This document shows, in pieces, positions 1 to 64,000 of a stretch of 64,000 nt of DNA. Origin of the DNA: Cladocopium goreaui. Lineage: Eukaryota > Sar > Dinophyceae > Suessiales > Symbiodiniaceae. The notes below the pieces were generated by a model, which made no database searches, was not told the DNA's origin, and worked only from the letters and a program-made list of their open reading frames with translations. Position 1 is the first letter of the stretch, and the number at the start of each line of letters is the position of its first letter. The translations under genes and the position numbers were made by a program. The DNA lies in contig CAMXCT020000462.1 in assembly GCA_947184155.2 (NCBI GenBank), positions 101,001 through 165,000 of the forward strand. Reading direction: 5' to 3'.

Positions 1-139
1 ATGGCACGGGCGAAAACTGTGATGGGTTTGGCACCAAAAGGGGTTTCCGGGGATTTCACCAGTGGTTGATGATATTTCATGGGATTTTATAGTGATTTAA
101 TGGGCTTTTATAGTGATTCAATGGGATTTTAGTGGGATA

Positions 140-246
140 TACCCTCTGATGATTTAACATAGCTATTGAAAATGGCCATAGAAATAGTGGATTTTCCCAT
201 GAAAAATGGCGGATCTTTCCATAGTTTGTTAAATTACCAGAGGGTA
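140..246. mobile_element. MITE family A, copy 1 (TA-flanked, ~105 bp)
   Basis: Short non-coding fold-back element. The ends read CCCTCTGatgATTTAACATAG and the inverse ...AATTACCAGAGGG, each bordered by TA. The inner part carries the family core (TATTGAAAATGGCCAT, then GTGGATTTTCCCAT). A TA target duplication and inverted ends fit Tc1/mariner-type MITEs; no transposase is encoded. Four more copies lie at 12744, 16286, 29090 and 38984. Confidence 0.85.
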
Positions 247-1085
247 CCTCAAAATGGCTGGAAAACGATGGTGTTCGGGAAAATGATGATTATATAAGCA
301 ATTTTTTTGCATGAAAAAAAATGGGGCATCCTGTTTTGCATCCTGTTCTTGGCCAAATCCATAGAGCTTCCGTTCCCAGCCTTGGATTTTTGTTCCATGT
401 CACAACGGTCAGCGCATGAGTGACACTGAACAGCATCACATTGAAAAAAAAACAGCTGCTCAACAGCTGAATAAGGTAATATGGGTCTGTTAGACAATGG
501 GGCAGTGGCAATCATGGTGTTCCCTATTGAATGGTATTTTGATGTATTTTGGTGGTATACGTTCTACCCAATTTGCAAAAAAACACCCATACCTTTTCGG
601 ATTTCCTTGGTTGATCGGTTGATCCTGTTCTTACAAAGTGTGGTTCCAGGTGCTACAATCCAAGTTCGGAGGCGCCCGGATCACTGAGCCAATTCTGCAG
701 TTGTTTGTGTTGAAGAAACGAATTTCAGGCTCACAACACTACATCAAAATTCATATGAAAAAATTGTGCCGATTTGCTCATCTCCACCTTGTGCCTATGC
801 ACTCGAACAACTGGGAGATATTTGGAGATATACTGCCGGTATTGAATGTTACTGAAGCATTTTAAGATATGGGGATGGGATGGGATGGGCAAAATCTGCC
901 CGGTGAGCATCAAAATAGCTGTAATATGCTGTAATGCTGGTATTTATAGCTATTGAGATCTATTGAGCCATAGCCCTATCCCTAAATATCCGGATATGAT
1001 ATCTAATACAGTGATTAACTGAATAATTAGGCCATGGCCATTTCCCCAATCCTCAGGGGGGTACCGCTCCTTCTAGTCATTTCCA
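247..1085. other. Non-coding stretch
   Basis: No frame here shows recognisable protein motifs or a convincing splice-bounded exon. Sequence is AT-rich and of intron or intergenic type. The short open frames are not supported by composition. Confidence 0.4.
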
Positions 1086-1086
1086 G

Positions 1087-1190
1087 GAAGCGAATCGTGA
1101 CGTGCTGGCACTGGCGCGGAACTTTGAGTTGTCTGCACTCGAAGACCGTGTGGGGCCGCCATGGGAGATTTGGCAGTTCAACGAGATCAT
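1087..1190 (+). CDS. Putative exon, unrecognised
   Basis: A pyrimidine-rich tract followed by TTCCAG at 1081-1086 looks like a 3' splice site. The following frame reads EANRDVLALARNFELSALED and onwards, with the composition of real protein, and stays open to about 1437. The 5' splice site is uncertain (GTGGGG near 1150 is one choice). It could be an N-terminal exon of the kinase that starts at 7.3 kb, or belong to an upstream gene. No family was recognised. Confidence 0.4.
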
Positions 1191-1799
1191 TTTCAGTTCA
1201 GTTCTGATCCAAAATTTTTCGGGCATCCTGCAATTCAGTTGCGACTCCTCTCGAAACATGTGCACGATGCAGATGTCTGCAGAGTGCACTCAGAATGAAT
1301 CCGAATGGAAGGAGGGCAGTGCAGAACTACTTCTTATACTTGTTTCAGCTTCTATAGCCACACATTCTTTGCCAGGCATCGCGTTGGTTGGCACGCAACC
1401 TGACGACAGCGAATCTGTTAGATCGAGTTTCAACCTGTGAGAGGTGCGGGAAGCTTGGAAACTGAGCCGCGGGAAACCTCCATTTGAATCCATTTGAGGC
1501 AATTCAATTCCAGCAAAAGTGGGGATATTTAAAGCATATAGCATGCATATATTGCTAAACGTGGTCATAAAAATGGGAAGACTTAAGCATTGAACTTCTC
1601 GAGATATTTCTCAACTGGTTTTGGGGAATTGCGTGTTCCTTAGCGTATTTTTCTTAAAGGTGTCCTTTTCTATTGGTCATCCTGACACTTACTCGCATGG
1701 GAGAGCGGACGTTACAGATTAGGGATAATCTATGATGATCTGGGCTTCCCAACAGCCGCTCCAACACTCCGTTGAATGGGAAAAACCGCGTTGCAGGTT

Positions 1800-1874
1800 T
1801 GGCCTAAACGATGTGAAGGACAAAATCCTTGAGCAGTTGACGGCCAACACCGATGTCAGACTCCCAAGCAAAGT
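1800..1874 (+). CDS. Putative exon, unrecognised
   Basis: The frame reads GLNDVKDKILEQLTANTDVR and onwards, a plausible amphipathic helical segment, with the frame closing at a TAG after 1880. An AG acceptor lies at the CAACAG near 1755, and the exact exon limits are unclear. No domain was recognised. It may belong with the exon at 1087. Confidence 0.3.
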
Positions 1875-1899
1875 ATGGACTTAGAGCGACCAGATTTGA

Positions 1900-4600
1900 T
1901 CGGATTGTTATGGATTGTTTCTGACACCGTTTGACTTCCCTGTGACATCCCATTTTGGCAAAGTGATTTTGAATTCCAAAGGATTCAAACTGGAGATGAG
2001 GCCCGATGTTCTCAGATCTCGTTCACTTGAATGCCATGCTTCATGCCTTGGGAACTGTCAACCTCCCTTCCAACCAGTTTCGAGGGCGAACATACATATA
2101 ACAAGACAATATATAATTATACAACTTGCTAATCCAATTGTTTATGTATCCACATACCAAACATGGCGTTTCTTATTTACTCCTGTTCTTCTAAAATTAC
2201 AGTACTGTCAGTACTTGTTCTTTGAGTGAGTTTTCCCATGTCGTTTTGATACTCGTCAATTAATATGACAAATATATAACATGCTTTCTTGAATATGTTT
2301 CGTCCCGTCTATTGTTAGTCTGATTTCCTGTTGCCTCTCTCAGGAGGATCGTTTTGACATGACAATATGCGATCCCCCTTTCCATTCCGCAAACTTGCAA
2401 TAGGATCCACTGCCAAATTAGAATTATTGTTGCGCTCTCCAACAATAGAAAGCAAGCAATGCGCTTAACTTAAGCATTTGGACGGCACTTAGTGGTAATT
2501 GCAACCCCTCCTAACCAAGTTCCAGAACCAATAAACCTGAATAGATATCTCTAGTATTCTCTAGTGAAGTGACACCTTCAGTCAACAAAAGCTAAGCAGG
2601 TCTTGTATGAGTTGGTCAGCGACCCGTCAGCCTGAGCCTCACTCGAGTGATTAGATCATTTGGAGTAGGATGCCAAATTCATATCCTGAAACTACATGAA
2701 ACTACTGTCTGACTTCAGAGCGGTGGATGGCTACAGTATTGATTTAGAGAAAAACATCAATTTTAGAGTTAGAGGAAACAAAGAAGAATACAATCTATAC
2801 CTGGATCATCCTGGATCTATTTTCGGCTCTTCACCCAGTGTTTTTCAGAACTATGACCCAGGTGCGATCTGTGCCTGGGGTCTTGCAAGACCTACTCCTG
2901 TTCCTCGGCCGTTGGATTTTCACTTGGGCTCTGGCCGTTGATTGGGACTCTGAAGTAGTCAGTATATGTCAGGACAAAAATGGCTGTACAAAAAAGAGCT
3001 CAGTTTTCCGCTCTTGAAAACCAACACCAAAAACATGTTTCGTCATGTTTCATCATTTTTCATCACATGTTGGCCCCGAGCAGTTCGGTGCCTTCGACCA
3101 CTAGGGCCTTGGTGCCGCGCCAGGAGAGTACTTCAACTATTAGGATGTGGCCCACCAGTGAGTTTGAACCTCAGCACGGGGGAGAACGTACTGGTCGGTA
3201 CTGGTACCACCCTTGTTATGTCAATTGTATTGAAAATCCGAACACAATCCAAAGACTTTTTTGGATGTCACGAAATTTGAGCCATGGCCATGTGGTTCCT
3301 AAGCGTCCTAAGGCCACCAGGTGCCACCAAATCAACCAGGAGGTTAGATTGGTTAGATTGGTTTTGAACCATTGGATTTCCATGGGTTTGCCATTGGATT
3401 TCCTCATTTCCCCATGTTTGGCGGGATGCTGCCAGGTAGTGCGGCCACCAAAGATCAGCCAATCCAGGTAGGGGCGCCTTGAAGCAGCGGAAATTCGGTG
3501 TTCTCCTTGAAAGGCAAGATGGAATTATCATGAATTATCGCCATTCAGATAAGTACAGCACACACACATTATATAATATTATTATATTATTATTATATAT
3601 ATATACATATATAGATATATACAATATACACATACATTTGATTACGTCATATACACAGCAATTACAATCAGATAATATCATATATATGTTCGGAGAATGA
3701 TTCCTATTCAGAAGTATTCACGAATTATGATTCATATCAGCTTTCAGGGGTGGCGATCATTACAGTTCTGGACGGTTTGAATTCGTCCGATGTAGGCTGA
3801 CGCTTGATGCAGCTGTGAGTGCTGCCTGCTGTGATTCTTGTCGCTGCAGAGAGATTGGGGTGCTTGTGGATGGTTGTGGATGGTTATCCCAGAGCTCGTT
3901 CACTGCCAGACACAGATGGTTATGAGCTTCTCCCAGCAGTTTGTTCTTTACAGAAATGTCGAGTTCCAGAAGTTCAAACATTCAAACAATTTCTCCGCAA
4001 AGCTTGCGAGTGTCATCAAATCCTCAATCCGGAGAGCGGCACTTTGTCTGCCACGCTGGCAGCGAAAAATGAGAGTGTTTCCATGCTCTCGTAAATTAGT
4101 GCACTGAGGCATCGGAGGACTGAATAGACCCACATAGACTCAGTAAAAACATGTAAAAACAACATTGTATAACATGATTTAAGTAACTGGAAAAACATAC
4201 TGTATAGTTCGATACATAGTTTGATGCTGTCCAAAAACCTGAGAATCTTGGAATCGTGTCACTCCGCCTGGATGTTATCACACACATGTTACCAGGAAAC
4301 GATGCTTCCTCAAATTATGCATCAACTCTTCTATTTGATTCCAGCGTTTGAAAGCGTTTGAAAGCTCACTGGTTTGAAGGCGAGTCCGCATCATATGTCC
4401 GTTGCCAATGTTTCACCCGAAGGTCGCCGTGGCATTGCATGGCAGGTTACGGTGCCATCATCGGCTGCATTTGTGGGGAATATTGTGGCCGTTGAGAAAA
4501 ACACTGAAAGACAACTTCCTCTTAAATTCACTGAACATGTTTTAGTTTGAATCTCTGAGTGGTCTTATGTTTAAGTTACAGGCGCATCCTGGGAGTTTAC
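1900..4600. other. Mostly non-coding stretch with TA microsatellite
   Basis: No family motif was found in any frame. An AT dinucleotide-rich tract lies at about 3565-3690. The frames around 3820-4090 are open on both strands but show no motif or clear splice signals. This could be intron or intergenic DNA. Confidence 0.35.
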
Positions 4601-4617
4601 ATAAATAGTAAAAAATA

Positions 4618-5340
4618 GGAAAGAAATAGGATTTACCTCCAAAAAAAGGAAACAAATGGGTGGACAAAACCCGTGATTTTGACCTCCTATGTTTTTCCTA
4701 TTAGTCTTCCTTTTTTTCCCTATGTTTTTTCGAATTGTTTCCTACAATTTTCCTCTTTGTTCCTATATAATGTTTCCAATATTTTTTCCTAATGTTCTCG
4801 AGGTTTTTGTAAAAAAATAATTTTCCAGATTTTTTACTGTAGCCAAAATTCGGAATTCATTTTTTGGGGAACCTCCATTTTTCCCTGTTGTTTTCCTAAT
4901 TTTCTGGAAACGTAAATACAAAAAACAAAAACCTCAACAAAATTAGGAAAAAAGAGGAAACGTATAGGAAGTCATTCCGTTTAGCAACTGGAAAACCCCT
5001 TTTACTCCTATATATGTTTTCCTAATTTTCTCAAGGTGTTGCAATTTGTCACGTTTCAAAAATTTAAGGAAAAAAAACGGAAAAAAATGGAGGTGCCCAA
5101 AAATGAATTCCGAAATTTGGCTCAAATTTCTGGAAAAGTGATAATTTGCAAAAACCTCGATAAAATTAGAAAACAATACTGTGGTTAAAAGAATAGGAAA
5201 CATAGGAAAAAACATAGAAAAAAGAAAACAATTGGAAAAAAAGGAAAACCAATAGGAAAAACATTCGAGGTCAAAATCACGGGTTTTTGTCCACCCATGT
5301 GTTTCCTTTTTTGGAGGTCAATCCTATGTTTTTCCATTTT
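4618..5340. repeat. ~720-bp fold-back (inverted repeat) element
   Basis: The left arm contains CTCC, a run of A, GGAAACAAATGGGTGGACAA and AACCCGTGATTTTGACCTC (4636-4686). The right arm has the inverse, GAGGTCAAAATCACGGGTTT then TTGTCCACCCATGTGTTTCC (5261-5310). A second matched pair is GGAATTCATTTTTTGGGGAACCTCCATTTTT (shown in part at about 4850-4883) against its inverse at 5085-5115. The arms total roughly 300 bp each and are imperfect. The whole is A/T-rich with runs of A or T. There is no open frame, so it is probably a non-autonomous fold-back element. Confidence 0.75.
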
Positions 5341-5345
5341 TTTCT

Positions 5346-7319
5346 AATTTTATTATGTCCTTGATTTCCAATGAGTGCCTGTAATAGGCAAACATAAGAG
5401 TGGTCCTTCTTTTTTTCTTGCACTTTGACATGTTTGACTGCAATGTGCATCATTTGGCTGCTTCACTTTGAAGCCACACACCTCAATGTAATGAGGTGCC
5501 TCACACGTCGTTGACGCTACTATGGCTCAGCTTTAGCTTTTTGAGGCCCAGTTAAGTTGTCAGGAACTTGTCAGCCATACTCAGCAATCAACCAGCAATC
5601 AACCCAACCAGAAAGCATGAAATATTGAAATATCCATGAAATAGTCATAGAAGTTGAAAAACAACTTCTCAAGGGAGTGGCAGAAGACCATCTCTCACCA
5701 ACGCACTTACAAGCCAAGAAGGTTCGACAGTTCGGTGCAGCATTTCCAGCCTGTCAGGCATGGAATCCTGATGGTTGATCTTGTCTTCCAGTGTCAAGTC
5801 CCTATTCAGCTTGATATGATCCCTCTATTAACATAATATATATTATACATGTACAATATATATATATATTAATTACATGAATATCTCCCTGCAAAAAGAA
5901 TCTTGCAACTGATGTGGCTGTGGCCATAGCATACCTTAGCCAATCCAAGGTTTTGACCCATCCCAAGGACGTATTTGAACCAAGGGGTAATCCCAAATTA
6001 TCAAACAAGGACAATGTGCTGAAACCCATGGGTTCTGGAAACCCCGGCTATTCTGGTAAATACGGTTACACCATGTTGGATCATTTTGGTAGATATTTCA
6101 TTTCCATGGAGCACTTTGACCCCTCCCCATGTCTTGCGGAAGACAATTTTTCACCAGGAGTGGCCCAGTCCACAGGCGCGAGAGCAAGATCTGGCTTGTC
6201 CAGAAATGGGGATTGGGCCATCGATGGGTATTGAACCTGTACAATAAGCAGTTTTTTTTTTGTGTCAACCAGTACCGATATCGTTTCGGGGCTGTGGTCA
6301 AAGTCAAAATTGTCACCCCCGGCCCCCAAAAAATGGATGATCTAGTGGTACAGACCAACAACTTGGCAGATCCGTTGATACTCTAACGACTATACCTATA
6401 TTATGAGATTGTGATGTCATATATGACATATGGTACATACCACAAATGGTGCTGTTTGGATCAGTCGATTTACTGAATTTTTACTTCGCCGCCCAGGGGT
6501 TGGGCTTCAACATGGGGCAGGCGGGGAAGGGTGGCGATGGGCCATTTTTTAGTCTTCCCGAATCTCAATTCAAGTTTCTGCTGATGTTTTGTGATGTTAA
6601 GATGTGTGATGGTCATCCCACATTTATTTGAACTGTTGACATCAACATGCTCTCTGAGCTGGTCTCAGCCCCGCGTCGTCTTGATACACATATGATGACT
6701 GGATACAAAATACAACTCAGACCAGTTGCTGAGAGGAATTGTTGGCATCGAAATTGTGTGAAATAAGTTCGCCTTTTGCATCCTTTTGCTTTATATTCTG
6801 ACAAAAAAAAATGTGCGTACGTGCTGTGTGCTGCATTTGTTGAGTCAGGTTGGTGGTCGCCAGCAACTTGATGAAATCTATTTTGTGCAGAAAGTCCGGG
6901 TGGCCTAGAATGGTCTCGTCAAGCTTGCAAAGCAAGTGCATGTTGACCAGATTGGGGATGTCTCTGCACATGGTTGCATGATCTTGGGTGTTGGAAGATT
7001 TGAAAAAGTATTTGGTAATCAAAAGTGAACATAGTTGAAGATACACCGGCTGACTCAGCTGTCATGCAATGCTGCTGTGGCATTGCGCATTCAGACCGTA
7101 ATAGCCAATCCAACCACATGTCAAACTAGTAATATACTAAACAAACTAAAATGTGATAAAATACACTGTTATTACATGTTATTACATTATCTATTTATAA
7201 TTTAATGTATGATATGTATGTCATATAATATCTAATATAGTTCGTCAGAATTACATTGAACAAACGCACATGAATAGACATCGACTCTGGAGATTTCTGA
7301 TCAGCAGGAATTGACTGAG
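5346..7319. other. Non-coding stretch before the kinase exons
   Basis: No supported gene. A frame at 5910-5980 (AVAIAYLSQSKVLTHPKD) is exon-like but has no confirmed splice sites or family. TA-rich patches occur at 5830-5875. It may be 5' intron sequence of the kinase gene. Confidence 0.3.
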
Positions 7320-10300
7320 TTGCTGAGGTGAAACTGGGTCAAGGCAGTTTCGGCAGCGTGTGGCGCGCAAAGCACCGACAGAGTGGTGACACAGCTAGCA
7401 GCCCTGGTGGCAGTTGGGGATGGGTCCAGTGTTGAAAGCACAAGCAACTAATATGGGGAGGGGAATGTTCCGATAGTGTACCTACGAATTATGATACATT
7501 GATTCTTTATGTGGATGTGGATATGATGATATATATATATATATTGGTAATTATTATATAATTATATATACTGTATAATATATATATATAATTATATAAT
7601 TATATATATGTATGATATTATATGATCATTTCTGTATGTGCTGGTTTAGTTTGGGTGTCTTCATCAAGATCACCTGGATGGTTTGTTTCCATCGAGGTTG
7701 CTGTGAAGCAGATGGACAAAGCGAGCATGCCGAAGCGTGGCGTCATTTGGCAGCGCTCGGAGAAGCCATTAAATTCGGGTCATGTTGGCAAGCCAATGCC
7801 ACAAACCTACCATTTGGGGATGGATTATACCATCTATTTATGGTGATTTAGGGGATGGTCAATGATCGGGTTTATCAAATTTTCCATTTGATAGCCGCCA
7901 CGGTATATCCTAGTTTTTTTTAGGGACAAACCGATAAACGCAGCCAAGGCACAGGGTGTTGCTGCCTGAAGGCATCCTAGCTGGTTCCATGTGGTTCTTC
8001 TGATCTAATGGGGTTTCCATAGATGGCGGATGGTTTATAGTTTGTAGTATAACATCCTATGAAAATTAGGATGATTTGGGGGTACCCCCATTTATGGAAA
8101 CCACCAAACATATCAAATCAGATAGCCATAGCCTCATATAGCCTCCAAGCCTCTATGCCTTTGCGGGAGGGATACTTTGCGGCGTTTGTTCCACCAGGTG
8201 ACTCGCCATGACATCGAGAGGGAAGTGAAAATGATGAAGGTCCGCTGTTGTTGTTGTTGTTGTTGTTGTTGCGGCCTTTTTGACTCTCGGATGCCGTTGC
8301 AACATCAGCATCCCCTAGATTTGATTAGATTTGCATGTGACCATGCAATCACAGCTTGATGGGTGTCATTTCCGTAGGTACATTCTGTCGTTATTAAACG
8401 TCCTGTTGTTATAGCCTCAGAACTTGTGGAATGCTGGGTGCATTCTGCAGGCCTGTAATCATGAAAACATCACAAAGCTCTTCGACACATTTGAGGACGC
8501 TGTACTTATGCAGAAGGTTTCTTGAGGGCAGCTTACATTGGAAAACGAGCCAGTACCTGGGCAAATGTCTTACGGAATCATGAAAACTTGAAGCCAGAGA
8601 ATTTAGAGAAGTAGACTTGGTACATCTTGGTACATCTTGGTACATCTTGGTACATCTTGGTACATCTTGGTACAGTGCTACTCCATGCATTCGAGAAACC
8701 AAGTTGGACACCTGGAGAAACTTGTGGCACGATGGCTGCGATGCCAGTTCATATATCGACCAAGCATTGACCAAGCATTGACCAAGCAATTTGCATCAGC
8801 TCATGTCGATTATTGTGGGAAAACATGGGAAAACCATGGAAAACCCAAGTTGTCTTTCCAGGACTCCGGCAGCATCTACCTGGCTCTTGAGTATTGTGAT
8901 GGCGGTGATTTTGGCGACAAGGCGAGCTGATCTACCTGGCCATCGGTCATTTTCTTCCGCTGGGAACATCGGCCGAATCGGTCATCGCTGAGGTCAAAGA
9001 GCTGGGTCCAGCACAGCTCTGAGGGCAATTGCCATGGAGTAGGGATGTTGACTCTATCCAAAAATGCGCAAATGATCATTGATCTGGAAAATATAGAACT
9101 ACAATGAACTACATAAAATAGACAACTGTGTAATAATAATAATATTTGATATTCATATAATATATATATATTGCCCATAGCATGCCATGGAGCCTTATAC
9201 AATTTGATATATTTTCACATGGTGGATCTACTCCAGCCCAACAAAAATATTGCTCGTCGGTTGGTCGAGGTCATTACTGAAAAAGACACCGCGGAGTGGA
9301 TGCGGCAGATGTGTGATCCCGGCCTGGATTTCGGGTTAGATCTGCTGGTTCTTGTCATCCTTTTTCCATATGTTCCATATGAAATGCTTAGTTTGTTCCA
9401 TTCATTTTCTCATGAACATATATGGACATTCGGTATTATTATGTATCTGGACAATTTAAAACGACGTCACCGACGTCACCCCGAAATAACGACCTAGCTT
9501 CAGAAATAAGCTCATCACCATACAAGGGAAACTGAGGTCTTCAGCGCGTTCAGAAGCAAGTTCCCTATTCTAGCTTTTCCATGGGCAACTACGTACGGCT
9601 GGAAAAATCTGTTTTAAGCGACGCTTGGACAAACAAAAAGATCTTATAGTTTGTCTTTCTAGGAATCTGTCGTTTTCCGCGCGTTCAGAAGCAAGTTCCC
9701 TATTCTAGCTTTTCCATGGGCAACTACGGCTGGAAAAATCGGTCTTGAGCGGCAAAGCTTGGACAAACCAAAAGATCCTAGTTTGTCAAACTAGGAAAAC
9801 GCGTTTTTTGAAAGGTTTGGGAGTTGTTTTTTGATGAATACTAGGTTTGGGAGCCTCAAATTAAAGGAAAAAATGTCAAACAGGCTGTGCGTGTTTGTGG
9901 ACACCGGGGGCGGTTCCGGACACTTTCATTTCAGGGGTATCCCAGGTGAAGCCTTGAGCCATTTGCACGCCAAAGGCGCTGCGTTTTGAACATAGGGAAT
10001 GGATGGGAATTAGTTGCGTACCAAACATAGGGAATGGATTGTGGCATACATTCTCTATCATTCTCTTATACTGTTGTGCCAACAAGGTTTTCGAACAAGC
10101 TGGTTTCTCTCTTGATTGTTGACAATGGCTATGCAGCTGCTTGCATGTCCATAGGGCAGTGAGATTCCTTTAGTATTTTTCGGCCTGATCCTACGAAATT
10201 CTCGGACACAAGGTCAATCAAGCAGACAGGAACTTGTGTTTATTATCGGCAAACAATGGCAAACCCTACGAATCTCTTGTTCACGGAGAATGGATGAAAT

Positions 10301-11720
10301 GTTGATAAGTCATTGCGTAACTTGCAGTACCTATATACCAGCTCATCCAGATGTCCAAAGAGGATCAAAGAGGTGTGTTTTTACATGTGGGCTCAACAAC
10401 TGACATCAACTGACTTGAGTTGTCCTGACCTGTCGGGAAGGCATTTGCCATCGAGATATCAAGTTCGGAACTTAGATGCTGTTCCATGTTGTTCCCAACT
10501 GATCAGTTGACCGATGTTTTTCCATGTTTTTCCCGCAGTTTTTGGTTTCCGCCATCCGTTGCTTAAACTCAACGCGGTTGTTGCTGTAGGCCTGACAACT
10601 TCATGGTTGCTGGCGCCAGGGCCTCGATTATACCGATCACTCCTGGTGATTCTGTGACGATTGGATGTGATTGTTATTTTAGATATTGTTATGTTATGTT
10701 ATGTTATTGTTATCCAGAATTTATTGCCATGGCTGACGACGAGATCTGTCAGATCTGTCAGGATAGCGAATTGAAATTGGCAGACTTTGGTCTGGCAATC
10801 TATGTGCGCCCAGGTGTGGTACATTTGTTCTGCAGTGCAGCATTGTTTAGATCCAAAAACACTGAGATGTAGGTTTCCAATCCATGTGGGTGCCCCAAAC
10901 CATTCATTTTAATAGGATAGTTCATGATAAACCATCCAGTTATTGTGGTATTATGTATGGACATCCCCAAATGATTAAGAGATGGAGAGGATAGCTATGG
11001 ATAGCTTGGAAATGTTGATAAAATGTTCCAATGTGTGATCAAGCCGTGTAAAGGCGACGTCCTAACAGACAAGTGCGGTACGCCTGCCTTCATGGCGTCG
11101 GATGCTAAGCATTGCTGGATGGCATGAGTTTCCTGTCGCTTGTTCTCACTGTTGTGTGGCTAATATGAGAATAGTGCGTGCTTAGCAAGTATCATGAGGC
11201 TCATTGAGATCATTGAGGACAATGGAAAAACAGTGTCTTGATATGTCTTGACATGTAATTCTTGCCATGTCCAAATCTGGGAGATTCTGATCGTAGTGGC
11301 ACAAGTGGCACCATGAAGCTGTGCAGAGCAACAGCATTGCATCATATTGCATCATATTGTATCACTCAAGTTGGACACACATTTTTTCACGCCCCTTCTT
11401 AATAGCATTTAATAGCCCCAGAGCATAGTTTTCCAGTTGCAATCGATGTGCACAGTGCCCAGTCGGCCAACAGCTGCCGGCATCTATCAAGCGATCCCGC
11501 ATAGTCGAATTCTGTTTGAATTTGATTGAAAATAAATGAAAATAGACTACCTCCAATTCCAATGGATTCTCAATGATGATCATTTTCCCGGGTAAAATGG
11601 CAAAATGCATCAAAATGCCAGAATTGGGGCGCCCCGAAAAAATCTGAGGCCAGAGCAGCATTTGATGCCAGTGCATAGTCGGGGCTATGGCTTCCCTTGC
11701 GATATGTGGGCTGCTGGTGT
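7320..11720 (+). CDS. CDPK-like Ser/Thr protein kinase, 5' exon block (subdomains I-IX)
   Basis: Twelve small exons spell the first two-thirds of a protein kinase catalytic domain. Likely exons: 7320-7387 (VKLGQGSFGSVWRAKH, glycine loop); 7697-7741 (VAVKQMDKASMPKRG, ATP-binding Lys); 8198-8239 (IEREVKMMK, helix C Glu); 8451-8498 (CNHENITKLFDTFED); 8862-8921 (GSIYLALEYCDGGDF, hinge); 8993-9010; 9270 to about 9330 (ITEKDTAEWMRQMCD); about 10420-10462 (GICHRDIK, catalytic loop); 10590-10614 (KPDNFMVAG); 10762-10813 (LKLADFGLAIYV, DFG); 11054-11096 (DKCGTPAFMA, activation loop); 11649-11720 (PEQHLMP...GYGFPCDMWAAG). Junctions keep phase, except that the piece between MRQMCD and GICHRD is probably incomplete. 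Several introns start with GC or GA. The style of motifs fits calcium-dependent kinases, but no EF-hands were found, so this is a tentative subfamily. The domain continues at 30292. Confidence 0.85.
7535..7620. repeat. TA-rich microsatellite
   Basis: Alternating AT/TA runs inside a kinase intron, a simple low-complexity tract. Confidence 0.8.
8012..8102. mobile_element. MITE-like family B, copy 1
   Basis: Ends are inverted: GGTTTCCATAGATGG and CCATTTATGGAAACC. The core contains ACATCCTATGAAAATTAGGA and GGGGGTACCCCCA. Related copies lie at 10872, 12981 and 45611. No coding capacity. Confidence 0.65.
8247..8272. repeat. (TTG)n microsatellite
   Basis: About nine TGT/TTG triplets, just after the helix C exon of the kinase, inside an intron. 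Confidence 0.85.
8615..8674. repeat. 10-bp tandem repeat (TACATCTTGG)x5
   Basis: Five perfect head-to-tail copies of TACATCTTGG plus a partial one, within a kinase intron. The 10-bp period recurs in the unrelated tandem repeat at 33761. Confidence 0.9.
9544..9800. repeat. Tandem duplication, ~120-bp unit, period 135 bp
   Basis: Copy 1 starts at 9544 and copy 2 at 9679. Both begin GCGCGTTCAGAAGCAAGTTC and continue through CTAGCTTTTCCATGGGCAAC, the GGCTGGAAAAATC block and a CTTGGACAAAC block. They differ by point changes and small indels. Located in a kinase intron; there is no coding potential. Confidence 0.85.
10872..10970. mobile_element. MITE-like family B, copy 2 (decayed)
   Basis: The left end is GGTTTCCAATCCATGTGGGT, followed by the shared core (TTTTAATAGGATAGTTCATG, then TAAACCATCCAGTTATTG). 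The right end has lost the GGAAACC inverse. Similar to the better-kept copy at 12981. Confidence 0.5.
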
Positions 11721-12022
11721 GTCCATGTGCGCTGATTTCGGATGTCAAGTTTGCCAGATTTAATGATGGGTCAAAACCCTGGTACCTAGTGAACCCCAAA
11801 ATAGCTGGTAAATGGATGTTCATCCCATTAGAAATGGTATTAATAGGTATTGATCCATACCCATTTAGTTCTTCATCTCAACAGGAGTGTTGTGATTCTA
11901 CTTGATCTGCAGACTTGAAAGACAAGATCCTCAGTATGGCAATCAGGTTTCATGCCGCAGCTTTGAAGCTTAAGATCCATAGATTTCCTCGTCCAGAGGG
12001 ATTTAGCGCTTCCAGCGCCGCG

Positions 12023-15000
12023 ATGGGTGGTGCCATATGTCGGATTTGCTGCAACCGTCCTGCGGAAAGTGGTGATGCTTTGGACTCCATGGGTAAGCCT
12101 TGGCCCTACAAGCAGACTGAGGACCTATAAAATGGAAGCGGGTTTTTAACATGTTTAACCATGGGATGGGATGGAGAGTTCCAAATGTTGAGACAACCCC
12201 ATAGTATATAATCATAGTAGTTCTGGTCTAGTTAGGTCTTTGACTTTCTGAAAGGCTCTTTTTGTAGCCTTCATCCAGTGCTCCAAAGGACTTTGTCCAT
12301 CAGTCTGCAACCTGCAGAGATCGTGCCTGGGCGTTGGATGGCGTTGGTACACTGAGTCATTGTAGCGAAGATCTTTTTGGGGGAGACCCCCTGGCATCCA
12401 AGTCCCAAAGTTTGCCGAAGAAAAGCACTGATATGGCCCAGAATTCAACACCCCCAAAGATTCGCTTCATTTTACATCATTTTACATCATTTTGGCATAT
12501 GCCCAACCCCAGGTAACTATGTGAGCTTCATGATGGGCATGACCTTTGCGGGTTTCCCCGCGTTGAATCCGGGCGAACGGCAGATACCATTTGAAGTGCA
12601 GCAGTCGCCCATTGTTGAGGGACTTGGTTTGCTGGAACACAGCCAAAGCAACACCGACGAGTCAATGCAGCAGGCCATGACGCGGGTCTGGCTCTGCGAA
12701 GACGGAGAGATGGGGACATTTTTTTAAGGGGACTTGACATAAATACCCTCTGGTAATTTAACATAGCTATGGAAAGATCCACCATTTTTAATGGGAAAAT
12801 CCACTATAAATGGCCATTTTCAATAGCTATGTTAGTTTACCAGAGGGTATGCACAGTGAATGGACAATGGTAGGTGGGAAACGAACACTGTCCCTGACAG
12901 GGTGCGCAGATCTTGAGCAGCAGCAAAACAGTTGCTTGGATGCAGCTTAGAGTCCTTTCAACGGTATTTTGGTACAAAGAGGTTTCCAATCCATGGGGGT
13001 ACCCCCACATCATCCATTTCAATAGGATGTTCCATGAAATAAACCATCCAGCTATTGGGGTTCCCCCATGGAACCCCCAATGTTTTGACATCTCCACAGC
13101 TTGGCCTTTCCAGATTCATAGGGTTGGAAGATGGATGCCGAAAAAGACTCTAAAACAAAAATAATCTTTAACATTCTTTGACATCATGACTCACATGCTA
13201 GTAGTTGCATATAGACTCATATAGATCATATAGCTATCCAGTAGTATATAGCTATCCAATTATCTATGACATGATTGACATGCCCTGGCTGTTTTCCTGG
13301 CGAATCTAAAAGCTTGACATCAGGTGATTGTCGGCTCAGTGCGGATGGGATATGGCCATCACCGCATTGCCTACTCGGCCTTGACCTGGGCTCTGGAGCT
13401 GGGTGGGAAGCCTTTCCTCTTGGCCACCTGGACAGGATAGGGCCTGGATTGCTATATTTTACCATATGTTACCATATGGGGAATCAACATCCATTATATC
13501 CATTAGCCAGCTATTGGATGGGTTATCTAGGGTACCAGGGTTGTGACTCATAGCCACATGTCTAGTTTGCTTGAGGTATGTGGTCAAAAACATTCAAAAA
13601 CACTATGTTTAGCTGCCCGCTGGTGCCTGTTGGTTTGATGTTAGAATGTGTTTCCTCTACGACGGTACTTGTCATGCTGATGTGCTGTGGTGTAAGAAGC
13701 TGGGGAAGCAGGAGCTATCTTTGGAAACTGAGGACATTTTGTCACCTGACTGTGTGGAAGCTGCCATTGTGCGCAACATGGATAAGCATCTTGACAAGAT
13801 GGGTTTTAGAACTGCAACTGCGATGCTCTCGTAGCTTTTTTTTTATGTTTTTTTTGACTTTTCAGTTTCCTTTACATAATCAAGACATAGTCAAGACATA
13901 GTCAAGACTGCTTCCTCATTTGATTCGCAATGTGCGGCATTCGGGTTCAGCCAATCATTCGCTGCTTTGCAGGCAGTATTCGCGAATGTCCCGCATCGCT
14001 TCAAACCTCGGTGGCATGATTGATGCCATGTGGGGCAAGATGATGTTGCAGGCCCTGCCTAAAAAAGTAGCTGTACCTGGTAATACCTGGCACATCCTGG
14101 CACCTGTCCAAATAGCTTCACCGGATTGTTGTAGATTGCCGGAGAATCTATTTGAAAGGCTTTTTGAGTCGTTTCATATCGTTTCTCATTGTTTGATACC
14201 CTCAAACCCAAGCAGTTTTCCACCTTTTCCTGCTCTTAGACTTGCCCCTCCATGCCTTTATACAAGGTGTATAGATCCCCAATTCAATGTGCCGCAGGGA
14301 GACGCCAATGCCTTGAGATGTTGTTTGGCCTTGTCCCAGAAGATCCGGGGCATCATGGCAGCCTTTCCCAAAGACACGCCAGTGATCAGCAGCCATCCCA
14401 TTGTGGGAAACATGGCTGTAGCATGTGGGTTCAAGACGGTCATCAATTTGATCTTTGACAACTACCCACAGCAACCAGTCAGCGATGGGAGACAAGGGGC
14501 CCGACTTGGGTTGAACTTGTGGGTTGGGACATGGGATGCGAGATTTCCATAGATTTCCTAGATTGAGTGTATCTTGGTGGCTTAGTGGACTTTTGCAATG
14601 CGGGCCAGGGAATGACACTAGTAATCACCGATGCAGATGATGCTGTGCAGTACCATCAAGGCAGCCAAACACTCAGAGGTTTTTTTGGTAGTCCAAAGAT
14701 GTCCAAAGGCTACAAAGTGAGCATGCAATGCAACTGCGCCAGGGAATGCAACTGTCTTAATCCTTACACCTCGCAGAAGGATACTGAAAGGGGACCAAGT
14801 ATTGCATGTGCCCATCTGGGTCCCCATCTCAATGCCTCACAATGCCGCAGAGAGACCCCACAGTTCTTCCAACACTTGTGAGGTACTTTGTCTTGGTACC
14901 GGGCGCGATCAATCTGGTACAGTCACCTTCATACTTTGACAAACTCTTGGATATGGGATGTCCTTCGCACAGCCTTTTCCTGGCGGGGCATTGGGTATCT

Positions 15001-15050
15001 AGCGACCTGTGCATCAACGCAGTCCCAGACAGCAAGGACGGGCACAGCTT
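12023..15050 (+). CDS. MurG/MGDG-synthase-like protein, 5' exon block
   Basis: Probable first exon 12023-12092 opens with ATG (MGGAICRICCNRP) and ends at a canonical GTAAGC; Gly2 followed by nearby Cys suggests possible lipid anchoring. The second exon from 12513 reads NYVSFMMGMTFAGFPALNPG. Exon 13324 to about 13435 gives VIVGSVRMGYGHHRIAYSAL, containing the MGYGH motif of MurG/MGDG-synthase-like glycosyltransferases near an N-terminal Rossmann fold. Exon 13977-14066 (SNLGGMIDAMWGKMM) ends at GTAGCT. Exon 14298-14477 has VISSHPIVGNMAVACGFKTV and INLIFDNYPQ. Exon 14883 to about 15050 has FVLVPGAINLVQSPSYFDKL and AGHWVSSDLCINAVPDS. Substrate and activity cannot be told; the family call rests on the MGYGH motif and overall pattern. 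The gene continues at 25.8 kb beyond the inserted element. Confidence 0.6.
12744..12849. mobile_element. MITE family A, copy 2 (inverted orientation)
   Basis: TA-bordered CCCTCTGGTAATTTAACATA and TTAGTTTACCAGAGGG ends. The asymmetric core is in the opposite orientation to the copies at 140, 29090 and 38984 (AATGGGAAAATCCACTATAA on the + strand). Confidence 0.9.
12981..13077. mobile_element. MITE-like family B, copy 3
   Basis: GGTTTCCAATCCATGGGGGT at the left; GGTTCCCCCATGGAACCCC at the right is the imperfect inverse. The core carries TTTCAATAGGATGTTCCATG and TAAACCATCCAGCTATTGGG. Intronic. Confidence 0.6.
13645..13834 (+). CDS. Putative exon, unrecognised
   Basis: A TTAG acceptor is followed by an open frame (MCFLYDGTCHADVLWCKKLG, then SLETEDILSPDCVEAAIVRN) that ends at a TAG at 13832-13834. 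The composition is protein-like and only this frame is open. It lies between two exons of the MurG/MGDG-synthase-like gene, yet shows no obvious continuity with that family. It could be a lineage-specific insert, an alternative 3' exon, or unrelated. Confidence 0.4.
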
Positions 15051-15355
15051 CTGATCCAAGGTCGATGTTGTTGTTTTGCAATTTCTTCTACTAAGGACTA
15101 AGCCAGTATCCTCAAATTGTGTGGTTGATCATCATATTCTCCATACTCGTATCACGACAGGTAGCGTCAGCTACCTGAGTTCCCCGTGCTTCAGCACAAT
15201 CATAGAGGGTATTGGGGGGCTAGTCCGGGCAAAACATAGAATTCTAGGATTTCTAGGCGACCGTTATGTATTAGATTTCAATTTCAATTAATTATAAGGG
15301 GGGGCCCTCGAAATGATCATGGGTTCAATTCCCACGGGTGACGTGGTAACGGCCT
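15051..15355. other. Non-coding stretch
   Basis: Intron sequence after the last 5'-block exon. Nothing supported beyond a short G/C run near 15298-15310. Confidence 0.35.
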
Positions 15356-16020
15356 CCACAGTAGAGGCACACTCTCCATTAGGGAGATGTCCCTGTAGTC
15401 CAGCATAATTGGCATGTTTCAGCCTCAGGAACGGTTGCTGCAAGGGGTCTTAAAAAGGTGTTTCAAATAAACCGAACCCCTTTTCGTGCATCATTTCACG
15501 CTGCACAAGACACTGTATCATGCAGTCATGCTCTGGAGAGAACATCTTATTAAAGACCCCTTTTTTGAACAGCTGGACGGCGTTCTTATTTAAAACCTCT
15601 TTTTTCGATACACCAACGGTTTTGCGCAGTCTGGGATGACTTTATCCAGAGCATGGCTACATGATACAGTGTCTTGTGCAGCGTGAAATGATGCACGAAA
15701 AGGTGTTTACTTACAGAAAAGGACGCCAGGAGGGCCCCAATTTTACCACGTTTCTAAAAATGCAGTGCTTTCAGGTGTGTTAAAAAAATGCATTTGGACA
15801 AAAATAAGAACAAAACTATGAGTAGAAATACACACAATTTATTTAAAAAACGTCACAAAACACTGTAAAAATGAGGCCCTGGTGGCATCCCTCTCTCTTT
15901 ATTTAAAACCACTTTTTAAGACTCCTTGCAGCAACCGTTGCTGAAGCTGAAACATACCAATTATGCTGGACTACAGGGACATCTCCCTCACGCCTCACGG
16001 AGAGTGTGCCTCTGCTGTGG
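15356..16020. repeat. ~665-bp nested inverted-repeat element
   Basis: The outer arms pair 15356-15460 (CCACAGTAGAGGCACACTCT, then CTGTAGTCCAGCATAATTGG) with 15908-16020 (the inverse, ending GTGCCTCTGCTGTGG). An inner perfect pair joins 15485-15522 (CGTGCATCATTTCACGCTGC...) to 15659-15697. Between them are repeated AAGACCCC/TTTTTT-type blocks. There is no open frame. It looks like a fold-back or non-autonomous transposon. Confidence 0.8.
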
Positions 16021-16285
16021 CATCTCCCGCCAGTACTGAACAAAAGGGGCGCAGCGTTTTCCTCCCCACTACACTACCTTTCGTCCGCCTCTGCTTGCTC
16101 TCAAGTTTTGTTGGCTATGTGGGGGGATGTCCCTTCCTTTAGACAAACTCAGACATCACATTGTTGGTGTTATGTGTTATACTTAATTATATATCATTAT
16201 TTTATAAAATTATTATTATGTATAGTTGTTTATAATTATTATATATAACAGTAATAATTTTATTTATATATATTTCACCGCTCGT

Positions 16286-16394
16286 TACCCTCTGGTAATT
16301 CAACATGGCCATGGACAATGACCCATTTGCAGATGAAGTACTCATTACTTTCATGGCATTTTTTTGCCGGCTATGTTAGATTACCATCCTCATA
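16286..16394. mobile_element. MITE family A, copy 3 (decayed)
   Basis: The left end TACCCTCTGGTAATTCAACATG is intact. The right end is reduced to GGCTATGTTAGATTACCATCC, with the CAGAGGG terminus lost. The centre is rearranged, so this is an old copy. Confidence 0.65.
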
Positions 16395-17489
16395 TCATCT
16401 CATACCCCCCTTTGTGACCCGTTAAAAAGGTCACCTCTGATATTGCTGGTCAGTTATATAGTTGTATTTCCAAGATCGTATCCAAGATTATATCCCCGCT
16501 AGTTAATTGGCATAAAATGAATCCACACATTTACAAGGTGCCCTCCAAGTGATGTTTGTGGGTTTATGTTTATCCCGTGAAAACTCTAATTATGTCATTG
16601 CCATAAACCCAACTTATACTAGTGAAGATAAATAAACCAACTTGCTATAAAAAATCAACTATAAGTCACCATAAATCGCCAGTTGTTTCCACCAGCATTT
16701 TGGTTCACCAACTAATCAGCCATTTTACCAACAATAATCGTCGTTTTTCTCGGTTCAATCCCAAATTTCCACGATTTTCACAGCATGTTTTTCGGTTAAA
16801 TCCCCATATTCCACCATGTTTCTACCCTTTTTGTTAGTTCCATCTCAATTTCCAACCAGTTTGCCTAATTTTCCCACCATTTTTCGACCATTTTTGTTGG
16901 TTCATCCCCTGCTGGCAGCGGTGGGTAGCCATAGGCGCGGCTGGGCCGCCTCGAGAAGAACTTGCCACGGCGCTTTTTGATCGCCGTTGGGGGCGCTGGA
17001 GCACAGCGGGCCTTTTTGGAAGAACTTTTGCAAGGTGGGGTTTGGGATACGGCTACGGATACTATAATTATGGATTGGGATTACCTATAATTATGGACCG
17101 ATTGCTAGTTAGTTAATAATAATGTTATTTGTTCATCAACTATATATTGGAGAATGATTGGTGGGATTTGGATGATAACATGGGTTAATAACAAAAAATA
17201 GGGGGTTCCCAAAAATAGCTACACCCCCAATCATCCAAATAGACCATTTGAGTATTGAAACCGATGGTTTCCCATTTTAGGACACCCCCATTTGCGAATG
17301 TGGGATTCTTAGGTATGGCGGTGAAATTTGGTTGATAAGAAATGTGTTACTTATGCTTACTGAATGGTAATTTACATTAATCCAATGATAAATATAGTAT
17401 ACTTACAGTCATGTATGATTGGGATTTATTTATATGTTTAATCATTGGGATTTGGGGATGATTTATCATTGGGTTGCAAGGTAGGATTT

Positions 17490-17578
17490 TTACTGGTGTT
17501 TGCTAGGGAATGGGGGAATGAACCATAATAGCTATTAACAATCATCTCATTCCCGCATTCCCTACTGAGCACCAGTAA
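17490..17578. repeat. 88-bp short inverted repeat element
   Basis: Left arm TTACTGGTGTTTGCTAGGGA ATGGGGGAATGA and right arm TCATTCCCGCATTCCCTACT GAGCACCAGTAA pair with few mismatches around a 24-bp centre. It has the shape of a MITE, and only this copy was noticed. Confidence 0.65.
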
Positions 17579-18353
17579 GGATTTGGTTGCAAGTAATACG
17601 GTAAACCCGATAATCAGCCTACTATTCTGGGACGGTGTATACCACCCATTTATGGTGTTTTGGGGGATGGTTTATAATTCGGTTTGCCACATTATAGGAT
17701 ATCACTGGATATCACCCAAGAATCATTCATTTATGGGACATGTTCCATTGCACTGGTTGGTTGAGAACGGGATTCCCCTAAAGGATTTTGATAATCCCCC
17801 ATACGTTAGATAGTGTAATTCTAATGCTCTGTAATCATCAACCCACAGGGGTTTCGAACACAGATTTGAAGTGATTGTTGTTAGGTGATTTATCTGGGAA
17901 TTTTGAATTGATTTATATGGTATACATGGGATTATCACCAGCAACAAAAAAAGATCAGTGAACAATAAATGGTTGTTTCACTATACTATCAAACATCCAC
18001 TATATAAAGTGGGGTTTCATGGATGCATGGCTATTTTTTTAATGGTATTTCCCCAACTGCGAGGTAAATACAGGCAGAAAATCATCTTCAAAAAGGTTCC
18101 ATGTCAAATTCGGAGGTGTATGTGGGATGCAGCAGTCAAAATGTAAGCAACTTTGGCAAAAGGAAATTGAATTAAATTGCAATTTCTAGTCTGATTGGAT
18201 TACTCAGATTACTCACCTGGAAAGGCTTCGAATTTTCCATGGCCTGGGAAACCCAACAGATGTCCCATAGGGATACGTTGGGTAAAGCTTCAACGTCATC
18301 GTCAACGGATGGGTTTCCAAGGGTCATCACAAGGTTCCAGGCAGATGGAATTA

Positions 18354-18412
18354 TATGTGTTCTCCGACAGGGGTTGCATACATGAAGCCTGGATGACCGG
18401 AGTTTCAAGCTC
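18354..18412 (+). repeat. Split direct repeat A1
   Basis: 59 bp beginning TATGTGTTCTCCGACAGGGG and ending GGAGTTTCAAGCTC, identical to A2 at 25266-25324. It marks the 5' end of the element. The first three bases (TAT) equal the last three of the B repeat, as expected for a recombination crossover. Confidence 0.9.
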
Positions 18413-18723
18413 AAGTTTTGGGCCACTCTCAGCTCTGGGCCTCTTTGTGAGGTGAGAGCAGGGGAGTGGCCTGAGACAAGGGTTGGAAATATCCTTTCCT
18501 GGGCAGCCAGACCTCGTTGTGGGGGAGGCTGACCAGGGAGGGAGGATTAAAGGCCAGACCCCCCTCGTGGGGTAGGCCTGATTGGTTGGTTTTCAAGGTG
18601 GACCAGGCCCCCGTTTGGGGTAGGTTCACGCAGGGCCTGAAACAGGGGTCCTTTGGAAGCCTCTTTAGGGAGGGAGGTCTGAGCCTCTAACCCTTTGGGC
18701 TTGAGCCCGAGGACCCTGAGGCA
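18413..18723 (+). promoter_or_regulatory. 5' leader with three repeated GC hairpins
   Basis: This is untranslated sequence between A1 and the first ORF. Three imperfect units about 46-50 bp apart (18507-18535, 18552-18585, 18601-18630) each contain a C-run/G-run hairpin such as CCCCCCTCGTGGGGT or CCCCCGTTTGGGG followed by TAGG. They could be packaging, promoter or translation elements; no function is proven. Confidence 0.45.
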
Positions 18724-20109
18724 ATGGAGGAGGAAAAGAGGAAGCTCCTGAGGAAAGGTGGAACTATGAGTGATTGGCATCAGGCGCTATCGGTTGGCCT
18801 TCAAGGAGGAGACATCATGTGGACGGACGCCAAGGTGTACCCCGGAGATGTCCTTGAACATGCCCGATCGATGATGATCAAAGGAGGGTATGTGGAGTAT
18901 GAATGCTATGATGACAGAGGGCGAAGTCAAGGCCGAGCCATCATTGAATTGGTGGAATGGGAAGATATGGCCAGAGGCCTTTTCCTGGCTGTGCACCTTG
19001 TGGCATCGGATGAGTACTATGAGTACTATGCCCAGAACCGCCTGAATGATGGGAAAGGTGTGTACCATATATGTGGTGATGAGAGGCGCGGTTGTGCCGT
19101 CAGGCTGGGAAGACAAGATCGGCGAGAGCTGGTGCACCTGGAGAAGTGGCGGCTGATGAGCCCAGTGCTGATGATGGAGAGCCCTTATAGCAGGGAACTT
19201 GGGCTAAGGCTGGTTCAGAAGTGGGTTGAAAACTTTACACCTGCGGTCGCGGTGCCGGAGCCGGACCTGCCTCCTGCCCCCAGGCTCCCTGGTGGGGCGG
19301 GGGGCGGTGGGCAGACAGGTTTGGACAAGGCGGCAGCTGAGGCCCTCAAGGAGCTGACCAAGGATGATCAACCCTTAGAAGGTGAAGACAAGGTAAAGGG
19401 TCAGCGCAAGGAGGGGACTCCGAGAGGGTCTGTCGGGGCCTTGTTGCAACGCAGGGCAGCTGAAGCCCGTGACTTCCAGCGTGAAAAGGACAAGGAGAGA
19501 AAGAATAGGAGGACGCGTCGGAGGAGCAGAAGCAGAGGCCGCAGGCGAGAGAAAGTCCGGAGTCCCTCAAAAGGTAAAAGCCGCAGTGAGGGGTCCGAAA
19601 CCAGTGAGACGTCGCAGGGTTTTCAAAAGCCCTCTTCCCGGGGGGAGGAAGAGCTTTGGCGGCTGTCTCAAAAACACCCCGGGAAGCTACTGAAGGAGAC
19701 GATGCGGGAGTTAACCCGATACTTGGCAGAGAGGAGCACCGAGGGCCCGGAGGAGGAAGATTGGGCAAGTCGCCGAGTCATGGCGTACATCAATCAAGTG
19801 GTGCTAGTGCAGCACCCTCCAGCGGTGATAGGGATCCGCAACTACAGGGAGCTCATAACGATTGGGACGGGAGTGGACTTACTACTCCAAGGTCGGCTCC
19901 CGGAGCTGGGGGATCTACTCTCCCAGCGCCTGAAGGCGCTCGAGACGAGCTTCACCGAGCAAGGATGGCACACAGCGAAACATCAGGAGCTGATCCCACC
20001 GATGGCCGCCTCCCTGACGTCGGAAGCAGAGAGGAGGAGAGCAGCAAAGCTGGAACTGAGTGCCAGCAAGCTGAAGGAGATGGTTCAGAAGAACAAGTCT
20101 CCCAAATAG
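18724..20109 (+). CDS. Gag-like ORF1 of the tyrosine-recombinase element
   Basis: A 461-residue protein beginning at an ATG. Residues 15-180 form a compact acidic/aromatic region (MSDWHQALSVGLQGGDIMWT, YYEYYAQNRLNDGKGVYHIC). Residues 180-300 are low-complexity, with a proline/glycine linker and an arginine-serine-rich basic stretch (RRTRRRSRSRGRRREKVRSP) suited to nucleic-acid binding. The last 150 residues look helical (VMAYINQVVLVQHPPAVIGI; EAERRRAAKLELSASKLKEM). Its position first in the element suggests a Gag role, particle formation or RNA binding. No zinc knuckle was seen. The end overlaps ORF2 by about 450 bp in the -1 frame. Confidence 0.7.
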   Translation: MEEEKRKLLRKGGTMSDWHQALSVGLQGGDIMWTDAKVYPGDVLEHARSMMIKGGYVEYECYDDRGRSQGRAIIELVEWEDMARGLFLAVHLVASDEYYEYYAQNRLNDGKGVYHICGDERRGCAVRLGRQDRRELVHLEKWRLMSPVLMMESPYSRELGLRLVQKWVENFTPAVAVPEPDLPPAPRLPGGAGGGGQTGLDKAAAEALKELTKDDQPLEGEDKVKGQRKEGTPRGSVGALLQRRAAEARDFQREKDKERKNRRTRRRSRSRGRRREKVRSPSKGKSRSEGSETSETSQGFQKPSSRGEEELWRLSQKHPGKLLKETMRELTRYLAERSTEGPEEEDWASRRVMAYINQVVLVQHPPAVIGIRNYRELITIGTGVDLLLQGRLPELGDLLSQRLKALETSFTEQGWHTAKHQELIPPMAASLTSEAERRRAAKLELSASKLKEMVQKNKSPK

Positions 20110-23100
20110 GGACTCGGCGGCGGCATTCGGGAAAAGATGAGTGCCGTGACGCCACCCCCTCGAGACGAAGCAGGTCCAGAAGGAGGAGGAGAGACCAGGA
20201 GGGTGACCATCAACGAGAACCCTCGGACCATACAAGAAAAAGGAGGAGGAAAAGGAGACACAAAAGGATGGTTGAAGAGAGGGAAGCCCCTGAGGCCATG
20301 GAAACAGAAAGGACGCCAGAAAGGAAAAGGTCCGAATCAGAAGGGGCAAGGAAGAGGAAAGGGCCCGGAGCAGGAGACGGACAGAACGAGGAGCCCGACG
20401 CCGAGACCGACTGGGAACAAGAGTCCCTCCAGTCCGCTCAAGTAGAGGAAGGAGGGGAGCACCTGTTAGGAGTGCTCAAGAGTTGGCTCCAGTCGGAAGA
20501 GTGTGGGGGGCTGAGCATCTCCCAGTGCGGGGCTTTGCTGGCTGTGGCAGCCTTTAGAAGTGGAACACCCCTTGGAAGCTATTTGAGTCGTGCCCTAGTG
20601 CCGGGGTCTTCAAGTGGCCAAAGGAACAGGAGGCAGCGGAGCCTTCTACCCCTGCCACTCTGGGATGACTCTGTGACTGAGCTTAAGAATCTGCAGGAAG
20701 AGGGTGAGTTCAGAAGGCTGGCAGGCAGCTGGGCTGAAAAGAAAATGAGCAAAGACAAAGCTGGGAGGCTCAGTCGAAAAGTTGGGCTGCTGGTATGGCA
20801 TGGGCTGACAGTGACGGTCCTGAACTTTCTTTGGACTGGAGGTGGAGGCAAAGGAGAGGTAGCAGCGGGGCCCCCTGGAAAAGCTCAGAGCCAGGCGTTG
20901 GATAGGATCTGGGAGTTAGTGAAGGTCTTCGTGGATGACAACTCGGAGTCGACCAGCAAAGTACCCAGGTCACCCGAAATGGGAGAGTGGGGAAAGAAGC
21001 TGGGGGACGTTCGGGTGTCATACCATGGGGAGGTGGTCGAGAAAGCCCAGCGGCTGACCCTTGATCAGATCCTGCCAGGGCTTCCCCCGATGGGGTATGG
21101 AGCCAGTGTGGCGCTCGCCGAGCTTTGTGAGGGAGAAGTCAGGGAGAAACTTGAGAATCCCCTGGGTACCCTGCTGCCTGAGGATGAGCTGCCTGATGAC
21201 GTCCCTGCCCCAAAGATTCATGCGAGCCAAGAGCAATGGGAAAAGATAGCAGGCGAGCTTTATCGGCGAGGTTTGGTGCAGCCCGTCGAAGACCCAGTGA
21301 AGGTCAAGGGGCAGGCCATCTTGAACGGGGCTTTCGGCGTTCCCAAGCCGGGAAAATTCCTTGAGGACGAGAGGGCAATCCTTCGACTCATTATGGACTT
21401 CCGTGCAGTCAACTCAGTGACAGAGATTGTGGCTGGGGACGTCCGAAGCTTGGCCGGAGCCCCCTCCCTTCAACATGTGGTGTTGCCAGCGGGGAAAGTC
21501 ATCCGGATGTCAGCTGACGACCTTGTGGCAGCTTTTTACTTGTTCCGACTTCCAGCTGAGTGGAGCCGGCTGATGTGCTTTGCCAGCAAGGTGGCTTGGC
21601 GATGCTTGGGGATTGACCGAGATGGAGCAGTTTATGTGGGGGCCACCGTGCTGCCGATGGGATGGTCGAGTGCGGTAGGCATCCTACAGCATGCTCACCG
21701 TCGTTTGGCGCTACGATCGCCGTTGGCAGGCGGTGGTGGACTGCTGGGACCCACGGAGATCCGGCGTGACTCCATCTTCCCGGACCTGGAGCTGGAAGAG
21801 GTGATGTGGTCACTGTACATTGATGATGTGAACATCATGGAAGTGATGGACGCCAAGATAGCCAAGGAAATGGAAGGCAAAAGCAGCGAAGAGCAGGAGC
21901 GGCTCCGTCTGGCCTATCAGCATTGGGGAATCCCCATAAGCAAGGAGAAGGCTTTGATCAGGGCGTCCAAGGCCGAGAAACTGGGAGCTGTGGTGGATGG
22001 AGACAGAGGAGATTTGAGGTGCTCGACGAAACGAGCTTTGGACAGCCTATCTCTGGGCTTTTGGCTGTTGAGGCAGCCCCAAGTGCCGAGGAAGGCATTG
22101 CAAGTCTTCTTGGGCAGGGAGGTCCACTCACTCCAGTTCAGGAGGCCTCTTTTTGGAATTTTTGATTACCTCTGGAAGGAGGTAGGTGATGGGGCGCCCA
22201 TGCTTGAGCTGGGTGTCAAGTCAGTGGAGGAAGTGCTCCTGGCAGGCATGAGTCAGGCCCTGAGGGTGACTGACTTGCGTGCTGGGTTGAATGAGGTGGT
22301 TACGGCCTCTGATGCAAGTGAGCATGGAGGAGGAATGGTCTACGGTGCGCGACTGACCTCTCAAGGGCTGAAAGAGGTTTATACCACGGAAGAGGGGCTC
22401 GAGGAAGTCCCGAGTGTGGATTTGAGTTTTGATGAGAAGCAGGTGATCCTGGTCTTCGATTTCTTTGCGGGAATCGGAGGACTATCAAGAGCCTTGCAGC
22501 TGGCAAAGGTTCCAGTCAACCGCTTGGTGGTGGTTGAACAAAACCCTGAATGCAGGCGTCTGAACCTGACGAGGTGGCCAGGTTGCGACATCGTGGTGGA
22601 TATAGAGAAACTGACCCGAAAAGACATCGGGCGTATGATGCACAGTGTCCCTGGCATCACAGGTGTGATCGCTGGAGGAGGGTCACCGTGCCAAGGACTG
22701 TCGAAACTATCAGTCCACCGACAGCACTTGGAGGACCCAAGGTCAAAATTATTCTATAAGTTTGCGGACGTCTTGGGATGGATCGGCGAGACTGCAGCAT
22801 CCATGGAGATCTGCTTCTTGGGGATGTTGGAAAATGTGGTAGGTGATGAGGAGGACATCACTGAGATGAGTCGAGTTCTTGAGGCCAGACCCATCAAGGT
22901 TTGCTCCAGTGGCCTGTCGTGGGTGAGGAGGCCGCGGCTGTATTGGGCCAGCACTGAACTGGAAGATCACCCATCTTTCACCCGAGGGCACCATGAGCTG
23001 TATGAGGAAGTGGTCTTTGAAGAAGGGCCTGAACCGCTGGAACATGTGCCTGATGAGGGATGGAAATGGCTGGCGGCAGTGGAGAATGAAGAGGCGCGAC

Positions 23101-24155
23101 TGCCGACCTTCACCAGAGCCATCCCCCGAGCCAAAGGGAGGCCACCGCCGTCTCCGGCCGGAATTGCCTCGTGCGATGGGCCGACAATTGAACGGTGGAA
23201 GGCTGACCGGATGAAGTATCCCCCGTACACCTACAAGGAGGAGTATCTCTTCCAACATGAAGGGACCAAGGAGCTTAGAGTGGCGTCGGTGAACGAGAGA
23301 GAGCGCCTCATGGGGTACCCCACTGGGTACACGCTGGGGATGTTCAAGAAGGAGGCCAGGGATGAGCGAGAAGCGGATCGGCAAGTCGTAGCTCGTGAGG
23401 CGGCGTTGGGAAACAGCTTCCATGCAGTGACAGTGGCTTGCCTGATCGATCTTTGGTTGTGGTCACTTCAGGTGCGAACTGATCCCCTGACGCCAAAGGT
23501 GATCTTAAAGGACTGGCATGAGTCCATGGGGGTCACCGAAATTAAAGAGTATGGGGAGCTGGATGTTGAGGGGTCGCAGGCGATGCCGCTGAGTGAGGGG
23601 GACGAGCAGAGCCTCCACGAGGAATTTGAGAAGCGGTCGCCTCGTCGAGCGAAATGGCTCCGCCTGGCGGGTCACAGTACCCGTGGGCGGGCAAAAGCCC
23701 AGACCCTCAATGTCCGGCTGATCCATCAGTACCTGCGCCGGATGGAATTCCGAGGATCTGATGTGCGGCTCGACCTGCAGGTCGTTTACAGGCCTGATGC
23801 TGTCCTAAGGACTTCAGTGAGCCCGAACAGATGGATCTGGAAGGTGGGCCAGGCCTACAAGTGGCAGCGAGCGGAGCACATCAACCTGCTGGAGTTGCGG
23901 GCAATTTTGAGAACGCTCCAGTGGCGAGCCCGCTCTGCCGCCTTCCATAGCTGCAGGTTCCTGCACCTGTCGGACAGTCAGATTTGCCTGGCAGTGCTGA
24001 CAAAAGGAAGGAGTTCGTCGAGGAAGATCAATAGAATCTTGAGAAAAATTGCTGCTCTGTGTGTCGCTCTGAACCTCTATCCTTTGTGGGCCTGGATTGC
24101 AAGCCGGCTGAACCCGGCTGATGGACCCAGTCGAAAGTATGCCCCCAAAGATTAA
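19656..24155 (+). CDS. RT-RNase H polyprotein with nested DNMT3-like cytosine methyltransferase
   Basis: The 1499-codon frame opens at a TTG; the first ATG is residue 104 (19965), inside ORF1, so -1 frameshifting or internal initiation is likely. Residues 1-250 are low-complexity and Arg-rich. Reverse transcriptase: MDFRAVNSV (580), SADDLVAAFY (619), LPMGWSSAVG (666) and catalytic YIDDVN (721). RNase H begins at TASDASEHGGGMVYG (883). A cytosine-C5 methyltransferase follows (about 930-1272): FDFFAGIGGLSRAL (motif I), GGGSPCQGLS (IV, catalytic Cys), LENVV (VI), WVRRPRLYWAS (VIII), VNERERLMGYPTGYT (IX) and LGNSFHAVTVA (X). RNase H then resumes with HINLLELRAIL (Glu, about 1409), HLSDSQICLAVL (Asp) and SRLNPADGPSR (1483). 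All key residues of RT and methyltransferase are present. The methyltransferase thus splits RNase H between its first Asp and Glu. Confidence 0.9.
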   Translation: MAAVSKTPREATEGDDAGVNPILGREEHRGPGGGRLGKSPSHGVHQSSGASAAPSSGDRDPQLQGAHNDWDGSGLTTPRSAPGAGGSTLPAPEGARDELHRARMAHSETSGADPTDGRLPDVGSREEESSKAGTECQQAEGDGSEEQVSQIGTRRRHSGKDECRDATPSRRSRSRRRRRDQEGDHQREPSDHTRKRRRKRRHKRMVEEREAPEAMETERTPERKRSESEGARKRKGPGAGDGQNEEPDAETDWEQESLQSAQVEEGGEHLLGVLKSWLQSEECGGLSISQCGALLAVAAFRSGTPLGSYLSRALVPGSSSGQRNRRQRSLLPLPLWDDSVTELKNLQEEGEFRRLAGSWAEKKMSKDKAGRLSRKVGLLVWHGLTVTVLNFLWTGGGGKGEVAAGPPGKAQSQALDRIWELVKVFVDDNSESTSKVPRSPEMGEWGKKLGDVRVSYHGEVVEKAQRLTLDQILPGLPPMGYGASVALAELCEGEVREKLENPLGTLLPEDELPDDVPAPKIHASQEQWEKIAGELYRRGLVQPVEDPVKVKGQAILNGAFGVPKPGKFLEDERAILRLIMDFRAVNSVTEIVAGDVRSLAGAPSLQHVVLPAGKVIRMSADDLVAAFYLFRLPAEWSRLMCFASKVAWRCLGIDRDGAVYVGATVLPMGWSSAVGILQHAHRRLALRSPLAGGGGLLGPTEIRRDSIFPDLELEEVMWSLYIDDVNIMEVMDAKIAKEMEGKSSEEQERLRLAYQHWGIPISKEKALIRASKAEKLGAVVDGDRGDLRCSTKRALDSLSLGFWLLRQPQVPRKALQVFLGREVHSLQFRRPLFGIFDYLWKEVGDGAPMLELGVKSVEEVLLAGMSQALRVTDLRAGLNEVVTASDASEHGGGMVYGARLTSQGLKEVYTTEEGLEEVPSVDLSFDEKQVILVFDFFAGIGGLSRALQLAKVPVNRLVVVEQNPECRRLNLTRWPGCDIVVDIEKLTRKDIGRMMHSVPGITGVIAGGGSPCQGLSKLSVHRQHLEDPRSKLFYKFADVLGWIGETAASMEICFLGMLENVVGDEEDITEMSRVLEARPIKVCSSGLSWVRRPRLYWASTELEDHPSFTRGHHELYEEVVFEEGPEPLEHVPDEGWKWLAAVENEEARLPTFTRAIPRAKGRPPPSPAGIASCDGPTIERWKADRMKYPPYTYKEEYLFQHEGTKELRVASVNERERLMGYPTGYTLGMFKKEARDEREADRQVVAREAALGNSFHAVTVACLIDLWLWSLQVRTDPLTPKVILKDWHESMGVTEIKEYGELDVEGSQAMPLSEGDEQSLHEEFEKRSPRRAKWLRLAGHSTRGRAKAQTLNVRLIHQYLRRMEFRGSDVRLDLQVVYRPDAVLRTSVSPNRWIWKVGQAYKWQRAEHINLLELRAILRTLQWRARSAAFHSCRFLHLSDSQICLAVLTKGRSSSRKINRILRKIAALCVALNLYPLWAWIASRLNPADGPSRKYAPKD

Positions 24156-25116
24156 GCAGATGAACACAAAGGAGGAGAGGCGCACGGAGCGGCAGAAAAT
24201 CGGAAAACTAACGGAGCAGCAGGTTTCACAAAGTACCAAAGGAAGGTACCAAGAAGCACTTAAGGATTTAGAAAGTTTCACAAAGATTCCCTTGAGCGAA
24301 CTCCTTCACAGCAGTGGAGTCGATGAGGTTTTGGCCTCCTACGTTGAGATGCTGTGGGAGGATGGAGAGCCCAAGGTGAAGGCCAATTATACCCTTGCGG
24401 GGATTCAGTTTCACAGGCCGTCGCTGAAGGGGCAACTGAGACAGTCCTGGCGCCTCCTTTCACTGTGGAACAAATTGGAGGAACCACGGCGAGCGACGCC
24501 CCTTTCCCCATCACTTTTGCTCTCCTTTGCGGGGGTACTGCTACAATGGCAGTGGTCTCGGTTGGCCTGCTTGTGCACCGTGGGCTATGCTGGACTCCTT
24601 CGCACGGGGGAGATGTTCCTTTTGCAGAGGCAGCATGTGATATTGCCTCGGACGCCCGACCAGAGCGCCGTCCTTTTTCTGGTCAACACGAAGACGACAC
24701 AACGAAACCTTCTTCAATCCGAAAAGGTACTAATTAAGGAAAAGATTGCAATTGAAAGCCTGCGCTATTTGTGTGCAGGTCTTCGTAAGGAGGACTTTTT
24801 GGTGACCACATCCGCTGCCAAGTTCCGATCAGTTTGGAAGGATGTGGTGCAACACCTGGGCTTGCAGGATTTCAACTACCTGCCCTACAGCATCCGGAGA
24901 GGAGCAGCTACTGCAGCCTATAATGAGGGTGCAACTTTTGATGAGTTGCTTGAGAGAGGACGTTGGCGTCACATTGCAACGGCGCGCCTTTACCTCGATC
25001 AAGCTTTGCAAGAGTATGCCTGCATCAACCTTCCGGTACAGAAGCTACCATTGATTCGCGCTGCCCAACGAAGATTTGTGGCAGCCGAGTTAGGGAAGCG
25101 TGGAAAGGAAGGTTGA
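24121..25116 (+). CDS. Tyrosine recombinase (ORF3)
   Basis: A 331-residue protein from an ATG that overlaps the end of ORF2 by 35 nt in the +1 frame, so termination-reinitiation is plausible. The catalytic core of the phage-integrase family is visible: GYAGLLRTGEMFLL (Arg I, about 161), NTKTTQRN (Lys), YSIRRGAATAAY (box II Arg, with Tyr where His is usual), GRWRHIATARLYLD (Trp at the His/Trp position and the nucleophile Tyr, about 291). It would integrate the circular or double-stranded cDNA without target duplication. The stop codon lies within the B1 repeat, so the coding end and the repeat overlap by 14 nt. Confidence 0.9.
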   Translation: MDPVESMPPKIKQMNTKEERRTERQKIGKLTEQQVSQSTKGRYQEALKDLESFTKIPLSELLHSSGVDEVLASYVEMLWEDGEPKVKANYTLAGIQFHRPSLKGQLRQSWRLLSLWNKLEEPRRATPLSPSLLLSFAGVLLQWQWSRLACLCTVGYAGLLRTGEMFLLQRQHVILPRTPDQSAVLFLVNTKTTQRNLLQSEKVLIKEKIAIESLRYLCAGLRKEDFLVTTSAAKFRSVWKDVVQHLGLQDFNYLPYSIRRGAATAAYNEGATFDELLERGRWRHIATARLYLDQALQEYACINLPVQKLPLIRAAQRRFVAAELGKRGKEG

Positions 25117-25268
25117 TGGTAGGAATTTTTCCTTGTTTAGCCCCATCCCGAAGTACAGTTTTCTTGGGATGTGGGGCGATGCCTTTTTTACATTCAGACG
25201 GCACTTGACCCTGGCACAAAAGTTGTGCGCGTCTGAGAGTCAAGTAGGTCGGGAAGGCTGTAGTGTAT
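25103..25268 (+). repeat. Split direct repeat B1
   Basis: 166 bp, matching B2 at 25349-25514 with an offset of 246. It includes the last codons of the recombinase ORF and ends GGCTGTAGTGTAT, sharing TAT with the start of A2. Confidence 0.9.
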
Positions 25269-25324
25269 GTGTTCTCCGACAGGGGTTGCATACATGAAGC
25301 CTGGATGACCGGAGTTTCAAGCTC
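25266..25324 (+). repeat. Split direct repeat A2
   Basis: 59 bp identical to A1. It sits between B1 and B2, the layout that lets these elements rebuild both ends through a circular intermediate. Confidence 0.9.
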
Positions 25325-25348
25325 CCTCCTACCACCCCTTTCACCACC

Positions 25349-25514
25349 GAAAGGAAGGTTGATGGTAGGAATTTTTCCTTGTTTAGCCCCATCCCGAAGT
25401 ACAGTTTTCTTGGGATGTGGGGCGATGCCTTTTTTACATTCAGACGGCACTTGACCCTGGCACAAAAGTTGTGCGCGTCTGAGAGTCAAGTAGGTCGGGA
25501 AGGCTGTAGTGTAT
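25349..25514 (+). repeat. Split direct repeat B2
   Basis: The second copy of the 166-bp B repeat and the 3' end of the element. Host sequence (ATATATATGTGACATG) follows its terminal TAT. Confidence 0.9.
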
Positions 25515-25839
25515 ATATATATGTGACATGTATTGTACACTTTGCCATAGATGGAGGGATGAACATTATCCCAGGCTTTTGATCTAAAGGTCAAAAATAC
25601 CTGCATTTGAATTCTATCGCGTCAAACATTAAGTCCCTCCAGTATCTCTCCGTCGCAGTCTGAACTTGCTTGCAGCGTATAGCCTGTAGCTAGTGGATAC
25701 TGTTGGAAGGTTTGAATTTTATTTACAGATACCGCATTCTGTGTCTGTGCGCGTTACAGGGATTGCTGGCCTACTGCGAGAAAAGCGCCTCTCTGCTTGC
25801 AAGGAGATTTACATAGATTTACTTGCGTCTGAAAGAGCA

Positions 25840-28800
25840 TCTGTTGGGGTTCTATGGATGCGGTCTTATTTCATGTCGAAAGTTTTACGGATCCAGACTT
25901 CGATCTTGGACGGGCACAGTTTTTGAAGAGTTTTGAAGGTATCCGAATCTACCTGAACTGCGGTGATCACGGACACATTGCAGATGCCATCACCGCCAAG
26001 TTGCAGGTTCTTCTAGGGGTGGGTTGCTGAACTTGCAAACTTGGATTCCTTGAGATAATCGCTGTCATTCACATCATGTTGTTTTAGGTTGTGTATGTCA
26101 ACGAAATAATGATTCAGAAGGTTTGATGGATACGCTGTCATATGCCATAGCTTTTGACCCCATTTTTGGCGAACTTGAAACTGAACGCCTGCCAGGCTTT
26201 GGGCTTGGAATTTAACCAAGTCACCAGCAACGAAGGAACTGTCGCCCTTTGCAAGAAGGAAGCCTTGGATAAGTTGGAGGAGCCTGCCGATTGGAAGGCG
26301 CCTCTGTGCTGGCTTGGTGGCACCCACTTCTTGCGTAAGATTGCACATCAAGATGCATCAGATCCACATGATACTCTTAGTGCAAGTGGTGATACAACAT
26401 GGTTGGGACCGTCAAAGATAAAAAAAATCCGATGTATTTCATTTCAACATTCCTCCGACACCCACCTTCCGCCATATTGCCACCGCCTTCCGTCAACGGA
26501 GGCAGTGACGCTCTTCCGCTTTGACAGTCACTTCGCAGCCTTTCGGTGTACGGATCTGGTGATCCGTGCGGTGGATGTCTTGGTCACGAAGCCCTCGGAA
26601 CTGGCATTCTTCCCAGCGGCCCGGAACAGGAAAAACGAGCCGATGGATTGGGATGGATCTGAAACATGGGGATATCATGGGTAAATAGGACATATATATA
26701 TATATATGGGATACAAGTGGGATATAAATGGGATGGATTGGGATTGGGATGGATGATTCAGTCCACGGTTTGAGTGTTTGAAGTGTTTGATTTGCTTCGG
26801 TAAACGAATGTCCTCACACGTGGAGCAGATCATTTGTAGATGCAGCAACTGGACCGGTGGATACATCCCAATAGCCAGTAGCTATGCCATGAACTACTGT
26901 AATTCTGAAATTGGTGGATAGTTCTAGAATCCATTTATCATCATTCAACTAGCCTTTCTGCTTTGGGGACACCATTTCTACCGGATCTTAGTGGCAAGGT
27001 TCCTTTCTGGGTTGCAAGACATTTCTTTCCTCAACTTGGCGTTATTCTGAGGGTCCAGCTGTTGGCTGGTTAACGCTCCATTTAATGATTATTGTTTACT
27101 GTACTTATTATTATATGTATGTATAACAATCATATATATATATATTCATATAATATTATTATTAGTATTAGTGTTTTTATTATTAATATTTATTATATAA
27201 TAAATATATTCATAATATGTCAAATGTTTTTTTGTTGAAATCCCCATACTATCACAGTAAATATCCTTGTGAGTTGTTTTCTCCGAATATATCCATATTA
27301 TCTCCAGTTTTGATCATATTATCATCCATCAGAAAAAAAATCAATCCATTCAAATCCAAACATGTTCATAATCCTCAAGTTTCATGGCTTTCCCATGGCT
27401 TTCCCATGGCTTTCCCATATGGCTTTTCCATGGGTTTTCCATGGGTTTCCCCGCGGCACTGGAGGTTCCCAAGCTTCACATCCGGCGCGTCGGAGCCCAT
27501 GAGGCGCACAGCGCGGTGCGCGCACAGGAGCTGGGCGATGGCTCGGTGGAGTGCCGGGAGGCGGTGACCGAACGGTTGGGCGATGGCGATGTGGGGTTTT
27601 TCATGGGCAATTTACATGGGAAAAATCCATGGGAAAAAATGTGGGATATATAAGAGTCTATAATATGCCATATATTTCATATCAATGGATATTATGATGA
27701 TATGAAAATCATATCCAGTATGGAATATCCAAAAAAGAGATAAGAGTCTATGATATATCAATGGAAGAAAAATTATCGTCTACAAATGTCTACAATATCC
27801 CATTGAAATATCCCATTGATAATATGAAATATCTTCCATTTACATGATGGAGATCATGGGAAAATCCATGGGATCATTGGGATATCATGGGACTATATGA
27901 TGATTATCCCATGGGAGAATCATGGGAGAACATAGTCTGTAATATAGCCCCATGATCATTATAATATAGAATCTGGGAAACTATCATGATAGTTTCTGCA
28001 AATCATGGTTTCAGGAAAATCATGGAAAAATATGTTGTGTTATATTTTATGTTCATTTTTGCTGCACGTAGTGTCTGAAAGTGTATTTGGAGGTGGTTTT
28101 GGGGCTCCAAACACCTCAGAGGGTATTTGGAGCGGGGTTTTGAACCTCAGAGGTTCTGAGGCGGTTCAGAGCTAGGCGGTTCGGAGTATCCACATTCCCT
28201 AGAAAATGAGGACGAGTTACCACATGTTAGCCACATGTTAGCCGTATTTTCCAAGGAAATCCACCATGACTGGGGAATCTACGGGAAGGTCAAATTCAGC
28301 AACCCTGGAGTCCTGGTCCGGGAGATATCAACAATCAGAAATGGGATCTGAGCAATCAGAAATGGTGGGATTATCACCTAGAAAATGATGATGTTGGTGG
28401 ATTTAACCCACCCCAAATGTGGATTTCACTTGATTTAACCTCTAAATCTCTAAGAACAAGTGGACATTGAAACACTGGAATTTCTCATAGTTTAGCCACC
28501 AAGAATGAGGATTCAGATATTTTGAACTAGGGGGCGCTAATCGAAATAATGGAAATTCAAGTGATGGAGAAATAGAAAACATAAATTTCAAGGTTTATTA
28601 TATATCATTTGGTGACGAACATCCGTTTTGCAGCTCTTTGGGGGCTACATCAGTGTACCAGAGCTTTGACCCATAGCCACATCATCAAAGGAAGAACAAG
28701 ACCAGCGTGATATCTATATTAATATATATCCAGTAATTAGATGGATGATTTGCAGTTGTTGTTGAACATCATCAAACTTGCCACTTGTTCATGAAGCCAT

Positions 28801-29689
28801 TCATACAAACTCAATCGATGATAGCAGATGATATGGGCTGAGAACTTTCAAATGAACCAACAATTGCACATAGTTATCGGAATGATTATAAATAGTTCTG
28901 TTGATTTCCCACATATTCCCACTATTTTTTTCATTTTTTGCCCCTTCTTTTTGTCATTGCAGGTCAGTCATGCGGTGTCAAAGCTGCATCAGCTCATCGA
29001 GCGAAACTCGCCGCTGTTCCGACTGATGAACCAATGCATCATGAAGGTGGGAATCAATGGGAATCAATGGGTCGGTGGAAGGGAATATCTACCCTCTGGT
29101 AATTTAACGTAGCTATTGAAAATGACCATTTATAGTGAGTTTTCCCATTAAAAATGGTGATTTTCATTGATTTTCCATAGTTATGTTAATTTACCAGAGG
29201 GTACAGGAAACCGTGGTTTTTACTCTCACTTCTTTGGGGTTTCTGAAGCAGATTTTCCATTAACAAATTGAACCGATCCAGTGTGGGAGTAGATGGGTGT
29301 GTCTGAGAATCGGGAATACTGGGATACCCTTAAAATGTCATTTTTTGAGGGGAAATGGTGATAAACCATCAAATGTAGGGTTAACCTATGTTCAGACAAA
29401 CCCAGATGGGAATGGGAAGAGAACTTAACATGGAGGGTGGAAATCCTCAGAATGGGCAGAAGGGTCAATTTCACAACCCATCCTATGACTATTTGTTGGC
29501 TAGACTGTGCCAAATATGGGAAACTGATGGAAACTGACATCACATCCCCAAGGTAACCAGGTATGGAGTGAGGGTTATGTGGCGACACCCCAGGCTGCAG
29601 AGACGAATGTCTATGATGGCAGCAAAGTGGCCTGCGAGTTCGCCTTTGGTGACAGGACGGCAGATGCGGCAGCTTCTGTGAAAGAAAAG
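25840..29689 (+). CDS. MurG/MGDG-synthase-like protein, 3' exon block
   Basis: Exons continue the gene that starts at 12.0 kb. About 25840-26013: FHVESFTDPDFDLGRAQF and FEGIRIYLNCGDHGHIADAI, a glycine-rich loop typical of a C-terminal glycosyltransferase lobe. 26539-26615: CTDLVIRAVDVLVTKPSELA, ending FFP before a GC donor. 27465 to about 27590: VPKLHIRRVGAHEAHSAVRA and ELGDGSVECREAV; the FFP-VPK junction is in phase. 28963-29046: SHAVSKLHQLIERNSPLFRL, preceded by a classic pyrimidine tract and TTGCAG, ended by GTGGGA. About 29561-29689: VWSEGYVATPQAAETNVYDG and SKVACEFAFGD, ended by GTCTTG. A further open stretch at 26220-26330 (CKKEALDKLEEPADWKAPLC) may be exonic. No stop-bearing last exon was identified with confidence. 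Confidence 0.55.
27090..27220. repeat. TA-rich tract
   Basis: Runs of TATATA and ATTATT in an intron; simple sequence. Confidence 0.75.
27600..28960. other. Intronic stretch, AT-rich
   Basis: Many short repeats of CATGGGA, ATATCCCATTG and GATATC words at 27600-28020. No frame or splice-bounded exon is supported. Confidence 0.4.
29090..29203. mobile_element. MITE family A, copy 4
   Basis: TA-bordered ends CCCTCTGGTAATTTAACGTA and TTAATTTACCAGAGGG. The core GAAAATGACCATTTATAGTG and TTTTCCCATTAAAAATGGTG is well preserved. It lies in the intron after the 28963 exon. Confidence 0.9.
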
Positions 29690-30291
29690 GTCTTGGTCAC
29701 AGCCTGATGCCGTGTTTGCACCGGCTGGAAGGCAACTGTAGCACAAATGTATCAAGTTATGTCACAATTAGATGGATTTTTATCAAGTTTCTTGAGCCCT
29801 GTGCGTGCTTTCAAAATGTTCAAAAGCATGTTTAACTGCTATAGATCTTGACCAGTAGGGTCTCAGCCAGGGGTGGTCTTCATGATGGGGTTGGAAGATC
29901 ATGGAAGATCCTAAGATGTCCAGGGAATGATTTTGAAGCATGCAGGGCACACGCATCTCATGGTCAGTCAGACGTTTCAGTCCAGCAACGCTTTGTCTTC
30001 TGCAGAAGGATACAGTTGGACCAAAAAGGGCCTGGGCAGGGGCCAAGTTCAATCTGGCCGTGTTTCACTCTTACATTTCACATAACTTGCCCTGAACATG
30101 TAAAAATGATGGAACCAAAGATGGCCCAAGTGAGGTCTGTTTAAATGATGGGGCATTCATAGCTCATCCCGCTATCATTTTGCTGGAAAAACGCGTTCTA
30201 AGATGTTCCAAGATCTTATGGTTACACTCGAAAAGATCTGGCCATTGTGCCTGAGGGGAAATCTCTGCCTGAGTTTTCCACTGGCCAATAG

Positions 30292-31892
30292 GTACATGAT
30301 CATCTTTGGTGGGAAGCATCCGTTCCTGAACAAGCGAAATGAGCTGGATCAGAGGTTGATGCCAGACACTGAGACATGCCAACATCTAACATGCATAGCT
30401 GTGGGTTGCAGATCTGCAGGTTTGATGGAATGAATCTGGCGCTATTGATGGTAGCTTTGGATAAAGTCTTTACTTGGGTTGCTGGCATAGAAGCAACGTG
30501 GAACGTTGTGGTTGTGGCCAGAGGATCTGAAATTCTCTTGAGGATGGCAACGAAAAAACTCGTGCTTGCACACTGGCATGGATATGGGCCCAATCTAAAC
30601 ATAAGATGGTATGAAATGTGTCACTAAATGAATACATGGGCAAAATCTAAGCAGTAACGCATTTTTACTACTAAAAATCCCTTTCGCGTGTCACTGCTTT
30701 TCTGCCCCTCTTGCCCCTGCTTCCTTGCACACAGTTGGCATTAGCGGAGGTTTGCATGCTTGTCTCACCCCACCGCTGCCGTTTTTTCCTTCCTTTTTCG
30801 CTGCTTCATGCCTTGTGCGTTGCATGATTCACTCGCAAATAGAGGTGAATTGACTCCTCCCAATCTCCTCGCATATCAATGATCCTTTGGGTTTATGCTG
30901 TTATTTTACCTTCCAATGGCTGGATATAAATATCCGAAATGACTGAAAGTTAGATTCCTACCAGGAACATCCTTAATTACATCGATTCAATCATCTTCAA
31001 TGTCTACATATTGGAATATATTGGGACCAAATGAATGACTCAAACAGGGTCAAACAGCTCCAGGATCGAAGGTCGCTTGGACTTCACAGACACCTCCAGC
31101 GTCGCCGCGCAGGGCTTGGGTCTCTTCGGTGTGAAGCTCAGCGCTATCTGGGAAGCAGACCTGTAATGGGTATCTACTTGATTCTACTTCTATGATTTTC
31201 TATGTATATGTAATATTATGTAATATAAGCGTGTACATAAATATTCATGTGACATGCGTGCAGCATGCATATGGAAGATTGTATATAGGCAGGTATATAT
31301 ACATATATATACATGTACAGTACATGTTGTTGGACTGTATTCTAACTCCAATTTGTTTCATGCACATCCTTCCTGGGACTGGTGACAGCGAGGCTTGGGC
31401 GAGACGATTCAGAAGTTTTCAGAGACAGCCAGGAACGCCATGGATTCACCGATGTTTTTTTTTGGATTTTCCCATGTCAGGCCCCAGAAGGGGGAAATCT
31501 ACTGGGAATAGTTATGTCAACCCCCGAAATAGCACATCCAATGTTTCTTTTGACATGAAACTTTTTTCGAATGAGAGCAGAGGGTTTGTGCTATACGTTG
31601 TTCTCAATCATTTGAATCACTAAAGCTGTGCAGTCTCGTAGCAATTCTTGAGGGGCTCACACCGCAAGCACCACACAGTATATTTGTTGTTCATGTTCTA
31701 AGATGTTCTATGTGAAGTTCTGTGAAGAATGCCAGGAACTTTTGCAAGCGGCTGGCGGGGGAACCCGTGCCACTGCCAGATGGACGACAGACTGCGACAG
31801 ACTGCGACCAAGTTGCGACCAGTCGTTGGTGGCTCCGCTCCTGAGGTTTGTGTGAATGCGTCATCCAGGCTGACTGCCAGCAATGCTCTCAG
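30292..31892 (+). CDS. CDPK-like Ser/Thr protein kinase, 3' exon block (subdomains IX-XI)
   Basis: Five exons complete the kinase domain begun at 7.3 kb. 30292-30354: YMIIFGGKHPFLNKRNELDQ, the conserved segment after the WAAG helix. 31064-31130: IEGRLDFTDTSSVAAQGLGL, ending FG before GTGAAG. 31389-31432: RGLGETIQKFSETA, before GAACGC. 31736-31766: NFCKRLAGEP, before GTGCCA. 31846-31892: VCVNASSRLTASNALR, before GCCATT; RLTAS is subdomain XI with its Arg. All junctions keep phase. The 31432/31736 intron is GA-AG with CCAGGAAC repeated at both borders. Later exons (the C-terminal regulatory part) were not identified, and no EF-hand was found. Confidence 0.8.
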
Positions 31893-33760
31893 GCCATTGC
31901 ATAGGTCATGGTGGTCGCGGATGGTCATGCTTTTTTCGGAGTAAAATCTCTTAGATTCTGTATATTTCTATATATTTCTATATATATACTACAGTCCATC
32001 ACAGTCCATATGTTTGATATTTTTGCGTATTGAATATATTGAATAAGCATGTAGGATTGACTAAGTATTTCGTATACACGCGACAGGCGACATCATGATA
32101 GGTACTCAGGCAACAGTTTCCTCACACATCCGGGAGCTTGTTGTCCTTCAGATGCAGACCACATCCATAGCCATCCGAGAGGACAAGCACTGGAAATCAT
32201 TGGAAGACATGTGTTGGTGCAAGGGCATGAACTATAGATATATTGATATATTTGTATATATTTGTATATATTTGTATATATTTGTTTAATGAATGCATGT
32301 TGGAACCTTTAATTTATGATCAGTAAATCCAAACCGAAAATCTGCAAGGGAGCCTTGGCTGAACTCCGGAAGGCAGGTGACGTTGATCATGGTTAATTCC
32401 GCCTGTTGAAGTGCACATAGAAACAACGGGGAATGATGGGGAATGGACCATCGGGAAGACAATGGAGAGGATATGATATGAATCTTCTACAGCTCAGATT
32501 TACACATCTTTACACTTTGATTGGCTCTTCAGAAGGCGTTCCGCCGAGTCGAAACGAAAGCCCGTGGAGAATGGTGCGCCGCAGCGCTGGTATATTTCGG
32601 GAATTGATGCGAAGCATGGCCAGAGGTGTTCTGCATTTGGTGAGCGATTCTACGCAATATGTGTCTTCGCTCACCATGAGCACTGCCAGGTACTCCAACT
32701 GCTGGCACTCCTAGAAATGGTACTCCTAGAAATGGCACTCCCAGAAACGGGACTCCAAGAAAAGGAGGAGGCACACCCAGAAATGGAGAGGCGCGCGGTT
32801 TTTGATTTGCTCACTGCACTGTGTTGACATGAAACAACCCTAGTACATCCTAGTACATCCTAGTGCTGCATGTTGTTGTGCTAACCAATTTATGGTTCCT
32901 TCATTTTCAGACTGCCATGATGTTGCAAGCATGTTCCAGGCTGGAGTCAATGCCACAGCTGTTCCAAAGGGAGGAATGTAGGATCCCCAGAGTCCCCAGA
33001 GCACAGCTGAGCCGTTGGGGATGAATCAATTTGGATGTGGGTCATACCAAATCAGAAAGCCACACTTCTTTGTGGGTCAAATACATCAAATATCCCCAGA
33101 AATGCTCGACAAAGATCCCGTAAGATCCATAGATCATAGATCATTCAGTGATATTCGGTTTATTTTTGGGGATCTCTCTGGGTATTACTTGTACCGGAGC
33201 TTTGCTTCATGCCCAGATTTTGAAACCCACCAACGGACCGGTCGTTCAGGGATGTACCTGTTTACATTGTTACATTTGCTACATCCCATATTGTTTTCCC
33301 CAATTTGTGTGTCAAACATCGATAAGAATATTGTCCATTGTGAACCCCATATGATATAGCGCCTTTTCAAAGATAGAACCGTCAATTTCTGCCTCAGATA
33401 TATTCAGATAATGGCTAATAAGTGCCTTTCTGTCATTGTCACGAATTCATAGCCTATTTTCTGTTTTCATCCACTACTAGTATCAATATAGTATAATGGC
33501 ATTATAGCTGATAATACTCAAGTTCTGGCTATATCGACGGCTAATAACTTTTTGTTTTTATTGTGAATTAATGGCTATTATATCCATCCAATAGGCTTCA
33601 CGTTTTTTCGATTTGCTTCAGGCCTCCCAGGCCTGGCTTCGGCTATCCGCAGGCGCCGCTTTTGTTTTTGTTTTGCCTAAGCGGTGGTTAGACATGGTTA
33701 GACTATGTTGGTATGTTTTTGCATAATGTGACTCCTATGACCAATCTGGCAGGTTGCAGA

Positions 33761-33810
33761 TCATGTTAGAATATGTTAGAATATGTTAGAATATGTTAGA
33801 ATATGTTAGA
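33761..33810. repeat. 10-bp tandem repeat (ATATGTTAGA)x5
   Basis: Five copies of ATGTTAGAAT-type units; the first has TC in place of AT. The same unit length as the unrelated repeat at 8615. Confidence 0.9.
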
Positions 33811-34215
33811 TGATTTCGCATGATTGAGCCATAGGAAACATGAATTTTTAGATGATTTAGTGAAAAATGTGAAAATGAAGAGTTCTCATGGTGGGAGGAT
33901 TTGTGCTTGGAAGAGTGGATGCATCACATGAGTGGCACTGGAGTGGCATGTTTTGTAATGCGACTCATTTGCTCAACTTGCTGTTAGAGCTGCCATGCTT
34001 CTAACATAGTCCAACAAGCCGAAGCCCTATTGGATGGCTTGAAGGAGGATATATACGCATCCTCAAAAAATGGACAAGTCAATCAGATTCAAAATATTTC
34101 AACATAGTACATACTAAATCATACTAATATAATATATATATAGTATAGGGAATAACATTCCTATCTTTTTTTCGATCCCTCTTTACATTCACGGATTTTC
34201 CCATCGATTTTCTGA

Positions 34216-34258
34216 ATCCATCAGATCCATCAGATCCATCAGATCCATCAGATCCATC
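34216..34258. repeat. 9-bp tandem repeat (ATCCATCAG)
   Basis: Nearly five head-to-tail copies of ATCCATCAG. Confidence 0.9.
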
Positions 34259-34487
34259 GAGGCCGAGGTCGACGAGAAGGCAAAGGAGTCAAGTCCTGAG
34301 CCGCTTTGGGGGACCCAAAATATGGAGGTTTTAACTTTTGCTGAAGCCACCAGAAATGGACATCTTGCCAATCTGAGTATTTGACTATTTAGCAGGTACT
34401 GTAGTGGGATGGTTTTTGGGGGATGCAGAGATTTAGACAAGAGTGCTGTTCCAACTTCTGCCGTGAAAGCATTTCTCCAGTGTTTTG

Positions 34488-35190
34488 CTGGCGCGCGAAG
34501 CCGCGCGAAGCCACAAGCGTAGGCAGTTACAAATCCGTGTTTTTTTTTTGTGCGAAGGCTCTTCGCGTAGGCTATGTGATGCAGATGTGTTTCCACAGGT
34601 TTGACAACTTCAACTGTAACCAATATATTAAAGACCATGCATGTCACCATGAGCTTACCATAGCAACTTGGAACTGGCATCTACTTTCATAGGGCTTACA
34701 CGTGCAGTGCAACTCAAACCAGCAATTCATATTCAATTCAGAAGTTCTTCAGTGGTCAGTGTCAGATTTTCATCATTACCTTGGGGAGTGTGAAGGCTAT
34801 ACGTCGTTTCTGCAAATAATAAAGAGGCTTCTCCGCGAAGCCTCGCGAAGGCTCCGCGAAGGCCCCGCGAAGGCAGAAAATCACCATGAAACACAAACTA
34901 ACGGCCTTTCTAGAGCATGTTTTACCATGTTTTACCCGCTGGTTTGGAGCTTTTCCACTGCTTTGGCAGACGCAATCTCATTTTTTTCATTTTTCTCGTC
35001 GTCTACTTCTGCTTCGTCAGCTTCTGACAGGAAATGAACAACAACCGCAAAAATAATGCGTGCCGAAAAAAGGCGCCAGGGCAAGCGCGAAGGCTTTTTC
35101 ATATTTTTTCATAGAATGCAGTAAGCGCGAAGGCAACCTTCGCAAGTAAAACCCATCCGGCGTATGCGTCGCGCAAGCTTTGGCGAAAGC
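34488..35190. repeat. Dispersed GCGCGAAGGC-type repeats
   Basis: The word CGCGAAGCC/CGCGAAGGC recurs about ten times, clustered at 34488-34520, 34550-34572, 34832-34878 and 35080-35190, in an otherwise AT-rich stretch. Several copies are preceded by the inverse (CTTCGCG), so short stems are possible. No gene was recognised around them. Confidence 0.6.
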
Positions 35191-35452
35191 CTCTTGTAGT
35201 GTATAGCCGCCAAAAAAAGCAACACTCAACCAGATCATATGGATATCTACCAATAAAGATTGGAAAAAAAGCAAAGTATATATTTACTGCTTGGCCAGTT
35301 TGGTGCCTTCCATTTTTCCCATTCAACAGATGCGATGATGATCTTCATTGGCATTCATCACGTTGGCCGCCCGTTGGCCTATTGAAATCATGTGAAACCA
35401 ATAACCAGAAATTTCTGCCTGTCAATGGCGGATGAGTATCCTGATTCCTGAG

Positions 35453-36204
35453 GCTTGAGAAGCTTCAAAAGAGAGTCAATGAATTAGAAGCTCGGGAGCG
35501 AGAGCAGGAGCAAAAGAAGACTGAAGAAGACGATAAGGTGGGGGTTTGGGGGCCGTTTATCCATCGAATGGGGGGGAATGAACACAAACCAGGCAAGACT
35601 TTTGATAAATTCGATGTAACTGGAAGGGATGGGTAGACGAAGCCAGATCCATTTCAACAAAATTTCAGGAACCAGTGAGGCACTGACAGGTTCAGAGATA
35701 AAGTTGCTTTCCTGTGGAATTTTCAATTTGACATGGTTGAGGTTCCTGAATGAGAACCAATTTGCAGGTGTCAAATTTTCTTGAGAAAGAACCCGAGGCA
35801 CGTAACAAAGCCAAGAGCTTCAGAACGCAAAAGACCAAGGCAGGCGGTCACTCTGTGGCAGGGCCCGAAATCGTCTAGAAACGTTTACATCCAAATTTAT
35901 CGCCATTTAATTGTTCACAGTTAAGTCACATTTGACAGTCAGTTTCTCCAAGCCTTTCTCCTCAACCTTTTCTGGTGAACAAAAATCTGGAGAAGAGTCA
36001 GAACACCTTTTTCCTTTTCACAGTTTCACCATGTTTCACCAATTTACCATCCAAATTTTGGGGTCCCTTGAAATTCGCCTAGGAGAACTCAAATCGCCAG
36101 GTGACTGAGGTGGGCACACCGGGCACTCCCATGTCCGACCAGTCCCCCACCACGCTGATGCCGGCGCCGCGGCTCCTGGCTCCCGGTGCCGATGGCGAAG
36201 GGGG
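35453..36204 (+). CDS. Coiled-coil / Pro-rich protein, exon cluster
   Basis: Three splice-bounded exons. 35453-35537 encodes LEKLQKRVNELEAREREQEQ and KKTEEDDK, a charged coiled coil, ending at GTGGGG. 35768 to about 35860 follows TTTGCAG and reads VSNFLEKEPEARNKAKSFRT, in phase with the previous exon. 36101-36204 follows CGCCAG and reads VTEVGTPGTPMSDQSPTTLM, Pro/Thr/Ser-rich, ending at GTAAAG. Such linkers often carry phosphorylation sites. No named family was recognised. It may be the C-terminal part of the kinase transcript or a separate gene. Confidence 0.55.
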
Positions 36205-36849
36205 GTAAAGCCTGCCGGGATCGGGGTGGAGGATTAGGAACATGGGGATTGGAGGGAAATTATTTAAATTAAGAATTACTCATTCAATTTTATTCAAAGT
36301 TGTTCAAGTTAAATAGTTAAATGATGTTAAATGGATATTTTGCAATATGTTGCATGTGTTATTTTCAGGTATCCATCAAAGACTTTCAAGACTGAACATG
36401 TAGCGGAATGGTCCATGCCAAAATTGGGACCAAACATGTTGTGACGAATCATCATTCAAGCAACAACACTGGGTAAGTCATGGTAAGTCACTGGGTTTGG
36501 TGGTTGGTAGTCTTGAGACACGGGGTCGGCACACTGGTGAAGGGCAATCTTGGGGCACCCGTCATCCCAACAAAGCAGGACATTGTTTACGATGCGGGAA
36601 AAAACAAAGGCTAGGGCGTGTTCGCGAGGAAAATCATCTATAGATAGGATGATTTAGCGGTTCCATGTTTGACTACCGGAGTGTAACCAATTTCAAGATG
36701 CCAAATGCATCCAAATGCGGTTTCTCATTCAGGCGTCATGGCTCCCTGAAAGCATCTAACTGGAAGAAGGCACAACATCTCTAATTGTCCAACTATAATC
36801 AACTATACATATCACGCCACTGCTTGCTATCTTTGTTTATCCCCGGCAG

Positions 36850-36975
36850 TGGCCCTAAGCACGAACACTTGGTGGTGGAGATTCGCCCGTCCCAAACGTC
36901 CCATCCATGGCCAGGAACCAAGTGCCGCTACGAACCATCTTCGTGCGGCACTCAAGGATGCGCTGTAGATAGAAA
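36850..36975 (+). CDS. Putative exon, unrecognised
   Basis: A frame after CCCCGGCAG reads GPKHEHLVVEIRPSQTSHPW and KCRYEPSSCGTQG, protein-like and open through 37000. The 5' splice site is not clear. It may belong to the coiled-coil gene. Confidence 0.4.
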
Positions 36976-36999
36976 AATGGTTGTATTATATGAGTTTAT

Positions 37000-38530
37000 A
37001 TGATAGATAATCATGATAGATACATACTTGTATGATGTACACATTGAATCATATTGACATAGCGATCATGATTAATGTATACATATACAAAAAGATAGGT
37101 TCAAATGTGTTTTTTCTCTGTAGCATGTAAGCACACACACACACACATAGCTCGATTCATTATAGACTATAGACCATACATGACTATACTGTATAGACTA
37201 TACTTGTATACAATATATTGACAAATCCATGAAACACTATACATATTTATTTCCTGTTTAATTATTCACGTTTACACCCTGCGGTAGTTCTCTTTCGTTC
37301 CCTTGATCTACGGACGTCCTTGGGAGCTGAGGTCCAGTAAATTTTCTTTCATCCCTGCGACGGTGCAGAGTTTTAACGATCTGGACAGCTGCTCGGTGGC
37401 ACCATCAACTCGTAGCCTTGACGCACTCGTTTTCGCTATGCCATCGTCATCATGGACGACAACCACAACCACAACCACATCCACAACCAAAACCTTCAGA
37501 AAATGGTTGGTTGCAACTGCAGACAATCTGTCATGTTTTTGTGTTTCGCCCTGGTTGGTGGTTGGCACATGTTTTCCGTATCCGCCGCATCTTGGTTGCA
37601 GGGGCAGAAATCCCATGCCCCACCGAACCCACCATGTGCATTTCTGATGAAATCATAGTAATACTATGTAAATTATACGTAATACTTACATACAATATCA
37701 TACAATACTTGGTTATTTTATATAATAAATGATGGATATCCATGGATATTTCAATCAACATCACTTGAACATGAGAATGACCGTCACGAGTTTGTCCCCA
37801 AACCAAATGGGTTTATTTAGGCAAGTTCGACCTCAACAAGACATTTTCACACTGATGGCATGCTGCCGCGGCGTTGACTTGCAATGGGTCTCTTTGGACT
37901 TTGGCTGGTATTGGTTGGCAGCTCCTGTCTCTCTGCAGAGGCACCGGCTGTAGAAGCAGGAAGAAAAAACCTCAGTTAGTGCTTGGTAGCGTCATATCTG
38001 ACATGTTTGCTTGAACGCTGTTCTTTTGTGACGGTCGTACTCTTGAGATAAATGCTTTTAGTATCTTTTAATGAGCGTTTTTTGTGAATTGTTTTAAAAG
38101 TAGCGACAAACCCGATCGTGCAAGGTCTGAAGTGCCATTACATGTGCAGTTTCAAAGCATTGTTTTTCAATCCGCAAAATGCCTTGTGAAACACTCCAGC
38201 TGTGTACCCTTGAACAATCCTTCAGTTTCTTTCAGTTCCTTTCAGCTACTTTCAGTCAGTCCAAACACATGTCGGCTTGTAAGTACCATGTCCTCCACTA
38301 ATCAGCTGTTGAATGTCAGCTGTTGGTCGCAGATGCTCTCTGATAAGATTCCATGTAGAGAAACACTCCACCCGTGTCTCTAGAGAGACATGTGCCATTT
38401 CGTTCTCCAAGCAAAACTCTTGGTCAGACAGTCAGACTTGTACTATATTCGCAGAAGTGTCCTTCTATGTGTTTTTGGGACAAGAGGGCAACGCACGCAT
38501 ATTCCGCTAATATTTGATGTTCCTTGCAGC
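37000..38530. other. Low-complexity stretch without a supported gene
   Basis: It contains CA-rich microsatellites (37130-37147 ACAC; 37458-37496 ACCACAACCACA) and TA tracts. Frames open on both strands around 37310-37620 owe their length to the triplet repeat. Confidence 0.35.
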
Positions 38531-38690
38531 CTTCAGCCGTCGAACTAAGCAAAAGTGTTTCACTGTCGCAGGTTGCAACGCCAACTTTACCAACGCTGCG
38601 GGCTGATTTGCTCCGTGCACAAGAACTGGTGCGACTGACGGGCAAGGCTGGGCAAGCTGGCTGTGAAGACCCGGATCCACTAAGCGGGAC
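38531..38690 (+). CDS. Putative exon, helical protein segment
   Basis: It follows TTCCTTGCAG. The frame reads PSAVELSKSVSLSQVATPTL and LRADLLRAQELVRLTGKAGQ, consistent with a helix-rich protein. The 3' limit is uncertain. Confidence 0.4.
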
Positions 38691-38983
38691 AAACAGCAGG
38701 CCAAGACAACATGAATCACTTGACTAATGTGGTAAACCGCGATAAGGCTTCAATCTCATCCATTTCTGGTGAGTCACTGTGGGTCGTTTATGGCATTGGA
38801 ATCCCACATGTTGTTTAACCGGCTGTATCAGTGGTAGTGCCTCCATGCTCCAGGCAAGACAAGCACTGACTTTGCCAGAGTTGCTGGATGCTCTCAGAAG
38901 TCCCTGGGGATGACCATAGTTCTCACCCATTGAGTCCATTGAGTTAAAAAACCGATTGGTTCCATGAAGTTCCATCAATGTTT

Positions 38984-39087
38984 TACCCTCTGGTAATTTA
39001 ACATAGCTATTGAAAATGGCCATTTATAGTGGATTTTCCCATTAAAAAAGGTGATTTTCCATAGTTATGTTAGTTTACCAGAGGGTA
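38984..39087. mobile_element. MITE family A, copy 5
   Basis: TA-bordered CCCTCTGGTAATTTAACATA and TTAGTTTACCAGAGGG with the full family core in between; one of the best-kept copies. Confidence 0.92.
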
Positions 39088-39567
39088 TACCATAGAATAC
39101 CTCCATAGATGGAGGTTTAGGAATTCCTCAATAAATGGGCTTGGATTTGCCAGCCACGCTTGATTTCGTTTTGGGTCTACCATGTGAAACTTCAAAGGTC
39201 TTGACCTCATCAAGCTGCACGTGTTCAACACATCGGTGGCTCTGGATGTCACAACCCTTCGGAAAGACACATTGGGAGAGGCCAGACTTGGACAACTTGG
39301 ACAGAATGATTGGTTTGGTCAATGGGTTTGTCCGTCAATGGGTTTGTCCCATCAATGTTCAATGGGTTTGATCGAAATGTGCATCAGACAGCATGACATG
39401 AAAATAATGTCCCATCAATGGGTATGTTCTACATATAATTACATATAATTACATTATATAACTGGGTTATATTGTGATATGATATGATATGGTATGATAT
39501 GATATGATATGATTGTCCCTCAATGCATCCAACCCACCCAAGATGCCTAGCTGGTCCAACATCGCAG

Positions 39568-39682
39568 GTGGAGAGTTTGGAACTCTTGGCCAAAAGATTG
39601 GTGGAGACCCTGCAGGTCTCGGTGGATGAAGCAGAACGGCTGAAGTCTATGGTCAACAGGACGGGGTCAACGGATGTCAACG
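39568..39682 (+). CDS. Coiled-coil exon
   Basis: It follows ATCGCAG and ends at GTAAAT. It reads VESLELLAKRLVETLQVSVD and EAERLKSMVNRTG, heptad-like. Both splice sites are canonical. Probably the same gene as the exons at 35453 and 40283. Confidence 0.6.
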
Positions 39683-39841
39683 GTAAATAAAAAAGGGCAG
39701 CAGTTGTGGACTGCACAGTCGCTGGACATGTGTGTTTTTTTCAAAATTATTTAAAACCTATAATATTGTATCACGATATTGTATACTATTGATACACAGG
39801 TTGTGTAACATGATCTCTCATGGTTGCTGCTATCGTATGCA

Positions 39842-40045
39842 CAGTCGCTGGATTGTCGATCCCTGGGCTACAACCAATACCCCAGCACCGGCAGGAGCCA
39901 ACATCTGACATACCTCACAAGCCGCACTGGACCATGCCGGAAGAGGTCTAGAGCCTCCACGTGGTTGGCACAACTTCGGCCGAAGCTACCTAAGAGGTTG
40001 GAAGAAGTGAACAGCTTGCAACGACTTCTACAAACCATGAATCTT
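39842..40045 (+). CDS. Putative exon, unrecognised
   Basis: Two frames are open after GCACAG. One carries PGLQPIPQHRQEPTSDIPHK; the other ends in a helical segment RLEEVNSLQRLLQTMNLA. Which frame is used cannot be decided without transcripts. Confidence 0.3.
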
Positions 40046-40282
40046 GCCACAGCATGCATCATTTTTGCATTTGTGAGCCAAAAGTATTTATGTTGACACT
40101 GATGTTGCGCAGTAGGGCAAGTGAAATGTGAAGCAAAAAAAAGCAATGATCAGATTGATCAAGCATGTTTTTTTTGGTGTCAATTTCGTTGCCGTTTTGC
40201 CTAAGGAATCAACATGTCAAGCGGCTCCCTAGCTGCATTTGGCCGGCAGCCGCCAGTCCTTGCGGTCGCGCGATGTCGCTGA

Positions 40283-40380
40283 GGATCCGAGAGGAGGCCT
40301 TGATGGGCGATGTGGCGCTGAATGCCAGCGTCAAATTGCACGAGGAGGCTGCGGAGCATGCACAAAAGGCCAGGCATGAG
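40283..40380 (+). CDS. Putative helical exon
   Basis: The frame reads IREEALMGDVALNASVKLHE and EAAEHAQKARHEQLE, a charged helix consistent with the coiled-coil gene. An AG lies just before; the donor is unclear. Confidence 0.45.
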
Positions 40381-40794
40381 CAACTTGAGATAACTTGAGC
40401 TTGATTTGCCATGAACAATTGGAGATATTGGAGATACTAGTACCATCAAAAAAATGGGATTTATATAAGAATGAAACAAGTGAATGATGTATAAAACTAT
40501 CGAAAATGATGATTTAACCATCAAAACTGGTGATTGAAAATGGTTATGTTGATCTTGGTTGTAGGGCTGCCCTGTCACTGGGGTGCCAAAAAGTTCAGAA
40601 GGCGGTTCAAGCCATCGTGCAGGCTTGCGTAATTTCATTGCAGTACAGGCAGTTTTTAGAATGTGGGTGTCTAGCTCATTGTTGTAGTGCAGCAGGACCG
40701 AAGCAGGTTATAAGAACCATGTCTAACAATACTTAACAATATATATATATATATATGGGTGCAAGTCAAAATAGGAGGTCCGGAACAAGCTCCG

Positions 40795-41400
40795 GGACCA
40801 CACCCGTTCCATACCCCCGTTCCATACCCCCGTTCCATACCTCCTTGAAGGATCCGTTCCATACCTCTGTTTCATACCTCTGATCTATACGTTATGATAT
40901 ATATGTATATATATATATGAAGAATATGTGCAGTCTGATTTTACATTTGTACGCGCATACTTGAGCGCACATACATGGATGAGTGTGTACATGCAAGAAT
41001 ACGTTTACTATGCCCAAGCCCTGTGATTGTGTTGGCAAGTCTGTGCCTGCAGCGTTTGTTGTGTGATGGTAGGGATGTGCTTGGCTGTTGTCGGCTGGCA
41101 GTCTAAGAATGGATTGCTTGTAACCGGGCCTCCCTCTCAACCTGTGGCAGGTTTGCACCTGCACCACTTACAGTTGCTGCCCGCTGTGGCACAGCTGTGA
41201 TGTTTGATGGTAGAGATGCGCTTGGCTGTTGCCAGCTGGCAGTCTAAGAATTGCTTGCTGCGCTACTCGCGCTCCAAAATGCCAATTTTGATAAAGATGT
41301 GCTGCGCGGTGGCGGAGCTGTGCTGGAGTGGGCCGCTTCGTTCCAGACCCCGTTCCATACCGTTCCATACCCGTTCCATGCCCGTTCCAGACCCGGACCA
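40795..41400. repeat. CCGTTCCATAC repeat cluster
   Basis: CCCGTTCCATACC-type units are repeated at 40800-40870 and again at 41338-41395, with further single copies near 41870-41900. These short direct repeats vary in spacing and have no array structure. Two similar ~100-bp segments (41060-41110 and 41215-41255, TTGGCTGTTG...AGCTGGCAGTCTAAGAAT) are also duplicated. Confidence 0.6.
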
Positions 41401-42969
41401 CCCATGTACCATCCCTGACCCACTTCCGGGTGAACAAATGGCAGGTTCTCACATAGACTGCTCCTAAGCCATCCTTTGCGCGTGGGTTTTGGGAGCCTAG
41501 AGTCTTGCTACGCGGGGACACTATCTACCCATAGGGACCGGGACCTCTGAGTTTTAAGAGTAGGAGGTGGGACCTGCGTGACAGGTCTCAAGCTGAGTGG
41601 ACAGCTTCACGTAGTCCTAGCTAGTGCAGGAGCACTAGCCATGCAAGGCAAACCTGCGTTGAACAGGTGTACAACAAGGATGCCGCGCCGATGAGAAGTG
41701 AAAATGAGCGGCGGCCAGTGGTAGTAGCTTCAACGTGCATATCCTCGAGATGTATATTATATACAGTATATTATACATATATACAGTATACATATTTATC
41801 TTTATGTACAGCTTATACTTCATCACATTCCAAACGTCCGGAACAAGACCAGTTACGAAACCCCTTCGTTCCATACGTCCGGAACAGCGCGGAACGTTCC
41901 ATACACAATTTTGACTCATAGCCATATATATACATATCTGTTTATAATTGTATAATATTGTGTATATATATATATATTCATAAGAACTATAATACAACAA
42001 TCATCGTAGTTTTGGAACTTGTTAGAGTTGTACAACTAGATGCTATGATCATGATCTCAAGATATCCGAAGCTCATGGGCGGCGGCCAAGGTATGACAGT
42101 GCCTTGAAAGCGCTGACCCGCGTGAATCGTTTGGTCAAGGACGTGGTTTGCCAAGATAAATGTATATATGTAAGGTCCGTATAATATATATATATAATAT
42201 ATACACACAAAATTAACATGTTTTAATGGTGAAACGATCATCAATAAGATTTTGTGAGCTCCCGTTTTTGCCTGGAAAATGTGGTACTGTATTTAGAAGG
42301 GAAAACAATGACTATTTCAAACATTGGATAGGCCCATTTTCAAACATCTTGGGCCACTTGTTTGCGCATTTTCCTTTAGACCCACTTTCCTTCTCACTTC
42401 ACGGTCTGCAACAGTGTGGACCACATTGCTTGAAAGAAGGTTACAGTAGACCTGAGAGCAAGGGGCTGGTTCTGGGTCGTGACACTGATACTGGAGTAAT
42501 ACGTCAATTGGATTCAATTGGTATGTACTGTATGTCAGTGTATCCCAGGAACGGATTGAAAGTGGACAACTTCAATCGTAAAATATGCATTTTTCAGATA
42601 TGAGCTTATGTGTTGTGCCATGTTTTGCCCATAAAGATGGCACTGATGGCACTGGAAGGACCAAATCTTCACTTTGGAAGTTGAGTCTCCCGAGACTCCA
42701 GAGGTCCATCAGCGTGTCCACAATGGAAGTCTTTGAACGGCAAAAAGCTTTGGAACTCTCTGCTTCCCCGTGGCCCAATTGTTTCTGTAGGACCTGTAGG
42801 ATCCAGAAACCTACCTTTTGCATCCTTTTGCCCTAAGACCTGTGGGCAAATTTTGCTGTCCCCATGCCCCAAATTGCTGAAGATATGTTCATTGATTTTC
42901 TAGTCACTCTATCTGGTTTCATGCTTTATAGCCGCCACGATCTGAGGTCACTGGGCAAGTTTGATGCAG

Positions 42970-43434
42970 ATTGACGATGTGCCACTGGCAACTCCAGGAT
43001 ATCAGAAAGATCAAAAAGGGGCCAAGAAGTCAACGCCCTGCGAGCATGAAGCTCCGCCCAGGCACACACTTGGAACTGCAGATTCAAAGCTAGTACCTGT
43101 TGCTGCGCAACATCCTTTGCCTCCCACTGGACCTCCAGTGACAAGCACCACAGCTGCCAGCGTCGTGACGACAACGCAGAGCACCAGCGCCAAAGTTGCG
43201 GAGTCAGATCCATCCCCAGACATGCCCCGAATCTTCATTCCGGGCACTCGAGAACCAGAGATGGAGAAGATCCATACACCAAGCACCACGGTGACAAGCA
43301 CGACAAGCACAACAAGTCATATACCTAGTTCCTTGGCAGAGCATGGCAGAGCCTGGCTGGCACAGGTGTTAGGAATTGGGAAGCAACATTCAAAACAATG
43401 CGGAAAACACATCGGAGAGCCTTCTGCAACATAG
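42970..43434 (+). CDS. Ser/Thr/Pro-rich exon
   Basis: After TGATGCAG a single frame stays open for about 155 codons to a TAG. It is dominated by Ser, Thr and Pro (PVTSTTAASVVTTTQSTSAK; TPSTTVTSTTSTTSH) with an acidic/proline section (DPSPDMPRIFIPGTREPEME). It looks like a disordered linker. The real exon may end earlier at an internal donor. No family was recognised. Confidence 0.5.
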   Translation: MDDVPLATPGYQKDQKGAKKSTPCEHEAPPRHTLGTADSKLVPVAAQHPLPPTGPPVTSTTAASVVTTTQSTSAKVAESDPSPDMPRIFIPGTREPEMEKIHTPSTTVTSTTSTTSHIPSSLAEHGRAWLAQVLGIGKQHSKQCGKHIGEPSAT

Positions 43435-43740
43435 AGATCCAAAAGGTATAGATATCTATTAGATACTGAGCAATTTTCAAATAACTTTCACTTCAGCGGC
43501 ATGTTTTATTTGAAGTTGCGGAAGTGGCTGGAACCCTCCTGTGTTCTGGGGTTGATTGTAACTTATTTACGTTTATTTGGGATCTAGTTTGCACAGACCT
43601 TCATAGTCTTTCATATGTGTATATATATTATATATATGTATATATATATATGTATATCTTTGGGGATCTTTGGGAAATACTCAAGGTGAATAGGAACATA
43701 AAAGGTTTATATAATTCCTGCCTGAGGCAGTTCACATGGA

Positions 43741-44075
43741 CCCATGACTTCAGCGTCAGGTCCAACTCCTCGCTCAACGCCTCCGCCGAGCACGTCCGTG
43801 ACAACAGATCACCTGGAGTATGTCATGGATGAAACACTCGAGGTTCGCCAAACACAACACACCAATACACACCATAGAGAAGTGCAAAGGCTGCTAATAT
43901 GATAAGCAAACACTATATTGGTACTATATACTAATATAGTCACAGGCATCATAGGTTCTCTCAAAAAAATAGAGATGGCCGCCTTGAGGCGTTGATGACG
44001 GAAAGGCATCGCCTCATCAAAGTCATCCTGAATATCAACAGGGACATCGTTCGCGCTGATAACAGGCTGGAGCTG
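43741..44075 (+). CDS. Putative exons, Ser/Thr-rich then helical
   Basis: About 43741-43850 reads MTSASGPTPRSTPPSTSVTT and DHLEYVMDETLE before GTTCGC. About 43973-44075 reads DGRLEALMTERHRLIKVILN and INRDIVRADNRLELC. Composition and position fit the coiled-coil gene, and splice limits are approximate. Confidence 0.45.
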
Positions 44076-44354
44076 TGCTAAGTCAGCCGATTTGGACTGG
44101 TCTTTTGATGGTTGCTTGCCCCAAAGGTTGTCACATGCTGGTGAGAACCTCAATTAATTGCCACTATTTGTATCTATTTGTGGTGGGCTTCCAGTTTTGA
44201 AACAATGGCGGTCATATCCCATTTGGATCCATTTGGATCATTTTGGGTTTTGTCTGAATAGGGTTTGTCCTGGTATATTTCAAATTTAACATGATGAAAC
44301 ACTGGATTTTGACAGGATTTTGGGGCGTCACATGAACCCTGTGTGAACCTGGTG

Positions 44355-44465
44355 AGGTCGGCAGGTTTGCTGAAGGCACGCTTGGTGGCGGAGGATGTGG
44401 CAGTCCAACTGCGGAGGGCGGATGAAAACCATGGGAAGGCAGTCGCTTTGGTCGAACGGCAGCTG
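44355..44465 (+). CDS. Putative helical exon
   Basis: The frame reads RSAGLLKARLVAEDVAVQLR and RADENHGKAVALVERQ, a charged helix like the neighbouring exons. Limits are approximate. Confidence 0.45.
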
Positions 44466-45066
44466 AATGCGCCTTGGTGGATGAAAGTATTGGGAAATGT
44501 ATACAGTCTGATGAGGTCTGATGAGGTCTGATGATGTCTGATGTAGTGGGAGTTGCAGTTTATGGATGTTTATGGCCTTTCTGGGGCAAGGTACGCTTAA
44601 GGGATGTTCTGATGGTGGTGGCGTATTTCCTGATTTTTGAATGAGAAGCAGAAGCAGCAAGTGCAGCAACAGTGGACAGAAGGGTTTGTGACTGACAAAT
44701 TTCCCCCCTGCACGTCACAAGATTCCTGGAGACTTTGGAGAGACTTTTTCAAGTGGCAATTCCATCCTGCAACTGTGCCCACAAAACTTGGCCCAAAACT
44801 TGGCCCTGTTCCCGAGCAACATGTGAGGCTACACAGCAAAAGATGCAAAGTTGCTTGGACCTGAAGAGACACTTTCAGGCTCAAACCATTTCATGAGTAG
44901 ATGAAGTTGATTTCCACCTTTTAGATCCTTTTAGCATTTGAAAAAGGCAACATATGGCAACATCAAGTTGACGTTTTCCGAACTGGGAGACCGGGAGACC
45001 CCAACAAAAATCTACAAGCCATCTCCATGTCTGCCTTGATCTGATGATCTGATCCCGGACGCCCGA

Positions 45067-45350
45067 GGTCTGCGAGGTCAGATTCGCATCTTTACTGCGG
45101 CGGTGAAGCGGCTTTCAGGATGTTTGGATCCCGAGGAAAAGGAAAAGCGACAACCTTTCCTCCAGCAGCTGAAAGAGGACGCTTTGTTACACTTTGTTAC
45201 AAAGGCAGATTTGGCGCCACCCAGCTTTTCACCCAGCCCAGCTTTAGCAGATGTGCCAACAGGAAAGCAGAAAGATTGCTGAAGAAGAAGAGACTTTGAA
45301 GGGCCTTGCAGACCATGCATTGGTCATGTGGAACAAAGTGGAATCCAGAG
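45067..45350 (+). CDS. Putative helical exons
   Basis: About 45067-45200 reads IFTAAVKRLSGCLDPEEKEK and RQPFLQQLKEDALLHFV. From 45251, after TTTAGCAG, it reads MCQQESRKIAEEEETLKGLA and DHALVMWNKVE. Both are charged and helical. They are probably the last clear exons of the coiled-coil gene in this window. Confidence 0.45.
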
Positions 45351-45610
45351 TCTTGACCTGCAATTTAAGCAGCTTTTCACAAAATGCCTCTGTCCAAAAA
45401 CTGGTTCATAACTCAATTTCTGGATATTTATGGCCATTTGATGGAAAACATTGGAAAACATATGAAAACATGCTGATTCCCTTGAAAACCCTTGAAAATT
45501 GAGGGGTCTTCTGGTCTTTAAGACCCGAATCCACAGGTCTCAGCAAGCTTCAAGCCTTAACTGATGCCTTGTGGCTTCAAGCCATCAGGGATAGCCCCGC
45601 CAAAGGCTGA

Positions 45611-45715
45611 GGGTTCCAATCCATGGGGGTACCTCCAAATCATTCATTTTCCACATTTTCCAGTGTAAACCATGAAAAGTGAAACAGAGCAGGGTACCCC
45701 CAGTCATGGAAACCC
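45611..45715. mobile_element. MITE-like family B, copy 4
   Basis: GGGTTCCAATCCATGGGGGT at the left, AGTCATGGAAACCCCC at the right; related to the copies at 8012 and 12981. Confidence 0.6.
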
Positions 45716-46696
45716 CCAGACGGTAGCGAATGTTGAAAGTGATCAAACCAGCCAGCTATCACCAGCTATCGCTTTTGCTGGAGCTAAGTAGCTCTAATAT
45801 CGATCCTGTGTGGACGGACTTTTCTCGTGGCCGTGGCCAAGAAAATGGACGTCACTGGGTGAACTGGGCCGACTGAATCAAGCGCAAGACATAAGATGTG
45901 CAATTAAAGATAGAAGCCAAACTAGAAAATGCTGGAGATATGTACTTGGCATGTGCTGTGGCCTTGAGTCATGCTCGCAGTGCAGCAAAGAGAAGAGAAA
46001 GATATGAAAATTATTCAATTTTATCACGTAGATACAATACATAATACACAAATTATTGATGATGAAATGCTTCCAATCCTTTTGGCAACGTTTTGGTTTC
46101 GTTGTTCAGTGCTTTTGAGGTACTTACAATTTGGACTGCCGCCCTCACGCGGATCCCTATCGCATTAGTCCAGCAAAGGACATCTCATGTGAGCAGGCGC
46201 CGAAACCACCGACCAGGACATGGCATCTCCAAGGATCTCCTGTACTTGGTTTTTTTCCAATGGAAATACAACACTATGGTAGGTCTGGCTAGTGCCAAGC
46301 ATGCAAGACAGTGTTGATGAAAATTTTTGGCTGTGGTTTGTCGATTTCAGATCTAGAGTTGTCAATTGCAGGCGAAGAATTTGTGTAGAAGAGTTTATCG
46401 AGACATATCGAACGACATACCTATCAGCCATGCCATGGATAACTGAGCACTGCTCGTTCTTTTTCACAGTTTGGAGCCACAATTCTCCGTTTGGATAACG
46501 GGGGAACGACTTGCTGACGGCACTTGGGTCACTTGGGTTTGCCCATATCAGCCCCTGGGCCGTGGGATACAACCCCTGGCCCTGGGCCGTGGGGTCGGGT
46601 CCGCAGGCCTGGCCACGTGGAACTCTTGTCCACTACAAGAGCGAGCAGCGGGAGAAGCAGGCACCCAGCACCCCCCACTTGTCACTGAGATTCATG

Positions 46697-46893
46697 GAAT
46701 GATGAGGATAAGGATGAGGATGATGATGATGATGATGGTGATGGTGATGGTGATGGTGGTGGTGATGGTGATGGTGATGATGGTGATGGTGGTGATGGTG
46801 GTGATGATGATGATCATGATGATGATGATGATGATGATGGTGATGGTGGTGGTGATGGTGATGGTGATGATGGTGATGGTGGTGATGGTGATG

Positions 46894-46925
<32 letters not shown>

Positions 46926-47320
46926 GATGATGATGGTGATGGTGGTGGTGATGGTGATGGTGATGATGGTGATGGTGGTGATGGTGGTGGTGATGGTGAT
47001 GGTGATGATGGTGATGGTGGTGATGGTGGTGATGATGATGATGGTGATGGTGGTGGTGATGGTGATGATGGTGATGATGGTGATGGTGGTGATGGTGGTG
47101 ATGATGATGATGATGGTGATGGTGGTGGTGATGGTGATGGTGATGATGGTGATGGTGGTGATGGCGGTGATGATGATGATGATGATGGTGATGGTGGTGG
47201 TGATGGTGATGGTGATGATGGTGATGGTGGTGATGGTGGTGATGATGATGATGATGGTGATGGTGATGGTGGTGGTGATGGTGATGGTGATGGTGATGAT
47301 GGTGATGGTGGTGATGGTGG

Positions 47321-47351
<31 letters not shown>

Positions 47352-47375
47352 GATGGTGATGATGAAGGTGATGCC

Positions 47376-47419
<44 letters not shown>

Positions 47420-47566
47420 CGATGATGATGATGATGGTGATGATGGTGATGGTGATGATGGTGATGGTGGTGATGGTGGTGGGGATGGTGGTGATGATGA
47501 TGATGAGGATGATGATGATGGTGATGATGATGGTGATGGTGATGATGGTGATGGTGGTGATGGTGG

Positions 47567-47604
<38 letters not shown>

Positions 47605-47629
47605 CTGGTGGTGATGATGATCGTTCTGG

Positions 47630-47670
<41 letters not shown>

Positions 47671-47970
47671 GTTGGATGATGCTGGTGATGTTGATGACGA
47701 TGATGATGATGATGATGCTGATGATGATGATGATGATGGGGATGATGATGAAGATGATGCTGAGGATGATGATGGTGATGATGATGATGATGATGACATG
47801 ATGATGAAGATGCTGGTGATGCCGACGATGATGATGATGATGATGATGCTGTTGATGATGATGATGACGATGATGATGTTGATATTGATGATGAAGAGGA
47901 TGATGATGACGATGATGATAATGATAATGATGTTGTTGCTGGTGGTGGTGGTGATGATTGTGATGATGTG
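46697..47970. repeat. GAT/GGT minisatellite, ~1.27 kb
   Basis: Made of GATGAT and GATGGT triplets with a higher-order unit near 60-66 bp (GGTGATGGTGGTGATGGTGG then GATGATGATGATGGTGATGG) repeated many times from 46730 to 47340, then more irregular GAT runs. The + strand has almost no C for hundreds of bases. Both strands stay open for about 400 codons in several frames, coding for Met/Val, His, Ser or Ile/Thr runs. That is a consequence of the triplet and not evidence of genes. Confidence 0.95.
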
Positions 47971-47999
47971 ATGATGGTGGCGGTGCCGGTTTTCTTTTG

Positions 48000-50197
48000 C
48001 ATCTATATGATACAGTATATGGTTGATATGTTTGTAATATTTTTACCATGTTGCGAACGTATGTAATTAACGGGGAAGGGCGATATATGATGTTGAAATG
48101 CGTCTTGAGACACTCCAGACATGATGTTGGATGGTAAACGCGAGTAGTGATCCTGCCCTTTCACTGGGTACGAGTTACGATCACTGAACTCGCGATGAGA
48201 CGAACTATCATTAGTGAATTGGTCCGGCAATTCGGATCACGAATCACTATCCCATTCAGACAGTCCCACCCGATGTCACCATATCAATGCCACTAGTTTG
48301 AGTGGGTGATCAGTCATGCTCAAGTCATCCAAAACAAATTCGAACCAGTAAGGAGGCAGAAGATAGTATATGTGTGTAATGTTTTTGTGGCAATATATCA
48401 AAATGATTGAATGAAACGCAAGCAAAACCAGTTTTTGCCGATGCTTGGCAGGGTGGAGTACAGCCGCCACTGCCTGCCGTGGTCAAGTCTTTTAATGAAA
48501 GTGCCAGACACCCAGAGCCAGCTGCAGCATCAGCACAAGGAATTGGAAGTTAGGCTGAAAGTCAAAGACATTCTAGGAGTCACACATAGGTCTTACAAGG
48601 AATAGAGAGCGCACTTAATGGTTGATTTGGTGAAATTTCAAGGAAACAACCAGAGTTTATTGCATTTTTTGTTTGAACAATGTTTTTCTCCAGCGCACCC
48701 ATGACACAATTTGTTTCCATCTTTGCACGATTCACCCATCCTGTGCAATGGCGTGTTTGTCACCAGTTGGACAGGATCAGACCTACAATTTGGACATCCG
48801 AGACCACGCTGACTGTGATCGCATTCGAATACGGGTGATTACGCGCCGCCCTGAATGCAAAACAAGACTACATGGAAACCATGAGGTTTGCCTATAGTAA
48901 ATGTTTGATTATCCAGCATGGTGCTGGTTGTTGCAATATGAGTTGCTGAGACTTTCTGTGGAGTTGCTCTGAGCTCACTTTGTTCAACATCACTGGAGTG
49001 ATCATCGCGCCAGGAGTTCCCACGGATATTTCACAATTTTGATTCAGGTTTCAGTACTTGCAAAGACCAAACATGCTTGGGACATTGGGGTGCATATTGG
49101 ATCTTCTTATAAAATATGTTGGTACCATTTGGATCCATTTGGTCTTAGTCTTGATTTATTTCAGTACCATGTTTGGATCCCTGCCATGTAATTACTGCAA
49201 ATTGTCTGGAAGACATACCGTGTTCGGATCATTCATGTGGTTAGTGAATTCAGTAGCTACATGGAAAACAAAGATCCCATGCTGGGAAAATTGACAGGAC
49301 ACCCCTATAACTATAATTGATGTTATAACTAACCATAACTTTCCGGTTACGATTCTCCGTGAAAACAATCCGCCATTGGATGTAGTTGTTGTTGTTTAAA
49401 TGGGCGGGGGTTCGCTTGAACATGGGCGTTTGGCTCGCTTGTGCGCGGGCTGTTGGCTCGCTTGAACGTGGGCCATGTGGCACATGACATGTTGCACATG
49501 CTCGCTTATGCTCAACCAGGGGGGGCGAGGGGGGATGATAACGTTCTTGACGACTTTGAGACAGGGTCCCCCCAGGCCCCTAAGTCTAAGTGTCAAACCC
49601 TAAAGGTGTGAGGGGTGTCCATGTCTCCAAAGTGTCCAATGTCCAAGTGATCCCCAATGTTTATGTGATCCAAAAGCCAACGTCCAAGTGACCCTGGCGC
49701 CTGTTTAAGTCCTCACCTAGACGGTAAATTCCAGCATTTGACGCTTAAATTCCCAAGTTTGATGGTTAAATCCCCAAATTTCAGGATGTTTGAAACAACA
49801 CATTTGGGAACTCAGGCGAGAAGGTGGTCCTTCCTCAGAGCCGGGCATCACCTCGGCGATGCCCAGGTCCTGTTCAGCAGGGAATCAATGGGGGATTTGA
49901 TGGACATGTTTTGGGTTTCTAAGTCATGGGGGTACCCAAAAATGGATAGTTTCCATATGTGCTAGGGTCAAAACATTGTATATGGTCTGTGGTCACCCAT
50001 CACCATCCATCCAATATTGGGAATCCTTATAATCAGCGTATAAATCCCTATTGCTGGATTGATCATTCACCAATCTGATCAATATTTATGGCTATGGAAT
50101 CCAACTTTTGACGCGCACAATGTAGAGTCAACTACACTCCATCGTCCCAAGCACAGGTGGCGGGATCGAAGAAGCCAAAGTGTGAGAATACCATACC
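48000..50197. other. Left flank of the LINE, no firm gene
   Basis: Possible exons: 48700-48893 (SPVGQDQTYNLDIRDHADCD, RIRIRVITRRPECKTRLHGN) and a short open stretch at 49797-49925. Neither has a clear splice pair or family. A GGCTCGCTTG repeat occurs near 49433-49470. Confidence 0.35.
50189..50197. repeat. Candidate LINE target-site duplication (3' side)
   Basis: TACCATACC here and at 61173-61181. It would place the LINE 3' end about 30 bp after the ORF2 stop. No poly(A) tail is visible. An 8-bp alternative (AACCAAAA, 50199 and 61204) also exists. Confidence 0.4.
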
Positions 50198-50227
50198 TAA
50201 CCAAAACGTGCAACGGGTAATTACTAA

Positions 50228-53200
50228 TTAGCCACCACCAAGTCCAGAGGCACGCACTCTCTTCATCAAAGCCGCATTCTTGGCCCATCTCTCGCGTGGT
50301 GTCAATTCAACGAGAGGTGGAAAGCGACACAAAATGTTCAGCTCCTTGATGTACAACGGTCTGTGAAGGGCTACCGAGCCCTGAAGCTTCACAATGTAGT
50401 CCCAGACAAATTTCATAGTCAATTGCTGATTTGGAAAAATAGGTCTGCAGGGAAGCCCAGCCACTGGACTCTTGAATCCCAGTCTGGAAATGGAGAAACA
50501 TTTGTAATTGTCAAACCTCGGCAAGAGGTCTCCTTGAACCACCGTTGTGATGTTTTGCCAAAGATTCCTGAAACATAGGATTTGTAAGGACACCGCTCTC
50601 TTACTGTCAGGAAGTAGTGTCGCCTTTTCATCCCCATAATCAATGTACTCTGACTGTGCACCTGCACCACTCAACTTGATAGGACAGCGAAAACCCGTTG
50701 TCAAATAGAAAGACACAAGCAGCTCAAACCACGAGACCCCCCAGTCACCTTTGGTATGCATATTGTAGTCAGGTTGAATATCAGGAGGCCACTTTACCAA
50801 ACGAGACCAGTGGACAAACGCCTTTGCGATATTCTCACCTTGCAAGCACGCATGTAATACATTGTCTTCCACCAAAAACTCAGTCAAAGGGACATAGCTA
50901 TCTTGAACAAAGTTGGCCATGGCCTCGCACGCATCAATTCCCATCAAAGCAGAATGGAAAATTCCATCACTTCTCGCATGTGCAGCTCTAGGTCGAATGA
51001 GGTGATATTGCGTCTCCGAGTGTTTTTTCTCTTCAAGGATCTGGCATCTACGCTTATTGAAAGCAGCCAGAAATTTGAAATGGGCGTTCAACAAAACGGC
51101 TTCCTTTTCAACATGAGCCACAATCTCATCCACAAGCATTCGAACCTCTGAAGGAATCGATTGGTAAGCCAAGGTCGCTGCGGCATCCGCAGCCATGTTT
51201 CCAGCAATGTACCACAAGTCCAGTAGGTCAGTCGCAGATTCAAGCTTCCTGTGACTTTTCACTTTCACAATCTTGAATTTGTCTTTGTGCCAATACTGTG
51301 CAAGTTCCCGTATAAGATCACCATTTGAAAACTTGTGCAGAATTGGGTGGAACACGTAACAGTTAATGATGTCAACAACTCGACACACATAAGACGCATC
51401 TGTGACAAATTCCACTGACGGTATCGGTTCACAAAGATTGACCTGCTTGGCAGCATGCAGTATGGCATACAATTCAGCTCGTGCAACAGTTTGGTCACCC
51501 GGCACAATCCCAACTGCTGACACATGAAACATCGGAAACTGAGGCGGTGAAAGGAACAAAAAATCAGTAGCATGTCGCATCTGGGATTCACCAATAGATA
51601 TGTCCTGTACCACCGCCCATGTTGCCAATCTGGCAACAGAATGCCGAGGATATCTAGCAGATCCATCAGTAAAAAATCTCATAGATGAAAGATCGCAATT
51701 CCTGGGTGCAATGATCTCTTGCGGCTTCACAGACATCACGAAAGCACGGAATATCGTTAGCTGGTCATGCGCACGGGGTATAGGCAGGTAAACCCACTCT
51801 TGTCGCTCATGTTGCAAGACCTCACAAGCATGTTGGGCACCATCTCTGATTTCCTGAAGCATCGGACATGAGAGAAGTCTGTGTTCCCTAGTATCAGGTT
51901 GACCACAAAGTTCACACGCATCAGACATATCTTCATCCCACTTAGCTTTCTGGGCAGCAGTCTGGAAGGCACCAACAACATTGAACTTTGTCAAGTGTTG
52001 CTCCTCTTCAGTCAGTCCATGGAAGACACGGTGAAAAGTCGCTACGTCAGGCACATGATCACCAAAACCTTTCCTATCGACCATGCCAAGAATGTGATGG
52101 GACCACATCAATCTGGCTAACTTGGTGATACGTCGGCATGAGTCATGAAGCACGTTGAAGCAAATGTAGTCAGGTCCAATGACACTTCCGTCTGCTTTCA
52201 GTTCCCATCCAAGATTCTTCAAATATTGACGCAAGGCAGTTGCCGGACCAAAGGGTCTAGAGCCAGTCCAACTCAATGCATCCAATATCGTTTCATTGGC
52301 AAGTTCAGGTTGGACACTGGCAATTCTCCGAAGAATCCTAAGACATTGCAAAATGGTGTGCAGCATCGGGTCAGTGAGGAACCTAGACAGAAAAAAGCAG
52401 GCCACAACCGGTGATGCATTATGCCATTTTCCAACAAGGCAGTTCAATGCCGCACGACGTAGCGATGTGAAATGATGCGTGCCAATGTAGGTGGTGTCAG
52501 AACTGTACAATGCCAAAGGCCACACACAAGCCTGCAACATCTTCGTCTTGGTCTGTAGTGCGGCATGGAGCCACTCAAGCCGGTGCATACGTGTTACAGC
52601 CTCATCAATTTTTTCTTTGATGAAACCCAGGGATGCACTTTTGTCATAATTGACTTTCTCACCAAGGTCTTTCACCGCATTCTTGATGACAACAGAAACA
52701 TCTTCCCCCGGATGCAAAAGGGCAAGGTGATTGCAAAATTCTCTGAAGTCCTTTTTTGTTCCCCAATGCCAGCTCTTTGCATGATCAATTGACAATCTCA
52801 TCACACATGTCAGTCTCAACACCTGTTGATAAGCCTGAAAGTGGGCACGTTGGCGAGACGACATCCAGCTCCAGTTATCAGCATAAGCAAATGGGCGAAT
52901 GTATTGTGTCTTCAACCATGCATGAAAAAGGCATGACGTCGCAAGCATGGACAGCACACTGATACTACAACCTTCAGGAACACCTGTCGTAGATGATATA
53001 CCAATGGAGACACACCCTTGAATGGTCGGGAACCTCACCATCTTGTCAAGACTGCAAATCCATGCATGAACCAGGGCAGTAGGCATCCCAAAGCGACACA
53101 TAATGCGACCCACAGCATACCTGCCAAAAGTGTTGTAAGCCTTGATGAGATCAAGTGAGTATCCACCAATAGATTTGTTCTCCATCAAAGCCTTTTCAAT

Positions 53201-55681
53201 CGCACGCTTTTGCACAAAAGCAAGTTCTTTGACCCCCCTACCAGGGAGACCACCCGATACCTCATAAGGAAAATATTCTTTCCAAATGTCTGCAGTGATC
53301 CTGAAAATGAACTTTCCAAATAACCTGTATAGTCCACTGAGGATCGTAATCGGCCTGGCATGGTGCATCGATGTCGGGACCGGCACTTTCGACAGAAGGA
53401 CAGTCTTTGCCATCATCATCCCAGGACCAAACCCAGTGGACATCACCATCTGAAAAATAAACATCAAGTCTCTAATGCAGCATATCGGAAGTGACTTCAA
53501 TTCGTCATTGGCCCATCCACAAGGTCCTACAGCTTTGGCTGATGGAAGCTTTCTGATCAACCTGACCCAAAGATCCAAATCATCCACCGGATACTGGATT
53601 TCAGGGATATGTGGAAGTTGCGCTTCATTGAGCAAGTCATCAAAAGATTCCCATGAGGCTCCACCAAATTGTTCACATCGCTCATCTCTGAGCCACATAG
53701 GAGACCAAAACCTGGAGAATTCATCAGTGATTTCGCTGGCAGTCACTGCCGTGAAAGAAACATGTAAAATTCCACAAGCCGGCAAAACGCCAGAGCGAAG
53801 GCGGAAAAAAACCTTTTTCTCTTCCTGTGAGACCAATTCAATTTCAGCATCACCAAACTTAAGCAACGCATGCGGTGGCAGATACTTCAGCTCATCCAGC
53901 AGGATTGCAGTAGCTCCAACACGGGATCTCATCAATGAAGCATTGAGTTTCCATACCACCGGGACTTCCGTTAAAGACTCCACATGCTTAGCACGAACAA
54001 GCCTGTATGAAGTCTTACAAAAGTCATCATGTTGATCAATATGGAGGTGATGTTTGGACACATCTGCACGGAATTTACTCTCAGCTCGGCAGGCATGATT
54101 GCAATCATGTTCCGTAATCTGCTCAGCCATATGTAAGTCTTCAATGGATGGCAAAACGCATGAGAGGACAGGCATGGCCTCAAAAGACAGGATCCATTTC
54201 CACCAGGAACTACCATAGCCCTTGGCATCAAGAATTTTCCTCCATTCTCTCTTTGCATCATGAAGGCTTGCAGACTCACCAATGTCATCAGTTGTGTGAA
54301 GCGGAAGGCTTTTCAGTCTACGGATCAGGGACTTAATGCGCCTGACTTGCCTGACTTTGAGTTTAGTGCTGCTGTGAAAAACCTCACATGGAGGTGAGTA
54401 GCCACCATGGCGATCCGATTTCACCGAGAGTTTTGCTTGAACTGTTCGGAATTTGTTTAACCCACATCTGCCCTTATAAGACAGCGGAAGGCATTTCTGT
54501 GGAAATTTCAGGGGGTCCAGTAAATGACATCTTTGTAAGGCTTTGTCGACAGCGGTCTCAACATGTCCAGACCAAACATTGAAGGCATGTTCAACCTGTC
54601 CAACCTCGACAGAAACCCCAGGCGGAAAAAGGTTGGAAAAATCAACAGGTTCATAAACCTCGGAAATGTTCTCTTTCGAGGGTGCAAAAGACGCCCATGA
54701 ATTAGGGATCTTCCATAATGTCTGTTTGTCACAACTTTGCATTGGCTTGAAATCAACCAGCAGCGGGGTATGGAGATCAAACGCATGCTCAGCAGGAACT
54801 GACATAGATTGAATAAGGTCAGCAACCTTCGGATGCATGAAAGCGGTGTCATTCCTAGTGGAACCACAACATGTTGGCGGTAGATCAACCTGATATTTAC
54901 TTTTGTACCAATGAAAGGCCTCAACAGCACCAATGTCTTGAAAATATTTGTAAGCAGGAAGTTTCACCAATGGTTCATTGAAGTCACCTGCAACCAGGAA
55001 AGGAAGGCCAACTTGCGCAATGACTGGGATGATACTAGCAATTAAAATGTCGTTAGGCCGAATCCCCTCCTTATGTCGATTGGCAAAGCCATACAGTGAA
55101 ATTACCAAGATTTCAAAATCAGCAATTCGGACAATGCACGTCGAAAAACGTTGTGTCTCCATCAAAGCATCCTGAACTTCAACCCTCGTAGTGCGACAAG
55201 GCAGGCTAGTAAAGATGGCAGATCCTACAGCTTCACCCCTGTAAGATGGTCGGCAATCCAGGGTAGTTTTTTTGGAAGCAACAGGTCTACTCCAAAAGGA
55301 TCTAAAACCAGCCTTACTCAGTTCACGTGAACAGTCTTTTTGAACCACGCTAGTAGCACTAGTTTCGGATACAGTAACAAGGTCAGCTTCAAGCATGAGC
55401 AGCTTATTGATTTTGCCATACACTGCGGTAGGATTCACAACTGCGAGTCTGACACCTGCGTCCTTTGGCCCAGGGTTACCAGCTTGTCCAACAATGACAC
55501 CATAGTACCAGGCAAATTGGTTCATGCGACAAATGCGGTACAGAAACATTCCAGTGCTAAAATAACAGCTGGTAAAAAGCCACGGATGCAAGGTTCCACC
55601 ACCAAGCCCGAGAAAGCTCGTAAGTGGAAATGACAACTTGGTGAGATCGGCAAAATGCACGAGCAGGTGGCAAATGCACAC
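50228..55681 (-). CDS. LINE ORF2: endonuclease, reverse transcriptase, zinc knuckle, RNase H
   Basis: The open frame counted from the GTG at 55681 gives 1817 residues; the first ATG is residue 45, and the frame is open back to the TGA of ORF1. Endonuclease (about 75-315): NPTAV, VSETSA (Glu), GDFNEP (232), TRNDTAF, FDLHTPLLVDF. Reverse transcriptase (720-1010): ARPITILSGLYRLFGKF, GYSLDLIKAYNTF (motif A Asp), TTGVPEGCSISVLSML (motif B), FAYADNWSWM (motif C, YADN in place of YADD). Zinc knuckle CELCGQPDTREHRLLSCP (1256). RNase H (1336-1505): FFTDGSA, ARAELYAIL, EFVTDASYV, KVKSH, GNMAADAAA. The last 310 residues form an extension of unknown role, ending RASGLGGG. It would nick the target DNA and copy its own RNA there. 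Confidence 0.9.
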   Translation of the reverse strand: MCICHLLVHFADLTKLSFPLTSFLGLGGGTLHPWLFTSCYFSTGMFLYRICRMNQFAWYYGVIVGQAGNPGPKDAGVRLAVVNPTAVYGKINKLLMLEADLVTVSETSATSVVQKDCSRELSKAGFRSFWSRPVASKKTTLDCRPSYRGEAVGSAIFTSLPCRTTRVEVQDALMETQRFSTCIVRIADFEILVISLYGFANRHKEGIRPNDILIASIIPVIAQVGLPFLVAGDFNEPLVKLPAYKYFQDIGAVEAFHWYKSKYQVDLPPTCCGSTRNDTAFMHPKVADLIQSMSVPAEHAFDLHTPLLVDFKPMQSCDKQTLWKIPNSWASFAPSKENISEVYEPVDFSNLFPPGVSVEVGQVEHAFNVWSGHVETAVDKALQRCHLLDPLKFPQKCLPLSYKGRCGLNKFRTVQAKLSVKSDRHGGYSPPCEVFHSSTKLKVRQVRRIKSLIRRLKSLPLHTTDDIGESASLHDAKREWRKILDAKGYGSSWWKWILSFEAMPVLSCVLPSIEDLHMAEQITEHDCNHACRAESKFRADVSKHHLHIDQHDDFCKTSYRLVRAKHVESLTEVPVVWKLNASLMRSRVGATAILLDELKYLPPHALLKFGDAEIELVSQEEKKVFFRLRSGVLPACGILHVSFTAVTASEITDEFSRFWSPMWLRDERCEQFGGASWESFDDLLNEAQLPHIPEIQYPVDDLDLWVRLIRKLPSAKAVGPCGWANDELKSLPICCIRDLMFIFQMVMSTGFGPGMMMAKTVLLSKVPVPTSMHHARPITILSGLYRLFGKFIFRITADIWKEYFPYEVSGGLPGRGVKELAFVQKRAIEKALMENKSIGGYSLDLIKAYNTFGRYAVGRIMCRFGMPTALVHAWICSLDKMVRFPTIQGCVSIGISSTTGVPEGCSISVLSMLATSCLFHAWLKTQYIRPFAYADNWSWMSSRQRAHFQAYQQVLRLTCVMRLSIDHAKSWHWGTKKDFREFCNHLALLHPGEDVSVVIKNAVKDLGEKVNYDKSASLGFIKEKIDEAVTRMHRLEWLHAALQTKTKMLQACVWPLALYSSDTTYIGTHHFTSLRRAALNCLVGKWHNASPVVACFFLSRFLTDPMLHTILQCLRILRRIASVQPELANETILDALSWTGSRPFGPATALRQYLKNLGWELKADGSVIGPDYICFNVLHDSCRRITKLARLMWSHHILGMVDRKGFGDHVPDVATFHRVFHGLTEEEQHLTKFNVVGAFQTAAQKAKWDEDMSDACELCGQPDTREHRLLSCPMLQEIRDGAQHACEVLQHERQEWVYLPIPRAHDQLTIFRAFVMSVKPQEIIAPRNCDLSSMRFFTDGSARYPRHSVARLATWAVVQDISIGESQMRHATDFLFLSPPQFPMFHVSAVGIVPGDQTVARAELYAILHAAKQVNLCEPIPSVEFVTDASYVCRVVDIINCYVFHPILHKFSNGDLIRELAQYWHKDKFKIVKVKSHRKLESATDLLDLWYIAGNMAADAAATLAYQSIPSEVRMLVDEIVAHVEKEAVLLNAHFKFLAAFNKRRCQILEEKKHSETQYHLIRPRAAHARSDGIFHSALMGIDACEAMANFVQDSYVPLTEFLVEDNVLHACLQGENIAKAFVHWSRLVKWPPDIQPDYNMHTKGDWGVSWFELLVSFYLTTGFRCPIKLSGAGAQSEYIDYGDEKATLLPDSKRAVSLQILCFRNLWQNITTVVQGDLLPRFDNYKCFSISRLGFKSPVAGLPCRPIFPNQQLTMKFVWDYIVKLQGSVALHRPLYIKELNILCRFPPLVELTPRERWAKNAALMKRVRASGLGGG

Positions 55682-55783
55682 AAAACGGATGCAAAAATGA
55701 AACTTCTCAGCATGAATTATCAGGAGGTAAATCGACAGATTGAGAACACATCTCGGACGGACATCAAGGCTCTGTCTGGATAG

Positions 55784-55786
55784 TCA
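55784..55786 (-). promoter_or_regulatory. UGA-CUA stop between LINE ORF1 and ORF2, candidate readthrough site
   Basis: ORF1 ends in TGA followed by CTA (transcript ...GGG TTA TGA CTA TCC AGA). The next 34 codons and the ORF2 frame continue with no other stop, so readthrough would make one ~3600-residue product. UGA CUA is a well-known leaky stop context in alphaviruses and in some animal genes. Whether it works in this organism is an inference. Confidence 0.5.
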
Positions 55787-58700
55787 TAACCCCGTGCCAT
55801 CATCTGGAACTCCTGTGTTTCTTGGTTTCTTCTGCGGGGGCGAAGCAACTGATGATCTAGATGAGATCATTGCTTTGATCTCTGAGAACTGGGCATTCAT
55901 GGCAGCATCATGCATGTGGATGGCACTTGCAAGACTCTCTTTGAAGACATCAGCCATGTTAAGAAACTGCTGCGAGGTGTCAGTCTTGAGGGCTCTGATC
56001 TCAGAAGCGGCTGCCTCCATATTCATGTCAATGATCTCTTTCTGATCCTCGACAGTTTTCTCAAGGTTTTGCATGTTGTCCTTCAAGGACTGAATCTCTC
56101 TCTCCATCACTTCACGGATAAGCTGCATCTGCTCATCCTGGCTTTGGAATCTGTCTTCAATTGGTGCTTCAATTTTCCTGGTTTGTGAGACAGTGGCTGC
56201 CGGTACATTCACATGGTTCTGACCAGGATTGGGTTGAGAAAGACCAGAACTTCCATGATTCTTGATCCATGCACCCCACGGGTCCTGCACAGGAAAATGC
56301 GCCTCGGTCATGCTTTGCGAAGGAGGTTCCTTAGTCGTCACCTGCAAGACCTTCTGTACATTGCCAGCCAAAATGACCGGTTTGGATTCTCTTCTCTGTT
56401 GAATCCACTTCACAAGCACAGGCTGGTTGTTCCATTGCGGAAAGACATCATCAAACACCTTCTCTGCTACGCATAACCAGGTTGTGGCATTGACAGAGCG
56501 CACAGGTTTGGCCCTCCATCCATGCGTGTTGATCCATGCTTGGACCTGATCCATTGTCGTGCCAACAGGTGTGGGCTCAACCCTGAAAAAATGATTGTGG
56601 GATACAATGTTGGGCATGTCATCATTTGGCCTGAGTTTGGCAAAGGCCGCAGGGAAATCATGACGAGTGAAGCGGATGCCCTTTGCAATGGTGTCACCTT
56701 TGAAACTGCGGACCAAACCAAAATGATTGTCACATTGGGACAGGCTCACAGCAAGGTCAACAGTCCCTGACTTGGTCCAGACGATCATGTAGTCTGGAGA
56801 CACCTGTTTGTCTTCAGTCTTTGGACACGTGTAAATCCCTCCAGTACCCGATGCACGCAGAATGCCACGCAAGTCGGATTTCTGTACACGACAATGAAAT
56901 TGGACAGTTGATGCTTGGGCAGGCGTCACTTTCTTGTTTTGCTTCTGGAAGGACCTACCCCACGGTGGCGACACAAACGCAACGTCAGTGACATCATCAC
57001 CAAGAAGCCTCAGCATGTTCTTGACCGGTGACTGAATCAGGGCATCCCAAATCTCAGGCAGAATTTCATCCTTCATGGCAGTAAAAGAGACAACCTGGGA
57101 GTCAGTCTGCGGAATGACATTGTCCACATCATCCGGCACTTTGACATGTCTGGCACCAAGCTGATGAAGGCATCCCTGTACAATGAGAGGTTCACTGTTG
57201 AGTGACACCGGGAGTTGGATTTTCAAGCATTTATCCGGTTCCTGATGGTCACAGACTCCAACCACGATCAAGACCAGTTCATCCTGAGACAAAACAATTC
57301 TTTTTTCAAGCCATGGCTTGGCCTCGGCATATTTCATGAGGACAGCACCAGAGACATTCGGAGCAATCTTTTGTAGCTGCAAGCATGAAGTATCATCCTG
57401 ATTCAGCAAGAAACCTGTTTCAATGGTCAGGGCATCAACTGGGAGATCAACTGGCAGACTGCGAGCGCTTGCCTGAAATTTCTTTTTTGCCTTTGCATTG
57501 GCAGCTTGCAACTTCTGTCCCAAAGGTGGCATGGCAATATGCAGGGCTTGTGAGAGTTGTGAGATTCCCTCCCACTTTTTGGCAACCCTCTTCTGCCCCA
57601 TCACACTCGCAATTGCATTGGGACCTGCACCACGAATCAGCGATTCGATGAACTGCACGCATTCTTTCAATTCTGCGCCCTGCGACAGAAGGAAAGACGC
57701 AAGTGAATTCTTCTGCTGAATGTTGAGTTCGTGTGCATGTGCCGGCATTTTGTCAAGCTGCGGCATGACATTGGGGCCTCCACCACGCAAGACGCCAACA
57801 AAGGTGATGTTGGCACATGCCACGTCGCCAGGTCCACAGCGTGAAAAGTGCTTCAGAGCCATGTCAGGATTAACACGACCAACGTGACTGACCAGGTTCA
57901 TTTCATGGTGATCCGCAACAATGGTGCAAGCCTGATCCCAAATATCCAGAAAGTTCTGCATCGGAAACATTCTCGGAAGGAAACCATGGAATGCGACAAC
58001 TTTCCATACCTTGACCTTTGTCATGATTGCATCAGATGCATTCACCTGCTTGGGCATACCAAGACAGGCAAGTGCGGATTTGATCAACGTCTTGAGGAAC
58101 TGTTGTGTCACCGTCGGTACCTGTGGCATTGCAACAAAGATGATGTCAAAACATAGAGGCTCCTGAAGGCTATTGAAAACGCATGCAGGGAACCATCCAC
58201 ACTTCTTCAACATCTCTTCCATTCCAGTGTCTTTCATCATGCGCAGGAATTTGATCAACAATTGGAAATTACCTTTCATGGTGAACATGCCATCAACATC
58301 CAAGGATTGGATCTCCAAGAAATCCGAAATGTCCACTCTGGGAATCGCAGTTGCATCCGGCATCATGATTTTCAGTGCAACAGACAAAGCCGCCTCAAAA
58401 TCCTGTGATTCGAAATGGGCAAAATTCTGGAAATTGTCAGCATGCATAGCTTGGTCACTCGAAAGGAGACGCAAGGGACCGCCTCCACGCAAACCAAGGA
58501 GCAGAAAGACAGTGAGTTCTTGGTTCCCGTCATCATCAGACTGGACATAAGACGACAGTCTCCAGTCAGGGCTCACACATCTGCCATTCACAACATAGCG
58601 CCAAGGTTTGTCAATCTGGAACATCTTTGAGATCCTCTTCCACAGATCGTCAAACCGATCCAAAGTCACTGTCGGGTCAATCAAGGAGTCCCATACCCAA

Positions 58701-61141
58701 GCATGCCACAGTTTGAACCTGCATCTGATTGCCGGCTCATCACCAATGGTTGTCCATGTTCTGATCTTGACAAGGAACAAGTGAATTGCAAGGCAGTAAG
58801 CAAGCTCATCTTGGGGGATCGCCAGAGCAGACGGTCTTCTCACGAGCATCCATACATTCACACATGTGTCGGTCACTGATTGAGCATCGGCCACCAGAAT
58901 CCAGCCAAGCGCTTTGATGACACCAACAAGGGCCGTTCTATGGAGAAATTCAAAAAATTCCTTCAGAACCGGATACTGACCTCTGAAGCAGAAACCCCTG
59001 TCATCAATTGTGATGTCAACAAATTCCAGGATGGACAAATCATCAGAAGCACCTTCAATATCCATCGCAAAAACTGCATCAGGACAGATCATCTGCATCG
59101 GATGCCTTTCGCCAAGGAGTCCAGTCAGGTGGTTGCAGCGGATGCCAAAAGAATGGTCAATCAGTGTCACTACATCTTGCACAGTCATGCCATGGTCACG
59201 CCTGACAACGTACGGTCCATCACTTGTCAACACAGCAATTTCAAGTGCCTTCGCTGCAATGACGGAGAATGCATTCAGTGGAATGTCCAAGGCACATGGG
59301 ACTCCAGTGAAAAGCTGAATATCATAGTCACCAACGTTCATTTGGGCCTGAAGCGTTACCCTGGCATCAAGATCACCTCCGGGTAACATGTTGATCTCAT
59401 TAGGAAGAGACCGTCCAACAAGAGCTTTCATGGCCATCAAGACATTGACATTCCTTTCAGCATGAAACATCACAGTATCAACAGGTGACCTGATTTTAAT
59501 GCACTGTTCGGCATGCATGGCAAGCGTCGGCTGACAAACTTCTTCATCAAACTCAAAAGAGAAACCACCCCACTTTCTTTCCCATTTGATGTTCCTTGCA
59601 GTCATCCTTTGGCTCATGGCTTGCATCATCAGATCTCTTGCCTCGACTCCAGACAATTCAAAGAGAAAAGCAAGAGCGTTCGTCAGCGCCAACAATGCAT
59701 GTGGCGTAGCAATTGCATTGCCAAGCATACGGATACTGGCACGGTGATCATCAGGGAACCAACATGGCATCAGTGCACTCTGGGCAATGATTATCTCTGG
59801 CACACTCATGAATCTCAACCCTGTAGGCAAGGCCAGCAAAGTGCCAAAGAGACCTGCATGTTGCAACGTGGCATCAGGCAGCAAATGACCAAAGGAGTAG
59901 TTGCTCATGATACATCCAAACACTCCATGAGGATGTTTCACACGATATTGCTCCACATCTTTTCTGGATCGTTTCATGTTGCGTCCTCTCTGGTCAAGCG
60001 ATTTCGGCAGGAGCTGTGGGTCCAGGTAGATCCGAAGCAAATCTTCATTCAGTCTGCACTGAGAAATCCATGGCTCACCAATGTCAAGGATGTTCATGAA
60101 GGTTTCAAGAGTCTGTCTTTGCGTGGAAGGCCAAGTCACAGGCAAATGCGGAAACAAATCGGCGGAATCCAGTGTTGCAACAATGATCAACCGATCTCGA
60201 TGCTGAGGCGTGATTTCAGCCAAGTTGAGGTTCCTGGCAAATCGGATTGAATATCCTGTCCACAAGATGAAGTCAAGAATGATCTTCCAGTGTGCATGAT
60301 CTTTCATACCCGACACCATCTCCATCAGGACAATGCGTGGCCTGAGGATGTTGGCCACTCCCCAAGCATGAAGCGTCAACCTACCATCAGCTCTGCCTAG
60401 ACCCTGTTGTGAAGCAGCGAAACTCCATGGTGGGCAAGGTGGCGACATGACCAACAGGTCATAGGCATCATCTGAAAACAAATGTTTCCATGTGTGGAGG
60501 GTAACATCACCTTCAACAAAAAGTGACTCAGGCAGTGGGTCAATTCCCCATGTGAAATCGTCAGGCCCTACGACATGCTGGAACCCATGTGACCTCATGA
60601 AAGTCAGTGCACAAACGTGTTCAGAGTCCAGAGCTAACCGATGGGAGAATGGATATCCCAATTCACTGAGCTTTCTCATCGACTGGGACCAGCCCGAGAA
60701 TCCACCACTAAAGAGTTCGCAACTGACCACATTTGGACCTTGCATTGGAATCCTGGCATCAGGACAAGCCATGACTCCAGACCTGGATGAGGTCGTGTCA
60801 ATGATTCCATCACGGTTGACACCATCCAGCACCACAAAACGTTCAGCCTTGCTAATCACATGCTGCCATTGGTCTGAGGTGATTTTCAGTCGCACCTGAG
60901 AGACAAGGTCATGAGCACATCTTTTGGGTGTCAAAGGAACATTCCTGAAGAAATCCTGACATGTTTCCCCATTTCGTCTGATTTCACCTCGGAGCATCAC
61001 ATAGCTATGGGACATGACTTCCACAACCCTTTGGCCAACTTCACATGTGATCAAATCCAAGCATGGGCAAATTGCAGTCCTCGAACTATATTTGATGGCC
61101 AAACAGTGGGCATGATCATCAGCGGTTCTGAAACATTCCAT
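55784..61141 (-). CDS. LINE ORF1: cytosine methyltransferase, ubiquitin-like domains, coiled coil
   Basis: 1785 residues from the first ATG after an in-frame stop. Residues 136-490 are a C5 cytosine methyltransferase: LFSGGFSGW (motif I, 143), LALDSEHVCAL (II), VEGDVT (III), MSPPCPPWS (IV, catalytic Cys, Pro in place of Gln after it), LMEMVSG (VI, EMV for ENV), TPQHRDRLIIVAT (VIII) and RMLGNAIATPHALLAL (X). Residues 805-888 and 1041-1122 look like ubiquitin folds: FKLWHAW, helix DPTVTLDRFDDLWKRISKMF, RYVVNGR, LSSYV, ELTVFLLLGLRGGGP, and VKVWKVV, HVGRVNPDMAL, NITFVGVLRGGGP. A weaker one may lie at 632-695 without the glycine tail. Residues 1510-1590 may be RNA-binding, and 1665-1760 form a coiled coil. 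The rest is unrecognised. It is likely to bind the element RNA and to methylate DNA. Confidence 0.8.
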   Translation of the reverse strand: MECFRTADDHAHCLAIKYSSRTAICPCLDLITCEVGQRVVEVMSHSYVMLRGEIRRNGETCQDFFRNVPLTPKRCAHDLVSQVRLKITSDQWQHVISKAERFVVLDGVNRDGIIDTTSSRSGVMACPDARIPMQGPNVVSCELFSGGFSGWSQSMRKLSELGYPFSHRLALDSEHVCALTFMRSHGFQHVVGPDDFTWGIDPLPESLFVEGDVTLHTWKHLFSDDAYDLLVMSPPCPPWSFAASQQGLGRADGRLTLHAWGVANILRPRIVLMEMVSGMKDHAHWKIILDFILWTGYSIRFARNLNLAEITPQHRDRLIIVATLDSADLFPHLPVTWPSTQRQTLETFMNILDIGEPWISQCRLNEDLLRIYLDPQLLPKSLDQRGRNMKRSRKDVEQYRVKHPHGVFGCIMSNYSFGHLLPDATLQHAGLFGTLLALPTGLRFMSVPEIIIAQSALMPCWFPDDHRASIRMLGNAIATPHALLALTNALAFLFELSGVEARDLMMQAMSQRMTARNIKWERKWGGFSFEFDEEVCQPTLAMHAEQCIKIRSPVDTVMFHAERNVNVLMAMKALVGRSLPNEINMLPGGDLDARVTLQAQMNVGDYDIQLFTGVPCALDIPLNAFSVIAAKALEIAVLTSDGPYVVRRDHGMTVQDVVTLIDHSFGIRCNHLTGLLGERHPMQMICPDAVFAMDIEGASDDLSILEFVDITIDDRGFCFRGQYPVLKEFFEFLHRTALVGVIKALGWILVADAQSVTDTCVNVWMLVRRPSALAIPQDELAYCLAIHLFLVKIRTWTTIGDEPAIRCRFKLWHAWVWDSLIDPTVTLDRFDDLWKRISKMFQIDKPWRYVVNGRCVSPDWRLSSYVQSDDDGNQELTVFLLLGLRGGGPLRLLSSDQAMHADNFQNFAHFESQDFEAALSVALKIMMPDATAIPRVDISDFLEIQSLDVDGMFTMKGNFQLLIKFLRMMKDTGMEEMLKKCGWFPACVFNSLQEPLCFDIIFVAMPQVPTVTQQFLKTLIKSALACLGMPKQVNASDAIMTKVKVWKVVAFHGFLPRMFPMQNFLDIWDQACTIVADHHEMNLVSHVGRVNPDMALKHFSRCGPGDVACANITFVGVLRGGGPNVMPQLDKMPAHAHELNIQQKNSLASFLLSQGAELKECVQFIESLIRGAGPNAIASVMGQKRVAKKWEGISQLSQALHIAMPPLGQKLQAANAKAKKKFQASARSLPVDLPVDALTIETGFLLNQDDTSCLQLQKIAPNVSGAVLMKYAEAKPWLEKRIVLSQDELVLIVVGVCDHQEPDKCLKIQLPVSLNSEPLIVQGCLHQLGARHVKVPDDVDNVIPQTDSQVVSFTAMKDEILPEIWDALIQSPVKNMLRLLGDDVTDVAFVSPPWGRSFQKQNKKVTPAQASTVQFHCRVQKSDLRGILRASGTGGIYTCPKTEDKQVSPDYMIVWTKSGTVDLAVSLSQCDNHFGLVRSFKGDTIAKGIRFTRHDFPAAFAKLRPNDDMPNIVSHNHFFRVEPTPVGTTMDQVQAWINTHGWRAKPVRSVNATTWLCVAEKVFDDVFPQWNNQPVLVKWIQQRRESKPVILAGNVQKVLQVTTKEPPSQSMTEAHFPVQDPWGAWIKNHGSSGLSQPNPGQNHVNVPAATVSQTRKIEAPIEDRFQSQDEQMQLIREVMEREIQSLKDNMQNLEKTVEDQKEIIDMNMEAAASEIRALKTDTSQQFLNMADVFKESLASAIHMHDAAMNAQFSEIKAMISSRSSVASPPQKKPRNTGVPDDGTGL

Positions 61142-61172
61142 GGTCCAATTGGCGCGCAGGATTTGCCTATCC

Positions 61173-61181
61173 TACCATACC
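61173..61181. repeat. Candidate LINE target-site duplication (5' side)
   Basis: TACCATACC, the same as at 50189-50197. It would leave a 31-bp 5' leader before the ORF1 ATG, short for a LINE, so either the insertion is 5'-truncated just upstream of the ORF or the repeat is a coincidence. Confidence 0.4.
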
Positions 61182-61199
61182 AGCTTTACCCCGGGGAGG

Positions 61200-63474
61200 T
61201 TTGAACCAAAAAGCTATCCAACTTTTGACCATGGCACATATGGGTGTGCCTGGAAATGGGGTATACCCCCGAAATCGCCATCAAGACACAAAGATAATGA
61301 GGATTCATCAATGGATTACTGTAGGGGTATCCTATTTTCAGACAAAGCCATAGATCAAATGGGTCACATAGGGCTATGAAACTTGATGGATCAAATGGGG
61401 ATGTAGTTTTATTTCATGGGCATGTTTGATTGGATCTAAAATCTTATAAAACCAACAATCATAGGATATGATTGGGATACCAATGGGATGTAATCGTCAA
61501 GAACCATGGTAAATGGGAAACTATATTTTGATGGGAAAAAGTAATGACAAACCAATAGAGGGAATGGGGTATTTGATTTCTCACACATTTGCTCAGAACA
61601 GTCATTGCGAATTCTGATGTGGAATGCATCTGACGTGCAAAAACACCAACGATAAGTTGACATGAAGAATGTATATTTGTAAAAATATATAGTAATCACA
61701 GTAGACATTGACCGTATAAAACAACAGCGATAAAATATAGGTCCCCCCCAGCTGCGACTTATATGCGCCCAGGGGCGGGACTCTATGTATATAACTAACG
61801 AACGAACGAACTAACTAACTAACTAAATAAATAAATAAAGTTGCAGGTACAGGAAACCGGCCACGTTTCCCATCCCACTCATGTCCACAGCTTCATTGCG
61901 TGTGGTAGGACATGGGTGCCACACGCCCCTGCAGCATAATGAAGTTTTTCATCTATACAGATGGTACACACACACACAAACGGAGGTTTTGGGATGCAGA
62001 TGTCCTTCATTTCAAGGATATTATTATTATTATTTATTGTGATTTTATTATGATATATCAACTGAATTCAAGCAACCAAACAACAGAAAGGGGTACTGGT
62101 AACACATTGCAAAAAATGGTGATATATATATATATATGTTATATTATATAACAATTTGCCCAGGTCAACTGATCAAGCAACACTAAGGGGATAACTGTGT
62201 GTAAATGTCACTATGCGTTCCTCCAAACTCTGAAATGTGGTACAGGAAGCAATAGCACAAAGTCACAACTTTCAGACTGTATATGTTCCTGACAGAATGA
62301 CAAAATCAAAGGGTCGCAGAAGATATTTCTTAGAGATGGAAGTTTCGAAACCAAAAAAAAAGTGTCGAGGCCTTTTGACATGAAGCTTCGGATATTCGGT
62401 TGCAAGGTACCATGATGTTTCCTGCTAGACTACCAATTGAAAACAATATCCATTTGAGATTTAACTTGTCATTTACTTCCTCGTGAACCGCAGGCCCAAC
62501 TGTTTTGTCGTCAGCACTTCACGTTAGAACATCCATTTATTTTTGCTGGCCGTGGCTCTTCAGCATAGTTGGTGCATGCCACAACCAGAAACGTGAGCGT
62601 GTGCGAGCGCTACTGTCTTGAGCCGGGTTCCCTGAATGTGAGATGTAGCGACTGGTTTCCAGGGTGCCAACAAAGCAACTCATGGATGACAAAGTACATG
62701 TAAGTTTGATCCACCTACCAATGGGAGCAGAATCCGATTTCGTCTGGCACAATCGATTCTTCCAAACATATTCAAAAACATATCCACAAACACGTTTTAT
62801 TCAGATGTTGATATTTCTTTGTTTGTGCCAAGAACATTGCTGACAACATTGCTGGACCATGCATCTGAGGCATCGTCCAATGGCTGTTGTGCGCTTCAGC
62901 GATCGTCCTCCAAGTGTTCATGAAGCTCCCCTGCGGGAGCCCAGTGAGGCACGTGTGCATCTAAAAATGCTGGATTTTGCCTCCAATGTATGACCAGTCT
63001 GCAGAAGGGGAAATGGTGATTCACCAATGTGTGTTTTCCTGGAAAAGTAAGACAAACCTAATAGACAGATGAATATGAAGTAAATGGATGATCATGATGG
63101 TCACGACTATGATGATTTCATGACGATCACGATCTGCCATGAAAATTCAGAGGTATTTTTTTGGCCAAGTGTTTAAGCCCCGTTTCAAATTCCATTGCCA
63201 CCTTGATACAGGATTCCAAGTGCCAGAGCTTGACAGATTAGCGATGTTTCAAGTGGCCAGGGCAGCCTCACCTACCAACTAGCAACATTTGTGCATGGCA
63301 ATAGGCCAACGCTTTCTTCATTGTTACAATAAGTTACAATGTTGATGTTGTTACAATACTCTTGCAATTTTGAGTCATCCATTTTTGTTTCTGTCGAAAT
63401 TTTAAGCCATCCCATGCCCAGTTGATGTTTTCCACATTTGTTAAACATGTAGTCCGACTGTTCCACGGGTGACC
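61200..63474. other. Right flank of the LINE, no firm gene
   Basis: Small simple repeats occur at 61797-61838 (ACGA/CTAA/AATA runs). A TA tract lies at 62121-62150. An open segment around 62810-62940 is present on both strands without a clear splice pair. Nothing else is supported. Confidence 0.35.
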
Positions 63475-63610
63475 GTGGGAGGAAGACTTCTTTGAGAAGT
63501 ACTTGCGCAACTTTCAAGACCCTCCGTCATTTGCAGAGTGGGCGACTCAATTGGCGTCCAGCGAAAAGCTGATTCAATGCACCATAAATAGTTTTCACAT
63601 TGCAGAGATT
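63475..63610 (+). CDS. Putative exon, unrecognised
   Basis: The frame reads EDFFEKYLRNFQDPPSFAEW, then ATQLASSEKLIQCTINSF and HIAEI, and runs straight into GTAAGT at 63611, an ideal 5' splice site. The 3' splice site upstream is unclear. It belongs to a host gene right of the LINE; no family was recognised. Confidence 0.5.
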
Positions 63611-64000
63611 GTAAGTATTGTGTTTATAATGAAACACATTAAATCATCATACCACCTAAATGAGCGAACAACATCACACCTTATTAATTGCTTGTCAAAG
63701 TTCAGAGTTTCCACCTCTTTTGGGTCTGAATAGGACAAAAGCATACAAAAGCAATAATTTCGAAGGGTGTCGATCTGTGCTGTCCTTTTCTGTATGTTTC
63801 GGAAACGGTGCAAAACCACTTGGGAAGCTCTAATTGCGTGACATTGCGATGCATTCCTGCCGAAGCTTTCTGACTATCGAAAGGGCAACAGAACAGGAAC
63901 AAACGTGTACACAGCAAATTTGCCCCATTCTTATGTCATTACCTTACACTGCACTTTTGAAACCTCTCGAACTTGCATGGCTTGACGGGCCAATGTAAAT

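Follow-up and report, generated by a model that had tools for sequence, protein, structure and literature searches.

A LINE ORF1 with a cytosine methyltransferase and two diverged copies of a 188-residue repeat ending in LRGGGP

Organization of the locus

The window, that is the whole stretch of 64,000 nucleotides analysed, carries on its minus strand a LINE with two long open reading frames (ORFs). Its main parts are as follows.

50113–61215, minus strand: whole LINE copy of 11,103 bp between both target-site duplications (TSDs; an exact 14-bp repeat flanks the two ORFs)
61216–61229, minus strand: TSD at the 5' end of the LINE, GTCAAAAGTTGGAT on the coding strand (exact repeat)
50099–50112, minus strand: TSD at the 3' end of the LINE, the same 14 bases GTCAAAAGTTGGAT (exact repeat), with no A run (poly-A) before it
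55784–61141, minus strand: ORF1, 1785 aa, uninterrupted (ORF list)
59708–60712, minus strand: C5-cytosine methyltransferase domain, about ORF1 residues 144–478 (PF00145, PHROG, motif scan)
56027–56152, minus strand: strongest coiled-coil-like stretch, ORF1 residues 1664–1705 (home-made heptad scan)
50228–55681, minus strand: ORF2, uninterrupted, 1817 aa when counted from the GTG start listed, ending ...SGLGGG (ORF list, Pfam, motif scan)

The 14 bases matched at exactly two places in the whole window, both flanking the LINE, 115 bases past ORF2 and 74 bases ahead of ORF1. By our own arithmetic, about 0.03 chance matches of 14 bases are expected between the compared flanks, and far fewer so near to both ORFs. 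It was read as the TSD of a full-length and probably young copy. No second copy of ORF1 or ORF2 was found elsewhere in the window.

Pfam placed PF00145 at residues 209–353 of ORF1 (E 1.4e-15), and PHROG methyltransferases matched the same ORF with a best value of 2.6e-21. Furthermore, a motif scan with the C5-methyltransferase consensus revealed motifs I, IV (PC), VI (EMV for ENV), VIII (QHRDR), and X (LGN). Around the coiled-coil-like stretch, weak family matches cover residues 1648–1766. ORF2 contains a reverse transcriptase (RT) at residues 773–970 (RVT_1, E 1.9e-8) and an RNase H at residues 1362–1504 (PF00075, E 6.1e-6), both named by Pfam, together with a zf-RVT-like match below Pfam's cut-off. 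A GDFN box of an APE-like endonuclease was also seen, but Pfam gave no Exo_endo_phos match. With PF00145 in ORF1 and RVT_1 in ORF2, the element is a LINE with a C5-methyltransferase in ORF1, in line with the methyltransferase that the first-pass annotation had placed there. No protease was named by Pfam in either ORF or in five pieces searched apart.

Two details of ORF2 may be recorded here. Its RT active-site box reads YADN and not YADD (residues 933–936, 52874–52885, minus strand), although the ORF is open. Directly ahead of the endonuclease stands GNPGP (residues 68–72, 55466–55480, minus strand), which may be left over from a 2A-type NPGP site; of the 2A consensus, the DxE that belongs upstream is missing.

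The element fits a kind of LINE that is already known, SymbioLINE-Dnmt, which was described by de Mendoza et al. 2018 (PMC5890265) in a text whose accessible part reports hundreds of DNMTs inside retrotransposons; DNMT-bearing LINE copies are numerous in Symbiodinium. As far as that part goes, both have a C5-methyltransferase in ORF1, a downstream ORF2 that encodes RT and RNase H, TSDs on either side, and no poly-A. In the accessible SymbioLINE-Dnmt text (PMC5890265), an LRGG tail, an internal repeat, a ubiquitin-like region, and an in-frame UGA junction all go undescribed, and the words "ubiquitin", "protease", and "frameshift" are absent from the main text in the form available. Scans of viral contigs for ORF1, ORF2, the region with the LRGGG tails, and two DNA patterns, and of genome contigs for the RT pattern, gave no relative, which says little because these collections consist of viruses and prokaryotes. 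When 48 viral and prokaryotic loci fetched by pattern were compared by tblastn, ORF2 had no match at E 0.1; ORF1 had one methyltransferase match (E 0.002) and, within its coiled-coil stretch, one further match that was weak (E 0.054).

Two further features of the window lie outside the LINE. A DIRS-like element at 18724–25116 (plus strand) contains a methyltransferase in the long ORF (PF00145, E 5.8e-8), and another of its ORFs is tyrosine recombinase-like at E 8.6e-4, a value that misses Pfam's cut-off. The element resembles SymbioDIRS-Dnmt3, the other type in the accessible text of PMC5890265; together with the LINE it suggests that the window comes from a member of the Symbiodiniaceae. An ATG-type repeat array at 46699–47976, with 142 copies of a 9-base unit and 82% matches, accounts for the long open frames that overlap on the two strands at 46471–48049.

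An internal repeat in ORF1

Two regions of ORF1 had been singled out as ubiquitin-like in the first-pass annotation. They were examined together with the repeat in which they lie.

58475–59038, minus strand: repeat unit 1, ORF1 residues 702–889, ends LRGGGP (internal repeat alignment)
57773–58336, minus strand: repeat unit 2, ORF1 residues 936–1123, ends LRGGGP (internal repeat alignment)
58478–58729, minus strand: candidate ubiquitin-like region 1, ORF1 residues 805–888; tail LRGGG at 58478–58492
57776–58021, minus strand: candidate ubiquitin-like region 2, ORF1 residues 1041–1122; tail LRGGG at 57776–57790

Coordinates and residues of both regions proved correct, and a check of the sequence confirmed that each ends in LRGGG followed by P. 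Local alignment of residues 690–890 with 930–1125 gave a score of 97, as compared to 29.4 +/- 4.5 for shuffled sequences, and none of 1000 shuffles reached 97. The two ubiquitin-like regions alone scored 45, with 2 of 1000 shuffles as good. In a self-comparison of ORF1 by tiles of 200 residues (406 pairs, mean 31, sd 8.8), each of the 12 best pairs listed overlapped both units. The units may start earlier, at residues 682 and 923, and the similarity between them stops exactly at LRGGGP.

Hence, the candidate ubiquitin-like regions are the ends of two homologous, far-diverged copies of a 188-aa repeat. The two regions are more alike than the first-pass annotation stated; its unit of about 82 residues was too short, and it overlooked that the repeat similarity ends at this motif. 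A 188-aa internal repeat in a methyltransferase-bearing LINE ORF1 is new here. ORF1p is best explained as a long protein of several parts: an N-terminal part, the methyltransferase, two diverged 188-aa modules, and, beyond a middle part, a coiled coil at the C-terminus.

Conservation of the LRGGGP tails

Among six GG sites listed for ORF1, only two are LRGG, both at module ends. Shuffling of ORF1 produced two LRGG in 2 of 2000 trials and two LRGGGP in none of 2000. The last 82 gapless columns of the aligned repeats contain 16 identities, six of which form the unbroken terminal LRGGGP; shuffling of the identity string gave a run of six in 34 of 20000 cases. Codons for L, R, and P of the tail are the same in both copies, whereas all three Gly codons differ (GGA GGC GGT versus GGT GGA GGC). 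Since the Gly codons differ while the residues stay, we read the tail as kept up at the protein level. The duplication is old enough to have left about 20% identity, and the tail is what stayed. LRGGGP is therefore the best-kept part of the module between both copies within this one ORF1, as is expected if the tail does something.

Both frames taken together contain four GGG, all reading L.?GGG. Two of them are the ORF1 tails, and the other two are the following.

55595–55606, minus strand: LGGG located past the ORF1 stop and ahead of the endonuclease; its translation would require that of the codons preceding the first ATG
50231–50242, minus strand: LGGG at the very C-terminus of ORF2 (motif scan)

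L.?GGG, a pattern noticed after the fact, occurred on average 0.10 times in shuffled frames and reached four in none of 3000, as compared to 7 of 3000 for GGG alone. LxGG was found five times in the two frames together, a number reached in 17 of 3000 shuffles; the fifth is LPGG at ORF1 residues 586–589, outside the modules, so LxGG alone is no mark of a module end.

Similarity to ubiquitin

Ubiquitin, NEDD8, and ISG15 are conjugatable proteins that end in LRGG at the end of a strand. Both regions have in common with ubiquitin and such ubiquitin-like proteins (UBLs) an LRGG that ends a strand, preceded by G-[KR], D, and L..[YF]. Of the ubiquitin pattern proposed in the first-pass annotation, both copies allow the C-terminal half to be read, in the order strand, G-R, PD, L..[YF], strand, LRGG; the N-terminal hairpin was established by no test, and no library or profile search named ubiquitin. 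A layout [VILF]..G[RK]..D..L..[YF]...LRGG, with 8–26 residues from L..[YF] to LRGG, is common to ubiquitin and both copies, and neither ORF contains its part ahead of the tail at any other place. Bodies that were shuffled and given LRGG matched it in 35 of 20000 cases for copy 1 and in 20 of 20000 for copy 2; the pattern was written after the three sequences had been seen, so these counts give a scale and not a test.

Pairwise comparison separated the two copies. Copy 1 with its tail scored 49 against ubiquitin, a value reached by none of 1000 full shuffles of ubiquitin and by 3 of 1000 in which the tail was kept. Copy 2 scored 22, and 446 of 1000 shuffles, or 556 of 1000 with the tail kept, were as good. 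As a background for ranking, 214 tiles of ORF1 and ORF2 were scored against ubiquitin (mean 24.5, sd 5.2). Copy 1 with its tail equalled the best of these tiles, those that tied being overlapping tiles, and ranked 16 of 214 without its tail; copy 2 ranked 127 of 214 with and 108 of 214 without. Against NEDD8 the ranks among 214 were 4 and 42 for copy 1 with and without tail, and 110 and 208 for copy 2. Copy 2 owes its likeness to ubiquitin to the tail and to being related to copy 1.

With a profile built from six UBLs, copy 1 reached 0.7 bits; 12 of 500 tail-kept shuffles did as well, and 314 of the 500 obtained any score. For copy 2 the value was -2.0 bits, which 340 of 500 shuffles equalled or exceeded, 372 of them obtaining a score. 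Coiled-coil tiles stood above both copies with up to 4.1 bits. Profile–profile comparison with UBLs yielded a probability of 3.6% in local mode (E 0.012 for one comparison) and 0.2% in global mode. Pfam at E up to 1 or 10 and NCBIfam at E up to 10 named no UBL family, in searches whose HMMER filters drop most weak matches, and PDB sequence searches with the regions named no ubiquitin relative. No sequence test places the regions in the ubiquitin family, and they are therefore not filed as members; their likeness to ubiquitin is suggestive.

A third UBL had been suspected by eye at ORF1 residues 630–725. It was rejected at rank 66 of 214 against ubiquitin. TAL-repeat matches of the same residues in the PDB (whole chain E 4.8e-6 and 8.7e-6) contained no passing stretch and were taken as noise of many weak repeats.

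Predicted folds

AlphaFold models were built on 2-row alignments and were poor in both cases, with pLDDT values of 45.3 for region 1 and 43.2 for region 2. The order of elements in them is E-H-E-E-E and H-E-E-E, and the last strand runs up to the tail, so that in both copies the [LR]xGG motif (LRGGG) stands at the end of a last strand. Both models place a helix before three strands; the first hairpin of the beta-grasp fold, for which the first-pass annotation had suggested a check with AlphaFold, is not modelled. At these pLDDT values the models decide nothing about the fold: the order of elements fits the C-terminal portion of a beta-grasp, and other alpha/beta folds just as well. Secondary structure from simple propensities fits a mixed fold and proves nothing. 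Taking the tail, the layout, and the modelled order together, we lean towards regarding the last ~80 residues of each module as a very diverged ubiquitin-like (beta-grasp) domain.

The junction of ORF1 and ORF2

ORF2 lies in the same frame as ORF1, with no stop between them.

55784–55786, minus strand: ORF1 stop codon in the context UUA UGA CUA
55550–55783, minus strand: open stretch of 78 codons that follows the ORF1 stop and reaches up to the first ATG in frame with ORF2 (55547–55549)

Between the ORF1 stop and the listed GTG of ORF2 there are 34 sense codons. The stretch of 78 codons remained open in 103 of 3000 dinucleotide shuffles, and the other two frames hold 2 and 3 stops. In reporters in human cells, UGA followed by CUA favours read-through and UUA before the stop is permissive, according to the accessible text of PMC9841425; the full motif given there is CUAG, and one reporter that lost the G fell to less than half of its read-through. 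Here the fourth base after the UGA is U (CUAU) and not that G. An RNA structure that would favour read-through was looked for and not found: the 101 bases folded after the stop formed no stable structure, with a z of +1.1 and 175 of 200 shuffles folding as well. Judged by its sequence context, the ORF1 UGA may be read through, which we regard as possible rather than probable. Read-through would yield a polyprotein of 3637 residues, in which cut sites would make more sense.

A comparable arrangement exists in Tca2 (PMC2194720, accessible part), where two ORFs, in our own reading sharing a frame, are split by a UGA that needs to be bypassed. There the gag UGA pol junction was by itself not enough for read-through in yeast, which calls for caution with the ORF1 stop described here.

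Discussion

The modules of ORF1 are open to several explanations. One realistic possibility, though not one that we would call probable, is that each module is an ordinary alpha/beta domain with a role in oligomerization or in binding of RNA or protein, LRGGGP being an uncut conserved hinge or surface loop and the ubiquitin look a resemblance of the tail. The likeness of the body to ubiquitin is indeed not significant once the tail is removed, no library named a UBL, and Pfam named no protease. A plain linker, however, should drift faster than the domain that it joins, yet six identities in a row occur in the tail and nowhere else; furthermore, the order G-R, PD, L..[YF] ahead of LRGG is common to ubiquitin.

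An RRM-like or other RNA-binding nature of the modules, with RGG-type glycines adding contact to RNA, appears unlikely. LINE ORF1 proteins commonly contain RRMs together with a coiled coil, a coiled-coil-like stretch is present in ORF1, and the strand-helix-strand-strand-strand and helix-strand-strand-strand order of the poor models would suit such a domain. But Pfam named neither an RRM nor a zinc knuckle in ORF1, the CCHC pattern used had no match there, and one RGGG per module is no RGG box.

Less credible is that the modules are UBLs which stay uncut and bind partners in the host ubiquitin system or proteasome, or which are conjugated as modifiers after cutting. Uncut UBLs are common in multidomain proteins; they have usually lost the GG, however, and here it is kept in both copies. 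That the tails arose by chance, as two LRGG did in 2 of 2000 shuffles, or by recent copying of DNA is most improbable, given that no shuffle held two LRGGGP and that the tails close far-diverged homologous units with differing Gly codons.

As a tentative joint reading, we propose that the modules are diverged UBL modules whose LRGGGP is read and cut by a protease of the ubiquitin or UBL type, which would most probably come from the host. LRGGGP would then have been kept because a cysteine protease of this type reads it. Given a beta-grasp fold, cutting after the GG would be somewhat more probable than not. Since Pfam named no protease, it would need a host enzyme, which we infer to be the more probable source, or one that is not recognized. 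The bond cut would be LRGG|GP, and cuts at both tails would release a methyltransferase piece of 887 residues (1–887), a middle piece of 234 residues (888–1121), and a coiled-coil piece of 664 residues (1122–1785). If the UGA were read through, cuts would also part the ORF1 pieces from the ORF2 enzymes.

A wider version of this proposal is speculative and, in our view, improbable: an ORF1-UGA-ORF2 polyprotein punctuated by built-in UBL domains and L(x)GGG sites and matured by host enzymes of the deubiquitinase type. If this were true, the retrotransposon would supply the substrate and not the protease, and its methyltransferase, nucleocapsid-like, and RT parts would be freed by the host ubiquitin machinery. 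Most LINE proteins are generally regarded as functional without cleavage and without a protease of their own. Cutting of ORF1p by host enzymes at ubiquitin-type tails would hence be a different route of maturation for a retrotransposon protein; it would explain release of the methyltransferase from the 1785-residue ORF1p and would tie the success of the element to the ubiquitin system of its host. Among the literature matches listed, from a collection that takes in few subscription papers, no title and no opening of an abstract ties UBL domains or LRGG sites to the ORF1 of a LINE.

In comparison with ubiquitin itself, the regions are embedded twice in a long ORF, LRGG is followed by a third Gly and a Pro, five more residues lie between L..[YF] and GG by our own count, and the body has no significant likeness. 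The proposed mode of processing has a counterpart in cytopathogenic pestiviruses, in which, according to the accessible part of PMC8310069, a ubiquitin insert is cut by cellular hydrolases and thereby serves as a processing signal that frees NS3; NEDD8 as an insert is named there solely in the title of a cited reference. What the two would share is a UBL in a polyprotein as the cut site of a cellular enzyme. In the pestiviruses, as far as that text goes (PMC8310069), the inserts are nearly intact host ubiquitin, whereas the candidate domains described here are diverged and duplicated and their cutting is proposed. The sites LXGG|X of the coronavirus protease PLpro, as given in the available text of PMC10849127, would accommodate LRGG|GP, which places a Pro at P2'; unlike that system, the LINE has no papain-like protease named by Pfam. 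Finally, Ginger, Mutator, and Helitron transposons carry OTU or Ulp1 proteases, as reported in the accessible part of PMC2836005, and are thus also mobile elements with parts of the ubiquitin or SUMO system. These transposons carry the protease, whereas the LINE described here would carry the substrate.
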